Assembly: GCA_037447655.1 (NCBI GenBank)
Contig: JBBHKE010001670.1
Span: 36,972-100,971, forward strand
Origin: Zygnema cylindricum
Lineage: Eukaryota > Streptophyta > Zygnematophyceae > Zygnematales > Zygnemataceae
Reading direction: 5' to 3'
Length of the DNA stretch: 64,000 nt
The notes beneath the pieces are model-generated. The model was not told the origin of the DNA. It saw only the letters and a list, made by a program, of their open reading frames with translations, and made no database searches. The position numbers and the translations under genes are program-made. The stretch's first letter is position 1. Each line of letters opens with the position of its first letter. This document shows, one piece after another, positions 1 through 64,000 of this stretch.

Positions 1-1939
1 TTCACTCATGTCCCTTTCGGGAAGGATGGAGTCCTCCTCATTTTCAGACTCAAATCTGATTCTTATCATTTTGGTATATTTAAAAGGGTCAAATGATTTC
101 CCTTCATCCATGACAACTAGGTGTTTCACCAGAATGATATCTCTCTTTGCTAAGTCATAGACTCTATATCCCTTGACATCCTCATCATATCCTACAATGT
201 ATCCGAGTTTTCCCTTAGCATCTAGTTTCCAGTTTTTCCTATCCGTGTCAAGACTGTAAACTTGGCTACCAAATACTTTAAGGTGGGAGATATCTGATTT
301 CCTTCCCAACCATCTCTCATAAGGTGTCATTCCTTTTATTGCTGGGGTAAGGACTGTATTCTTAATGTAGTTAGCACAGTTCATGGCCTCTGCCCAAAAT
401 CTCTTTCCAATTTTCTAGTCGGCCAACATACTACATGCACTATCTCCTAGTGTTCCGTTCAACCTCTCTGCTACCGCATTTTGTTCCAGGTTATATGGTA
501 CGGTTTTCTTGTGTTGAACTCCCTCATCTCTCAAGTATTCCTCAAACTAGTTATAGGTATATTCCCCCCCATTTTCACTCCTTATCCTCTTAATGGGGGT
601 TCCATGCAACTTCTCACTCTAAGCTTTGTATTATTTGAAGTAAGTTGATGTTTCACACTTTGTTTTTAGGAAGTAGACTCTCGAGTATCTAGACCAGTCA
701 TCGGTTATTATCAACATAAACCTCTTTCCTCCAACAGAAGGCACTTTTGCAGGTCCCCAGATATCTGTGTGGACTAGATCTAGTACCTTCTCTCCTCTAT
801 ATGTGGCGGCTTTGGGAAGAGGAAGTTTGTGAGCCTTACCTTGAGCACAACCACTACAATCATTCATCATTTCATTATCCCCAAACTAAATGCCTTCTAC
901 TACCCCAAGCTTTTTCATTTCCCTCAACCTATGAAAATGTACATGCCCCAATCGTTTATGCCAAATCATCAACTTAGGAACAACAATATAGTAAGCATTC
1001 TTCTTTAACATTCCTTGGCTACCCTTATCTGTCGTGAAATAAACTTTATCCCCATACTTAGCTGTAAAGACTCCCTTTCTAGTGAAGGTATCAAACTCTT
1101 TGTCATCTAACACAGACGTAGAGACAAGATTTTTACTCAGCTGAGGAATGTAGAGTACATATGAAAATATGAGTATAGAAGTCTTACCCTCTACTTAGAC
1201 TTTCTGATCTACTGATCCCACTAGATCTGTAGTAACTACTCTCCCATCCCCATACTCTATTTCTAAAGTAGGGATTTTTCTTAGCTTAGTGAAGAGGTCC
1301 TTCTCACGACACATATGCATGGATGCACCTGAGTCGATGATCCATCCTTCCTGTGGAGCTTCTTGAATTGCACCAAAAGCACACTTCTATCTCCAAAGGA
1401 TCTCCTTCTCCTCCAGACTCTCGTCAAGAAGAAGCAGTACTCTCCCATCCTTATACTCTATTTCTAAAGTAGGGATTTTCCTTAGCTTAGTGAAGAGGTC
1501 TTTGTCACGACACATATGCATGGATGCACCTGAGTCGATAATCCATCCTTTCTGTGGAGCTTCTCGAATTACACTAAAAGCACACTTGTATCTCCAAAGG
1601 ATCTCCTTCTCCTCCAGACTCTCGTCAAGAAGAAGCTCCCCATCCTCCTCAGAGGACTCTTCCTCGGTCTCTCCTGTCACCTTTGTGACTAAAAGTTCCT
1701 TTTTCTTTCCTCTAGAAGAACCTCCTCCATGGTTCTCTTGGAGCCTCAGCTCCGATAGCTTGACACAATCCGCTATTAAGTGTCCCGGCTTTTTTTAAAA
1801 ATGACATAGGCCCTTTGGGGGCTTCGGTCCTCAAGGCTGAACTCTTTCTCCTTTGTGTGGTTTTTTTGGGTCCGGTTTCCACCTGTCCCCTCCGACGGCT
1901 AAAGCTTGAACGCTCTTTCCTCCTCTCCTGATTTCAATC
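1..1939 (-). pseudogene. Copia element A, gag C-terminus to integrase (broken)
   Basis: On the minus strand this is the middle of a Ty1/copia gag-pol. In order it shows the end of gag (about 1939-1750, zinc knuckle degraded), the protease motif DSGAS (about 1535 and again about 1335), a GAG-pre-integrase finger (WHKRLGH near 940, CSGC near 855) and an integrase core (HTDIWGP near 775). The second catalytic aspartate appears as Glu (SENGGE near 575), and stops and frameshifts are frequent, so the copy is dead. Reverse transcriptase would lie to the left of the window. The gag sequence stops at 1939, where element B is inserted, and resumes at 8387. Relative to B and C this copy is strongly diverged. 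Confidence 0.9.
1238..1639 (-). repeat. 201-bp direct tandem duplication covering the protease active site of copia A
   Basis: The stretch beginning ACTCTCCCATCC at 1238 begins again at 1439. Both copies run through the DSGAS protease motif to the glutamate-rich stretch DESLEEKEILWR. The period of 201 bases is 67 codons, so the reading frame is kept and the protease active site is encoded twice. The downstream copy has a TAG where the other has a tyrosine codon. Confidence 0.85.
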
Positions 1940-2987
1940 TGAAACTCTGAGACCTCCATAAGTCCTCAGAGTGGACAGCTTCCAAGAAGCCTCTAGGATA
2001 ATCCTGACCCCTTTGTGTTTAAGCAAAAATAACTGCCACCCTGGCAGACAAAAACTCTGACCAACTTCACCCCTGTGAAGACAAGACTCCCCTGAGTCGA
2101 TAGCAAAAAGAATCTCTGAATTTGCTCCCGTGAGCAGTAAGTTATGGAGGGTCAAAGTTGACCTTTTGTACAGAAGCTCTCTGGGAGAGGGGGTCCTATC
2201 TTCTAATTTTTCTAAGTCCTATCTCTCTCACAGACTCTATCTACTGATGTACGGAACCAATCAAAATTGAGTTCCGTACGCAAAAGTACAGCTGCCGGTG
2301 TACTTTATGTACGGACATTGTACGACATGGCCAAAATGTCGACACATTTCAAATCCGGATTCGGTGCCATAATCTCCGGAGATTCCACAATCCAACGGAA
2401 TTTCGCCACGCGTCATCTGATGTGGCGATGGCCACAAACCGCCGAAATCTTCCTCCGCGATCTCGGCGCTAATCCCGGCCGTCCGATTAAATTCGGCTTT
2501 AATCGTAGCCGTAATAAATACATGCGCGGTATTTGTTTCATTTACGAAACAAATGCGCGGTACTGATTTGTGTCCGTACCGTAAGTCGTACATTTATATA
2601 TTACTGGATCTATGTATCCCGTAATTTATTGCAGTTAAATGGTTTATCGCACGTATACATATTTAAATAACTATCAAACTATATGCTATGTAACACTACC
2701 TCTAGACTTAACGGCTAAGGCTACCGGCTAATTATGCTGCCAGCCGGTAGGTACAAGGATCAAATCCTGCCGCCGGCACATACCTTTTAATTAAATAAAT
2801 AAACCCTAATATAAAATTCCCGTAAACCTCAGGATAGCCAAGGTAGCCATGGCTCTAGCTTCCTCTCCAATTTCTCAGTGACTGCGACAAGTTTGAGAGT
2901 TGGAGAGAGAAGTTAGAGATAGACTGCCTCGACTTCTATATTTCTTTTCAGACCTAGAAAATACTAATAAAACCATTAGTTTCTACA
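1940..2987 (-). repeat. 3' LTR of copia B
   Basis: Near-identical to 7338-8386, with TG...CA ends. It contains an antisense tRNA-like module (2703-2780) and the conserved LTR motif CTTGTCGCAGTCACTGAG (minus strand, about 2876-2893). It directly follows the polypurine tract in element orientation. Confidence 0.93.
2703..2780 (+). other. tRNA-like module inside the copia B 3' LTR
   Basis: On the plus strand, antisense to the retrotransposon, a D-arm/A-box-like stretch (CTTAACGGCTAAGGC) is followed by a GC-rich stem (ACCGGCT ... AGCCGGT) and a T-arm/B-box-like stretch (GGATCAAATCC). Spacing is that of a tRNA. There is no intact acceptor stem, so it is not a functional tRNA gene. It could be an internal Pol III promoter relic or an active one. 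Confidence 0.6.
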
Positions 2988-3000
2988 CTCCCCTTATTTT
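2988..3000 (-). other. Polypurine tract of copia B
   Basis: On the minus strand AAAATAAGGGGAG abuts the TGTAGAAAC start of the 3' LTR. The same tract precedes the 3' LTR of element C (33922-33934) and, slightly changed, of D. It is the expected plus-strand primer position. Confidence 0.85.
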
Positions 3001-4797
3001 CTAGTCAATCTTTAATTTCAGACCACACTTCTCCCTGCAAAAAATTAGCTTAGGGGAAGGCACAGGTTTGGTCATCATATCTGCTACCATCTCACTATCT
3101 GGTCTGTACACTAAACTGATTATTTTGTTTTCTACTTTCTCTCTAACAAAGCTGAGTCTGATGTCCATGTGTTTGGCTTTAAAATGGTGTTTAGGATTGG
3201 CAGAAATAGCGATTGCTGCCTGATTATCACAAAATATTTTCTGCACACCACTCTTAAGGTGACCAAGCTCACCAAGCAAAGACTTGACCCACATCAATTC
3301 TTTTACAGCAGAGCAAGAGGCCATATACTCAGCCTCCATGGTGGACTGAGCAATAACCTTTTGCTGTTTGCTACTCCAACAGCAAGCCCCATCACCCACA
3401 TATAATACATATCCAGAAGTACATCTCCTCATCGGAGCATCACCATAACTGGCATCACTCCAAGTAGTGATCTCAGTATTCTCCCCACCCAAATGCAACC
3501 ATAGATCTCTAGTTCCTACCAAGTATCTAAGGACTCTCTTAGCTGCCTCCCAATCCTTCTTAGTGGGAGCATTTAGACTTCTACTCAGCACTCCTACAGC
3601 TGCAGCTAAATGCGGCCGGGTACAATTCATAAAATAGATTAGACTTCCCACTACTTGCCTGTAAGGAATAGTCTGCATGAACTTCTGTTCATCAGGAGAT
3701 AATTCCTCGTCTAAGACTATGACTCCTTCTTCCTCACTCCCCTCACTTCCCTTCTTCAATTCCATTGGAGTTGTACAACTATTAGCTTTATCCATTTGAA
3801 ATTTTTCAAGCATGTTCCCTATTGCTTCCTTTTGAGTCAATCTTATAATTTTTCTTTTTCGGTCTCTCTCTACTTGAATTCCCAAAATATATTTTGCTTC
3901 CCCCATATCCTTCATTTCAAATCTCCCCTTAAGATCGGTTTTCAGTTTATTAATTTTTTCCATTGATTTACTTAAAACAAGCAAATCATCAACATAAATT
4001 GCAATAAATATAAAACCTTCCTCATCTTCGAAAACATAGATTGAGTGATCTGAGCAGATCCGAATATATCCTAGACCGGTAAGAAACTCATCAAGCTTCT
4101 TATTCCACTGTCGAGGCGCCTGTTTCAAACCATAAAGAGATTTAATCAGCCGGCATACCTTACTCTCCTCTCCTTCTTCCACAAACCCTTCGAGTTGTCG
4201 CATGAAGATCTCCTCTTCCAATTCTCCATGCAAAAAGGTTGTTTTGATGTCCATCTGGTGCACTTCCATGTCTTCCGCCGCTGCTTAACTGAGAAGTATG
4301 CGGACGGAGGGAAATCTGACCACCGGGGCAAAGGTTTCCTCGTAGTCAATTCCTTCCTTTTGTGTAAATCCCTTTGCCACTAATCTGGCCTTGTAGCGCT
4401 CGATTGTGTTATCTGGGTTCAGTTTTAGTTTGAAAACCCACTTACAACCGATTGGTTTTCGGTTAGGTGGACAGTCCACCAGCTCCCAAGTATCGGCTGC
4501 CATGATTGAGGCCATCTCCTCATTGATGGCTGTCTTCCACCGGTTTCTTTCTGGACAAGTCATCGCCTCTCGATAAGTTTGAGGTTCATCTTGATGAGAT
4601 AGTTTAGTTACCTTGTTATTAACCTGTTTTTCTTGCAGTCTTTTGCTACTTCTCCTCCCCCCCTCAAAATCTGAGGCCGGAATAGATGGTTCTCGTGGAT
4701 TCTTTCGAACAAACTCGGCTTCTCCCCTATCCCTTGATTCCGAATGAATTTCCACCACGTCTTCCGCTTCGAGTAGAGTTGTCACTGGAGTTTCCAC
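3001..4797 (-). pseudogene. Copia B reverse transcriptase and RNase H
   Basis: Minus-strand coding of the RT lead-in ([18 protein letters not shown]), the fingers region ([13 protein letters not shown]), palm with QMDIKTTFLHGELEE and YVDDLL (near 3990), then RNase H with WSDASYGD, STMEAEYMA, FCDNQAAI and the closing DMMTKP. The reading ends in a stop at 3001, against the polypurine tract, as is usual for copia. A TAA interrupts RT near 4284 (after VRILLS) and a frameshift near 4790 separates it from integrase. All RT and RNase H catalytic residues are present, so the lesions look young. Confidence 0.93.
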
Positions 4798-6461
4798 AGC
4801 CGAGTCCTTTTCGGTCTGATTGTTCCTGCAAGAATGTCATCGTCTCTAAAACCTGGATAGTTAGGAAGCTCAAAGTCATCAGAATTTTCTGACTCAAATC
4901 TGATTTTTACTGACTTTGTATATTTGAAGGGATCCACAGACTTTCCTTCATCCATAACTACTAGATGCTTTGCTAAGATTATATCTTCTCTTTTTAGATC
5001 ATAAACTCTATATCCTTTAACATCCTCATCATATCCTAATAAGTATCCCGGTTTTCCTTTAGGATCTAGCTTCCAATTAGACCGATCTGTATCTAGACTG
5101 AATACTTGACTGCCGAAAACCTTTAAATGAGATAAGTCTGGTTTCCGGCCTGTCCATCTCTCATAAGGTGTTTGATCTTTTATAGCTGAAGTAAGAACTC
5201 TATTTTTGAGGTAGTTAGCACAGTTCATTGCTTCTGCCCAAAACCTTTTTCCTATCTTCTTATCCGACAACATACTTCTAGCACTATCACTTAGTGTTCT
5301 ATTTAACCTTTCAGCTACCCCATTCTGTTCCGGATTTTCTGGAACTGTCTTTTGGTGTTGAACCCCATCTTCCCTCAAAAAATCCTCAAACTGGTTAGAA
5401 GTATACTCTCCACCATTGTCACTCCTTACTCTCTTGATTGGAGTTTCATGGAGTTTTTCGCTCCATGCTTTATATTGTCTAAAACAGTCCTCAGCCTCTG
5501 ACTTGTTTTTCAAAAAATATACTCGGGAATACCGTGACCAATCATCAGTTATAGTCATCATAAATCTCTTCCCCCCCGGTGAGGGCACTCTAGCCGGTCC
5601 CCAAATGTCTGTGTGTACTAGATCTAGAAGTTTTTCTCCCTTGTAGGTGGCTGTTTTTGGAAAGGGTAATCTGTGTGCTTTACCTTGAGCACACCCACTA
5701 CAATCACTTATATCATCACTCTCACTGAACTGAATCCCTTCCACCACTCCCATCTTTTTCATCTCTCTTAACTTATCTAGATTCACATGCCCAAGCCTCT
5801 TATGCCACATCATAATATCATGAACACCAGCATAATAAAGTTTATTCGTTTCATTACTTAAGATCAGCCTAAACATCCCATGGCTACCTTTCTCAGCAAT
5901 GAAATAGACATCCTCCTGAAAACTAGCAGTAAAGACTCCTTCCCTAGTGCTAGTGAAAAAACCCTTATCATCTAATACTGATGTAGAGATAAGGTTTTTG
6001 TTCAGCTCCGGAATAAACAATACATCGGAGAATGTTAATATGGATGTCTTTCCTTTTACTAACACTTTAAGGTCTACCGATCCTACAAGAGTAGTGGTGA
6101 CTATCCTCCCATCCCCGTACTCTATCTCTACGGTGGGAATCTTTCTTATCTTAGTGAACAGGTGTCTATCCTTACACATGTGCATTGAGGCACCTGAATC
6201 TATAATCCAGCCTGCTTCACCTTTCAATCCACCGTAAGCACATTTTTGCCTTCGTGGAATTTCAACCTCAGTTTTCGCCTCCAACTCCTCATCCAAAAGG
6301 AGCTCATCGTCCTCGTCCTCGGATTCCGCCTCAAGTACCTGTGTGACAAGGGCCTTTTTCTTTCCTCTCGGGGTACCACCGGTCTGCCCCTCCTTTAACC
6401 GAAGCTCGGTTAGCTTGGTGCACTCTGCCATATAGTGCCCCGGTTTCTTACAAAATGACAT
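4782..6461 (-). pseudogene. Copia B protease and integrase
   Basis: A 559-residue open stretch on the minus strand. It begins in the gag zinc knuckle (FCKKPGHYMAEC), passes an acidic linker, the protease motif WIIDSGASMHMC, the pre-integrase finger (WHKRLGH ... CSGCAQGKAH) and an integrase core with DIWGP, SDNGGEYTSNQ and NPEQNGVAERLNR (the D, D, E set). It ends in the variable region between integrase and RT, where a frameshift near 4790 breaks continuity. The best preserved integrase in the window. Confidence 0.93.
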
Positions 6462-7357
6462 AAACCTTTGGGAGCCCTTGGTTCGAACTCGCCAACCTGT
6501 TTTTTCTGCTCCCTACCCCCATAGTTTCCGACTGGTTTCCGGGAATCCTTGTTCCTCCAATCGGTCGCTGTTGCCAACGCTTGGCCACTCTTTCCTCCCC
6601 TTCGGATCTCAATCGTATTCTCTCGAACGAGAATCATCCCTACCACTGAGTTCCATATCCACCTTGAGTCCGGCAAGTCCTACACACGGTTGACTATGTT
6701 CTCGAACTCATCAGGTAACTTTATTAGTAAACAGTTAACTTTTTCTTTTTCACTAAAAACTTTACCCGCACTCTCTAGCTCCATGAAGAGTGTAGCAAGC
6801 TCATTGCAAAAATCCAACATATTTCCCCCTTTGTATACATACTCCTTAACTTTCTGATCAGCCAACTGTTGTTGCTGAATCGTACCAATTCGGTACATCT
6901 CTATCAGAGCCATCCAAAGATCGGATGCCCTCTCTACCTGCAAATGAGGACATGCAAGTCCTTGAGTGAGATGGCGTAGGATGAAGTGCTTTGCCGCCAT
7001 ATTGTTGAAGTCCCAGGTTTCAGTATCATTCTCCTCGTTCCTCGGAATAGGTGACATGAATGCTAAACCAGTTGTTATTGGTGTGGTCGCCTCTTTCTCC
7101 TTTCTTTTGTCCACCACCTCTCCTTCGTTTGTTTCCTCTGTTGAAGGTGAATCCTCTTTCCTGGTGAATCTGCTTCCTTTAAACCCTGGAGGAATTCCAA
7201 GACTTGATGGACGCCCCAATCGTCCACTCACTATCCCCCAAAACCTTTTTTCGCATAGAGCTCCTATCATCATACTTTCCCAGTATATGAAGCCAGTTCC
7301 ATTAAAGATTGGTACCCTAGAGGGTGGGCCCATAACCTGAAACTCTGAGACCTCCAT
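6410..7357 (-). pseudogene. Copia B gag
   Basis: Starts either at 7357, giving MEVSEFQV encoded by the last bases of the 5' LTR, or at the next in-frame ATG at 7333, which lies inside the primer-binding site (MGPPSRVPIFNG). The protein has the copia gag (UBN2-like) pattern: IYWESM, WDFNNMAAKHFILRHLT, an LPDEFENIVNRV segment, a basic GGKSG region, then the CCHC knuckle. A TAG replaces a Gln codon after NRV (about 6678), and a one-base loss just before the knuckle (about 6463) shifts frame. Full-length capsid function is therefore lost. Confidence 0.9.
7323..7337 (-). other. Primer-binding site of copia B (initiator tRNA-Met anticodon arm)
   Basis: Directly after the CA end of the 5' LTR the minus strand reads GGTTATGGGCCCACC. 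This is the exact complement of GGTGGGCCCATAACC, the anticodon stem-loop of plant initiator tRNA-Met as I know it. Priming would need a tRNA fragment ending near position 40, as known for Drosophila copia. The ATG inside the site is in frame with gag. Confidence 0.8.
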
Positions 7358-8386
7358 AAGTCCTCAGAGTGGACAGCTTCCAAGAAGCCTCTAGGATAAT
7401 CCTGACCCCTTTGTGTTTAAGCAAAAATAACTGCCACCCTGGCAGACAAAAACTCTGACCAACTTCACCCCTGTGAAGACAAAACTCCCCTGAGTCGATA
7501 GCAAAAAGAATCTCTGAATTTGCTCCCCTGAGCAGTAAGTTATGGAGGGTCAAAGTTGACCTTTTGTACAGAAGCTCTCTGGGAGAGGGGGTCCTATCTT
7601 CTAATTTTTCTAAGTCCTATCTCTCTCACAGACTCTATCTACTGATGTACGGAACCAATCAGAATTGAGTTCCGTACGCAAAAGTACAGCTGCCGGTGTA
7701 CTTTATGTACGGACATTGTACGACATGGCCAAAATGTCGACACATGTCAAATCCGGATTCGGTGCCATAATCTCCGGAGATTCCACAATCCAACGGAATT
7801 TCGCCACGCGTCATCCGATGTGGCGATGGCCACAAACCGCCGAAATCTTCCTCCGCGATCTCGGCGCTAATCCCGGCCGTCCGATTAAATTCGGCTTTAA
7901 TCGTAGCCGTAATAAATACATGCGCGGTATTTGTTTCATTTACGAAACAAATGCGCGGTACTGATTTGTGTCCGTACCGTAAGTCGTACATTTATATATT
8001 ACTGGATCTATGTATCCCGTAATTCATTTCAGTTAAATGGTTTATCGCACGTATACATATTTAAATAACTATCAAACTATATGCTATGTAACACTACCTC
8101 TAGACTTAACGGCTAAGGCTACCGGCTAATTACTGCTGCCAGCCGGTAGGTTCAAGGATCAAATCCTGCCGCCGGCACATACCTTTTAATTAAATAAATA
8201 AACCCTAATATAAAATTCCCGTAAACCTCAGGATAGCCAAGGTAGCCATGGCTTTAGCTTCCTCTCCAATTTCTCAGTGACTGCGACAAGTTTGAGAGTT
8301 GGAGAGAGAAGTTAGAGATAGACTGCCTCGACTTCTATATTTCTTTTCAGACCTAGAAAATACTAATAAAACCATTAGTTTCTACA
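7338..8386 (-). repeat. 5' LTR of copia B
   Basis: Near-identical partner of 1940-2987. It holds the same tRNA-like module on the plus strand (8101-8178). The last 20 bases in element orientation encode the possible gag N-terminus MEVSEF. Confidence 0.93.
8101..8178 (+). other. tRNA-like module inside the copia B 5' LTR
   Basis: Same A-box-like, stem and B-box-like arrangement as at 2703-2780, antisense to the element. Confidence 0.6.
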
Positions 8387-9118
8387 CAATCGTGTTCTTC
8401 GCACAAGTATCATGCAGACCACTGTATTCCACTTCCATGAACTATCAATCATTTTTTGTACTCTATACACTATATTCTCATACTCGTCGGGTAACATCAT
8501 GATAAGAGTGTTAACCTTCATCTTCATTGTACATGTTAATCCGGCACTCTCCATCTACATAGACAAACAAAAAAGATCAGTACAGTAGTCTAACATCTTT
8601 CCCCCTTTGTAAGTATAATTTCCCAACTTTTGCTCTACCTACTGGAGCTCTGTATTGTACCACCTCTATAGATCTCTATCAAACTCACCCACAACTCCTC
8701 GGCCTTCTAAACGTGAAGGTGAGGAGTTGCCAAAGCTTGTGTGAGGTGTCTCATAATGAAGTTGTTGGTAGCCATGTTTGTGTCTTCCCACATTTGAGTA
8801 TCGGTCTCCACGGTCTTCACAATCGCCGCTCAGGGTGTTGTGGGAATAAGAGCAATAGGAGTAAGAGGTGTCTCCTTTTCTTTCCCCTTTTCGGACACAT
8901 TGTTGTCCCCATAATCTGCCTCCTCGGCTGCAGCAAATGTTGCTACAGAAAACATTATTCCACCAAATCCTGATGGTGTTCCCTGAGGTGTGCGTTTCAC
9001 TTGTCCACTAATAATACCCCAGTATCATTTTTCACACAAAGCTCCTGTCCTCATGGCTTCCCAACAGATAAACCTTGATCCATTCAAGATGGGCACCCTA
9101 GAGGGTGGGCCCATAACT
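8387..9118 (-). pseudogene. Copia A gag, N-terminal half
   Basis: This continues the gag of element A on the far side of element B. On the minus strand from 9113 it reads LQVMGPPSRVPI, later FIMRHLTQALATPHLHV, then LIMMLPDEYENIV and ends in MILVR at the insertion point. Stops are present, for example after the LHV segment. The match in order and position to gag of B and C shows that A and B are the same family and that B landed in A. Confidence 0.85.
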
Positions 9119-9741
9119 TGCAATTTTGTGTCCTCCATTGGACTACAGAATACTGGAAGCCTCTAGATAGTTATTAGCTAACCCACTTTCAATGTTAACC
9201 ACTCCTACCGAAGCAAACAAGAAGAGAATGTAGCTGCACCCCTATGCAGCGTGGACTCCGTTGAGTCCGTAGGAAAAAGAATCTATGAAAAAGCCTAACT
9301 AGGCGATAAATTTTGAGGCTGTAAAAATGTCAATTTGTACAAACTCTCAAAGAGAGAGGTCACGGCCTACCAAAATTTTCTAAATCGTGATTCCCTCAAA
9401 TAACTCCTATTTACTAAAGTATGGACTAATGATAATACTTTACCGTACCAAAAAGTATTACTGCCGGTGTACCTTTTGTACGGCCTATGTACGACAACGC
9501 TATTAAGCGGACGCGTGTCCACTTTTCATTCATCCGTACGTTCCTCGAAATTCCCGCGACCGAATGTTATCTCTCCACGTGGCGCCAGGTCATGCCACGT
9601 CACTAAAGGCCAAAGTGACCATTCTAGGATCCCGGCAATGATGTGTGCCGTCGGATATGAACCATAAGGCAATCTCAGCCTTCATAAATACTTGTGTGAT
9701 ATTCGTTTCGCTGAAATTATAATTTTTAAATTATTTAACAG
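9119..9741 (-). repeat. Partial 5' LTR of copia A
   Basis: It starts with TG directly after a primer-binding site variant (AGTTATGGGCCCACC on the minus strand, 9104-9118). It shares landmarks with the other LTRs, such as the GTAC-rich stretch and GCCAAAGTGACCATTC, also seen at 34911. The distal end with the CTAGAAAATACT signature is missing, and the LTR breaks where a MITE sits at 9742. Confidence 0.75.
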
Positions 9742-9962
9742 TACACCGCGAATCGTTATTAGCGTTAATGTTTTTTTTTGTCACTTAATACATCCTTTCT
9801 CCATACACACTTTTCGGATTGTGGACCTGACGGTGGCGATTGAAAGGTAAGGTTCTCAACTTCTGATTGGCGGTCTCAAAATGAAAATCGGACAAGTGTG
9901 ATGCAGAAAAAATGTTTTAAGTGGCGAAAATAGTATTCACACTAATAATGATACGCGGTGTA
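9742..9962. mobile_element. Mariner-like MITE (copy 1)
   Basis: A 221-bp element running TACACCGCG ... CGCGGTGTA. The two halves are near-complementary along most of their length (CACTTAA... against ...TTAAGTGGCG), so the whole element folds into a hairpin. TA at both ends is consistent with a TA target duplication. No coding capacity. Confidence 0.8.
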
Positions 9963-11362
9963 GTTCCTTTGAACATCGAAAACATTGTTTTAACAATTGA
10001 AAAAATGTGTTTTGATCCAAAGTTTTTGGTCCATGTCTTCCTGTTTGCTTCTTTTCCTCACTTGCCCAATTTTTTTTCTCCTCTTCCTTTTCTTTTCTCG
10101 ACTTTGGTTCCGTGTTCCTGTCCCTTTTTACCATTCGTATCTCCTTTCTTCATGGTGGAGACGCCCTTTCTTAGATTGTAAGTAAATTTTTAACTCGTTT
10201 TCTTTCTCTTTTTCTCTATTTGTTTCTCCTTTCTTTTTTCTCCCTCCTCCTTCTATTTATATTATTTTATTCAACAACAAAAATGTATATTGGAACGTGA
10301 AGAAGCATTATATTGAATGATTCCGTTTTGGACTTTTACATTTGAACTAACCATAATAAACAAATGTTAATTAGCTCGATATGCCCAAGCCGATGCAGCG
10401 GGGATAAATCATCCGATACATACCGAACTGCCATAATGAGCGAGAACCAATACCAACACCTTGGTTTGTCATCAGTACCGGAAACTGTCGATACCATTAT
10501 GGTACACAACAATATCATTTATAATGTTGTGTTTAGGAGCCATTTGTCGATAATCGATATTTTTTTTTTGACCTAATGATAATCAATTTGTTGGTTTGAT
10601 ATATATATGAAGGATTTGCTTGGATGAATTTCCGATATATCGCTATGAATTAACGATGTATCGCTATGAATTAACTATGCATCGCTATGAACTAACTATG
10701 TATCGCTATGAATTAACGATAACTCCGTACTCTGGTATAGAATAGACTATCAATTTTTTTTCAAAAGCCCCCCGTTGTGATACCTTCATGCTCATTTCGT
10801 ACTTTATTTCCGTACCAAAATTCCGTACCTTTGTACGGAAAGATCGGCGATAATTTTTGTTGGCTACGGAGCGATATGTAAGAACCCCTCCCCGTTTGAT
10901 AACCGATAATATCGGTCATCGGATTTATCTTGATAAAAAAATAGGCTAAACACAACACCATTAATTTTTACATGTTTTGTTGTACCCCCGTACCTCTAAT
11001 TTTCTTTTTCCGGATAAAATGCGATTATCTCCTGGGTACTGGTTTGACTTTTGGAAAATTCCTGCCATAGATTTTGGCGCGACAGTGTACTTGCAAGAAA
11101 ACATTCTAAACATCTTAAGAGACTCTTTTGGCCAATCAAAGTGTACGCTTTAGGTTTTGGCGAGATATGTTTTTTGGCTGGTAATGACGTAGGTACGGAT
11201 TTACCGTATATTTATCGGTCAATTATCGGCAGTAATTAAAATATCGAAGCTTATCTTAAAAATCGATAGTTATGAAATTTTCATGGTCCCGCTACTGTAG
11301 CGGTATATACCGATGCTGCGATTTATCGAGCTTGAATTTGTTCGATATACGAAATCACCAGT
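9963..11362. other. Intergenic stretch with a degraded TIR element and a short tandem array
   Basis: No gene seen. A pyrimidine-rich tract occupies about 10030-10260. At 10522-10960 TAATGTTGTGTTTAGG and its approximate complement near 10960 resemble the hAT ends at 16800 and 62704, with TATCG-rich subterminal sequence, but no 8-bp duplication is evident. Inside it a 21-bp unit starting TATCGCTATGAATTAA is repeated four times at about 10638-10721. Confidence 0.5.
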
Positions 11363-11582
11363 TACACGTTGAATCGCTATTAGGGTTAACATTTTTTCGG
11401 CCACTAAAAACATCATTTCTCCGTACACAATTGTCCGATTGTCAATTTGAGACCGCCAATCGGAAGCTGAGTATACTACTTTTCAATCCCAACCGTCAGA
11501 TAGACAATCGCGCAATTGTGTACGAGGAAAATATGTTTTAAGTGGCGAAAAAACATTAACACTAATAGCGATACACGGTGTA
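11363..11582. mobile_element. Mariner-like MITE (copy 2)
   Basis: A 220-bp relative of the element at 9742, with TACACGTTGAATCGC at the left and GCGATACACGGTGTA at the right. It is largely self-complementary and bounded by TA. Confidence 0.8.
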
Positions 11583-11984
11583 GACAATTGCACGTGGTTC
11601 AAAAATCCGATTGATTTTGGGGTGTGTACATTGCCAGTTTGAGATGTCCACGTATCTGTTCATTTATAATTTTTTATTGTTCTAGAACTGTACTATTTTC
11701 CAATATTTGTAGCTCGTATCTTTTACATTTTTTACGTGTATACTAAACGTATTTTAAGCTAGTTAAAACGTACGTACTTTTTTTTTTAAGTTCTTAACGT
11801 ATACACTTGATGCTTTCATATTCTCTTCCCAGTTTTCCCTCTACAGAAGAAGGGCGTCCTTACTTAAAAAAAACAACCGCAGAATAAAAAATCGTTGCTC
11901 ATTCAATTCTTTGAAATTTTTGTCGCTTGTGAGAAGGTTCCTCCTGCCTTCCGCCTTGTGAAAGTAGCATGGTGAAGGCAAGGG

Positions 11985-12085
11985 GAAATCCCCTAGAAAA
12001 CCCTAAATTTCCCCTGAAAACCCTAAAAAACCCTAGGATACCATAAAAGAACCCTAAAAATCCCTGAAAAATCCTGAAAACAGCC
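11985..12085. promoter_or_regulatory. Cluster of telo-box-like AAACCCTAA motifs upstream of the DUF2358 gene
   Basis: Between 11990 and 12080 the sequence repeats CCCTA-type units (AAAACCCTAAATTT, AAAACCCTAAAAAACCCTA, GAACCCTAAAAAT). In plants telo-boxes occur in promoters and 5' leaders of housekeeping genes. The cluster ends about 160 bases before the likely ATG, so a promoter or leader role is an inference from position. An interstitial telomere relic is the alternative. Confidence 0.4.
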
Positions 12086-12238
12086 TTAGAAATCCGGGCA
12101 GCAGTAGCAGCTATCATCAGCCGTACGCTCCAGGAGAAAAATAATTATTTCAGAAGTACCAAATCCGTACAGTACGTTTTTTTCTTTTTAGAAAAAAAAA
12201 AAAAAATATTCGCCGCAGAACTCCCTCACACACACCTC

Positions 12239-14476
<2,238 letters not shown>

Positions 14477-15300
14477 AGAGTGAGGAAGAGGGAGAGGAGA
14501 GAGAGATAGAGGGAGAGCAGAGAGAGGGAGATGGAGAGAGAGGGGCAGATGGTTCGAAAGGGAGAGGATACAGGAGGGAGGAGAGGGGAAGGGGGAGGAA
14601 GATTTTATTGGACGTTAAAGGGAACTTTGGCCCTCGCGAGACGTTGGCTCTATAGAGAGAGATGGGGAGGGAGAGAGAGGCAGAGAGAGAGAGGATGAGA
14701 GAGAGGGACGGCGAGGGAGACTGGGAGAGATAGGGAGACGCCGAGGGAGAGAGAGAGTGAGAGGGAGAGAGAAAGGTAGAGAGATAGGGAGAAGGAGAGA
14801 GGGAGAGGGTTTGGGAGAGGATAAGGGAGGAGGCGGAGGAGGAGGGAGAGGGAACCGGGGATTTTTCTTGGCCTTAAAGTGGACTTTGGGTCTCAGGGAG
14901 ACGTCAGCTATTTTTTCCCTATGGAGAAAGAGGGAGGGAGAGGGAGCAGGGGAGGGAGATGGAGCGAGATAGGTGGAGGGGGGAGGGAGATAGGGCAAGG
15001 TTGACGGGGGTTGGTGGGGTAGGGGGAGGCGGAACAAGGGGGGGGTTGGGGGGAAGGGGGAAAAGGAGTGGAGAGGGAGTGGGAGAGGGAGATGATGCAA
15101 TGGGCAAGTTTACATCATCCATGTCAGGTGGCGGCATCTCCAGAGAGAGAGAGGGGGAGACATTCTTACCGTCGAGAAACGGTAGAGGTAGTGGAGAGGG
15201 AGAGGGAGAGGGAGATCGAGGCGGGAGGGAGGGACGATGGATAAAGGGAGAAAGAGGTAGGAGGGGAGATATGGAGAGAATGTGAGGAAGGGAGGGAGAG
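14477..15300 (+). repeat. Long purine (GA)-rich tract downstream of the DUF2358 gene
   Basis: Mostly GAGAGG, GGGAGA and similar units on the plus strand, with no coding signal. Apparent proteins in this stretch on either strand are low-complexity artefacts. Confidence 0.85.
15004..15067 (+). other. G-quadruplex-capable G-run cluster
   Basis: At least six runs of four or more G (GGGGG, GGGG, GGGGG, then longer runs) occur within about 60 bases with short spacers, meeting the usual G4 pattern. Confidence 0.65.
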
Positions 15301-15689
15301 GAAATGACGAGACACGGCAAGATTGTGTTGTTGTCAAGTTCCGGCTTTGCGAGTTTTCGTATTATTGGATTGGTTTTGCCCTGGAGTTACATTTTTTTTC
15401 CTTTTTCCTGTACTGTAGCTCAGAAAAATTGTCCCTTTTTCTTATATATGTGGCGGAACTTTTTTCCGGGTATGTAAGCAAAATCAACGGCTGTCAAACT
15501 CCGGCAGCACTTGTATATATTTTCTGATTTTTTAGCCCTTTTTTTTCTGTTTTTTAGGGTTTGTTCAGAGTGTTTTTCTAAGGGTTATGCATATCTTATA
15601 CCTTTGTTTGTTTTCTTGCCACCCACAATGAATAATTATTGTGGAGGTTTTGACCAAAAATTGGAGTGGATTTGAGTGGATTGGTCAAT
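15301..15689. other. Intergenic stretch, nothing recognised
   Basis: T-rich sequence containing a TTTTTAGGGTTTGTT stretch near 15552. No gene or repeat recognised. Confidence 0.5.
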
Positions 15690-16100
15690 ACGGTGATGTT
15701 GTTTTAGACGATGATGAGATGATGTCTAGTAGATGACGATGATGTGTAATAAATGATGTGATTTTTCTAGACAATAGATGTAGATGATAATGATGTTTTG
15801 TAGATTATGTGATGTGTTTTTTACTAATGATTTAGATATTGATGTGTTTTAGATGATGATATGTTTTAAACAGTGATGTAGATGATGATGGTGTGTTCAA
15901 TATGATTTGATGTGGTTTTGGCGATGATGTAGATGTTGATGTTTGGATGTAAATGATGTGATGGCTTTCAGGTGATGATGTTGATGCTGATGACGTCTTG
16001 TGTTGTATGTGATGTGTTTTAGACAATGATGTAGGTGATAATGATGTGTAGTAGGTGATTTGATGTGTTTAGACAATGATGTACGTGGTGACATAACGAA
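15690..16100. repeat. GATGATGT-type imperfect minisatellite
   Basis: About 400 bases of variants of TGATGTGTTTTAGAC and GATGATGTAGATG. Units vary in length. The His/Ser-rich open frames on the minus strand across it are repeat artefacts. Confidence 0.8.
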
Positions 16101-16799
16101 AGAACTTTGCCAAAAATAGTGCGACGAAGGAGCGTGTCGAGAATAATTTTTTGATTTTAGGTTGCATTTTGAAAGGTACATATCATGTGCATTTTTTTAT
16201 ATTTTTTTTGGTAGGAAGGAGGTGGCGACAGGTGGGTTGTCAGCTACAGAGATAAATGAAGCTAATGCCTCGCGAGTGAATATCCGACAGTCAAAAAACC
16301 TCCTAGACCTTCGGAGAGTATTGGCAAGAATCTCTGTAATGTTGTTTCGCGTTTAAAAACAAAATAAACGGTACGGTTTGGTACGGATAAGCGCGGATTT
16401 TTGTAACCTACCCCACTTTTCGACTGTTGGAACGCCACCCTAACTCTATTTAAGAATTTGGGTCAAAATTTGGGGGCACCGAATTAGCGTTATTAACGTT
16501 GATAGTGATTCACGGTGTAGCGATGGGTAAATCCCCCACCCCCAAGAATAATTTTCTGGCGGTTTAGTGGAAATGAAGGGATATCCACTCAGTAACAAAA
16601 ATAATTTTAAAAATATTTGCACACGTCATCAACCGCGACGAGACGCGACGACAAAAAAAAAAAAAAAAAAAAAAAAAAAAACGGACGCGGTTTCTTCCGC
16701 GTCTTGGTGGAAGCTCGAAATGTGATTCTGCATTCTGACACGTGCCATTTGACTGTTGGAAAGATTTAGAAAAGGAAAATATGCAAAATATGAAAATAT
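16101..16799. other. Remnants of TIR elements
   Basis: A PIF/Harbinger-like right end (CCCCACTTTTCGACTGTTGG then GCCACCC) ends near 16439. Its internal part (about 16120-16430) is related to 61787-62200. A mariner-like right end (GTGATTCACGGTGTA) ends near 16519. A 30-base A run lies at about 16651-16680. Left ends were not found. Confidence 0.55.
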
Positions 16800-17694
16800 T
16801 AGTGTTGTGTATCGGTAAGGATTTGCCGATAACCGATATGGGCCTTTTTTCGGGTATCCGATAATCGATATATTGGTACGATATATCGACATCGGTCTTA
16901 TCGCCGATAAGTAGCCGATAATATCGGGTACTTATCGGCGATAATGCCGATAACGATAATTATCGGCGATAATTGTACGGACCGTACAGATAAATGTACG
17001 GTCTGTACACTCAACTGTACATCATATTCTCCGGACGTGTACAAGCATAGAAAGTACCGTAGCCGCCATGAAATCTGTACGATTTTGATACGGATCCAGT
17101 AAAAACGATGTACCTTTCACATCCGACGCCATGGCTTTGTCCCTTAATTCCTTGAGATCCACTGGGGACCTGCCACGTGTCAATCTGTCGGCTTTTTTGG
17201 CAAAAGCTGCCAAAAGAGCCATTCCGGGATGCCGGCGCTCACGCTGGCCCGTCCGTTCGTGTTTTCTCATTCCAAGTCGTCCGTTCGATTCCGGCGGCGC
17301 GCAGAATGTTATTTTGCGTCCGTTGTACTTTTGTGTCCGCCGTCCTCTTCCAGTTCCATGTTTACCAGTTTTTTAGTAAATTTCTGTACGTCGCCGTGAA
17401 ATTTTTGTTCAGTTAACCGGCCAACGTTTATGTGCAGCGTTTACCGTAATAAATTCCAGTTAAACTGTAACGGAACATATTTTCATACGTGGCATGCCAC
17501 GCTATATAAAATCAATAAAATAATACAGTATGATATAAAGTACTATTGTATGCATACTATATATTTTTTAAGTTATCGCCGATATGGAATTTGTTGGTCC
17601 CAGACCGATATATCGGAACCTCTGACCGTTCGATAACCGATAACTATCGGTATCGGTGTTATCTCGATAAGTTTTCTACCGAAACGCAACACTA
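16800..17694. mobile_element. Non-autonomous hAT-like element
   Basis: Ends TAGTGTTGTGTATCGG and CCGAAACGCAACACTA. The perfect 8-bp duplication GAAAATAT lies at 16792-16799 and 17695-17702. An 8-bp duplication with this type of end is characteristic of hAT transposons. Both subterminal regions are packed with TATCG/CGATA motifs. No transposase was seen in its 895 bp. Confidence 0.85.
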
Positions 17695-17740
17695 GAAAAT
17701 ATGTTGTTTAATCATATTTCGAGTTTCGCATAATGTGGCT

Positions 17741-17785
17741 GGTAAAGTACAGTACAGTACAGTAAAGAACAGTACAGTACAGTTC
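17741..17785. repeat. (AGTAC)n short tandem repeat
   Basis: Roughly seven units of AGTAC with one interruption, just right of the hAT-like element. Confidence 0.75.
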
Positions 17786-17969
17786 GTCGCGGAGTACGGC
17801 AAAGGGTCTTTACTTCTAAAAACCGGATACGCTGGTTTTTAGTGCAGTACAGTAGAAGTACTGCAAATTTCCTACTTAGAGTGAACCGTACATATCGTAC
17901 TATTCTAGTCAGCCGTACTTCGTATTTTTAGTCCATTACAGTACAATACACCGTGAATCGTTATTACTT

Positions 17970-18650
17970 AGGGTGGACTTCCATTAGCGAAAAAAGTGGG
18001 GTTTTTTACTGACGGCCGTACTGTTTCGTACAGGTTCGTACATTTTTTTTTTCAACGTAAACAACATCACAGAAAATTGTCCAAGGTTGTAGGCGTAAAT
18101 TATTACCCTCGGATTCAATTACACTTTTTATCCGTGACGCCACGTCACCAACCCTACAGTTTGTTAATACCATGCATAGGGAGGACAGTTCTCTAATACA
18201 GAACGTGTAAAAATAAGCCGCGTGGAAAAGACAAAAAAATCCACGAGGAGCGCGCGCGTATGTGCGTACACCTCGCAAGGGCCATGTGCCTTCCGCCAAG
18301 GTGGCTGCGAATCCGCCAAAATTATCGTGTCACGCTCCCACCATCAAAGTTTGCCGCCGCCTTTTTGTCGTTGCGTTTTGAAAATTTGGGTACTACATTT
18401 AATGCCCTCTGTCCGAGTCATTAATTACCTCCGCTGGTACCGATATTACCTCCGCTAGTACTGAAATTGCGTTCTGACATTCCGTTCGAAGATTCTTTCA
18501 AGATTTTAAGCATCGAATATTAACCTACGTGTTACCAACCAGAATGAGCCACGCAAATAAAAAGTGGTTTACAGATGCGACCTAATGGAAGGCACGCCCT
18601 TCAGTAATATTTTCCGTACAATTACTGAGACGCGTAATGGAAGTCTACCC
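17970..18650. mobile_element. PIF/Harbinger-like (Tourist-type) element 1
   Basis: The left end GGGTGGACTTCCATTAGCG pairs with the right end CGCGTAATGGAAGTCTACCC. TTA flanks both sides, the 3-bp duplication typical of PIF/Harbinger. No transposase. Confidence 0.7.
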
Positions 18651-18681
18651 TTATCAGTGCTAATGATTTTTTTGCAACTTA

Positions 18682-19400
18682 GGGTAACATTCCATTAGGC
18701 GGTCCCAGTAAATGTACGGACAAGTCTACTGACAGCGTTTACTGGAAGTCCGCTCCATTTTGTTGGGCCAGTAACGAACCTTCCACAATTATGATTGGCG
18801 CCACATAAGTTAGAGTCCATATTCTGAAAATCTTAAAAGAATCTACAAACGGAAAGTCAGAACGAAATATCTGTACGACCGGAGGTAGTTAAGGATTCGT
18901 ACGTCAAGTTTGCGGCTAGATTTTTATTTTCAAAATGAAAATCAAAATTTCGAAACGGAACGGCAGAAGGACGCGGCAAACTTTGAATGTCGGTGGATGT
19001 CAGACGGAGAGTGCGAGGATATTTTTGACAGACCTGCATCCAGCGTGGCAGGCGGCACATGGCCTGTACGACGTGTACGCCTGTGATCGCTTGTTAAAAG
19101 TAGATTTTTTTTGCTTTTTCACGTGTACAAATGGTAATCATCGAGTGGGCCCCAACTCTCCTCGCGAGGAGAGTTGGGGGCCACTGGATGATGTGCGCGA
19201 TTGCTTCGCGGATCTCAAAAAGTGAAACATCCAACGGTCAATAATGACGCCTACATCATTGGAGCTTCTCGACAGATTTCCAGTAACGATGTTTCGTTGA
19301 CAAAAAAAAAAAAAAAAATAGTACGAATCTGTACGATACTGTACGAAAATATACGGCGTCTAGTAACGAACCCCACTTTTCGTCTAATGGAATGTTACCC
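18682..19400. mobile_element. PIF/Harbinger-like (Tourist-type) element 2
   Basis: GGGTAACATTCCATTAG at the left and CTAATGGAATGTTACCC at the right are exact complements, flanked by TTA on both sides. The 30-bp perfect palindrome at 19150-19179 lies inside. No transposase recognised. Confidence 0.8.
19150..19179. repeat. Perfect 30-bp palindrome
   Basis: Centred on CTCGCGAG at 19164/19165. Every base from 19150 to 19179 pairs with its mirror partner, so it can form a hairpin or cruciform. Confidence 0.9.
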
Positions 19401-19559
19401 TTAGAACATCTTTTCTTTGTACACACATGTCGGATATTAGATCCTACGGTTGCGATTTAAGGGTAGGATTCTAAGCTTCCGATTCGCGACCTCAAATTGA
19501 ATATTGGACAAGTGTGTACGGAAAAAATATGTTTAAAGTGGCGAAAAAATTATTAACAC

Positions 19560-20038
19560 TACACCGTGAATCGCTATTAGCGTAATGAAATAGATAGCGT
19601 ATTGAAACAATTAGCAAAATTTACGCTAATTGGGAATTTCAGTTTTTTCAAAAAAATATTTATTATAATTTATCATTAACACTAATTTTTAAACTGCTTT
19701 GTAATAATTGTCGGCACATAAATTTTCACACTAAAATATGTGCATGTACGAAATTGTTCAAATCGTACGCCGTCGCGTTTTTGTGACATCTGCGTCATTT
19801 TTTCCAAAACACATTTACATGCGAGCACGTTACTGTACACCGCGAATCGTTATTAGCGTTGAGAAATTATTAGAGTAAAGAAAAAATTAGCGTCGTTCAT
19901 TCTAATTTAGTGCCGGGAGACGTGGCAGATTATGGTCCACGTCCTTAAATAGTGTAGTTTATTCTATTTAGGGTATTAATGTCAAAATTTGAGGGCGCCG
20001 ATATAGAGTTCATAACGCTAATAACGATTCGCGGTGTA
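19560..20038. mobile_element. Mariner-like TIR elements, one nested in another
   Basis: A left end (TACACCGTGAATCGC) begins at 19560. A second, complete 203-bp element runs from 19836 (TACACCGCGAATCG) to 20038 (CGATTCGCGGTGTA). Internal sequence differs from copies 1-3 and resembles 62454-62675, so this is a second subfamily sharing only the ends. Confidence 0.65.
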
Positions 20039-20427
20039 GTGTATAGGCTTGCGGTTTAACATCCAAATGACCAAAGCATTTTTTTTTAAATGCGACTTTC
20101 CTGACCGTTTCCAGCTAAGGGTGTTTTTCTGTTGAAACCGAGAGCCATCCGTTCCGTTGCCCCGACGTAGGAAGATAACGGACTCTCCAGCACTACCGTA
20201 CAGTTTTCCCCCCAGACAAGAAATTGGAGTTCACTTTAAGGTTAGTCAATCGAAAAGTTTGCGACTTTGCGCCAATGAAAGTGATCGCGTAAAGGGTGTC
20301 CAGACAAAATGTCGGTCAGATATTCGACGTTATTACAACTCCGGGAAGGGAAAAAAACGTTGAGATTTCAAAAATAAACAAAAAAAGGACGGAAATAAGT
20401 CAAAAACCAAGATCCTGTTCTTCAAAT

Positions 20428-20734
20428 CATAGTTCAAAAGTAGGTGAAAGTAGGCCCATACAATATGCCTATTGTATGCAAAACATACAATATGACCTTA
20501 AGACCCATATTGTATTCGTACCTATTCGGACCAATTGAAACATCCGCACCACAAATTGGACCAATTAAAACATTCGGACCAAATAAATTTTATTTACACC
20601 GTCAGATTCGAACGATCGGACGGTCTCTGATCAAAGTAGCGATCTAAGTAGATCACCTGAAAAGCCCATAACACAACTTACGATAAAGGCGCCGACCAAA
20701 GGCCTACCATAAAAACGCCTACTTTTGAACTATG
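20428..20734. mobile_element. Small hAT-like MITE
   Basis: Ends CATAGTTCAAAAGTAGG and CCTACTTTTGAACTATG, with the perfect 8-bp duplication CTTCAAAT at 20420-20427 and 20735-20742. Its 307 bp have no coding content. A truncated relative lies at about 28171-28245. Confidence 0.85.
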
Positions 20735-21247
20735 CTTCAAATTTTACAATTGCCAATAGTACACTACTCCTAATACGCGCTTGTTTCTGATTTGCTGAAA
20801 ACTTTCCATTGAAAAGTTTTTTTTTTATCTCTGTTATATTACGACACCGACATCGAAAGCTGTCGGTTCCAATGGAAAACCGGCCCTCAGTACATTCCAG
20901 TACAATATGTACTTTTCCAGAGTGCAATCTCTATATCGTACAGCTACTGTACAGTACCTTCCCGTCAACACCATTCTGTACGCGTCCAAGAAAATCAGGC
21001 GCCTACCAGTAAAAACGTCGTCCACACTATATTACATTTTACATAGTACGGTAGTCCTCCAACGTACTGTACGGCTGGCGTTCAAAATGGTGCTACCGTC
21101 TGTCACAGTTCTAACTACAGAAGTACAAATTGCCTGCAGCAGGATTATCTTTCTCAGCAATCACTTTTGATCAGCAATCCTCTGCAGCCCTTCCTCCTGC
21201 TTGCAGCATCACACCAAGCTTCTACTTTTCTCTTCTTGTAAGTAGCC

Positions 21248-23339
21248 ATGGGCCGAGGAGACGACGACGACGATCACCACAAGCATAGCAAGCACGGCCA
21301 TGACCATGACGACGACGACAAAAAACGCCATGGCCGCGATGACGACCATGGTAAACACCACGGCCATGACGACGACCGTGATGAAAAACGCCATGGCGGT
21401 CGCCATGACGACGACGATGATGGCCGACGGAAGGGAGATGGACGTCCAGGTGGTTCCATCTATGGCCAACCTGCTGAAGGAGGCTATGGAGGAAGCAGCC
21501 ATGGAGGCGGCATAGATCCCGAAAGAGCTGCGCTGGCGGAGAAAGCGAAGAAGACGGCTCAGCAGGCCGAGGAAGCTCGGAAATGGGCCCTGGAGAAGGC
21601 TCGGAAGGAGGAGGGAGAGAATGAGAGGAATGAGATTATCGCGGGGGTGGGAGCTCTGGCAGCTGCCGGAGTTGCTGCGGTGAGTTTTTTTCCCTTCAAT
21701 AGCTGTTTTGAACTGGAACGTGTTTTTTTTTGTAGTTGTAGCCGACTTAATATCTATATCTTTATTGTACTTTGCATCTGTGTGTTGTATTTTGTATCGT
21801 TTTATACCTTTCATTTGAATCTGTATTGAACTCTGAAGGATATATACATATTTTTAATTTTGTAATGTAGTTTGTTCTGTACTGTACTCTGCATTTTTTT
21901 GTTGTATTGCATTGTTATCTGAATATCTCACTGAATCTAAGTCATCCACGTGGCAGAATCCGATAGCATCATGAGTTTTGGATTGCGTATGGATGAATAG
22001 GATTAGGTGCCAGAAGTATTGACTGCGTGAAACTGCCTGTTTCATGCTACGTGGACTAATGTGTTATGCACATTTGAAGAGTGCTGCATAGAAGTAAATA
22101 ATTACGGTGATAGCTGACTGTTTTTTCAAATATTGAGGCAATTCCAAATGATATAGTTGACTTCTGCAGCTATGTGACCCACCTTTTCTTTTCTAAAACT
22201 TTTGAGTTTTGTTGTTTTGAAACCGTTTGATCTTTTGTACTACATTGTAGTTCTGTGCTACACCCGTCCTTTCCATATGCCGCTTAAACGGTAATTATAA
22301 CTAGAACTTAGAAGCTGGTTATAAACTAGATATGTTAACTTCTGAAATTGCTTCTCTGGGTTGAATTTAGAATGTTAAACGGTTTACAAACAATGTGGGC
22401 TTCATTGTTGGTCTTGACTTTGCGTGGGCCTTCAACTGCAGCTTGACAGGGGTTCTGTGTTGTTTTTTATTTGTTTAGTGTTTAGTGTGCAAATGTGGAG
22501 GATTTGAGCTTTTTTTTGTTCCATTTTTGTGAATTTCACGTTTTTAGTTTATGGTTGATTCAGCTGGTCTGACTAGGTCAATGTATCAATGTATCACCCT
22601 TAATTATTTTATCGCTCAAGCTTCTGTCGTTGTGAATGTGTTTTGCGTAACTTGTGTTTCCAAATGCTTCTCAAAGACTGCAATTCTGTCCAGTTCTGCA
22701 GTTATGTCAGCATATGTAAATAAATCAGCTCTTAATACTCTTGTGCAATACTAAGTTTTCACACATCTTCTCTCAAATTCAGATTTCAAGTAAAGTCTCT
22801 GCATTTCTGAAGGCTATCCTTGAAACATAGTGGGATGGCGAATATTTCAGATTGGTGAATATTTGTCTAAAAGAGCATAATGACTATGGTTTTTCTTGAA
22901 AATTGTCTTGAAAATCCATCTAATCCTCTCCTGACTGCTGATTGACTAATGCTAACCCTCTCCTTTGTCATCTGGTTCTTTTTCTTTGATCTGCAATGGT
23001 AGGTTAAAACTTTGTCTGATTCCGCAAGATGTTTGTATTGTGTTTTCTTGTTTGTTTCGTTGATTTTCACTGGCAAACTCACGATGTGGCTCTGATTGCT
23101 GATTTGATGATTGCTGATCCTCTTTTGTCTTCTGATTCTTTTTTCTTGATCTGCAGTGGCAAGCCCATGAAGCTTTGGCTGATCCTGGAAATGCCAAGAA
23201 GCACGGAGCCGCTGCGGCTGTTGCCGGAGCCGTGGCAGCCGGAGCTGGAGCCTACGCCGTACACGAGCACCTGGACCAGAAGAAGCTCGAGAAGGTCGAG
23301 GACAGTCTGGGCAACACTGAGAAGCACGGCTGGTTCTAA
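21248..23339 (+). CDS. ASR-like (ABA/water-deficit stress family) protein, two exons
   Basis: Exon 1 is 21248-21679 (donor GTGAGT) and exon 2 is 23157-23339 (acceptor TTGATCTGCAG); they join in phase 0 to give 204 residues. The start sits in a good context (GCCATGG). Residues 1-60 are almost all Asp, His, Lys and Arg, followed by a Gly/Tyr stretch, then a helical Ala/Glu/Lys region (EKAKKTAQQAEEARKWALEK). The end, with GAGAYAVHEHLDQKKLEK, resembles the ASR domain (VGAGGFAFHEHHEKK in seed plants). ASR proteins are small hydrophilic stress proteins, found in cytosol and nucleus, that bind zinc and DNA. A single intron fits the family. A different Ala-rich hydrophilic stress protein is the alternative. 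Confidence 0.7.
21680..23156 (+). other. Intron of the ASR-like gene with decayed copies of the exon 2 start
   Basis: GT-AG intron of 1477 bp. Near its 3' end, about 22930-23030 (TTTGATCTGCAATGGTAGG) and about 23065-23100 (TGGCAAACTCACGATGTGG) echo the true acceptor and exon start (TTGATCTGCAGTGGCAAGCC). In the first echo the acceptor AG has become AA, so it should not be used. Confidence 0.7.
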
Positions 23340-23394
23340 GCTTACATCCAGTACAGAAAAGCTGTACATTTCTTGGGGAAGTTGGATAATGGTT

Positions 23395-23490
23395 GGAAGA
23401 CAGTCTGGGTAATGCTGAGGAACTTGGGTGGTTCCTAAGGTTTCATCAAGTACTGAAAATTGTACAACTTTCTAGAGGATTTTGTATTAG
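23395..23490 (+). pseudogene. Decayed tandem copy of the 3' end of the ASR-like gene
   Basis: GACAGTCTGGGTAATGCTGA follows the pattern of the coding end at 23302 (GACAGTCTGGGCAACACTGA). The copy continues through a GGTTCCTAAG counterpart of the stop region and the GTACAACTTTCT counterpart of the 3' UTR. It lies in the 3' UTR. Confidence 0.75.
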
Positions 23491-25373
23491 AAGTTTGAAA
23501 ATGTTGGGGACTGTCGAGACAGTTGGAACAGCAGTGAGAAACTTCCTTCGGAATGTATCTGTGGGACGAATTTATGTAACTTAAAGTTTGTGATAGCCTT
23601 TGTTTTTTTTTTTTGAGCTCGGTGGGACGAGAGAATTGGAGTAAGTGCAATAGAGATGCGTGCAAGGAAAGTGGCACAAATTCTTGTCCCGGAAGTTTTT
23701 TTTATGAATTGTTATATGGATGTTTGAGGCTGTGGTAGATGTTCCAATACATCTTGTAATACAACAGTGTATTGTGTCTGTTCACCTGTTCTCAACCTTT
23801 TATGAATTTGTGGAATTTTTCCTTGATGTCTTTTTTGGAATTTATGTGTTTGTTTAAATTCTACAGCAGAAGCTCTTGGATTTTATTTTGGTTATTTTTC
23901 ATTGTTACTTTCATGGATCATGTCCAGACAATGTATCATGATCAGTAAGTGCAGAAGTTTGCAGATTTAAAATAGAAGACTGACAGTTAGTAAATTGCAA
24001 TGTTAAAAAAACTCTTTATGCGCATTTTTTTTCTTTTCAGTATATTTGATCAATTGAATTGATTTTTAATGATCTTTATTTTCTAGTCAATTTTGAATAC
24101 TAAATTTGAGCCTCTTATGATTTCAAGGGATGCACAATTCTCAATCTTAAAATAAAGTTCCTCATTTTGCAATCGCAAATAGCAATGTCGTCTATCAGAA
24201 GATTCTTGCCGATATGCGATATGTACCGATGTTCGATATTGACTTGGTATATCGAGTACTTCAATATCGCGATGCATTACAATTTATGACGGTAAATTAT
24301 CAAGTCGATAAGTATCGTGATATTTCCGTATGCAAAGTTGCCTTCGTATGTGTACTCCTGTACAATCTCTCGTACATTATATCCGCAATATTTATGTACA
24401 TTCAAACCAGTGTTGTTCAAATCGTGCGATTTTTTCAAATTTTCCGATTGAAACGTATCATTCGTGACGACTTGGAAAATTGTAATAAAACGTCTACTGT
24501 AAACTGAAACTGATAATTTACGGGAAAAGTACGAAAATTTCCGTAGTACGTACGGTTTACGGAAATGAATGGAATTCGAGGAAAAGATACGTTGTGGTTA
24601 TTGGTACTTTCTGGTCAGTGAACTGAACAGTAATATCACGGAATTTGTACATCTCTTCATCGAAAATGTACGCACATTTTTGAAAAGAGACGTTGAAACG
24701 TCACATTATTTTCGCGCGCGCATTTTTAAGTCGTGCAATGCTTAATGTGAAAAATGTCATTTTTACATGGTCTGTACTTCAATTTTTTGCACTCGTGTGC
24801 TGCCTGATAGATAGAGAAAGAAGGCAGAGAGAAGGCGGCCATGGCTACGTGTCAGATAAGCTCAGACACACGAAATTTGACAAAAGTGTGGCGTTCGAAC
24901 CCGGGCATGCCAGAGTCATGGCATAGCTTCCTTTCACTTGCTCCACTGCCAGTTGATGGGGGAGTTTGGATGCAGACGTGGGGTGTCATATGTATTTAGA
25001 CATTCATCATGCTTTAGGGCTCATTTAACTGAAAACTTACAAACTGCGCTATATGTTAATTCTTTTTTGTTTTAATTGTACGAAATTGTACGGATGAAAA
25101 TTAACTAACGATTTTTTACGATTTGTTTAAAAGGTTCAATGCGTTCGTTTCGTATAATTCGTCACTATTGAAACGTTCGCACTAATCGCTATGAACAACT
25201 ATGATTCAAATCGGAATATCAGCGACCATAATGCCACCAACCTCCGTACAGAAAGTCAAACATGGATAGTTCCATAGGATCAAACAGATGATAAAATTCC
25301 AATCATCTGCGTTGATTTCAAAAACGACCACCAAAATTGGTCTTTTATATGTTTATGTAAATAAACCTCACAG
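23491..25373. other. Intergenic stretch downstream of the ASR-like gene
   Basis: The first 300 bases probably hold the 3' UTR and polyadenylation region. A TATCG-rich patch at about 24200-24330 resembles the subterminal parts of the hAT-like elements. Low-complexity A/T-rich sequence otherwise; no gene seen. Confidence 0.5.
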
Positions 25374-25595
25374 TACACCGTGAATCGCTATTAGTGGTAA
25401 TGTTTGTTTTTGCCACTTAAATCATCTTCTATTCGTGCACACATCTGGGCCTGTGGATCTGACGATTGGGATTGAAAGGTAAGATTCTCAGCTTCCGATG
25501 AGCAGTTTCAAATTGAAAATCGGACAATTGTGTACGGATAAAAGATGTTTTAAGTGGCGAAAAAGTTATTAACACTAATAGCGATACAGGGTGTA
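25374..25595. mobile_element. Mariner-like MITE (copy 5)
   Basis: A 222-bp relative of 9742 and 11363, from TACACCGTGAATCGC to AGCGATACAGGGTGTA, self-complementary along most of its length. Confidence 0.8.
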
Positions 25596-26410
25596 ATTCT
25601 CTCTAGTTTGCAGGATTCCTCAACTCTGGAGAGATTTACACTAGGGGAAAACCTGCCAGCTCATGTTTTCGAAGCATTTAGTTTATTGTTTCCCATTATA
25701 CTTTGTTATACTCATGTGCTCTATAATAGTAGACTCGTTTGGACATCCTAGCAACTCCGTCTGCTTACTCTGGAAAAACGAATAACAACAATTGGTGTGG
25801 TAAAAATTCTGAAAAAAATCACCCTGGGTTCCCTCTGACTTGTCCTCTGACAGAGTCTGCAAATTTACTCAGGAACGATGGCTCAAACTGAATGTTAAAA
25901 ACCCTAAGAAACCCTAATTTTTTTCCTAATTTGGTGAGATGTATTTGTGATAGATAGAACGAGGCTGGCCTCCTAGCCAGCTGCTTCCTAACATTAACAA
26001 ATAATGCATCGATCCTAAGGAAGCGCCAACAAAAAATCACATGTTAAAAAGAATCGAGGAAATAAAAAACGTTTTTGCTTTTCCATCTTAATAGCCAATT
26101 CGTATTGCAAGGTTCTAAACCACGATGAAGACAACTTACTCTCTACCAAAATTTAGAGTGTGAAATCCTCTTCTTGAGCGGCTCCAATCCTAGAGCACCT
26201 CAAAATCCATTCCTTCACTTTCGATCCAATTTGGAGCAAAAAAATACAAGGAGTCCCAAATCCACTCCAAATGTGTGTGAAAGAAATCGAGAAAAAGAAA
26301 GGTTGACAAGAGGGATGAAAAATCAATTTTGCTTTTTATATATTCCTGGTCTTTAGAGGAGACATAAATCCGGAGGAGTTATGACTAAAGCAGTATATGC
26401 ATATGACCAC
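25596..26410. other. Intergenic stretch, nothing recognised
   Basis: A/T-rich sequence with an AAACCCTAATTT motif near 25908. No gene or repeat recognised. Confidence 0.5.
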
Positions 26411-26620
26411 TACACCGTATATCGCTATTAGTGTTAAAAAAAAATCGCCACTTAAAACATCTTTAAACTTGTCCGATTATCAATTTGAGACCGCAAATCG
26501 GAAGCTGAGGATCTTCCCTTTCAATTGCAACCGTTAGATCCACAATTCGACAAGTGTGTACGGAGAAAATATGTTTTAAGTGGCGAAAAAAGTTTTAACA
26601 CTAATAGCGATTAACGGTGT
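26411..26620. mobile_element. Mariner-like MITE (copy 6)
   Basis: About 210 bp, left end TACACCGTATATCGC, right end GCGATTAACGGTGT. It has the same foldback interior (CCACTTAAAACATC against GATGTTTTAAGTGG-type arms). Confidence 0.75.
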
Positions 26621-26666
26621 GCCTCTCTATTTTAGTATATTCATATGTTTAGTGTATTTAATAATA

Positions 26667-27772
26667 GGAATTGATCATGACAGTGACTGTTTTGGTTGCG
26701 CACAGTCACTTATGTCACTTTGTCAAAAATTGTACGTTTGAAGTACATATTGGTACAAATAAAGTACCGTTGAGTACTTATTTGACGGTCAATCGGTTGG
26801 ACAACTTGTACTTTCAAAATACTGTTTCAACCGCTTAAAAATTTGCCGCGCTTGCAGACGTCGACAGTCAAAATAAGATTAGAAATTCACACGGCCGGCG
26901 AACGTTTACGGTTACCAAAGTGCGGCAACCACATGTAAATAAAAGTGTTGCAGACAGTCACTTTTTGTCTTTACGTGAGCTCCACGGTGAGAGCACTTAG
27001 CCGCAAAATTGAAATATAGTCGTCTAAGCGTTACATCAATCTTAGACGCAAATTGAAACGAAACAAATTTAAACTAAAGTATTATAAGTCTTGTAAGGAA
27101 TTATTAAAACGCACGAACAAATAAACTAAACTGAACTACTGTAATTTTTGTATGAAATATTCAAACGCACGAAACAAAATTTTGCTGTCAATGTAAGAAT
27201 GTTGATTCGTAGATAGTGTGGCTCGATTTCGTCGCGCATGACGACGCGCATTTATTTCATTTAATTTCAATTGATATTTTACGCTGGTTCGTTTTATTAT
27301 AGTGTACAAAGTTTATTTCCTTTCGTGCGTTATAATATTTTTGTACAAGACTTATAGTACTTTAGTTTAAAGAGGTTTCGTTTAAATTTGCGTCTAAGTT
27401 CGATGTAACGCTTAGATGACTAAACTTCAATTTTGCGGCTAAGTGCTCTCACCATGGAACTCACGTAAAGATAAAAAGTGACTGCCTGCAACACTTTTAT
27501 TTACATGTGGTTGCCGTAGTTTTGTTACCGTAAACGTTCGCCGGCCGTGTGAATTTCTAATTTTGTTATGACGGTCGACGTCCGCAAGCGCGGCAAAATT
27601 ATAAGCGGTTGAAACAATATTTTGAAAGTCAAAGTTGTCCAACCGATTGACCGTCAAATTTGTACTCAAAGGTACTTTATTTGTACCAATATGTACTCCA
27701 AACGTACAATTTTTGACAAAATGACGTAAGTGACTGTGCGCAACCAAAACAGTCACTATCATGATCAATTCC
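26667..27772. mobile_element. Foldback element, 1.1 kb, near full-length inverted repeat
   Basis: The left arm (26667 to about 27150, starting GGAATTGATCATGACAGTGA) is repeated inverted in the right arm (about 27295-27772, ending CAGTCACTATCATGATCAAT). Matches run through TGCGCACAGTCACTTA, the CGGCCGGCGAACG stretch and AAATTTAAACTAAAG. The loop is only about 145 bases. Flanks TTAATAATA and TTAATTATT could be an imperfect 8-9 bp duplication. No coding capacity. Confidence 0.85.
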
Positions 27773-28564
27773 CTTAATTATTTATACGTCCCTCCATGCT
27801 GACGACTAAAATCAACCTTTTGGATCCAACCGGTCGCTCCAACATTGTTCCTCTCAAGTTCCTTTCCCTTTGAGGAGCGTGACATGACAAAGCTGGAAGG
27901 AAAGAGTTGCTTTGACCTCCAATCGAGTCTTTCAAATTTAAAGAGATCGATCGAGGGAAGTACAGTATTCTCCAAAACAGGTACGTAGTTCGCTCGTCGT
28001 CTTAATACGCGAACGATTCTTTGTACGCTTCGCATGCTCACGTGGCGACGTATTTACTTCGCGCATGCCACATTGGTTGATCCGGGGGTTCGAGATTCAG
28101 TACAGCCACCACCAACCAATTATCTGACACGTAGTAAAAATGTCCGTACACCACCACCATACACCTTGAATCATAGTTTTAAAGTAGGTGAAAGAGGCTA
28201 ATACAATATGCCTATTGTACGCAAAAAATACAATATACCCTTAAGTCTGTTGTTCTACCACCACCGATGCAGGTGGAGGAGCAGCAGTAGTAGTAGAAGT
28301 AGACATGATACACTCTCAGAAGCTATCAAGAATCCTTCCAAACAACTGTTTTCAAGTGCTCACCAATTCTTGCAAAAGCATCCAAACCTCACAAAACTAT
28401 ATCAGAATATAGAGTAGCATAAAAACTGACAACTCCCAAAGTTTCGGCACAATTGACTCAACAACACTCAAGATATAATACTCAAAAGATTCCCAAAAAC
28501 TTTTTGCAGTTTTACTACTTGGAAGTCTGGATACATAATGTGTTATGAGTCCTAAGTCTTATAC
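27773..28564. other. Intergenic stretch left of copia C
   Basis: Contains a truncated copy of the hAT-like MITE end (about 28171-28245, CATAGTTTTAAAGTAGGTG) and a short AGC/AGT-rich run near 28270-28300. No gene seen. Confidence 0.5.
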
Positions 28565-29551
28565 TGTTGAAAATGGAGATATTTTGTAGTCTTTCTTATG
28601 GACTTACAGCAGCCCTCATACTTGTCGTAGTCACTGAGGACCTGTATAAAGCCATGAGGACCTGTATAAAGCCATGGCTGCTTGCTGCAGCTAAAGGAGA
28701 CAGGCAGATCATTCAGGGCAGTTTTTTCTTTGCAAAATATATTACTGCACCTTGTGAGAATTGACCCAGTGACCTCTGAATGATCACCGTACGGAACAGC
28801 CGTATGCCTTATCTAGTAAGCCTTGAAGATTCGATACATGTATATGGCGCGATAATAATTTAAAGTCGTATAGCGCCGGACATTTTATTTAACAAGTTAC
28901 GGAACGATTTTTTCATGGAAACATACCGCGTCGCACGAAATCGGGACCGCACGGAAATTACGAATTAACTTTTAATTTTGACGGACGAAATTAAAATGTC
29001 TAGATCGAACGACTCACAGTGGGGCCGGAATACCGGAATAGACATTTGGCGGTTTGCGGAGCAGATGTCGGCGGATGACACGTGGCAATATATGGTTGGA
29101 CAGCGGACATTACGGGAGGAGCAACTACGGCTCCGGAACTGACACGCGTCAGCCGATCGGCCATGCCGTACTATGGCCGTACAAGAAGTACAGCGGTACA
29201 TGTACCTTCTTGTACTTTACAGTAATATGATTGGTCTACTACCTTAGAGATAGGTTTAGAGAGGTAGCTTAGGACTTGGAATATTTTTTGGTTTTTCAGC
29301 CTCTCTCCCAGAGAGCACCTGTATTTATGGACCAACTTTGGTCAGCCATAACTTATGCTCAGGTGAGCAAATTCAACGATTCTTTTTCTGCGGACTCAGG
29401 GGAGTCCAAGCTACACAAGGGTGTAGTTGGTCAGAGATTTTGCGTCCCAGGGTGGGACTTATTCATTTTCAAAGTTAAAAGTGCATATATTATCCTAGAG
29501 GCTTCACATAAGCTGGACATTTTGTGTACCAATGGAGGTCACATAATTACA
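28565..29551 (+). repeat. 5' LTR of copia C
   Basis: Partner of 33935-34904. It carries the antisense tRNA-like module at 28751-28827, the conserved CTTGTCGTAGTCACTGAG motif at about 28621-28638, and a private 20-bp tandem duplication (28636-28675) that doubles a TATAAAG sequence. Confidence 0.9.
28751..28827 (-). other. tRNA-like module in the copia C 5' LTR
   Basis: On the minus strand CTTACTAGATAAGGCATACG (D-arm/A-box-like) is followed after tRNA-like spacing by GGTCACTGGGTCAATTC (T-arm/B-box-like). The D-arm resembles the TAATGGATAAGGCG of plant tRNA-Arg. Confidence 0.6.
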
Positions 29552-29566
29552 GGTTATGGGCCCACC
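29552..29566 (+). other. Primer-binding site of copia C
   Basis: GGTTATGGGCCCACC directly follows the CA end of the LTR, identical to that of element B. The in-frame TAA at 29544-29546 means gag can only start at the ATG at 29556, inside the site. Confidence 0.85.
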
Positions 29567-30540
29567 CTCAAGGGTGCCCATTTTTAATGGAGCAGGGTTC
29601 ATTTATTGGGAAACCATGATAAGGGGTGCACTAGTTGAAAAACGACTATGGGGCATTGTGAGTGGTCGTGTGCGTCGGCCATCCGCAAATTTGGGAGTTC
29701 CACCAGGGTTTGGAGGATCTCGGTTCACAGGGGGATCTGCGGGGGCAGAGGTGGAAGAGGATGTTGGAGAGAGCATCGTGTCGGACATAGGGAAGGAGAA
29801 GGGGAAGGAAAAACTTACACCGATGCCTACTGGATCGGTTTTGGCAGCAGGTGTTCAGAAAACCGAGGCTAATGATAGTGAAATCTGGGATTTCAACAAT
29901 ACCGTGGCGACTCATTTTATTCTTGGGCGTCTCACCCAGGTAGTGGCTACACCTCATCTTCATGTGGACAGGGCGGACGAGTTGTGGGAGGCACTTGTCA
30001 ACATTTACAAGAGTGGTACAATTCAGCAGCAGAAGCTAGCAGATCAGAAGGTACAGGCTTATGGGTACAAAAGGGGGAAAAATGTTAGATTTTTGTAATG
30101 ACTTGGCCGGGTTATTTATGGAGTTAGAGAGTGCAGAGAAAAAGGAGACTGAGAAAGAGAAGGTGAATACTTTGTTGATGAAACTCCCAGATGATTATGA
30201 AAACATTGTTAACAGGGTTCAGGACTTGCCAGATCATCGATGGATCTGGAACTCCGTTGTGGGAATGATTTTGGTTCGGGAAAACACAATTGAGATTCGT
30301 AGAGGAGGAAAGAATGTTAAGGCATTGGCTGCTGGAACTAATTGGGGAGACAAGGATTCCAAGAAACCTTATGGAAACTTTGGTGGAGGGGGAAGAGGAA
30401 ATCAATCGGAAGACTCTGGATCGAGGCCTCCGAAGGGGCTTTGTCACTTTTGTAAGAAGGCGAGACATTACATGGCGGAGTGTACTAAATTGTCAGAGTT
30501 GAGATTGAAGGAGGAACAGGTCCGAAAACCAGCCGCAAAG
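29556..30540 (+). pseudogene. Copia C gag
   Basis: Begins MGPPSRVPIFNG at the ATG within the primer-binding site. It has the copia gag landmarks FIYWETM, WDFNNTVATHFILGRLTQ, LPDDYENIVNRVQDL and the zinc knuckle CHFCKKARHYMAEC near 30440-30482, where the usual Gly before His is Arg. A frameshift near 30075-30095 splits the gene just before MLDFCNDLAG. Confidence 0.9.
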
Positions 30541-31947
30541 AAAAAGAAGGCATTTGTGGTAACACAAGTCATCGGAGAGGACTCCGATGAGGACGATGGA
30601 GAACTTCTCCTCAACGAGGAGCTGGAGGTGAAAGGTGAGCCGGAGATTCCAAGGAGGCAAAAGTGTGCTTTCGGTGGAGTAAGAGAAGCTCTTGAAGAAG
30701 GATGGATTATTGATTCAGGAGCCTCTATGCATATGTGTAGAGAAAAACCATTGTTTACCAAAATGAGAAAGATCCCTACTGTAGAGATAGAGTATGGGGA
30801 TGGGAGAATAGTCACCACTAATTTAGTGGGATCTGTGGATCTGAGAGTCTTGGTTGATGGAAAGGCATCCATAGTCACTTTCTCTGATGTTCTTTTTATC
30901 CCAGAGTTGAACAAGAATCTTATCTCTACGTCGGTCTTAGATGATAAGGGTTTTGAGACTAGTACTAAGAAAGGAGTCTTTGTTGCTAGGTATGAGAATG
31001 AAGTGTACTTCACAGCTGAAAAGGGTAGCCAAGGAATGTTTAGGCTGAATTTGAGTAATGGAAAGACGGGAGTTTACTATGCTGGTGTAAGTGATTTGAT
31101 GATGTGGCATAAAAGATTGGGACATGTGCATCTAGATAGATTAAAAGATATGAAGAAAATGGGTGTAGTTGAGGGCATACATTTTGGAGATGATGAGACT
31201 TTGGATGATTGTAGTGGGTGTGCTCAAGGAAAAGCTCACAGGTTGCCTTTTCCAAAAGCCGCATCATATAAGGGTGAAAAGGTTTTAGATTTGGTTCACA
31301 CTGACATATGGGGACCGGCTAAAGTGCCATCAGTTGGAGGGAAAAGATTTATGCTTACTATCACTGATGATTGGTCTAGATACTCTAGAGTATATTTCTT
31401 GAAAAACAAATCTGAGGCCTCGGCTTATTTTAAGGAATATAAATCATGGAGTGAAAAGCTTCATGAGACACCTATAAAGAGAGTAAGAAGTGATAATGGG
31501 GGGGAATTCACTTCTAATGAGTTTGAGGATTACTTGAAAGAGGAAGGGGTTCAACACCAAAAGACTGTCCCAAAGAACCCGGAACAAAATGGTGTAGCCG
31601 AGAGACTTAATCGGACATTAAGTGATAGTGCCCGTAGTATGTTGACGGATAAAAAGATAAGGAAAACTTTTTGGGCAGAAGCTATGAATTGTGCCAATTA
31701 TCTCAAAAATAGAGTCCTTACCTCAGCTGTAAAAGGTCAAACACCTTATGAAAGATGGACCGGGAGAAAACCTAACATATCACACTTAAAGGTGTTTGGA
31801 AGTCAAGTGTTTAGTTTAAACACAGAAAAATCTGATTGGAAGCTAGATGCTAGAGGAAAGCCGGGATAATTACTTGGGTATGATGAGAACGTAAAAGGGT
31901 ATAGAGTTTATGATCTCGGTAGAGAAGACATAATTCTAGTAAAACAC
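30541..31947 (+). pseudogene. Copia C protease and integrase
   Basis: Continuous with gag in frame from 30061. It has the acidic linker, protease WIIDSGASMHMC (about 30703), pre-integrase finger (WHKRLGH about 31105, CSGCAQGKAH about 31213), and integrase core with HTDIWGP (31300), SDNGGEFTSN (31489) and NPEQNGVAERLNR (31576). A TAA at 31867 replaces the expected tyrosine codon in GKPGYLLGYDE. All catalytic residues are present. Confidence 0.92.
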
Positions 31948-33921
31948 TTGGTAGTTATGGATGAAGGAAAATCCATAGATCCCTTTAAGTATACTAAACA
32001 GGTCAGAATTAGAATTGAATCCGAAAGTGAGTTAGATGCAGATTCTACTAACCGAACTCCGGTTCAGCCTGACCGTGTAGAGGAAGAGAAAAATCTGACC
32101 GAGAGTGACCCGCTTTTGGAGTCACATCTTCCGATTCAAATCGAGGAAGAAAACGATGAAATACGGGAAATGGACGATGAACGACCGGAGAAGGACTCCA
32201 CGGATAGGGGAGAAGGTGAAGTTGTTCGGAGGAACCCGAGATTACCCTCGATTCCCGCGTCAGAATTTGAAGGAGGAAGAAGAAGCAGCAAGAGACTTCA
32301 AGAGAGACAAGTGAACAACAAGGTAACTAAGCTATCACATTTGAGCGAACCCCAGACTTACTCAGAAGCAGTTAATAGTCCGGAAGGTGGTAGATGGGTG
32401 ACAGCTATTAATGATGAGATGGCTTCCATTATGGAAGCAAACACTTGGGAGTTGGTGGATTGTCCTCCGGATAGAAAACCAATAGGGTGCAACTGGGTGT
32501 TTAAGTTGAAGCTCAATCCAGATAACACTATCGAGCGATTAAGTGGAAAAGGGATTCACACAAAAAGAGGGAATCAATTATGAGGAGACTTTTGCTCCAG
32601 TTGTTAGATTTCCCTCCGTCCGGATTCTACTTAGTCTCGCGGCAGCGGAAGACATGGAAGTGCACCAGATGGACATCAAAACCGCTTTCTTACACGGAGA
32701 ATTGGAAGAAGAGATCATCATGCGACAACCGGAAAGATTTGTGGAGAAAGGAGAAGAAAGCAAGGTGTGCAGATTGATAAAGTCCCTTTATGGACTAAAG
32801 AAAGCTCCACGCCAATGGAACAAAAAGTTGGACGAGTTTTTGACAAGTTTGGGATATATCCGAATTAGTTCGGATCATTCCATCTACTTATTTGAGGATG
32901 AGGAAGGTATAATTTTCATTGCCATATATGTTGATGATTTGCTTGTTTTGAGTAAATCAATGGTGAAAATTAATAGATTGAAAAAGGATCTAAAGAGTAG
33001 TTTTGAAATGAAAGATTTGGGGGAGGCAAAGTACATATTGGGAATTCAAATGGAGAGGGATAGAGAAAAGAAGATAATTAGACTAACCCAAAAGGAAGCA
33101 ATTGGGAATATGCTGGAAAAATTTCAAATGGATAAAGCAAATAGTTGTACGACTCCAATGGACTTAAAGAAGGGAAGTGAGGGGAGCTCAGAAGAGGGAA
33201 TCTTGATCTTAGATAATGAGTTAGGACCTGAGGAAAGAAAGTTCATGCAAACTATTCCGTACAGACAGGTTGTCGGTAGTTTGATCTATTTATGAATTGT
33301 ACTCGTCCTGATATAGCAGCAGCTGTGGGAGTATTAAGTAGGAGTTTGAATGATCCTAGGAAGAAAGATTAGGAAGCGGCCAAAAGGGTCATGCGGTATT
33401 TGGTAGGAACAAGAGATTTGTGGTTGCATCTGGGTGGGGATAACACTGACATCACTACTTGGAGTGATGCTTGTTATGGGGATGCTCCGATGAGGAGGTG
33501 TACTTCTGGATATGTGTTGTATGTTGGGAATGGGGCTTGTTGTTGGAGCAGTAAGCAACAAAAGGTGATTGCTCAGTCCACCATGGAGGCTGAGTATATG
33601 GCCTCTTGTTCTACTGTGCAAAAATTAATGTAGGTGAAATCTTTGCTTCAAGAATTGGGATATATGAAGAGCGGAGTGCAAAAAGTATTTTGTGACAATC
33701 AAGCTGCGATTGCAATTGCAGCAAACCCTAAGCATCACTTTAAAGCAAAGCATATGGATATTCGTTTGAGCTTTGTTAGAGAGAAGGTTGAGAATAAAAT
33801 AATTAGTTTGGAATATAGACCGGATGGAGAGATGGTAGCAGATATGATGACTAAACCGGTCCCTTCTCCTAAATTGATATTCTGTAGGGAGAAGTGTGGA
33901 CTGAAGCAAAAGATAGACTAG
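31948..33921 (+). pseudogene. Copia C reverse transcriptase and RNase H
   Basis: Includes the integrase-RT linker, RT start [20 protein letters not shown] (about 32450), palm QMDIKTAFLHGELEE and YVDDLL (about 32928), RNase H WSDACYGD, STMEAEYMA and FCDNQAAI. It ends in a stop just before the polypurine tract. Lesions: a small deletion near 32540 removing the residues that follow ER, a one-base loss near 33292, and TAG for Trp at about 33370 and 33633. Confidence 0.92.
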
Positions 33922-33934
33922 AAAATAAGGGGAG

Positions 33935-34904
33935 TGTTGAAAAGAGAGGTATTTTGTAGTCTTTCTTGTGGACTTACTGCAGCCCTCATACTTGTCGTAG
34001 TCACTGAGGACCTGCATACAGCCATGGCTGCCTGCTGCAGCTAAAGGAGACAGGCAGATCATTCAGGACAGATTTTCTGCAAAATATATACTGCTCCTTG
34101 TGGGACTTGATCCAGTGACCTCTAGATGATCACCGTACGGACCAGCCGTGCGCCTTATCCAGTAAGTCTTGAAGAAATCGATACATACATATGGCGCGAT
34201 ATTTATTTAAAGCTATACCGCGCCGGACATTTCATTTAACTAATTACGGGACGATTTATGCATGGAAACATACCGGTCCGCACGAAATCGGGACCGCACA
34301 AAATATACGGATTAACATTTAATTTCGACGGACGAAATCAAATGTCTAGATCTGTTCGATCTGCTCACAGTGGAGTCGAAATACTGGAATAGCCATTTGG
34401 CAGTTTGCGGACCAGATGTCGGTGGATGACACGTGGCAACATATGGTTGAACAACGAATATCACGAGAGGAACAACTTCGGCTCCGGAACTGACACGCGT
34501 CAGCGAAACGGCCATGCCGTACTATGGTCGTACAAGAAGTACAGCGGTACTTGTACCTTCTTGTACTTTACAGTCTTATGATTGGTCGAAGTACCTTAGT
34601 AGTAGGCTTAGAGAGGTAGCTTAGGACTTAGAATATTTTTGGTTTTCCAGCCTCTCTCCCAGAGTGCACTTGTATTTATGGACCAACTTTGGTCAGCCAT
34701 AACTTAATGCTCACGTGAGCAAATTCAGTGATTCTTTTTGCTGCGGACTCATGGGAGTCCAGGCTACACAAGGGTGTAGTTGGTCAGAGATTTTGCGTCC
34801 CAGGGTGGGACTTATTCATTGTCAAATTCAAAAGTGCATATACTATCCTAGAGGCTTCACATAAGTTGGACATTCTGTGTACCAATGGAGGTCACAGAAT
34901 TACA
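33935..34904 (+). repeat. 3' LTR of copia C
   Basis: Starts TGTTGAAAAGAG directly after AAAATAAGGGGAG. It holds a tRNA-like module on the minus strand at 34096-34171 (CTTACTGGATAAGGCG then GGTCACTGGATCAAGTCC), the clearest tRNA-Arg-like copy in the window. Confidence 0.9.
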
Positions 34905-35431
34905 ATAAACGCCAAAGTGACCATTCCGTGATCGCGGCAGTGAAATATGCCGTCGGATTAAATCCGACATTGAATGTCAGTCGTCGAAGCAAATGTCCCA
35001 ATCATTTGTTTCATGCAAAATGACGTCCGCACCAAAATTTTATCTAGTTCTATGTTCCTTTGTTCACATTTTAGTTAATCGGTTTCAAGACCATGTACAA
35101 GTTTGAATATGTATCAAACCTTATGTATCTTAACGGTTTTGTAGAAAAGACAAGTTAGAGCTAACGGCTACGCCGTACTCTACTGGTCGGAGGTTCGAGT
35201 CTTTCCAAACTCAACCTTTTGTTAAGAGTGACATAAGTCACTTCTTTAGTCATGCCTGTTGAACTAAGGCACCCATGGCTCAACCACCCTCTCTATTCTT
35301 TTGTAACTACAATAAGTATGGTGGCTTGAGAGAGGAGGTGGAGGCAAGCTGTCTACCCTTTTCTTTTTCTTTTTATACTGATATATTTAGACCTAGAAAA
35401 TACTCCATAAAACTAGTAATTTCATCTCGAG
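34905..35431 (-). repeat. Copia LTR remnant J
   Basis: An LTR fragment in minus orientation. It starts with GCCAAAGTGACCATTCCGTG, which also occurs in the LTR of A, contains a B-box-like GGAGGTTCGAGTC on the plus strand (about 35191), and ends with the CTAGAAAATACT signature near 35405. Its beginning is missing where C adjoins. Confidence 0.7.
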
Positions 35432-35777
35432 GCTGAGTATATGGCCTTTTGTTCGGCTGTGAAAGAATTAATGTGGGTGAAATATTTGCTTCAAGAACTT
35501 GGATATATGAAAAATGGAGTGCAAAAGATATTTTGTGATAATCAAGCTGCAATTATAATTGCAGCAAACCCTAAGCATCATTTTAAAGCAAAGCATATGG
35601 ATATTTGTTTGAGCTTTGTTAGAGAGAAGGTTGAGAAAAAAATAATTAGTTTGGAATATAGACCAGATGGAGAAATGGTAGCAAATATGATTACTAAGCC
35701 GGTTCCTTTTCTCAAATTGATATTATGTAGGGAGAAGTGTGGATTGAAGCAAAAGATAGACTGGAAATTAAGAGGAG
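35432..35777 (+). pseudogene. Copia D, RNase H C-terminal fragment
   Basis: Codes EAEYMAFCSAVKELMWV, IFCDNQAAIIIAANPKHHFK, then the copia closing region NMITKPVPFLK with its stop, followed by AAATTAAGAGGAG and the LTR. Everything upstream of the RNase H glutamate is missing. Confidence 0.88.
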
Positions 35778-36757
35778 TGTTTAAAAAGGGTATTTTTTAT
35801 TCTATCTCTTTAGTTTGTCTATGGTCATTCTACTGTTCTCACACTTGTTGTAGTCACTGAGAAATGGCAGGCAGCCGTGGCTGCCTCATGCAGATAAGAA
35901 GACAGGCAAAAGACACAGCCCTGCAAAAGATAGAATGACTGGAACAATATTTTATCCTGTGACCTCCTATATAATTGCCGTACGGAATAGCCGTCCGCTT
36001 TATCCTGTATGTCTTGATGAAACGTTTCGTACATGGGATGTGTTAATTATTTAAAATGTGACGCAAGGACATATTTCATTTAACAGTTTACAGAATAAAA
36101 CAAACATATAACGTGCAGGGCAACACGAAATACTACATCGCACGAAATAAACGAAACGACATTTAATTTCAACGGACGAAATCAAATCGTTGAAATTAAA
36201 TGTCGTTCGCGATCGACAGCTCGGAGAGGAGCCGGAATTTCGTAGTAGACATTTGGTGGTTTGTAAGCCAATGTCGGCAAACGACACTTGGCGAGTTATG
36301 ATTGGACAACGGATATTACAGGGGGAGCAACTACGGCATAGGAACTAACAGTCCTCAGTGGAGCAGCCATGTTGTTCTATGGCCCTACATTAAGTACAGC
36401 GGTACCTCTATCTTCTTTTACCTTACAGTCCTTTGATTGGCTAGGTACACTAGTAGTAGGTTCAGAGAGGGAGCTTAAGACTTAGAAAAATTTAGGTAGC
36501 CGCCTCTCTCCCAAAGTTCATCTGTATTTATCAGCCATCTTTGGCCTGCGATAACTTAATGCTCAGGTGAGCAATTTCACTGATTTTATTAGCTTCGGAC
36601 TTTGGGGAGTCTAGGCTACACAAGGGTGTAGTTGGTCAGAGTTTTTGCGTGCAAAGGTGGCAGTTATTCATTGCTAAAGTCAAAAGTGCAAATATTATCC
36701 TAGAGGTTTCATATAAGTTGGACATTCTGTGGACGAATGGAGGTCACACAATTAACA
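35778..36757 (+). repeat. 3' LTR of copia D
   Basis: Starts TGTTTAAAAAGGG after a polypurine tract and ends ATTAACA. Contains the conserved CTTGTTGTAGTCACTGAG (35843-35860) and a minus-strand tRNA-like module at about 35945-36015. Confidence 0.85.
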
Positions 36758-37833
36758 TCAGGGGGATAGTCCACCAGCTCCCATGTGTTTGCTTGTATAA
36801 TGGAAGTTGTTTCATGATTATTAGTTGTCACCCATCTTCTCCGTTCTGGACTATTAACTTCATCCGAATATGTTTGGGGTTCACTCAAATGTGATGTTAT
36901 CCATCTACTCCGATCCGGACTATTAAGTGCATCCGAATAACTTTGGGGTTCACTCAAATGTGACAGCTTAGTTACCTTGTTATTCACTTGTCTTTCTTGA
37001 AGTCAGTTGCTGCTTCTCCTCCCTTCTTCAAAGTCCGATGCCAAAATGGAGGGTAATCTCGGATTTCTCTGAATGACTTCATCTTCTCCCCTATCCGTCG
37101 AGTTTATTTTCGGCCTTTCCTTCTCCTCTTCCTCGATTTGAACAAAAGATTGTGGCTCCAAAAGAGAGTCATTCTCGGTCAATTTTTCCTTCTCATCTCC
37201 AAAGTCTAGCTGAACTGAAGTTCAATTAAAAGAATCTGAACCTAACTCACTTTCGGATTCACTTCTAATTCAAACCTGTTTAGTATATTTAAAGGGATCT
37301 ACATTTTTCTTCATCCATATCTACCAAGTATTTTACTAGGATGATATTTTCCTTTCCAAGATCATAAACTCTATATCATTTTACATTTTTATCATATCCA
37401 AGTAAGTATCCTGGCTTTTCCCTTGCATCTAACTTCTTATCAGATTTTTTTGCATTTAGACTAAAAACTTGACTTCCGAACACTTTTAAGTGTGAGATAT
37501 CCGATTTTCTCTCAGTACCACTTTCACAAGGTGTTTCACCTTTCACCACCGAGGTTAGGACTCTATTTTTAAGATAATTAACACTGTTCATAGCTTTTGC
37601 CCAGAACCGTTTTCTTATCATCTTATCCAATAGCATACTACGGGCACTATCACTTAATGTCAAATTTAATCTCTCGGCTACACCGTTTTGTTCTAGATTT
37701 TTTGGGACAGTCTTTTGGTGTTGAACCCCTTCCTCTTTTAAAAAATCCTCAAACTGATTAGAGGTATATTCCCCCCCATTATCACTCCTGACTCTCTTTA
37801 TAGGTGTCCCATGGAGCTTCTCACTCCATGCTC
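36758..37833 (-). pseudogene. Copia E fragment (integrase end to RT start)
   Basis: Minus-strand copia coding from ENPEQNGVAERLNL-like sequence near 37690 (degraded) through RKRFWAKAMNSVNYLKNRV and HLKVFGSQVFSL to TWELVDYPPD near 36765. It abuts the LTR of D on the left and the gypsy LTR sequence on the right, both truncating it. A 69-bp in-frame tandem duplication (36832-36900 and 36901-36969) repeats the HLSEPQTYSDEVNSP segment. Confidence 0.88.
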
Positions 37834-37835
37834 GC

Positions 37836-38298
37836 TATGTTGTTGTGCTGCGATGCTGCGCTAGTTCGTCATCGCAGCTGCGTCGGCATACTAAGTCTAA
37901 AGCTTTAGGGGAGTGTTGTTTTTGGAAAGCTTTCAGTCTCAGCAAATTAGTAGAAGGGTGGAAATATAGATCTATAGGGACACGCGTTGTCCTCTGAAAC
38001 ACAGTGCAGGTTTGTCCAGCGTGCCCGAGAATCCCAAGGTAAGGGCCCACAGCCCGGAGTGGTTGGCCTCGGATTCCTGCAAAGAACCCCCCAAATGCGA
38101 AAGGCTTCCCAGAATAACGATCATGCCTACTGCTGATCCCCCATCCTTCCCATAGATATGCATGCAAAGATAGGAGAGACACCTGAACCGGGAGTAAGGG
38201 TAAGTGCATGGGAAGGCGAAAAGTGCTCCCCTCCCCCTTCCTTTCCCATTTGGCCGAGGAAAGTGATATGGGTTCTTCGTAATCGGGTCGGTGCCCCA
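37836..38298 (-). repeat. Partial extra gypsy LTR next to the 3' LTR
   Basis: Its right 144 bases (38155-38298) nearly copy the U3 start of the main 3' LTR (38641-38788), including the GGTGCCCCA end. The rest, 37836-38154, has no match in the window. Only ATTT separates it from the main LTR. Confidence 0.65.
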
Positions 38299-38302
38299 AT
38301 TT

Positions 38303-38788
38303 TGTACTTATCCACGGGAAGTCTATAGCATTTGTTCCCTCAAAACCCACTGTTTTGATACAAGGAAGTTGCAGTTTTACCCCGGGAAGCTCACGCCAAT
38401 GCAAAAGAAACTACAAGCTAATACACAAATGCACTACCACGTTGACATATAGAAATAAATAGGGATGGCTGTTTCAGATTTAACAATATCATCTTGACCA
38501 GAGAAATCAATTATAAGATGGAAGATATAAAAGATGGCGAAGCAAGCTTAACATACCCCGGCAATTTACGATGACAAAGAGAAAGAGGCGAACTCTCTCC
38601 CCATGGTAGTGTAAATAGGTATGGTGCTCCTTCAACCCCTCATAGATATGCATGCAAAGATAGGAGAGACACCTGAACCGGGAGTAAGAGTAAGTGCATG
38701 GGAAGGCGAAAAGAGCTCTCCTCCCCCTTCCTTTCCCATTTGGCCGGGGAAAGGGATTTGGGTTCTTGGTAATCAAGTCGGTGCCCCA
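38303..38788 (-). repeat. 3' LTR of the gypsy element
   Basis: TGTACTTATCCAC at its left and GGTGCCCCA at its right give TG...CA ends. On the minus strand it begins TGGGGCACC directly after a purine tract. The block 38303-38639 is repeated at 48608-48943. Confidence 0.8.
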
Positions 38789-38801
38789 ATTTCCCCCCGT
38801 C
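38789..38801 (-). other. Polypurine tract of the gypsy element
   Basis: The minus strand reads ACGGGGGGAAAT immediately before the TGGGGCACC LTR start. Confidence 0.75.
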
Positions 38802-38832
38802 TTAGTCAGCCTTGACTAAGAAAAAGAAATAA

Positions 38833-39003
38833 TTACCCGCCCAATTCACAGTTCCCGCAGAGCCATGGACTAGGGGATGGAGAGCGTTATTCCCACGAGG
38901 AGGGGAGACATGCTGGATGCCAACACTGACTGCACTAATTGCAGACCAAGATGGCGTGCTACGGGGAGGACAGGTTGTATAATGAAGAACAAGAAGGAGG
39001 ATC
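38833..39003 (-). pseudogene. PHD-finger-like C-terminal extension of the gypsy pol
   Basis: Minus-strand translation gives the spacing C-x2-C-x4-H-x2-C (VCN*CSQCWHPACLPSSW, where * is a TAG) followed by PWLCGNC. This matches the second half of a PHD zinc finger with its W-x-C-x2-C ending. The first cysteine pair is not clear and three stops interrupt it. PHD fingers read histone H3 tails, so a role in choosing integration sites is plausible but inferred. It lies between integrase and the polypurine tract. Confidence 0.5.
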
Positions 39004-39151
39004 GGCAAAGTAAGTCAAGTGGAAAGTGGGTTCGTCTTCCAATCCTCAGAAATTGCAAGGGGTCACATTGATCTGATTCTCTTTAATTCTTCGACCATCT
39101 TTCCCCTTTAAAGTCAGAACTCCCTGTTTGAGACTTTCACCACTTTCAAAA

Positions 39152-40181
39152 TCACCCGCTCGGCAGAAATGTCAAGCGTGTCCTTTTTCTATTGCATTTG
39201 ATATACAAAGTCTCCCGGCATAAATCGTCGCTGTCTGGGCACATAATCCCCGTTTCGGCGCTTGGAATACCACAATTGATCCCAGTGTTGTGCCGCTTGT
39301 AAATTCCCCATGGCGAGAGGCATTTCTCGGTGGAAGATTTTGGCATGATCGGCGATCAGTTTTTCGACAGTCCCCTTATTATCTATTTCAGGGAGGACCA
39401 CCGCTTGGGCCTAGGCAGCCTCGGGCAGAATGGGATGTCGTCCGAATAAAATGAAGTAAGGGCTCTAGGAGTGGATGGAAACCTGTCTGCTGAATCTGTA
39501 TCCCATGACAATCCAAGGCACCCTTTTGTCCCATTCTCCTAAGTCCTCTTCCACGGCATATTTTCGTAGTGACCGCTTCATTGTCTATACGCACCTTTCG
39601 GCCAAATCGTCGGCTTGAGGGTGGTCGCGACTGGTAAATTGATGGTCGATGAGGCATTTCTCCAAAAGATTTGTAAATTCTCCGACGAATTCCGATCCCT
39701 GATCTGTCAAAACCTGTGCTGGCGCTCCAAATTGTGACAGGACCCTCTGCAAGATAGCGTCGACGACAAACTTGGACTCCTTTCGGGGCAGAACCACAAG
39801 CTCTATCCATTTTGAGAAATGTTCAATCATGACCAGGACAAAACGATTCCCACGTCTGCTGGTCGGAAGAGGTCCCAAAAGATCCAAAGACCACCGATAA
39901 AACATCCTAGGGATAGGAAGAAAATGCAGCTCAGTCTCGCCCTTTTTGTCAAAGGAGGCCTTAACTTGATCGCAGGAAGAGCAAGTCTCTACAATTCGGT
40001 TGACTTGGGCTCGCAACCTGTGCCACCAATAAGAGCCTGTAACTAGGGAAGTGGTCCACTTCTGCCCGAAGTGTCCACATTGCTTGTGGAGATTAGTAAT
40101 CAGAGTTTCTCGATCTGATGGATGAGGAACCCTTTTCCTCATACGGTTTGACCATTTCCGGGGAGAACACCTCGGTCCCAT
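39152..40181 (-). pseudogene. Gypsy integrase
   Basis: Minus strand: zinc-binding region (LHKQCGHFGQKW ... VETCSSCDQVK), then the catalytic core with SLDLLGPLPTSRRGNRFV, LTDQGSEFVGEF and the DLAERCV segment that supplies the glutamate. The C-terminal part (HREMPLAMGNLQAAQHWDQL, RRFMPGDFVY) is typical of gypsy integrase. Frames change near 39585 and 39400, so it is broken. Confidence 0.9.
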
Positions 40182-40297
40182 TCATACGCCGCCATCCGGG
40201 TCTGAACTCGGGACAATTGAACTCCAGCCAAATGGGGAAGAGGCGATCCCTGCTGGATGGATTGGAGAGCCTCGGAGTCGTTCCAGATGTCTTTCCG

Positions 40298-40885
40298 TCA
40301 GGCTCCTATGGGTGCATGCCCCTCAACATTTGCTGCAAAAGTGGACAATGCCCCCCCAGATGGAGGAAGCCAAATTAAGGCGGAGGATGCTCGAATGAGT
40401 CCCAAACTGATTTCCGGGTTTTCGTCATGCCGAGCCCCGGTGGAATCTAGTGTGGAAGGATCAAGGTTTCGGCTAAGTCCGTCGGCATTCCCATGGATTT
40501 CCCCTGCCCGGTGAACAATGCTGAAATCATATTCCTCCAGGATAAGCACCCATCTGGCGAGTTTGCCGGTCAACTTACTATTCTCCATGATCCATTTCAA
40601 GGGTTGGTGGTCAGTGATCAGTGTGAAATGGACCCCGTACAAATAAGGCTTGAAATGCTGGATAGCCCACACAGCTGCCAAAAGCTCCCCATGGTAACTG
40701 CTATAATTCCCCTCAGCTCGGTTTTTGCTCCGGCTGGCGTAAGCCACCACATACTCGGCTCCGGCGTCGTCAACTTGAGCCAAAACCGCTCCTAATCCAA
40801 ACCCACTCCAATCAGTGTAAAGAAGGAAAGGTCTTTGGTGATCAGGCATCCATAGCACTCGGTGCTGCTTCAGTGCATCTTTCAA
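40298..40885 (-). pseudogene. Gypsy RNase H
   Basis: Open for 195 residues on the minus strand. The catalytic positions are in LLYTDWSGFGLGAVL, YHGELLAAVWAIQHF and LITDHQPLKW, and the segment ends HGNADGLSRN. This is the usual gypsy RNase H placed directly after RT. The tail (ALIWLPPSGGALSTF) links to integrase. Confidence 0.92.
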
Positions 40886-41936
40886 AAACAGGAAAGCGAT
40901 TTGCTATTCCTCGGCCCACACCCATTCTTGATCTTTCCGCAATAGCTTATTTAGGGGCTGGGCATGACTACTGAACTCAGGAATAAACATGCGATGGTAG
41001 TTGGCCAGGCCGGAAAGGTGCGCAAGGCGGAAATGTCCTGCGGGGGAGGAAGAGCGTCAAGGGCTGCAACCTTAACCATATGGGGACCCACTGTCCCGGG
41101 AGTCACCTCATGTCCGAGGTAAACAATTTTCTGCACCCCAAAAATACCCTTACCCGGATGACATTTCTAAACCGCTGCTTAAAGGGTCGGAGAACGATCT
41201 GGATATGCTCCAGGTGTTCTTCAAAGGTCTTGGAGAATATTATGACATCGTCGATGTAGCACCGGGTACAATCGATTCCTCGGAGCGCTTTGTCCTTGGC
41301 CCGTTGGAACTTGGCTGGTGCATTCTTGATTCCGAAGGGCATATAAATCCACTCATAAAGTCTGGATCCGGCCCAGAATGTCATTCTCTACGGTGTTTTC
41401 GTTCCATGGCAATCTGGTGGAATCCATTCTTCATATCCAGTGTGGAGAAGATGGTGGCTCCCGCAAGAGAGTCGAAAATCTCTTCCGGGGTTGGCATTGG
41501 ATTACGGTCAGAAATGGTGGTCGTGTTTAGCATGCGGTAATCCCCACACATTCAAAAATCTACAATTTTCCTAGATGAATCCTTCTTAGGAGGGAGACTT
41601 GTGAGGGAAGCAAACCCATGGAGTCATGTGCTTTCTTGAACCAACCCAGCGTCTACCAAAGTTTGGACCTTTGCGGTGATAAACTCCTTCTCCTTAAAGT
41701 TGAGAGATACTGTTTCTGCCAAACAGTTGCGGTTTCGTCGATCAAGTCAATACGAAAGGGGGTTCCTTTGTATATTCCGACATCTGTTTCTGACCAGGAG
41801 AAAACCTGATTGTTGTTGGCCAAGAGTTCCGTTAGCTGTTCTTTCTGCTGAGGGTCCAGCTGCTCCCTTAGAGTCCAGTCAATCTTTCCCGGCTCAACTG
41901 CGGCCCAGGCTTCCGGTGGTCTCCCCCAGAGATTGA
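40886..41936 (-). pseudogene. Gypsy reverse transcriptase
   Basis: Starts on the minus strand with ELLANNNQVFSWSETDVG and GTPFRIDLIDETA. After a frameshift near 41700 it continues with the palm (SLAGATIFSTLDMKNGFHQI), the conserved YMPFGIKNAPAKFQ, the active site YIDDVIIFSK (about 41245) and the connection segment KIVYLGHEVTPG. Frameshifts occur near 41390 and 41110. Confidence 0.9.
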
Positions 41937-42167
41937 TGTCGAATTCTAGCCCAATCTGTGGATCCGCCTCTACTCCTCCGGATAATACTTTACTGCTGAG
42001 AACTTTCGCTAAGCTGTCCCTTTCTGAACTACCGTTCCCCCCCCACTGAAGGAACTTCTAGGTGTAGAATTTTTTTCTTCTGTCTCCCCCCCTCAAGCTG
42101 CAAAGTGGCTCGCATGGATAACAATTTTGGAGCTTAAAGGTAACTTCTGCGGGAATCTAGAGAATGG

Positions 42168-43123
42168 AGACTGGAATACGCAAGAGCGTGTTTTGTAACC
42201 CATGCAATGGCATTCTAATCCATGTTTTGCCCGATTAAACTGCACCTTTGCAGGTCTGAAATACGTGGTGAGGCCGTGGTTCCCGGATGGAATCCCATGG
42301 CTTGTTCTCAATTCGAAATTGTTGGTGTCGTCCAAATTCCTGCCTCGATGTCAAAAATCATCCCAACTTCTCCTTTTCTGTAGGCGTGACTATGAGGAAA
42401 AGAGACCAACGTGGGGAGGGTTTGGCGAGGAGATCCGGGTGTTTTGTATTGGAAGAAAGGAGAACGATCCGGTTTGGTTACAGGTGTGGCTATTCTCCCT
42501 TCCCCGAGTATTTGTTGTACTGATGTCTGAGGTTCGGGGGTCTGTTTCTCCAACAGTTGCCGGAGGACTGGAAGCGGGATCATATTGGTCCAATATGCCC
42601 GGAGTCTGTGTTCTCGAGATCCCATTTGAACAGCGTCAAAAACCAAAGGAGCTCCCAAAGTCCGGGTTACTTGTTTCCAACTGTCTGCAACCTGTTTTCG
42701 TTTATTATCCCCCGGGTGGACGTTCTCCAGGATGTACCCCACAGGTGTGTCTTGGAGCAACGGAATCCACGATATTAATTTAATCATTTGGTAAAAGGTT
42801 CCACTCCTGCGGTCTTGATGCCCTTTTCCTCGTCCTGCGAGGGAGTATCCTTGACAAGGCCATCCTGCCACAACCAGATCTATTCTGCCCAGACTTGCTA
42901 AATGGGGTGCCATAATGTTATCCACGTTCTGGGGAAGACTCCGGTGAGCTTTGGAAATGGAAGACACTAGAAGCTGCTGAGGATATAGGCGGTGCAGCAG
43001 ATAAAGGCGATGTTCGCTGACAGCTCGTGCTTCCGGTGAAATCTCCACTGGTGTATATGACTCCACCCGATATCATGCTTTCAAAACTGCTTCCAGATCG
43101 GAACTTATTCCTGAAAATAAAGA
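42168..43123 (-). pseudogene. C5-cytosine DNA methyltransferase domain inside the gypsy element
   Basis: On the minus strand the cytosine-5 methyltransferase motifs appear in order. Motif I is LFSGISSDLEAVLKA (43120-43076). Motif IV is VVAGWPCQGYS with the catalytic Cys (about 42895), motif VI YILENVHPGD (about 42730) and motif VIII SREHRLRAYWTNM (about 42600). The C-terminal IX/X-like region is EQAMGFHPGTT and CSLIGQNMD (about 42300-42215). The PCQ and ENV residues are intact, but three in-frame nonsense codons occur (about 43074, 42309 and 42217). Motif VIII recalls DNMT3/DRM enzymes, but subfamily needs a tree. It lies between protease and RT. Such enzymes transfer a methyl group from S-adenosylmethionine to cytosine C5; here the target might be host or element DNA. 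Confidence 0.88.
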
Positions 43124-43261
43124 TTAAATCCGAAGTCCGGTGTCGGGGACTATCAATGACACCACTTGTCGATTGAAGTCCTCGTTACCAGTCTTGGTTG
43201 GGAAAACATCTGACCGGGTTGTAGAATATGTTTTCGATAATAATAACAAGGTCGAGAATGC

Positions 43262-44872
43262 CTAATCTACTCTCCTCCGGTGTTTTTTTACCTGCAATAA
43301 TCTGTTTGTGTATTCCCCTTCCCACCACTTGGAAATCAGGAATTGCTTGATGTCCTCTGCTATATCCGTAGAACTATCAAACAGTTCCGCCGGAGAGGAT
43401 GTAGAATACATTGGGTAACAGCCAAAAATAGGAACATTTGTTTTTCCCCGGTTCCATAAATCCAAAGAAACCACCACTTTGGTTTCTTCGGGATTTCCAG
43501 GGTCCCGAACGGTGCATTGTTCCTTCCAAACACTTAAACTCATATTCATCCGGGTCCATGTAGCCATCCCCAACAAGATTTCAAACTGATTCCCTTCCAC
43601 CACTAAGAAAGGAAGTGCAATTTTCACCTTCTGCCCAGCATCATCGGAGAATTCAATGTCCATAGCTTTGATGATTCCATGGACTGGCTGGCTGCCGCTG
43701 CTTACCGTGCTTAAGCAGATATTACTCGGGCAGATTTGAGGTCTGAGTTCCTCCGGCATTTTCTGCAATGCTGAAGTGGTGATAAGGTTTGGAAGTGCTC
43801 CGGTGTCGACCACAGCGTCTTGGTACCCGCCGTACCCATTAAGTTTGAAGTTGCCCGTCCGGTTCAGAATGAGCGCTACGGACAAGGTTTTGTAGTCCCT
43901 ATCCACCATAGGGGTTTTAGGCTCTGCAGACAAATATACCGCCGTGGGTGGTGTCGCTCGGTCGACTTTGTCCTTTCCAGAATGTATTTCTTCTCCCAAG
44001 GCCTGAATGAGGATATCTTCGGGCAGATTATGGGAGGAAGCGAGGGTTTTGACATGAGTCAAGGCATATGGCATAAGGTGCCTGACTAGCATGACAGCAG
44101 GCTTTGAGGAAGGGAGTAGGGCTCTCGGGGATGAAGCCGGCGAATCTGGTTCCCGATCCTGTTCGTTCCCCTTCTTGTCATCACTTTCAGAGCCGGAATC
44201 GGGCATTGGTGGAGTTTTGGGTGCCTCCTCGTCCGGACGTTCGGCCATGAACCGCTCAAACCAATCCTGGGTACTCTGTTTGTCCTCTTCTAGTGATTTC
44301 TTCTCCTGCGGTAGTTTCTCGCTCTTGTAATTTTTGAAACCGGGAGGCAATTTAGGCTTAGAAGGAAGAGGAGGAGGTTGAGTGGGCTTGATCCCAAGAA
44401 CTTTGTCACTGTTCAGCACTACTGCCCGGGGCGTGAAAGATAAAGGCCCGGTGGCATTCCGGTTGTGGTCTTTCTTGCTCATTTTCTGCCTGTCTCTCCT
44501 CTGATCAGAGGTTGAGGAGCGGAGTTGTCTACGACCATCTCCCACCCCCACATTCCACGCTCCGTGAAGAAAACTGCTTGCATGGTGGGCATTTGGGGGT
44601 TCCAAATCCCAACCTATCAAATCATCTTCGTTAGCACCCGCTGTGCTTTGAAACTCAAGCTCCTCTACTTTTTGTAGTAACTCTTGCTTCTGTCTTTGGA
44701 GTCGTTGCGCTGCTGTAAGAGGAGCAGGCCGTGAAATCGATCCCAAACAAAGTGCAGCCAATTCTGCAGCCATGGCAGCCATTTGCTGACTCTGCTGTTG
44801 GATTATTATATCCGGTGTGAGTCTTGCTGGAGCAGCCGTTGTTTGTTTTGGAGTCTCTGGTGTAGGCAGCAC
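43262..44872 (-). CDS. Gypsy gag C-terminal region and aspartic protease
   Basis: A 536-residue open stretch on the minus strand. It begins with a Gln/Ala/Leu-rich predicted coiled coil (QQQSQQMAAMAAELAAL ... RQKQELLQKVEELEFQS) and continues through a Pro/Ser/Asp-rich linker. The retropepsin domain contains VVDTGALPNLITTSAL (about residues 350-365) and the matching FEILLGMATW flap-to-end region. DTG is the retropepsin active site. It ends in a TAG at 43262, about 140 bases before methyltransferase motif I. The first residues overlap, in another frame, the end of the upstream gag fragment. Confidence 0.88.
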   Translation of the reverse strand: MLPTPETPKQTTAAPARLTPDIIIQQQSQQMAAMAAELAALCLGSISRPAPLTAAQRLQRQKQELLQKVEELEFQSTAGANEDDLIGWDLEPPNAHHASSFLHGAWNVGVGDGRRQLRSSTSDQRRDRQKMSKKDHNRNATGPLSFTPRAVVLNSDKVLGIKPTQPPPLPSKPKLPPGFKNYKSEKLPQEKKSLEEDKQSTQDWFERFMAERPDEEAPKTPPMPDSGSESDDKKGNEQDREPDSPASSPRALLPSSKPAVMLVRHLMPYALTHVKTLASSHNLPEDILIQALGEEIHSGKDKVDRATPPTAVYLSAEPKTPMVDRDYKTLSVALILNRTGNFKLNGYGGYQDAVVDTGALPNLITTSALQKMPEELRPQICPSNICLSTVSSGSQPVHGIIKAMDIEFSDDAGQKVKIALPFLVVEGNQFEILLGMATWTRMNMSLSVWKEQCTVRDPGNPEETKVVVSLDLWNRGKTNVPIFGCYPMYSTSSPAELFDSSTDIAEDIKQFLISKWWEGEYTNRLLQVKKHRRRVD

Positions 44873-46070
44873 TGGGCGCCCCCAAGGATAAAGGAGTTGT
44901 AGGGGAAGAGGGTTAACGGTAGTCTCTCCTCCTTCGTGAACAGAGCGAATTGCATCATTTCCTTTGCGATCCCGTTATTCCGAAAACATTGCCCCTCCTT
45001 GTGCCCCATAAAACCACAGGCCTCGCACTTGTGACCCTCGGTGGTATACTTGCTCCGAATCTTGTTGGAGATCTGAGCATCGTCAAACTTTGGCAGTTTG
45101 ATCGGCCGTAGTTGAGACTGGGACATTTTCAAAGTTTCGCTCCTGGGAGTGGGGCGGTAATTGTCCTTTGTGACCGGTGTTCTTTCCCCCCCCCCAGCTC
45201 CTTTGAGCCTTTCTTGCTGCTGCTTGTGGCTCCCTTTCAGAACGCTCTACTTCCCATTCTTTCAGCCGGAGGGCTAACTCCGGTTTGAGTTTCCTGCTGC
45301 AGCGTTTCCATCCATGTCCCGGTTGTTGGCAATTTAGGCAAATGTACAATATTACCCGTTCGTCTGCCCCCATTGCGGGTTCGGGTCCGCTGTCCGCAAC
45401 TTGCTTCCCTTTAAGCTTCCGCAAAGCTTGAAGTTCCGCTTGTTCTTCCCCACTTAAGGAAGTTTCCCCGGCGAATCCTGCTAAATTCGCTCTTGCCTTG
45501 CCGGTCACGGCCTTTTCCCTCGCCTCACTGTGAACGAAGTGGTCATATAACTTCATGGCCACCACTGAGATGTCCTTTGCAGAGGGATTTATGTCCTGGA
45601 TTGCTTATCCTGCAATCCAGTTATCCAACCCAGTCTGCCTTGTTGGTCTGAAGGAATTACGGACAGCAATGAAATACTTTGTGGCCATTGCAGGAAGATC
45701 AATGGTCGACAGCTTAGTTTTCTGGCACAGACTCGATAGACAATTGAAGAGAGTGTGAGAGTCTCCTTCTTCAATCATCGGAATTCCGTGAATTCCTTGA
45801 TGGCCGATTCGTTCCTCTCGGTGTAGAGGAGTCCCCAGATATATTCAGAAGGGTGGTGCAAGAGGTGGGATTGGCCACCATGCGTGTTGTTGCCCGAGCT
45901 GCCTGAATAGCTTGCAGCTGGTAAACATAGGCCATTCCTTGGGCCTGCAGCTTCATATCATCACTCAATGTGGCTGTCACAGGTGTTGCTGCCGCTGCAG
46001 CCAAGTCAGCCTCCGCTTGTAAAACGGCCGCATCAAGAGTTGGATCAGATATCTTGATGCTAGGAGCCAT
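44806..46070 (-). pseudogene. Gypsy gag with two CCHC zinc knuckles
   Basis: Starts MAPSIKISDPTLDAAVLQAE at 46070. An Ala/Gln-rich helical region and a capsid-like middle (MVAMKLYDHF) lead to two zinc knuckles about 300 bases apart: CLNCQQPGHGWKRC (about 45340-45299) and CEACGFMGHKEGQC (about 45030-44988). Both keep C-x2-C-x4-H-x4-C. Frameshifts near 45770, 45570 and 45100 break the gene. Confidence 0.85.
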
Positions 46071-46301
46071 TAAAAGAAGTTAACGCTCCTTATAGTCTGC
46101 CAACGCCCCTCCAAAGAGGTAGTTGACCATCATGGGAAAGAGGGTCGTCTCGAAGTCATCCGGCATCGCTCCTCCCCTGTACTTATTGATTTTTTTATTG
46201 GGTGAACGATTTCCACAACAACTCAAAATCTGAGAAAGCGATCCCCGAGCTGTCCTCGTAAATATTCGAATGTCCCCCATTTCTTTCTCTTCTTCCGCTG
46301 A

Positions 46302-48482
46302 TTAGGTGAACTGAGAAAAGGAAAGGCCGGTGGGACTGACAAACTGTGTCGGCGAAGTGACTCCTTTGTCCTCTTCCTCGGGACCGGAACCGCCTTCTCC
46401 TCCGGTAGGAGGTGGTGCTTTGCGAGGTGTGGATACTCCTCCCGCAGAGGAAGTACCAGCGCCTGAAAGGATGGTTAGAGGAAGGGTATTCCTCAAAGGG
46501 AGAACTCCTGGACCCTTGGGTGCAGAGGGTATCTGCTTTTGAAGACCTGTCTGGCCTGGTGTAGAAGAAGGAAGGGCCCACTCCCCTTCGTCCACTCCTT
46601 AATATCCACGAGAATACCTTTTGTCCTTAAGAACTGTCTCCTCTGAAGGGATGTGGATCCGAGGTCTGTTCAAAGGTGGATCTCTAGGAAGGGATGGAGA
46701 AGAAGACGACGAAAGCCATTTCTGAGGAGAAGGAGTTCGTCTCTGGAAAGGTGTCTGTTTCCGGGGCCATCTTCGGGAGGTTTCAGGAGGAGTTCCAAAA
46801 CTGGAGGATGGGGAACGTCCGTGAGGAGGAGAGTAGACGTCGGACTTAGAGGGTAAACTTAGCGAACCTGGTGACCCATGGTCTGCTCCAGTAAGGGAAA
46901 CAGAAGGTGAGGGAGAGGAGATGGGAACGTCTCGAGGCTCTGCTGCAGGATCTTGGGAGTGAGAGGTAGGAGGATGAGGAGAAGGAGGAGGATCAGGGGA
47001 CAGTCTGGGTGGAGGCGAAGGAGGTGTGGACGGTCTCAAGGGGATATGAATTCTTTCGTCCGGTCGTAACTCCACTAAGGCCTCAACAGCTGCAAAAACT
47101 TCCACCAAAACAAAAGTAGGCTCTTCCCGAGGAGCCGCTGCGAGTTCAGACGGTGAATCTGCACCCAAACCCCCAATATTAGGTCTTGTGTCTGCCCCCT
47201 CTTCCCGCTGAAGAGGAGGTTCCTGACCAGTCTCCGAGGAAGGAGCCTGGGGTTGAGCTCCTTACGGAGGTTCCGTTACTGGTGTTGGAGGGATCCGCCC
47301 ACTGAGGATCCCACTTGACCTCCGCCGAGCTTCCCGGATGAGGTTCAATTCCTGCTCCCACAACTTTCTCCTTTCTTCCTCCAAAGCCTCCTAATCTACC
47401 GTGACGGGTCCAGCCCCCGCAGTATCATGACCCTGAGATTTCAAAATTTCCACTAGTTCCTTAGCCCTTTCCACTACTCCGGTCAGATCAGCTATCCCTG
47501 CTCCTAGAATTTTTGGATCTGTTGGCCTGGCTCTCCACAATCCTTCGGACAACTCTTCTGGTCCTGTTTCCGGAACCTGGGTCGCCAGAACCCTCCGGCT
47601 GGGCGAACATGGGGTGCCCTAGGAGAGGTTCTCTCAGGGGAGACTGACGCCAGGGTTGCGGAAGTTTCTTCCTTTGGGAGAGGTGCAAATCTACCCTTAC
47701 TATCCCTATGATCAAACTTCTTCCCCATCACTAGCTCTCGAGCCCCCCTTTCGCGGTCACCTGCTCCCTTACGAGCCCTCGGAGCAGGGCGCACCCGTGA
47801 TTGTCGGCTTGCTACAGTGTCTTGGGAAGAAGATGGAGGAGGGCGAGAAGGAGGAGCCCTTCTGGGCCTTTCCTGCATAGACTCTGAGGAACCACTCTCT
47901 GAAGAGCTGCTTAGAATCTCCACCACCCCTCCCACTGGTTTAACCACCCAGGGCCGATCCGACCGAGCCACTCTCTACACCAACTTCGCTTCACCTTCAG
48001 TTCATGAAGGTCATGAAGAGCCAGGAGTTCCTTTCGACCAGGGCAGCTGGGATCCGCCAAAACCGCAGGGTCAATCTGAATCTCTGCCCTGAGAATCTTT
48101 GATCTGGTGTGAAGCCCGACCTCGGGAAGAGGACCCAAAGGGGGCTCCCGCTAGGCTTGTCTCTTTGGTCGAGCTCGGGGCGACACTATGTTTCTTTCTT
48201 GAGCCTGTGCCCTTGACTCTCTTCTTTCCTCGGCAAAGGCCCTGGCGGCCTCCGCCAAAGAAAGGAAATGTTCTGGAGTAAGGCTAGGAGGAGAGGGAGG
48301 CGAAAGGACGGGCTAGGAGGAGAAGGAGGCGAAAAGACCGCAGCTGGTTCCTTGGCTGGAGAGTCAAAAACGGTCTCCATGGGAACAAATTCCCCGGGCA
48401 TTTGAGAATCTTCCTCCTGTGCGGGCTTCTCCGGCCTACCCTGTTCTCCTAATCCATTATCTGGAGTTTCTCCTCCCCCCAT
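46302..48482 (-). pseudogene. Proline/serine-rich leader coding region of the gypsy element
   Basis: Between the 5' LTR and gag the minus strand keeps long open stretches (48482-48186, 47971-47504, 47168-46599, 46595-46302), rich in Pro, Ser, Arg and acidic residues. A 31-bp unit is duplicated near 48282-48340. The composition suggests a disordered protein, possibly an extra ORF upstream of gag that has since been shifted out of frame. I recognise no domain and cannot exclude low-complexity noncoding DNA. Confidence 0.45.
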
Positions 48483-48607
48483 GATGACAAAGGGGACTAG
48501 CGGAGAAGTAATAAAGGTAACTAAAGCTCACTCCCACAAAGAGAACTTCTAAGTCAAAGCTCCTATCCCCTCTAATCCGAGAAGGCAGGTTGGTGGCTTT
48601 TCAGTAT

Positions 48608-48943
48608 TGTACTTATCCACGGGAAGTCTATAGCATTTGTTCCCTCAAAACCCACTGTTTTGATACAAGGAAGTGGTAGTTTTACTTCGGGAAGCTCACG
48701 CCAAAGCAAAAGAAACTACAAGCAAATACACAAATGCACTACCACGATGACAAATAGAAATAAATAGGAATGGTTGTTTCAGATTTATCAATATCACCTT
48801 GACCACAAATATAAAATATAAGATGGAAGATATAAAGGATGGCGAAGCAAACTTAACATACCCCGGGAAATTAAGATGACAAAGAGAAAAAGGCGAACTC
48901 TCTCCCGATGGTAGTGTAAATAGGTATGGTACTCCTTCAACCC
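48608..48943 (-). repeat. Shared part of the gypsy 5' LTR
   Basis: A close copy of 38303-38639, including TGTACTTATCCACGGGAAG and the ACTCCTTCAACCC edge. Beyond 48943 the sequence departs from the 3' LTR. Confidence 0.8.
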
Positions 48944-49559
48944 TTGGTGTCCGCAGCTCGGAACCGACCAGACTCTTCTCAGTTTCAAGCAGCGAAAAAT
49001 CCAAAAATCACCCAAAGGGACGATAGTGCCAACTACCAGCCCGAACTGTGATTCCCACAATGGACAGATTCAAAACGAAGATGGCAATAGAGTCAAACAA
49101 AACAAAGATTCTTTCAAAAAAAAGTTTGTTGGATTTTCTGAGGGTTTTTACAGGAGACAGTACTGTGAAGCAACCTGTCTCCTTCGGCCCCAAGTGCCTT
49201 ATACAGCAAAAGCTTGTCCATTCAGGTCAAAAAGTCAAACAACCGCTATTAGCCAATGAGCGGCAAGCAACAGCAACCGAACTGACATAAGACAAAATAA
49301 GGTGTACTACACTTAGGGCAAAAAGTTAGACCTCTAACTACGGCTTGATCCGCTGCCGGAGGTTATTATTTGTTCCACAGTTCTAAGACAAAGTACGAAA
49401 AGGACACGGAAGTGCCAAACTTTGTAATAAATGGACCACTGGTCAGCTGAACCTGAACTGAATTGCTACAGAAAGCTACAAACATAATCGAGATTACAAT
49501 CTCAAAGTCTACGTGGCAATCCACAATGTACCCCCCACTAGGGCTGGTGGATGCTAGTG
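48944..49559 (-). other. Sequence right of the gypsy LTR block, possible alternative U3
   Basis: It has no counterpart in the 3' LTR at the left end. On the minus strand GCTGTATAAGGC (49197-49208) is TATA-like and lies upstream of the shared LTR block, as a U3 promoter would. It could instead belong to copia I or to another lost element. Confidence 0.4.
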
Positions 49560-50702
49560 CTATGTAACGGAACTGCGATCTTTCAGACGGTAGAACTTTG
49601 TCGTCCGGCCTCCGTTAGGCGCGAAATAAAGTGCGTCTGGTTCCGTAGAGGAAATGTTATAATCCTTCCGGCTGATTGTGCTCACTTCTCTGTAATCTGA
49701 GAACAGTACGGGTCGGAAGGGTACGGAAGTCCTCGGTAATATAAAAGGGGGCCTGAAAGCACTCGAGCTTGACAAACCCGGCTTTCGTCCCATCCAGAGC
49801 AAAAATTTTCCTGTGGCTTTCACTCTCTTGTATGCATTACACATTCTGAACACATGCCCTTTTTCATCACAATAATTGCGTGTCAAAGGTGACCTTCTAG
49901 GACCACTACCTCAGCCACAACCATTGCTAATCTTAGAATCTGAAAACTGGTTAGAAAATTGGTTAGCTAACGCCTAAATAGACTTACTACTACCTCTTTG
50001 TGACATTTGGTTAGCTTCTTCACTCAAAATCAGTTGAATTGCTAATGCTATGTTCCATTGACGCTGTGGTATAGCCCTTAGCCTATCCATGGCTCCCTTA
50101 TATTCATCGGGCAAAGTTCTTAACAACAACATAGCTTGTTTAGGTGGTGAAAAGTCCCCACCTACACTAGTACACTGAAGGAACAACCTTTTCATAGCAT
50201 GGCAATGATGTGACATACTACCTCCAGATTACTTAAACTCAAAAATCTGAGTGGCTATGTTAGTCTGGACTGTAACATCTAGCTGAACATACATAGCACG
50301 TACACTAAACCAAACTTCAGAAGCTTTCTTCATCTCAAGATACGACATTACCAAGTCTTTTATCATTGACTGCTTCAAGACGTTGAGGCAGTGGAGATTC
50401 TTCTTTCTCCAATCCGGCGCGGTCACATCCACTGTTCCTTCCACAATGGGTGACAAGTCCCTCTTCTCGAAATATGAGCTCAACATATCTTCCCAGTATA
50501 AGTAGTCAGTTCCGTCAAAAATATGCAATTTGGGCGGTGGGCCCATAACCTGTTGAAGGTCATGGGCATTTAGACTTGGCTGTGATCCACTCCCACTAGG
50601 AGTCACTCTTGCACCAGTTGGGATATTCGTCCCTGGAGGAGCAGGTGGAGCACTAGAGCTAATAGGAGCACTTGCAGCAGGAGCTGAGCCATTAGTAGAC
50701 AT
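49560..50702 (-). pseudogene. Copia I gag (different lineage)
   Basis: The minus strand starts MSTNGSAPAASAPISSSAPP, then DLQQVMGPPPKLHIFDGTDY, an UBN2-like body (VMSYLEMKKASEVWFSVRA, LLLRTLPDEYKGAMDRLRAI) and a degraded knuckle (YCDEKGHVFRMC). It is clearly different from the A-G family in sequence but keeps the QVMGPP segment. The complement of the tRNA-iMet anticodon arm occurs at 50536-50550, and TGTTGAAGG follows at 50551. It is truncated before the protease, and frame breaks lie near 50225 and 49970. Confidence 0.8.
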
Positions 50703-51392
50703 GATAGCAGAAGCAAACCCAAAGAGAAATGCCTAGTAGACTAGATCTATAGTGTAGGATATGTAACTCCAAATGAAAGAGGTCTTTCAACCATACAAAC
50801 ATGAACTACAAGCAAATCAAAGACAATAGAGCCTTAAACACCTTAAACTGCACGCAGTGCTCTCATTTCCTTAACTCTTGTGTAGAATGTACATTCTGTA
50901 TCAAACTGATCATTCCTAATTGAATTAAATACTCTAACGATCTTCGAAATATCTAAAACGTATGTACGTTTGTACAAGGACAGTCTACTGACAAAAATCT
51001 AAGTGTTTGGACCAGAATTGTCCACTAACAATATCTATACCCTAAAAATCCGGGTGATTCTTATCACGTCTACAAGCACAACTAAATTCCTAATTAGAAT
51101 ATAAATTCGATTAAAGTTGCCTCCTTTAACACCGCCCCTATTTGGTAGAAGAGCACAAGTTGCGGCTCTCTTATATCGAGGCATGGTTGTTGATGATAGG
51201 GGAGGCCTCTCAAATCTTCAACTAAGAGATTCAATCCACATTCAAGATTTTAACGGTTTTAGGCCTTGGTTTATTATGGTTGTGGGTATTCATCTGCTGT
51301 AGATTTATTCTATTTAACGTTGTCGTCTTTGGTAGTTTAAGCTTTTCTTTTTTGTTTGTTCTCTATGCCTTTGCGTATTTTTTTATTATTCT
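50703..51392. other. Possible LTR of copia I, otherwise unassigned
   Basis: If 50551 is the LTR start, this stretch would be its body. No partner LTR is in the window to confirm it, and no gene was seen. Confidence 0.35.
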
Positions 51393-51973
51393 ACAACGCG
51401 AATCGCTATCAGCGTATAGAAACAATAAGTGTAAAAACATAATTTGTGTTATTAGCTCTAATTTAGATTTTTTGCGTTTCGAAAACAAACATTTTACTCT
51501 AATTTATTCATAACTCTAAGTTAGCTACAGTTCGCTTATAATGAATCTGCAATCAAGATCTTTACATTATAATGGGTACGGGTACAAAATGTGACAAAGT
51601 GTAAACCATCGCGTCCTTTTACTCTAATTGAGTTCTATCTCTAATTTGGGTCTTGTCACGTATAACTAATACGCGATCAACATCTTTACACTAAAATAGG
51701 CACGGCCTCAATTTTCCTTTTATTTTGATCGGAGTATTAAGCGCGTTCCCGATTATTTTAGTCCATATTCCGTACTTTATTACTTAACAAAGTACCATTT
51801 TTTACGGACTGTCACGTTCCACACACCACTCTATTCAAGAAGACCATAAATTAGAGTTATTAACGCTAATTAAATAATACTTTAATTAACGTAAAAAATA
51901 ATAAGTGTTACTAATTATGTTTAAGGTTTTAGAGTCAAATTTGGGGGCGACGAATTAGCCTTAATAACGCTAC
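51393..51973. mobile_element. Degraded mariner-like TIR element
   Basis: The left end ACAACGCGAATCGCTATCAGCG and the right-hand phrase GGGGGCGACGAATTAGCC with AATAACGCTA match the subfamily at 19836 and 62454. The right terminus is lost. Its interior is A/T-rich and noncoding. Confidence 0.55.
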
Positions 51974-52083
51974 CCTGATGGTTTTTCCGTCGCAAGTTTT
52001 GCAATAAAGATTATTTATTTCAAAATGTCACGTTTGGCATCTCCGTTTTCACTAGGATCGGAGTAATTTATAAGTAACACTTA

Positions 52084-53630
52084 GGGTGGCGTTCCATCAA
52101 ACAAAAAGTGGGGTAGTTTACAAAAATCAACCTTTATCCGTATCAGGTCGTACCGCTTAACTTGTTTTTATGGGCGAACAACATCACAGATAATCTTGCT
52201 AATATTCTCCAAAGTTTTGGGAGGTAACAATGACTGTCGGATATTTTTTCGTGAAGCATTTGCTTCGAAAGGTTTTATGTAAATGGTGTACCTCCTCAGG
52301 TACATCACCATTTACAGAAAAAATTGAGCCGCGACACGTTGGATAATGAACATACGTGTCAAGACAACAGCCAACGGAAATCAAAAAATTTCGCACATCA
52401 TATATCCATTCAATAATCCTAACCGAAATCATAAAAGTAATCTCGTAACGAACTTTTGTCACGCTATTTTTGCTATCACCCATTCGTCACACTATTTGTG
52501 GTAGCACTCAATCGTCACGCGAAAAAAAAGAAAGCCAAAAACCCTAAAATAATTGAGCAGGCATTCAAACATGCGTCTGCAAAGAACACAAAAAGTATGT
52601 CATATGATGATCTGGTTCACACTTACATGGTCCACACTTACATGGTACGCAAATGCAGATTTCTAAGGGTGCGTCTCCATGTGCCTAAGTAAGGGTTTTT
52701 ATCTGTCCTTTTCCTGTAAAACTTAGAGCCGTACCGCGTAAGTTTCAACCGTACAAAAAAATAGAAAAAATGAGAAGTACATTTTGCGTCATCATCGAAT
52801 TTAAGATGTACTACATGTTGTCGTTTTGTGTTCTTCGACCCACGACCACGCCAAAAAACGTCATCTTCAAACTTTTCTTTAAAACACACGGAAGATGTGT
52901 TTTAAAACAAATAATTTTCGAAAAACAAATAGAAACACATAGTCGCACGTGTAATTTTTTTTCATAAATTTTCAAAAGAATTCGAGCGACGACGAAAAGT
53001 GTACGATCCGCTAAGTTTTGTCCGTTTCCGTTCAGGTACGACAAGGCAAAGTACACAATTTGTTATGTTTTGTTCGTTTGCGCCTGGTACGGATTTTATT
53101 TCGCCAGGGGTCTCAAGATCCGATGCCATTTCACGTCGAGCAGACCAAAGACGCAAAGGCAAAGTGCATCTTCTTCAACCGTGAAACGGCACAGGCTGGA
53201 TGGCGGTACGTCTACAATGTCACGAAAAGTCATGCGACGTCACAAGCAGTTACAAAAATTAACGTGCGACATCACAGATTGTACACTGTCGACTGCCGTC
53301 ACGGGCATTGTCGACGCATACTACCGTCACGCCCTTAAGTGACAACTTCGTTTGGTACACATAGGGACACCCGAAATCCGGGTCCGCCGGATCTGCGCAA
53401 AAATACAAAGATAATTTTCTAAGTTTCAAGTACATGGAGACGCATCCTAAGTTGAAGCTGGTCGGTGAGAAAAGTATTTGACGATTTTCAATATACGATC
53501 TTATCATACGTGGTACCATTCAATTTTAAGCACGTGGATTACAGACTCTACGCGATAGAACATCGTTCAAAATGTAGCATCCTGTAATGTTCGCCGTACG
53601 ATTACAGAATTTCTTGATGGAACGCCACCC
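52084..53630. mobile_element. PIF/Harbinger-like element containing a second one
   Basis: Ends GGGTGGCGTTCCATCAA and TTGATGGAACGCCACCC, flanked by TTA (52081-52083 and 53631-53633). The 1547 bp include the nested element at 52667-53447. No transposase recognised. Confidence 0.8.
52667..53447. mobile_element. Nested PIF/Harbinger-like element
   Basis: Ends GGGTGCGTCTCCATGT and ACATGGAGACGCATCC, flanked by TAA on both sides (52664-52666 and 53448-53450). 781 bp, noncoding. Confidence 0.75.
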
Positions 53631-53633
53631 TTA

Positions 53634-55373
53634 AAGAGAGCGAACAAAAACTACAGAATCCACTCTTGGATCCAAGATATTCGAGTGAACTCGGAAACAC
53701 GTCCTAAGCTGCGAACTTTCGACGTTTACAAAGTTTACAACTTTACATATACGAAGCTACAAGTGCGAACGCCACTGGACACGGTATATTTGGATTCGAT
53801 TCAGCCATGATCGTGACATGCTCGCAAAAAACTGAAAAAGTGATAAATCAACAATTTTACGTTTATCTCAGATATTATAATACAATAAGATCTTACTAAA
53901 ATTGTACAAAAACGCACGAAAAACGCACGGAACAAAAATATTTGTATCATATACGCAATAATCGTATATTATTATATTATAAGGCGACTGCCACATGACA
54001 GGCTTTAAATTGCGATTCTTACAGTCCTCCATTTGGCTACCTGTTGCTTGCTTTGCTTCACCATTGCCATGCAATCACACTCTTTCATTCATCTAAGATT
54101 ATCACTCCTCCTTCTTCACTCCCGTCACTTACTTTCTTTAAGTCGACAGGAGTGGTACAACTGTTTGCTTTCTCCATCTCGAATTATAGTTACATGAGGT
54201 GAGGGAATAGGCAAGCGACTTCGCACGTGTCAAAAGTTTTTGACAATTTTGTGCGCGGAGAACGAAAAAAAAACCCACCGCACGTTTGCTGCCTAGTGCG
54301 TGACTTTTTTTCCGTGCGCTTTTTTCCGTACAGGGGTCGTGGAGGGGGTTTCGACCAACGGACGCCATTTCGCAAAAGCAAAGTCCGTGAATGCGCCTCT
54401 CTCTCTCCCACTCTCCCACTAACGCGTCTATCTCACAATTTTTGCAATGAAAAAAGGCAAGAAAGGTATCAAATGAAAGATATATAAAAAATATTTCTTT
54501 TGGCTGTCTTTTAGCTTATTTTGGTGGCAAGTAGAGTGAGAACGGACAAAAAAACAAAATCGAGAAACCATGGCGGAATGTTTTGGAATAAGTGACGTCA
54601 ACGCTATCATAATTTGAGCATGACGTCAAAATGTCACAAACCCTAAACATCTACAATGTCACAAGTAGCTACACGTCTACAACTGTCGCTATTTTGTAAA
54701 CGTCATCAATTGTCGCGAGTTTTGTACTCGTCTACAATCGTCACAAATTACACCCACGTCTACTTCCGTCACAATCTAAAATTACGATTTCATTTCTTTA
54801 CATACGCATGCTCTGAAATATGTACGGATAATCTTCGCTAAAAAACAAAGTAGCAAGACTAAGTTTCGGTTACATGCGAAAGTACCCTTATATACAAAAA
54901 AAAAGTAAGGCCATGTAAGGAAATGAGCTGGATATGTTCAAAAATGTACTTTTTCCAATACACAACCCCACTTTTCGCCTAATGGAGGTTCACCCTAATA
55001 CAAGAATTGGCGCTTGAAATGAAACAGCGCTTAAAATGAAATGGCGCTTGTGAAGTGAAGCAGGCATGTGAAGCCGTGGAAAGAGCGCACATATAATTTG
55101 TGAACTTACGGAATGTTTTGGTTGGTGTTTTACTGTTTGAATTTGTCACGTGCCAAATAATTTGTCCTACATTATCTACGTTGTTTTAAAACCATAAACC
55201 TTACATGTATCATATATCAGCCACGTGTAATGTTGAGAGACCAATCGTATGACGCGTTACTCAAGTTCGGTGAGATTCTTGTGTATTTTAGACCCATTTA
55301 TAGTTAATATTGACTCTAATACCTGTTCTTATTGGAGTCGCTATCACCGAAAAGCAAGCATTTTAGAGTTAAG
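53634..55373. other. Intergenic stretch with scraps of elements
   Basis: A short copia RT scrap lies at 54094-54174 on the minus strand (CTTCTTCACTCCCGTCACTT; codes a degraded NSCTTPVDLKK). A GTCTACAA/GTCAC-rich imperfect repeat occupies about 54613-54773, and a PIF/Harbinger-like right end (CCCCACTTTTCGCCTAATGG) ends near 54995. No gene seen. Confidence 0.5.
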
Positions 55374-55578
55374 TGTAGAAATTAAAGGTTATTTTAGTAT
55401 TTTCTAGGTTTTGTAAAATGCAGAAAAGAAGCAGAGGCAGTCTCCCTCTATCTCCTCTCTCCAGCTCCCACACTTGTCGCAGTCACTGAAAGTTGGAGAG
55501 GGAGATAGAGCCATGGCCGCCTATGCTATCCCGGCGGGGACAGATATTAGGTTAGTAGATATTACCAAAATAAACTTG

Positions 55579-55659
55579 GCGGGCCCATGATTTGAACCTG
55601 ATACCTGACGTCCGCCAAAATAGCCGGTAGCTAGTAGCCTTAGCCAACTAGTCTAAACC
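55579..55659 (-). other. tRNA-like module in the copia F LTR
   Basis: On the minus strand GACTAGTTGGCTAAGGC (A-box-like) and CAGGTTCAAATCATG (B-box) are spaced as in a tRNA, antisense to the LTR. Confidence 0.65.
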
Positions 55660-56388
55660 AAAGATATATGATATAAGGTTTGATAGTTATTTAAATGTTA
55701 ACACGTTGGCTATCTTCATTCAACGAGATATTTAGACATAGATACAGTTTGTAATGTACGGCATACAGCACATCCGAAACGGATACCGCGAATTTTGTTT
55801 CGAAGGCGAAACAAATATTGCGCAAGTATTTATGAGGGCCACAATTGTAATCCGGCTTAATCGGACGGACATGAAGCATGCCGAGATCCCGCAATAGGTT
55901 TTTGGCGGTTTGCGGTCGACGTCACATCAATCGCCACGTGGCACAATCACATTGGATTACAACATCTCCCGAGATTCCAGGAACGAATCCAAAAATAACA
56001 TGTGTCGACTTTTTGGCCATGTTGTACAATGGCCGTACATAAAGTACAACGGCACCTGTACCGTTATGTACGATACACTATTATGATTGGTGCCGTACTT
56101 CAGTAGATAGAGTTTCAGAGAGAGATAGGACGTAGAAAAATTTGATAGATTGGACCCTCTCTCCCAAAGAGCTTCTGTCCAAAAGGTCAACTTTGACCCT
56201 TCATAACTTACTCATCAGGGGAGTAAATTCAGAGATTCTTTTTGCTATCGACTCAAGGGAGTCTTCCCTTCACGCGGGTGAAGGTGGACAGAGTTTTTGT
56301 CTTTCAGGGTGGTAGTTATTCTTGCTGAATCACAAAGGGGTCAGGGTTATCCTACAGGCTTCGTGTGAGCTGCCTACTCTGAGGTCCT

Positions 56389-57390
56389 ATGGAGGTCTCG
56401 GAGTTCCACGTTATGGGCCCACCATCTAGGGTGCCCATATTCAATGGAGATGCCGTCATATACTGGGAAAGTATGATGACGGGAGCTCTATGTGAGAAAC
56501 GGTTTTGGGGTATAGTGAGTGGACGGGTGAGGTGTCCAGCTACTCTTGGGGTCCCTGCAGGGTTTGGAGGAAATAGATTCACCAGAGATGTAGATCCCTC
56601 TCCAACGGAGAAGAAAAAGGAAGGGGAGGTGGTAGACAAAGGAAAGGAGAAGGAGACCGTCACAGAAATAGCAACCGGTTCGGCATTCATGTCCCCTATT
56701 CCGAGGAACGAGGAGAAAGATACCGAAACCTGGGACTAAAACAATATTGCGGCTAAGCACTTCATCCTCCGCCATCCTACTCAAGGGCTTGCATCTCCCC
56801 ATTTGCAGGTAGAGAGGGCATCCGATCTTTGGGTGGCTCTCATAGAGATGTACCAAAGTGGTACGATTCAGCAACAACAGTTGGTTGATCAGAAGATTAA
56901 GGAGTATGTATACAAAGGGGGGAAGATGTTGGATTTTTGCAATGAGCTTGCTACATTTTTCATGGAACTAAAGAGTGTTGGAAAAGTATTTAGTGAAAAG
57001 GAAAAGGTTAATTGTTTACTGATGAAGTTACACGATGAGTTCGAGAACATAGTCAACCGTGTGCAGGACTTGGCGGACTCAAGGTGGATTTGGACTTCAG
57101 TGGTAGGGATGATTCTCGTTCGGGAGAATACAATTGAGATCCGAAGGGGAGGAAAGAGTGGGCAAGCTTTGGCAGCTGGGACCTATTGGAGAAACAATGA
57201 TTCAAGAACATAGGTTGGAAATTATCGAGGGGATGGGCACAAAAATCAGACCGAGGAGTTTGGGTCAAGGACTCCCAAGGGTTTGTGCCATTTTTGTAAG
57301 AAACCGGGGCACTATATGGGTGAATGCACTAAGTTAACCGAGCTGCGGTTAAAGGAGGGGCAGACCGATAGACCCTCGAGACCAATAGGA
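56389..57390 (+). pseudogene. Copia F gag
   Basis: MEVSEFHV is encoded by the LTR end, then MGPPSRVPIFNG from the ATG in the primer-binding site. Conserved segments follow: IYWESMMTGALCEKRFWGIV, LIEMYQSGTIQQQQL, MLDFCNELATFF and the knuckle CHFCKKPGHYMGEC (about 57289-57330). A TAA follows ETWD near 56737 and a TAG occurs near 57211. The copy is close to gag of G and B. Confidence 0.9.
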
Positions 57391-57394
57391 AATC

Positions 57395-60377
57395 CTATCC
57401 TCGAGAGTCTTTCTGGGTAAATCCCTTTGCCACTAACCGAGCCTTGTAGCGCTCAATGGCGTCATCCGGGTTGAGTTTTAGCTTAAATACCCACTTACGT
57501 CTGATTGGCTTTGTGTCGAGAGGACAGTCCACCAATTCCCATGTATCGGCTGCCATAATTGAAGTCATCTCCTCGTTAATGGTTGTCTTCCACGGATTTG
57601 TTTCAGGATAGTTCATTGCCTCCTTATAAGTTTGAGGTTTATTGGGGTGAGATAGTTTGGTTACCTTCTTGGTAACTTGTCTCTCTTGCAGTCTTTTGTT
57701 GCTTCTTCTTCCTACCTCAAACTCTGTTGGCGGAATAGATGGCTCCCGTAGATTCTTCCAAACAGTTTTGACTTCTTCACTATCCCTCGATTCCGGTTCT
57801 ATTTCCACCACGTCTTCCGCTTTGGTTGGATTTGTTACTAAGGGTTCCACGGCTGAGTCCTCTTCGATCTGATCTGTACCTGTAAGATCATCATCTTCTC
57901 GAAAACCTAGATAGTTAGGAAGCTCAAAGTCGTCACAATTTTTTGACTCAAATCTGATTTTTACTGTTTTTCTATACTTAAAGGGATCTATAGATTTCCC
58001 TTCATCCATGACCACTAGATGATTCACTAAGATTATATCTTCTCTCTTAAGATCATAGACTCTACGTCCTTTTACATCTTTATCATATCCTAATAGATAT
58101 ACTGGCTTTCCTTTTGGATCTAACTTCTAATTTGACCAATCTGTGTCTAGATTGAACACTTGACTACCGAAAACCTTTAAGTGTGAAACATCAGGTTTTC
58201 GGACTGTCCATCTCTCATAAGGTGTTTGGCCTTTTACTGCTGAAGTAAGAACTCTATTCTTGAGATAATTAGCACATTTCATTGCTTCGGGCAAAAATAT
58301 CTTTCTTATCTTCTTATCTGACAACATACTTCTAGATTATCACTTAGTGTTCTATTTAACCTCTCGGCTCAGGATTTTCAGGAACTGTCTTTCGGTGTTG
58401 CACTCCATCTTCTCTCAAAAAACCCTCAAATTGATTGGAAGTATAATCTCCCCTATTATCACTCCTTACTCTCTTAATAGAGGTTTCATATAGTTTCTCA
58501 CTCCACGTTTTATATTCCTTAAAAACGTGTGGGGCCTCTGATTTATTTTTCAAAAAATACACTCTTAAGTACCGAGACCAATCGTCAGTGATTGTCATGA
58601 TAAACCTCTTGCCACCGGGTGAGGGCACTATGGCCAGTCTACAAATATTAGTGTGTACCAAGCTTAACACTATTTCTCTTTTATAAGTGGCTTCCTTTCG
58701 GAAGGGTAACCTGTGTGCCTTACCTTGAGCAGAACCACTACAGTCACTCAGATTTTCGTTTTCTCCAAACTAAATTCTTTCCACTATTCCCATTTTTTTA
58801 ATTTCTTTTAACTTATCTAAATGCACATGTCAAAGCCTCTTATGCCAGAACATAATATCATGAACACCAACATAGTGAAGATTTTCCTTTACATTGCTTA
58901 AAATCAGCCTAAACATCCCTTGCCTACCTTTTTCATGAATGAAATACACTTCCTCCTCAAAGCTTGCAGTAAAGGTTCCCTTCCTATTGCTATATCGAAA
59001 CCCTTATCATCTAACACATACGTTGAGATGAGGTTTTTGTTTAACTCTGGAATAAACAACAGATCAGAGAATGTCATTATGGATGTCTTTCCCTCCACTA
59101 AGACTTTCAGATCTACCGATCCTACCATATTAGTAGTGATTACCCTCCCATCCCCATACTCTATCTCTACGGTGGGAATCTTTCTCATCTTAGTGAAACA
59201 GTGTTTATCGTTACACATGTGCATGGAGGCACCCGAATCCACAATCCAACCTCATTCACCTTTCAAACTGTCGAAAGCACGTTTCTGCTTTCGAGGAATT
59301 TCGACCTCGATCTTCGCCTCCAACTCCTCATCCAACAAGAGCTCATTGTCCTCGTCCTACGATTCCCCCTCGTGTACTTGGGTCACAAAAGCCTTTTTCT
59401 TTCCTCTTAGAGGTCTACCGATCTGCCTCTGCTTTAACCAAAGTTCAGTTAGCTTAGTGCACTCTGCCATATAGTGCCCTGGTTTCTTACAAAAGCGGCA
59501 CAACCCTTGAGAGTCGTTGGTCCAAACTCGTCGATCTGATTATTTTGCCCCCCTTCCTCCGTAATTTCCGACCGGTTTCCTCGAATCCTCGTTCCTCTAA
59601 TCGGTCGAAGCTGCTAAGGCTTTCCCACTCTTTCCTCCCCTTCCCATCTCAATCGTATTCTCCCGAACGAGAATCATCCCGACCACTGAATTCCATATCC
59701 ACCGTGAGTCTTGCAAGTCCTACACAAGGTTGACTATGTTCTCGAACTCATCTGGTAACTTCATGAGCAAGCAGTTAACCTTCATCTTTTCAGTTTCAAC
59801 CTGTCGTGCACTCTCTAGCTCCATGAAAAGTGTTGCGAGTTCATTACAAAAATCTAGCATCTTCCCACCCTTCTATAGATATACGTCAATTTTCTGATCA
59901 GCCAACTGCTATTGTTGAATCGTAGCACTTCACTACATCTCTATGAGAGCCACCCAAAGATCAGATGCACTCCTTACCTACAAATGAGGAGATGCAAGCC
60001 CTTAAGTAAGATGTCGAAAGATGAAGTTATTTGTCGCCATATTGTTATAGTCATAGGTTTCGGTATCTTTCTCCTCGTTCCTCGGAATAGGTGACATGAA
60101 TACTGAACCAGTTGCTATTTGTGTGACAGTCTCCTTCTCCTTTCCTTTGTCTACCACCTCCCTTTCCTTTTTCTTCTCCGTTGGAGAGGGATCTACATCT
60201 CTGGTGAATCTATTTCCTCCAAACCCTGCAAGGATGCCAAGAGTAGCTGGACACCTCACCCGTCCACTCACTATTCCCCAAAACCTTTTCTCACATAGAG
60301 CTCCTGTCATCATACTTTCCCAGTATATGAAGCCTGTTCCATTGAAGATGGGCACCTTAGAGGGTGGGCCCATAACT
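57395..60377 (-). pseudogene. Copia G gag-protease-integrase (RT and 3' LTR missing)
   Basis: Minus strand from gag (MGPPSKVPIFNGTGF, VRCPATLGILAGFGGNRFT) through the zinc knuckle, protease (MDSGASMHMC near 59235), pre-integrase finger and integrase core (SDNRGDYTSNQF near 58440, where one Gly is Arg) to the linker and the first RT residues [14 protein letters not shown] at 57410. It ends abruptly beside the truncated gag of F. Many stops are present. Confidence 0.9.
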
Positions 60378-61445
60378 TGCAATTCTAAGACCTCCATAGG
60401 TCCGTAGAATAGGCGGCTCACTCGAAGCCTCTATGATAACCCTGACCCCTTTGTGTTTCAGCAAAAATAACTATAACCTTGGCAAACAAAAACTCTAACC
60501 ACCTTCACTGCTGTGAAGGCAAGACTCCCCTAAGTCGATAACAAAAATAATCTCTGAATTTTCTCTCATGAGCAATAAGTTATGAGTGGTCAAAGATGAC
60601 CTTTTGTACAGCAACTCTCTCGGAGAGAGGTTGCTACCTACTAAATTTTTGAAGTCCTATCTCTCTCTCTCTAAAACTCTATCTACTGACATACGACACC
60701 AATCAGAATATTGTGTTGTACAGAAAAGTACAGGTGCCGGTGTACTTTCTGTTAGCGATCGTACGACATGGCCAAAAGGTGACACATGCCATATCCGGAT
60801 TTGTTCTCGTAATCTCCGGAGTTGCCGCAGTCCAATGTTGTCGCGCAACATGTCACTTGACGTGGCGATGACCGTAAAACTTCGAAAGTACCTATTCCGC
60901 GGTCGCGGCACCTATCGTGGCCGTCCGAAAAAAATCGGCTATAATTCTAGCCGTTGAAAATAGACATGCGGTATTTGTTTCACGGTCGAAACAAATGCGC
61001 GATATCTATTTCATAAAATACAAACAACCGTACTGTACTTGAACTGTTTATATGAACTAGGAATCTATTTGACATTTAAATGAATTGCTCTATGTGTTAA
61101 CATTTTTATATTTATCAAACCATACATCACTTAGCACCGGTCCTAAACTAATAAGATAAAGCTACCGGCTACCGGCAACTTTGACGGACGGCAAGAACCA
61201 GGATCAAATCCTGGGTTCGTTAAGTACCATTTTAGTAAATTTACCAAACTACTAGCTCTCTCCCTCTGTCTCTCTCCCTCTGGATAGCATAGGCAGCCAT
61301 GGCTCTAGCTCCCTTAAACCTTTCAGTGATTGCGACAATTGTGGGAGCTGAGGAGAGGAGTTAGAGGCAGACTGCCACGGCTTGTTTTCTGCATTTTATC
61401 TTTTACAAAACCTAGAAAATACTAAAAGACCCTTTAATTTCTACA
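60378..61445 (-). repeat. 5' LTR of copia G
   Basis: TG start at 60378 directly after the primer-binding site variant (minus strand AGTTATGGGCCCACC, 60363-60377), TTCTACA end at 61445. It contains the tRNA-like module (61141-61220, +, with CCAGGATCAAATCCTGG) and the conserved TTGTCGCAATCACTGAA motif near 61322-61340. Confidence 0.88.
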
Positions 61446-62453
61446 TCTACGTCGTAACAGCCATGTGCCGCGTGCCACACGGGATGGAGGTGCGCGGAAA
61501 TATATCCTCGCACGCTTCGTATGACATCCACCAACATTCAAAGTTTGCCGCGACCTTCAAAGTTTGCGATGTTTTTTTGCCATTCTGTTTTGAAATTTTG
61601 ATTTCCATTTTCAAAATCAAAATCCGGCCCCAAACTTCACGTACGAATCATTAACTACCTCGGTTCGTACAAATATTTTGTTTTAACTTTCCGTCGCCAG
61701 CTAATTTTATTAAGGTTCCTATTTTCGAACATGACGAAAATCCTTTGCTAATATAGTGTGAAAAAATAGCATTGCCAGAAATAGCGCGACGAAGGACAAC
61801 TTCGAGATTACATTTTTTTTCAGTTGCATTTGGAAGATACATACCATAAGCTATTTTTTTTTTTTTTGTTGGTTGTCCATCGTGACACGTAGTTTAATCG
61901 TCCAACGTGTCGCGGTTAATATTTTTGGTATCCACCAACCCACCTCCTCCTTGAGGTTTGTTGGCAACGACAGAGAATAATGAAGCGAACACCTCGCGTA
62001 TGGATATTTGACGGTCAGTGTTACCTCACTGACCTTTGGAGAGTATTGGAAAGATTCTTTGTAATTTTGTTTCGCGTATAAAAACAAAATAAATGGTACG
62101 GCTTGTTGGCAAGATTCTCTGTAATGTTGTTTCGCGTATAAAAACAAAATAAGCGGTACGGTTTGGTACGGATAGTCGCGGATTTTTGTAAACTACCCCA
62201 CTTTTCGACAGATGGAACTTGACCCTAATTTATCAATAATGGTGGACTTTCATTAACCCTAATTGTTTCATAACGATAATAGCGATTCACGGTATACTGT
62301 TCTATACCACGTTTTAGTAGAAGTGTGTTTTCAATGGCGTCGCGCCTGTCATTTTGTTATTGTTTACTGTGTCCAAAGTTTAGAAGTCACCTGGGGGGGC
62401 ACAAAGGTTGGGGAGGTCGTCTTAGTGGGGAAGCAGAAACCGAATCGTAGAAG
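61446..62453. other. Degraded Harbinger-like right half
   Basis: Sequence related to 16120-16440, ending in CCCCACTTTTCGACAGATGG and GACCCTAA near 62216. A segment with TTTCGCGTATAAAAAC is duplicated in tandem (about 62055-62160). No gene seen. Confidence 0.5.
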
Positions 62454-62675
62454 TACACCGCCAATCGCTATTAGCGTACATGTTTTTTTAGCGTGTATGA
62501 ATAATTACAATGATTTACGCTAATTAGGAATTTGAAAATTTTGAAAGAAATCGTCTACTCTAATTTGTAATTTAGGGTTTTTTTAAAATAGTATGGATAA
62601 TTCTATTTGAGAATTTGAGAAAAAAAAAGCGGGACCGATTTAGCGTTAAGTACGCTAATAAAGCTTGGCGGTGTA
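62454..62675. mobile_element. Mariner-like MITE, second subfamily
   Basis: 222 bp from TACACCGCCAATCGC to GCTTGGCGGTGTA. The interior resembles 19836-20038 (TTACGCTAATTAGGAATTT). Confidence 0.75.
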
Positions 62676-62703
62676 CTGTACTGTACTGTAGTGTACAAAA
62701 TAG

Positions 62704-63546
62704 TAGTGTTGGGTATCGAGGACCTTTTGTCGATATTCGATATATATATTGAATTTCAGGTACTCGATAATCGATATATCGCTTCGATATATCGAAAATC
62801 AAAATATCGCAATATATCGCCGATATATCGTATTGCCGATATATCGAGGCATTAAAAAAAATAAAAATAAAAATTTTCACAGGTCTCTAAAGTCACTTGC
62901 CTTCGGACAAGGCGCCCGTAAAATCTTTACCGAAAAGAAATACGTTTTTTTCTTGAAGTCAATAGAGTGAAGGATATCTCTTAGGTACATTGACGCAGTA
63001 CACTTGCGAAGTACACGTTCACAATATGCAAGTACGGATTTCCATAAAAAAATGGTCGGTTTTCAAATCTTTGACGATTTTAAAGATTTGATCGTCAACT
63101 TACATGGAACCACTCAAATCACAACACGTATGTAAAAACTTGTTTACAGACAATACGCGATGAAACCGAGGCCTCTGTAATACATAAATTTTGTTGTCCG
63201 TACTATTACAGAGACCTCCTCATGTAAGCATACCCCAAATAAGTAATTATATGAATTACATAATTAGTATTTTTTGGTCGGTTACATTTTGCGACGTCTA
63301 CCTTTAAGTCACGGAACAAAAATCACGTCGTACGTGGCGTATCAAACAATTTGTATTTTTCGCTAAAATTACATATTATATAGAAATATAAAATATTAAA
63401 TTTTAAAAAATACTATATATCGCGACATATATCGCGATGATTTATGTTGGTCTCGGTACGATATAACGAGGATTCTGCTTGATCGACATTCGATATATAG
63501 ATTATCGAAATTATCGCGTTATGAATTTACCCGATACCCAACACTA
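62704..63546. mobile_element. Non-autonomous hAT-like element with perfect target duplication
   Basis: Ends TAGTGTTGGGTATCG and CGATACCCAACACTA are perfect complements. The 8-bp duplication CAAAATAG lies at 62696-62703 and 63547-63554. The subterminal regions are TATCG-rich like those of 16800-17694. 843 bp, no transposase. Confidence 0.9.
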
Positions 63547-63740
63547 CAAAATAGTACTGCGTTGCAGAGGTCGCAAAAGTCAAAATTTTACATAACCGAA
63601 ACCGACCGTTTTTGTTTTTCAAATCTGAGTAACCGACGCCCGACCTGGTTATGTCACGCTCCAAAATTGTTAACCGTTAACCGACCGGCGTTTACGAAAA
63701 TAAAAGTTAACCGAAACTCGATTTCTCGCGACTAACCGTG

Positions 63741-64000
63741 TGTAGAAACTAATGGTTTTATTAGTATTTTCTAGGTCTGAAAAGAAATATAGAAGTCGAG
63801 GCAGTCTGTCTCTAACTTCTCTCTCCAACTCTCAAACTTGTCGCAGTCACTGAGAAATTGGAGAGGAAGCTAGAGCCATGGCTACCTTGGCTATCCTGAG
63901 GTTTACGAAATTTTATGTTAGGGTTTATTTATTTAATTAAAAGGTATGTGCCGGCGGCAGGATTTGATCCATGTACCTACCGGCCGGCAGATAGGAAATA
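63741..64000 (+). repeat. Start of copia LTR K (cut by the window edge)
   Basis: TGTAGAAACTAATGG at 63741 starts a plus-strand LTR nearly identical to the complement of the B LTR end, including CTTGTCGCAGTCACTGAG (63838-63855) and the beginning of the antisense tRNA-like module (GGATTTGATCC at 63960). Confidence 0.88.

Follow-up and report, generated by a model that had tools for sequence, protein, structure and literature searches.

Why would a retrotransposon encode a cytosine DNA methyltransferase (DNMT), and how might the dose of such an enzyme be set? Host cytosine methylation is a main silencer of transposons, and an element with its own selected de novo DNMT inverts the usual arms race. 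The question is raised by a stretch of 64,000 nucleotides of the Zygnema cylindricum genome (hereafter, the window), in which a preliminary description, made from the letters alone, had placed C5-methyltransferase motifs, in order and on the minus strand, between the protease (PR) and the reverse transcriptase (RT) of a Ty3/gypsy element. A Pfam profile (PF00145), tblastn and translation agree on this placement. The window copy is a decayed member of a large, old Ty3/gypsy family, and it is virtually certain that the DNMT is encoded by the gypsy element.

Comparisons among copies rest on 61 aligned sequences: the window copy, 20 copies at up to 10 kb that were chosen for open frames, and 40 at 1.7 kb, half of them of top rank and half of lower identity; this sample leans to well-kept copies. 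The parts of the window copy are given below, with L numbers denoting other copies.

48944..49775, minus strand: X, segment at the outer end of the 5' terminal unit; starts TTGTCAAGCTCGAG, with the same start in L010, L020 and L028, and beside Y in L013
48607..48943, minus strand: A1, 5' copy of repeat A; 92.6% identity to 38302-38638 over 337 nt
45083..48490, minus strand: gag region with broken frames and a CCHC-like knuckle near its end (ORFs; zf-CCHC_2 E 0.023, below cut-off)
43358..43927, minus strand: aspartic protease (DTG) (tblastn with the PR of L011; Asp_protease_2 E 0.0091, below cut-off)
43346..43348, minus strand: codon between PR and DNMT; AAG in the window copy, UAG in 54 of 61 copies
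42161..43174, minus strand: predicted DNMT3-type C5-cytosine methyltransferase with in-frame stops (PF00145, tblastn, translation, PDB search)
41053..41769, minus strand: reverse transcriptase (YIDD) (RVT_1 E 1.2e-11 on 41103-41387; tblastn)
40514..40918, minus strand: RNase H (RT_RNaseH E 3e-36; tblastn)
39195..40154, minus strand: integrase with H2C2 zinc binding and rve core (Integrase_H2C2 7e-13, rve 6e-14; tblastn)
38836..39075, minus strand: PHD-like finger downstream of the integrase (tblastn; PF00628 E 0.0044, below cut-off, in L023)
38641..38792, minus strand: B1, the first of the two B repeats, with a G-rich purine tract before it; 94.1% identity to 38151-38302
38302..38638, minus strand: A2, 3' copy of repeat A; 92.6% identity to A1
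38151..38302, minus strand: B2, second copy of repeat B; 94.1% identity to B1
38013..38150, minus strand: Y, segment at the outer end of the 3' terminal unit; ends GCTGGACA in the window and GCTCGACA in L013, L017 and L020

The domains follow the Ty3/gypsy order of PR, RT, RNase H and integrase (Pfam on pieces of the window and on L023; tblastn), and unbroken stretches of gag are present in other copies of the family. A PHD-type finger after the integrase is also found at the C-terminus of many RT-integrase relatives; in other plant gypsies, a chromodomain occupies that place.

The minus-strand frame 42308-43072 matches PF00145 with E 2.4e-10 and 40.8 bits, against a Pfam cut-off of 22. A tblastn search with the domain of another copy as the query gave an extent of 42161-43174 on the minus strand, so that the location proposed in the preliminary description stood, whereas the length did not, the domain being longer. 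A single frame of the window translation contains, in order, a motif I-like segment, IV (PCQ), VI (ENV), VIII, IX and an X-like end, under the customary numbering of the C5-methyltransferase motifs. The unrearranged order from I to X, which the DNMT3 family demands, is seen in the translations of the window and of the family copies. With a family copy as the query, the best PDB match in a sequence search was DNMT3A; the profile E-value was 1.3e-17 for DNMT3A/B, the nearest solved relatives, versus 8e-4 for the tRNA enzyme DNMT2, and DNMT3A and DNMT3B were the top matches of the predicted fold as well, at about 20% identity in the fold alignment. As judged from its sequence, then, the enzyme of the element is a DNMT3-type C5-cytosine methyltransferase; unlike mammalian DNMT3A and DNMT3B, it comes without a PWWP or ADD part and is joined to Pol domains instead. 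Five in-frame stops downstream of PR (43262-43264, 43124-43126, 43073-43075, 42308-42310 and 42215-42217) make the window copy a dead pseudogene. We also considered identity with the plant DRM enzymes, in which motifs VI-X precede I-V, and rejected it because the order here is not rearranged.

These observations can be assembled into a mechanism. Gag-PR would be produced by normal translation. At the tobamovirus-like sequence UAG CAA UUC, a minority of ribosomes would continue into DNMT-RT-RNaseH-integrase-PHD, and the DNMT, at the head of a Pol of low abundance, would match RT and integrase in its small yield and be packaged alongside them. Once in the particle, it may methylate the new double-stranded cDNA or the insertion site, in the CG context if it behaves like DNMT3, such that the new copy would arrive already marked, while the PHD-like finger might read chromatin at the target. 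If true, this would be a self-marking retrotransposon in which the dose of DNMT is metered by translation. The whole account, combining an old gypsy family, a UAG-metered DNMT-Pol and self-marking by methylation, appears to us evenly balanced between right and wrong. It draws direct support from the family itself, the domain order, the conserved UAG with its context, purifying selection and the relatives with the same fusion.

The step that concerns marking of the cDNA or insertion site is proposed by analogy, and we hold it tentatively, at slightly below an even chance. The DNMT of a related type of element, SymbioDIRS-Dnmt3, brings about de novo CG methylation in yeast, and the KnitGypsy-Dnmt3 enzyme yielded no methylation in yeast, a result that its authors called inconclusive (PMC5890265). 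The latter result is compatible with a different reading, which we consider doubtful but of real weight, namely, that readthrough operates as proposed and the DNMT is kept for copy-number control that would spare the host, for methylating RNA or tRNA, for binding nucleic acids or for defending the host cell against DNA viruses. RNA methylation and a benefit to the host are both raised in PMC5890265, and defence against viruses is raised in PMC6338049. These other functions are at odds with the proximity of DNMT3A/B and the remoteness of DNMT2 in the profile comparison, and with the retention of the catalytic Cys (56 of 61 copies) and of ENV (58 of 61).

The CpG content bears on the same issue. 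The observed-to-expected CpG ratio averages 0.67 in 18 copies of the element; a pair of copia stretches have values of 0.51 and 0.58, compared to 1.16 at 15400-29000 and 1.22 at 50500-56000, window stretches without a recognised transposable element. This contrast fits a genome that methylates its transposons and would point to CG methylation directed at transposable elements. It reveals no extra mark on the DNMT-gypsy family, and the ratio of the element, not being below those of the copia elements, counts against the self-marking account. With at least about 149 genomic places, saturated synonymous divergence between subfamilies, several algal relatives, two positions of the DNMT and a stop codon, the benefit of the enzyme to the element becomes testable.

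Where did the enzyme come from? The preliminary description was right in recalling DNMT-encoding retrotransposons as a precedent (de Mendoza et al. 2018, PMC5890265), and a DNMT3 within a gypsy element is a published kind, represented by KnitGypsy-Dnmt3 of Klebsormidium nitens (PMC5890265). In that element as in the present one, the gypsy Pol contains a DNMT3-type domain with its motifs unrearranged, copies are many (about 149 places here) and selection is purifying, a likeness that is drawn from the published description rather than from sequence comparison. They differ in that a UAG parts PR from DNMT-Pol here, whereas readthrough goes unmentioned in the main text of PMC5890265. The SymbioDIRS-Dnmt3 of Symbiodinium likewise has a DNMT3-type domain within a retrotransposon Pol but belongs to the DIRS elements with a tyrosine recombinase, unlike the RT, RNase H and DDE-type gypsy integrase found here (PMC5890265). 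One sentence in PMC6338049 mentions green-algal gypsy or DIRS elements with a methylase, and the same paper describes transposons encoding DNA methylases as absent from land plants such as tracheophytes.

Database searches suggest that the DNMT-gypsy family is much wider than one green alga. Thirty proteins match the DNMT profile, 28 of them at E <1e-30 and several fused to RT, and 14 IMG/VR loci gave partial matches at 28-61% identity. The RT-integrase search returned 2161 proteins at E up to 1e-20; among the 120 of these listed, the DNMT was recognised by HMM in 62, before RT in 18 and between RNase H and integrase in 44, some of the HMM matches being short (notably, P0144 and P0070). The other 58 matches listed, which include 8 pseudoscorpion proteins, are without a DNMT; because the part before RT exceeds 450 residues in only three of them (P0099, P0109 and P0133), this absence is mostly uninformative. 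The closest relative among the matches listed is P0031 (73%, source jgi), with the order DNMT-RT-INT-PHD. Named carriers of the DNMT before RT are Closterium (P0073, P0090) and P0145, the label of which, Tetstr1, presumably stands for Tetraselmis; the Closterium proteins combine a related RT-integrase with the same DNMT in the position seen in the window, although in P0090 PR runs into the DNMT without a stop, unlike in the window family. Pols assigned to Haematococcus or Pleodorina (P0070, P0071, P0079, P0105) and, weakly, to Pseudoscourfieldia carry the same DNMT, but between RNase H and integrase.

In an IQ-TREE analysis of 63 DNMT domains, which left out 20 of the 41 after-RNase-H rows, P0030 and algal host DNMT3s and in which the bootstrap had not settled, a branch with support 99/98 set the DNMTs of the elements apart from P0029 and human DNMT3A, and those of the after-RNase-H type formed one clade (100/100) that included two fragments of unspecified position. 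Fourteen DNMT fragments from the P0001-P0017 range clustered in this tree, and the DNMT of P0005 fell in the same wide group as that of the window. Given that the tree held no algal host DNMT3, a single capture is not proved. In FastTree, a very long branch led to the divergent bacterial P0030, which was placed closer than human DNMT3A to the DNMTs of the elements. The RT-integrase tree recovered an after-RNase-H clade of which 44 of 45 tips are of that type (support 0.877), and a second such tree recovered it with SH-aLRT 100 and one tip without a DNMT; the before-RT type was scattered, the deepest branch included. In the second of these trees, the after-RNase-H clade has DNMT-less sisters, P0099, P0102 and P0133, so that loss and regain or transfer between elements are possible, as is one relocation.

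A bolder history, with a probability that falls a little short of even, is an ancient DNMT-gypsy clade spanning chlorophyte and streptophyte algae, in which a single capture before RT was later moved, or passed between elements, to a place between RNase H and integrase, many of the Pols would combine a methylation writer with a PHD reader, and in the present family self-marking would be metered by a UAG. The FastTree placement of P0030 and the sentence in PMC6338049 were weighed in holding it at that level. The alternative, in which several green-algal gypsy lineages captured a DNMT separately, twice to judge by position, is unlikely, if not strongly so. It gains from the two positions of the DNMT, from DNMT-less P0099 and P0133 as sisters of the after-RNase-H clade, from the K. 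nitens protein P0109, which is without a DNMT, and from the lack of algal host DNMT3s in the DNMT tree, and it loses from the separation of the element DNMTs from DNMT3A and P0029 and from the single DNMT clade, with its two fragments of unspecified position, of the after-RNase-H type. P0109 (KFL_001690230, 2087 aa) and the DNMT-bearing P0005 share 75.8% identity over 99 aa of RT. No report of the two-position history among green-algal gypsies was found in the titles and opening lines of abstracts of the open-access literature.

How might the element limit the amount of its DNMT? PR and DNMT share one reading frame across a codon that is TAG in 54 of the 61 copies, TAA in one, TAT in two (one of these in the poorly aligned L018) and AAG in two, one being the window copy; L019 and L051 have other sequence at this place. 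In 52 of the 54 TAG copies, CAATTC follows directly. The TAG codon shows 89% identity across the alignment (median per codon, 59%), with 35 of 420 codons conserved as well or better, and wobble identity in the ten codons after the stop is 0.86 versus 0.63-0.74 elsewhere. Programmed readthrough of the UAG between PR and DNMT-Pol is the best interpretation of this layout and, on sequence grounds, a probable one. The context contains the UAG and CAR YY of type I readthrough, with C rather than A as the sixth base in all 54 UAG copies. As in tobamoviruses, for which the plant-virus consensus is UAG CAR YYA, an in-frame UAG followed by CAA UU precedes a rare product, the sixth base being the difference (PMC3542737, PMC5009743). 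In MLV gag-pol, the UAG is accompanied by a pseudoknot, whereas a search for a downstream pseudoknot 3' of the UAG of the element established none. Two hairpins drawn by hand after the stop have 95.7% of cells paired, but both partners vary in only one pair, in 14 of 54 sequences. An unbiased consensus fold of the region 3' of the stop is weak and differs from these hairpins. In contrast to the tobamovirus and MLV cases, the first domain past the stop here is a methyltransferase.

A quite improbable alternative holds that the UAG is a true terminator and that Pol is made by reinitiation or from another mRNA, or else that the UAG arose through C-to-T decay of CAG in methylated copies. Methylated cytosines tend to turn into T, and the six nucleotides after the UAG match CARYYA imperfectly, both of which speak for this explanation; yet TAG ranks among the better-kept codons even across copies with saturated synonymous sites, and CAG occupies the position in none of the 61 copies. 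In 12 database relatives, a stretch judged by eye, from its motifs, to be PR-like runs into the DNMT with no stop, so that the UAG looks special to the family of the window and readthrough would not be general in the group. The stop is perhaps shared by P0031 and P0003, the readings of which begin 25-30 residues before the DNMT. Readthrough of UAG in a DNMT-bearing element was not reported in the titles and abstract openings of the open-access literature that we searched.

The capture proposed in the preliminary description is not confined to the window. A six-frame search of the 353 Mb assembly (2689 contigs) with the 254 residues of the window as the query detected the DNMT, at 60-100% identity, in at least about 149 places (150 matches, two of which are adjoining pieces on one contig; such repeat counts are lower bounds), which excludes chance as the source of the match. 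Moreover, the order PR-DNMT-RT, which the preliminary description proposed to seek elsewhere in the genome, is kept on one strand in 18 of the 20 copies analysed over lengths of up to 10 kb (tblastn). These numbers, along with environmental proteins in which the DNMT is fused to RT, refute the insertion of a host DNMT gene into a single gypsy copy, the probability of which is negligible. Among the long copies, about 4.4 kb separate PR from the downstream DNMT in L014, L018 runs up to a contig edge, L019 is a DNMT fragment, and in L023 and L024 one frame (1520 and 1525 residues, respectively) spans DNMT-RT-RNaseH-INT-PHD.

The DNMT is under purifying selection. Between subfamilies, its dN/dS (Nei-Gojobori) is 0.070-0.078, and 0.087-0.120 over a longer stretch and with other groupings; corresponding values are 0.045-0.081 for PR, 0.026-0.051 for RT, 0.038-0.059 for the integrase and 0.121-0.169 for the PHD-like finger, all of these ratios being rough, with synonymous sites saturated in many comparisons and pairs dropped (17/42, 5/18 and 20/21 usable pairs for the DNMT). 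Within subfamilies, the DNMT ratios of 0.24 and 0.26 are as expected because dead copies are included. No stop interrupts 375 codons in 18 of the 61 copies. As a separate matter, L019 (oriented 5264-6406) retains 381 aa of intact DNMT frame, with 82% identity to the L020 counterpart, and is without PR, RT, integrase and ends; the possibility that it is a domesticated stand-alone DNMT was rejected in favour of a truncated element fragment, and its unbroken frame is probably due to chance.

Elsewhere in the window, copia elements occupy both strands at about 1-7400, 29500-37830 and 56500-60400, with some inverted pairs 74-84% alike, and a GA-type simple repeat borders a run of N at about 13040-13900. 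Neither Rfam (gathering threshold) nor ARAGORN gave a match over the 64,000 nt, and no recognisable host gene was seen among the ORFs, judged by eye, of the parts free of transposable elements.

The preliminary description was correct in placing all parts on the same strand, but the LTR-like ends that it mentions are not a plain pair. We dropped the plain pair in view of the repeats, which read A-internal-B-A-B, and of the junctions in L013, L020 and L028. The whole order, X-A1-internal-B1-A2-B2-Y, is known from the window copy alone, where the A copies differ by 7.4% and the B copies by 5.9%, implying that this is not a fresh insertion. The parts seen in L013 and L028, internal-B-Y with X directly next, fit that order, and nested in L020 is an X-A-B-Y unit, about 1.46 kb long, that is bounded by TGTC...GACA and may have a 4-base duplication (TTCC). 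The repeats of KnitGypsy-Dnmt3 have the same structure as those of a DIRS retrotransposon, according to the legend of Fig. 4c (PMC5890265), and the order in the window copy would correspond to it. Where Y meets X, the sequence forms an imperfect palindrome (GCACGCTCGACAGCTGTCAAGCTCGAGTGC in L013), and split direct repeats of a DIRS-like kind occur in an element with a DDE-type gypsy integrase.
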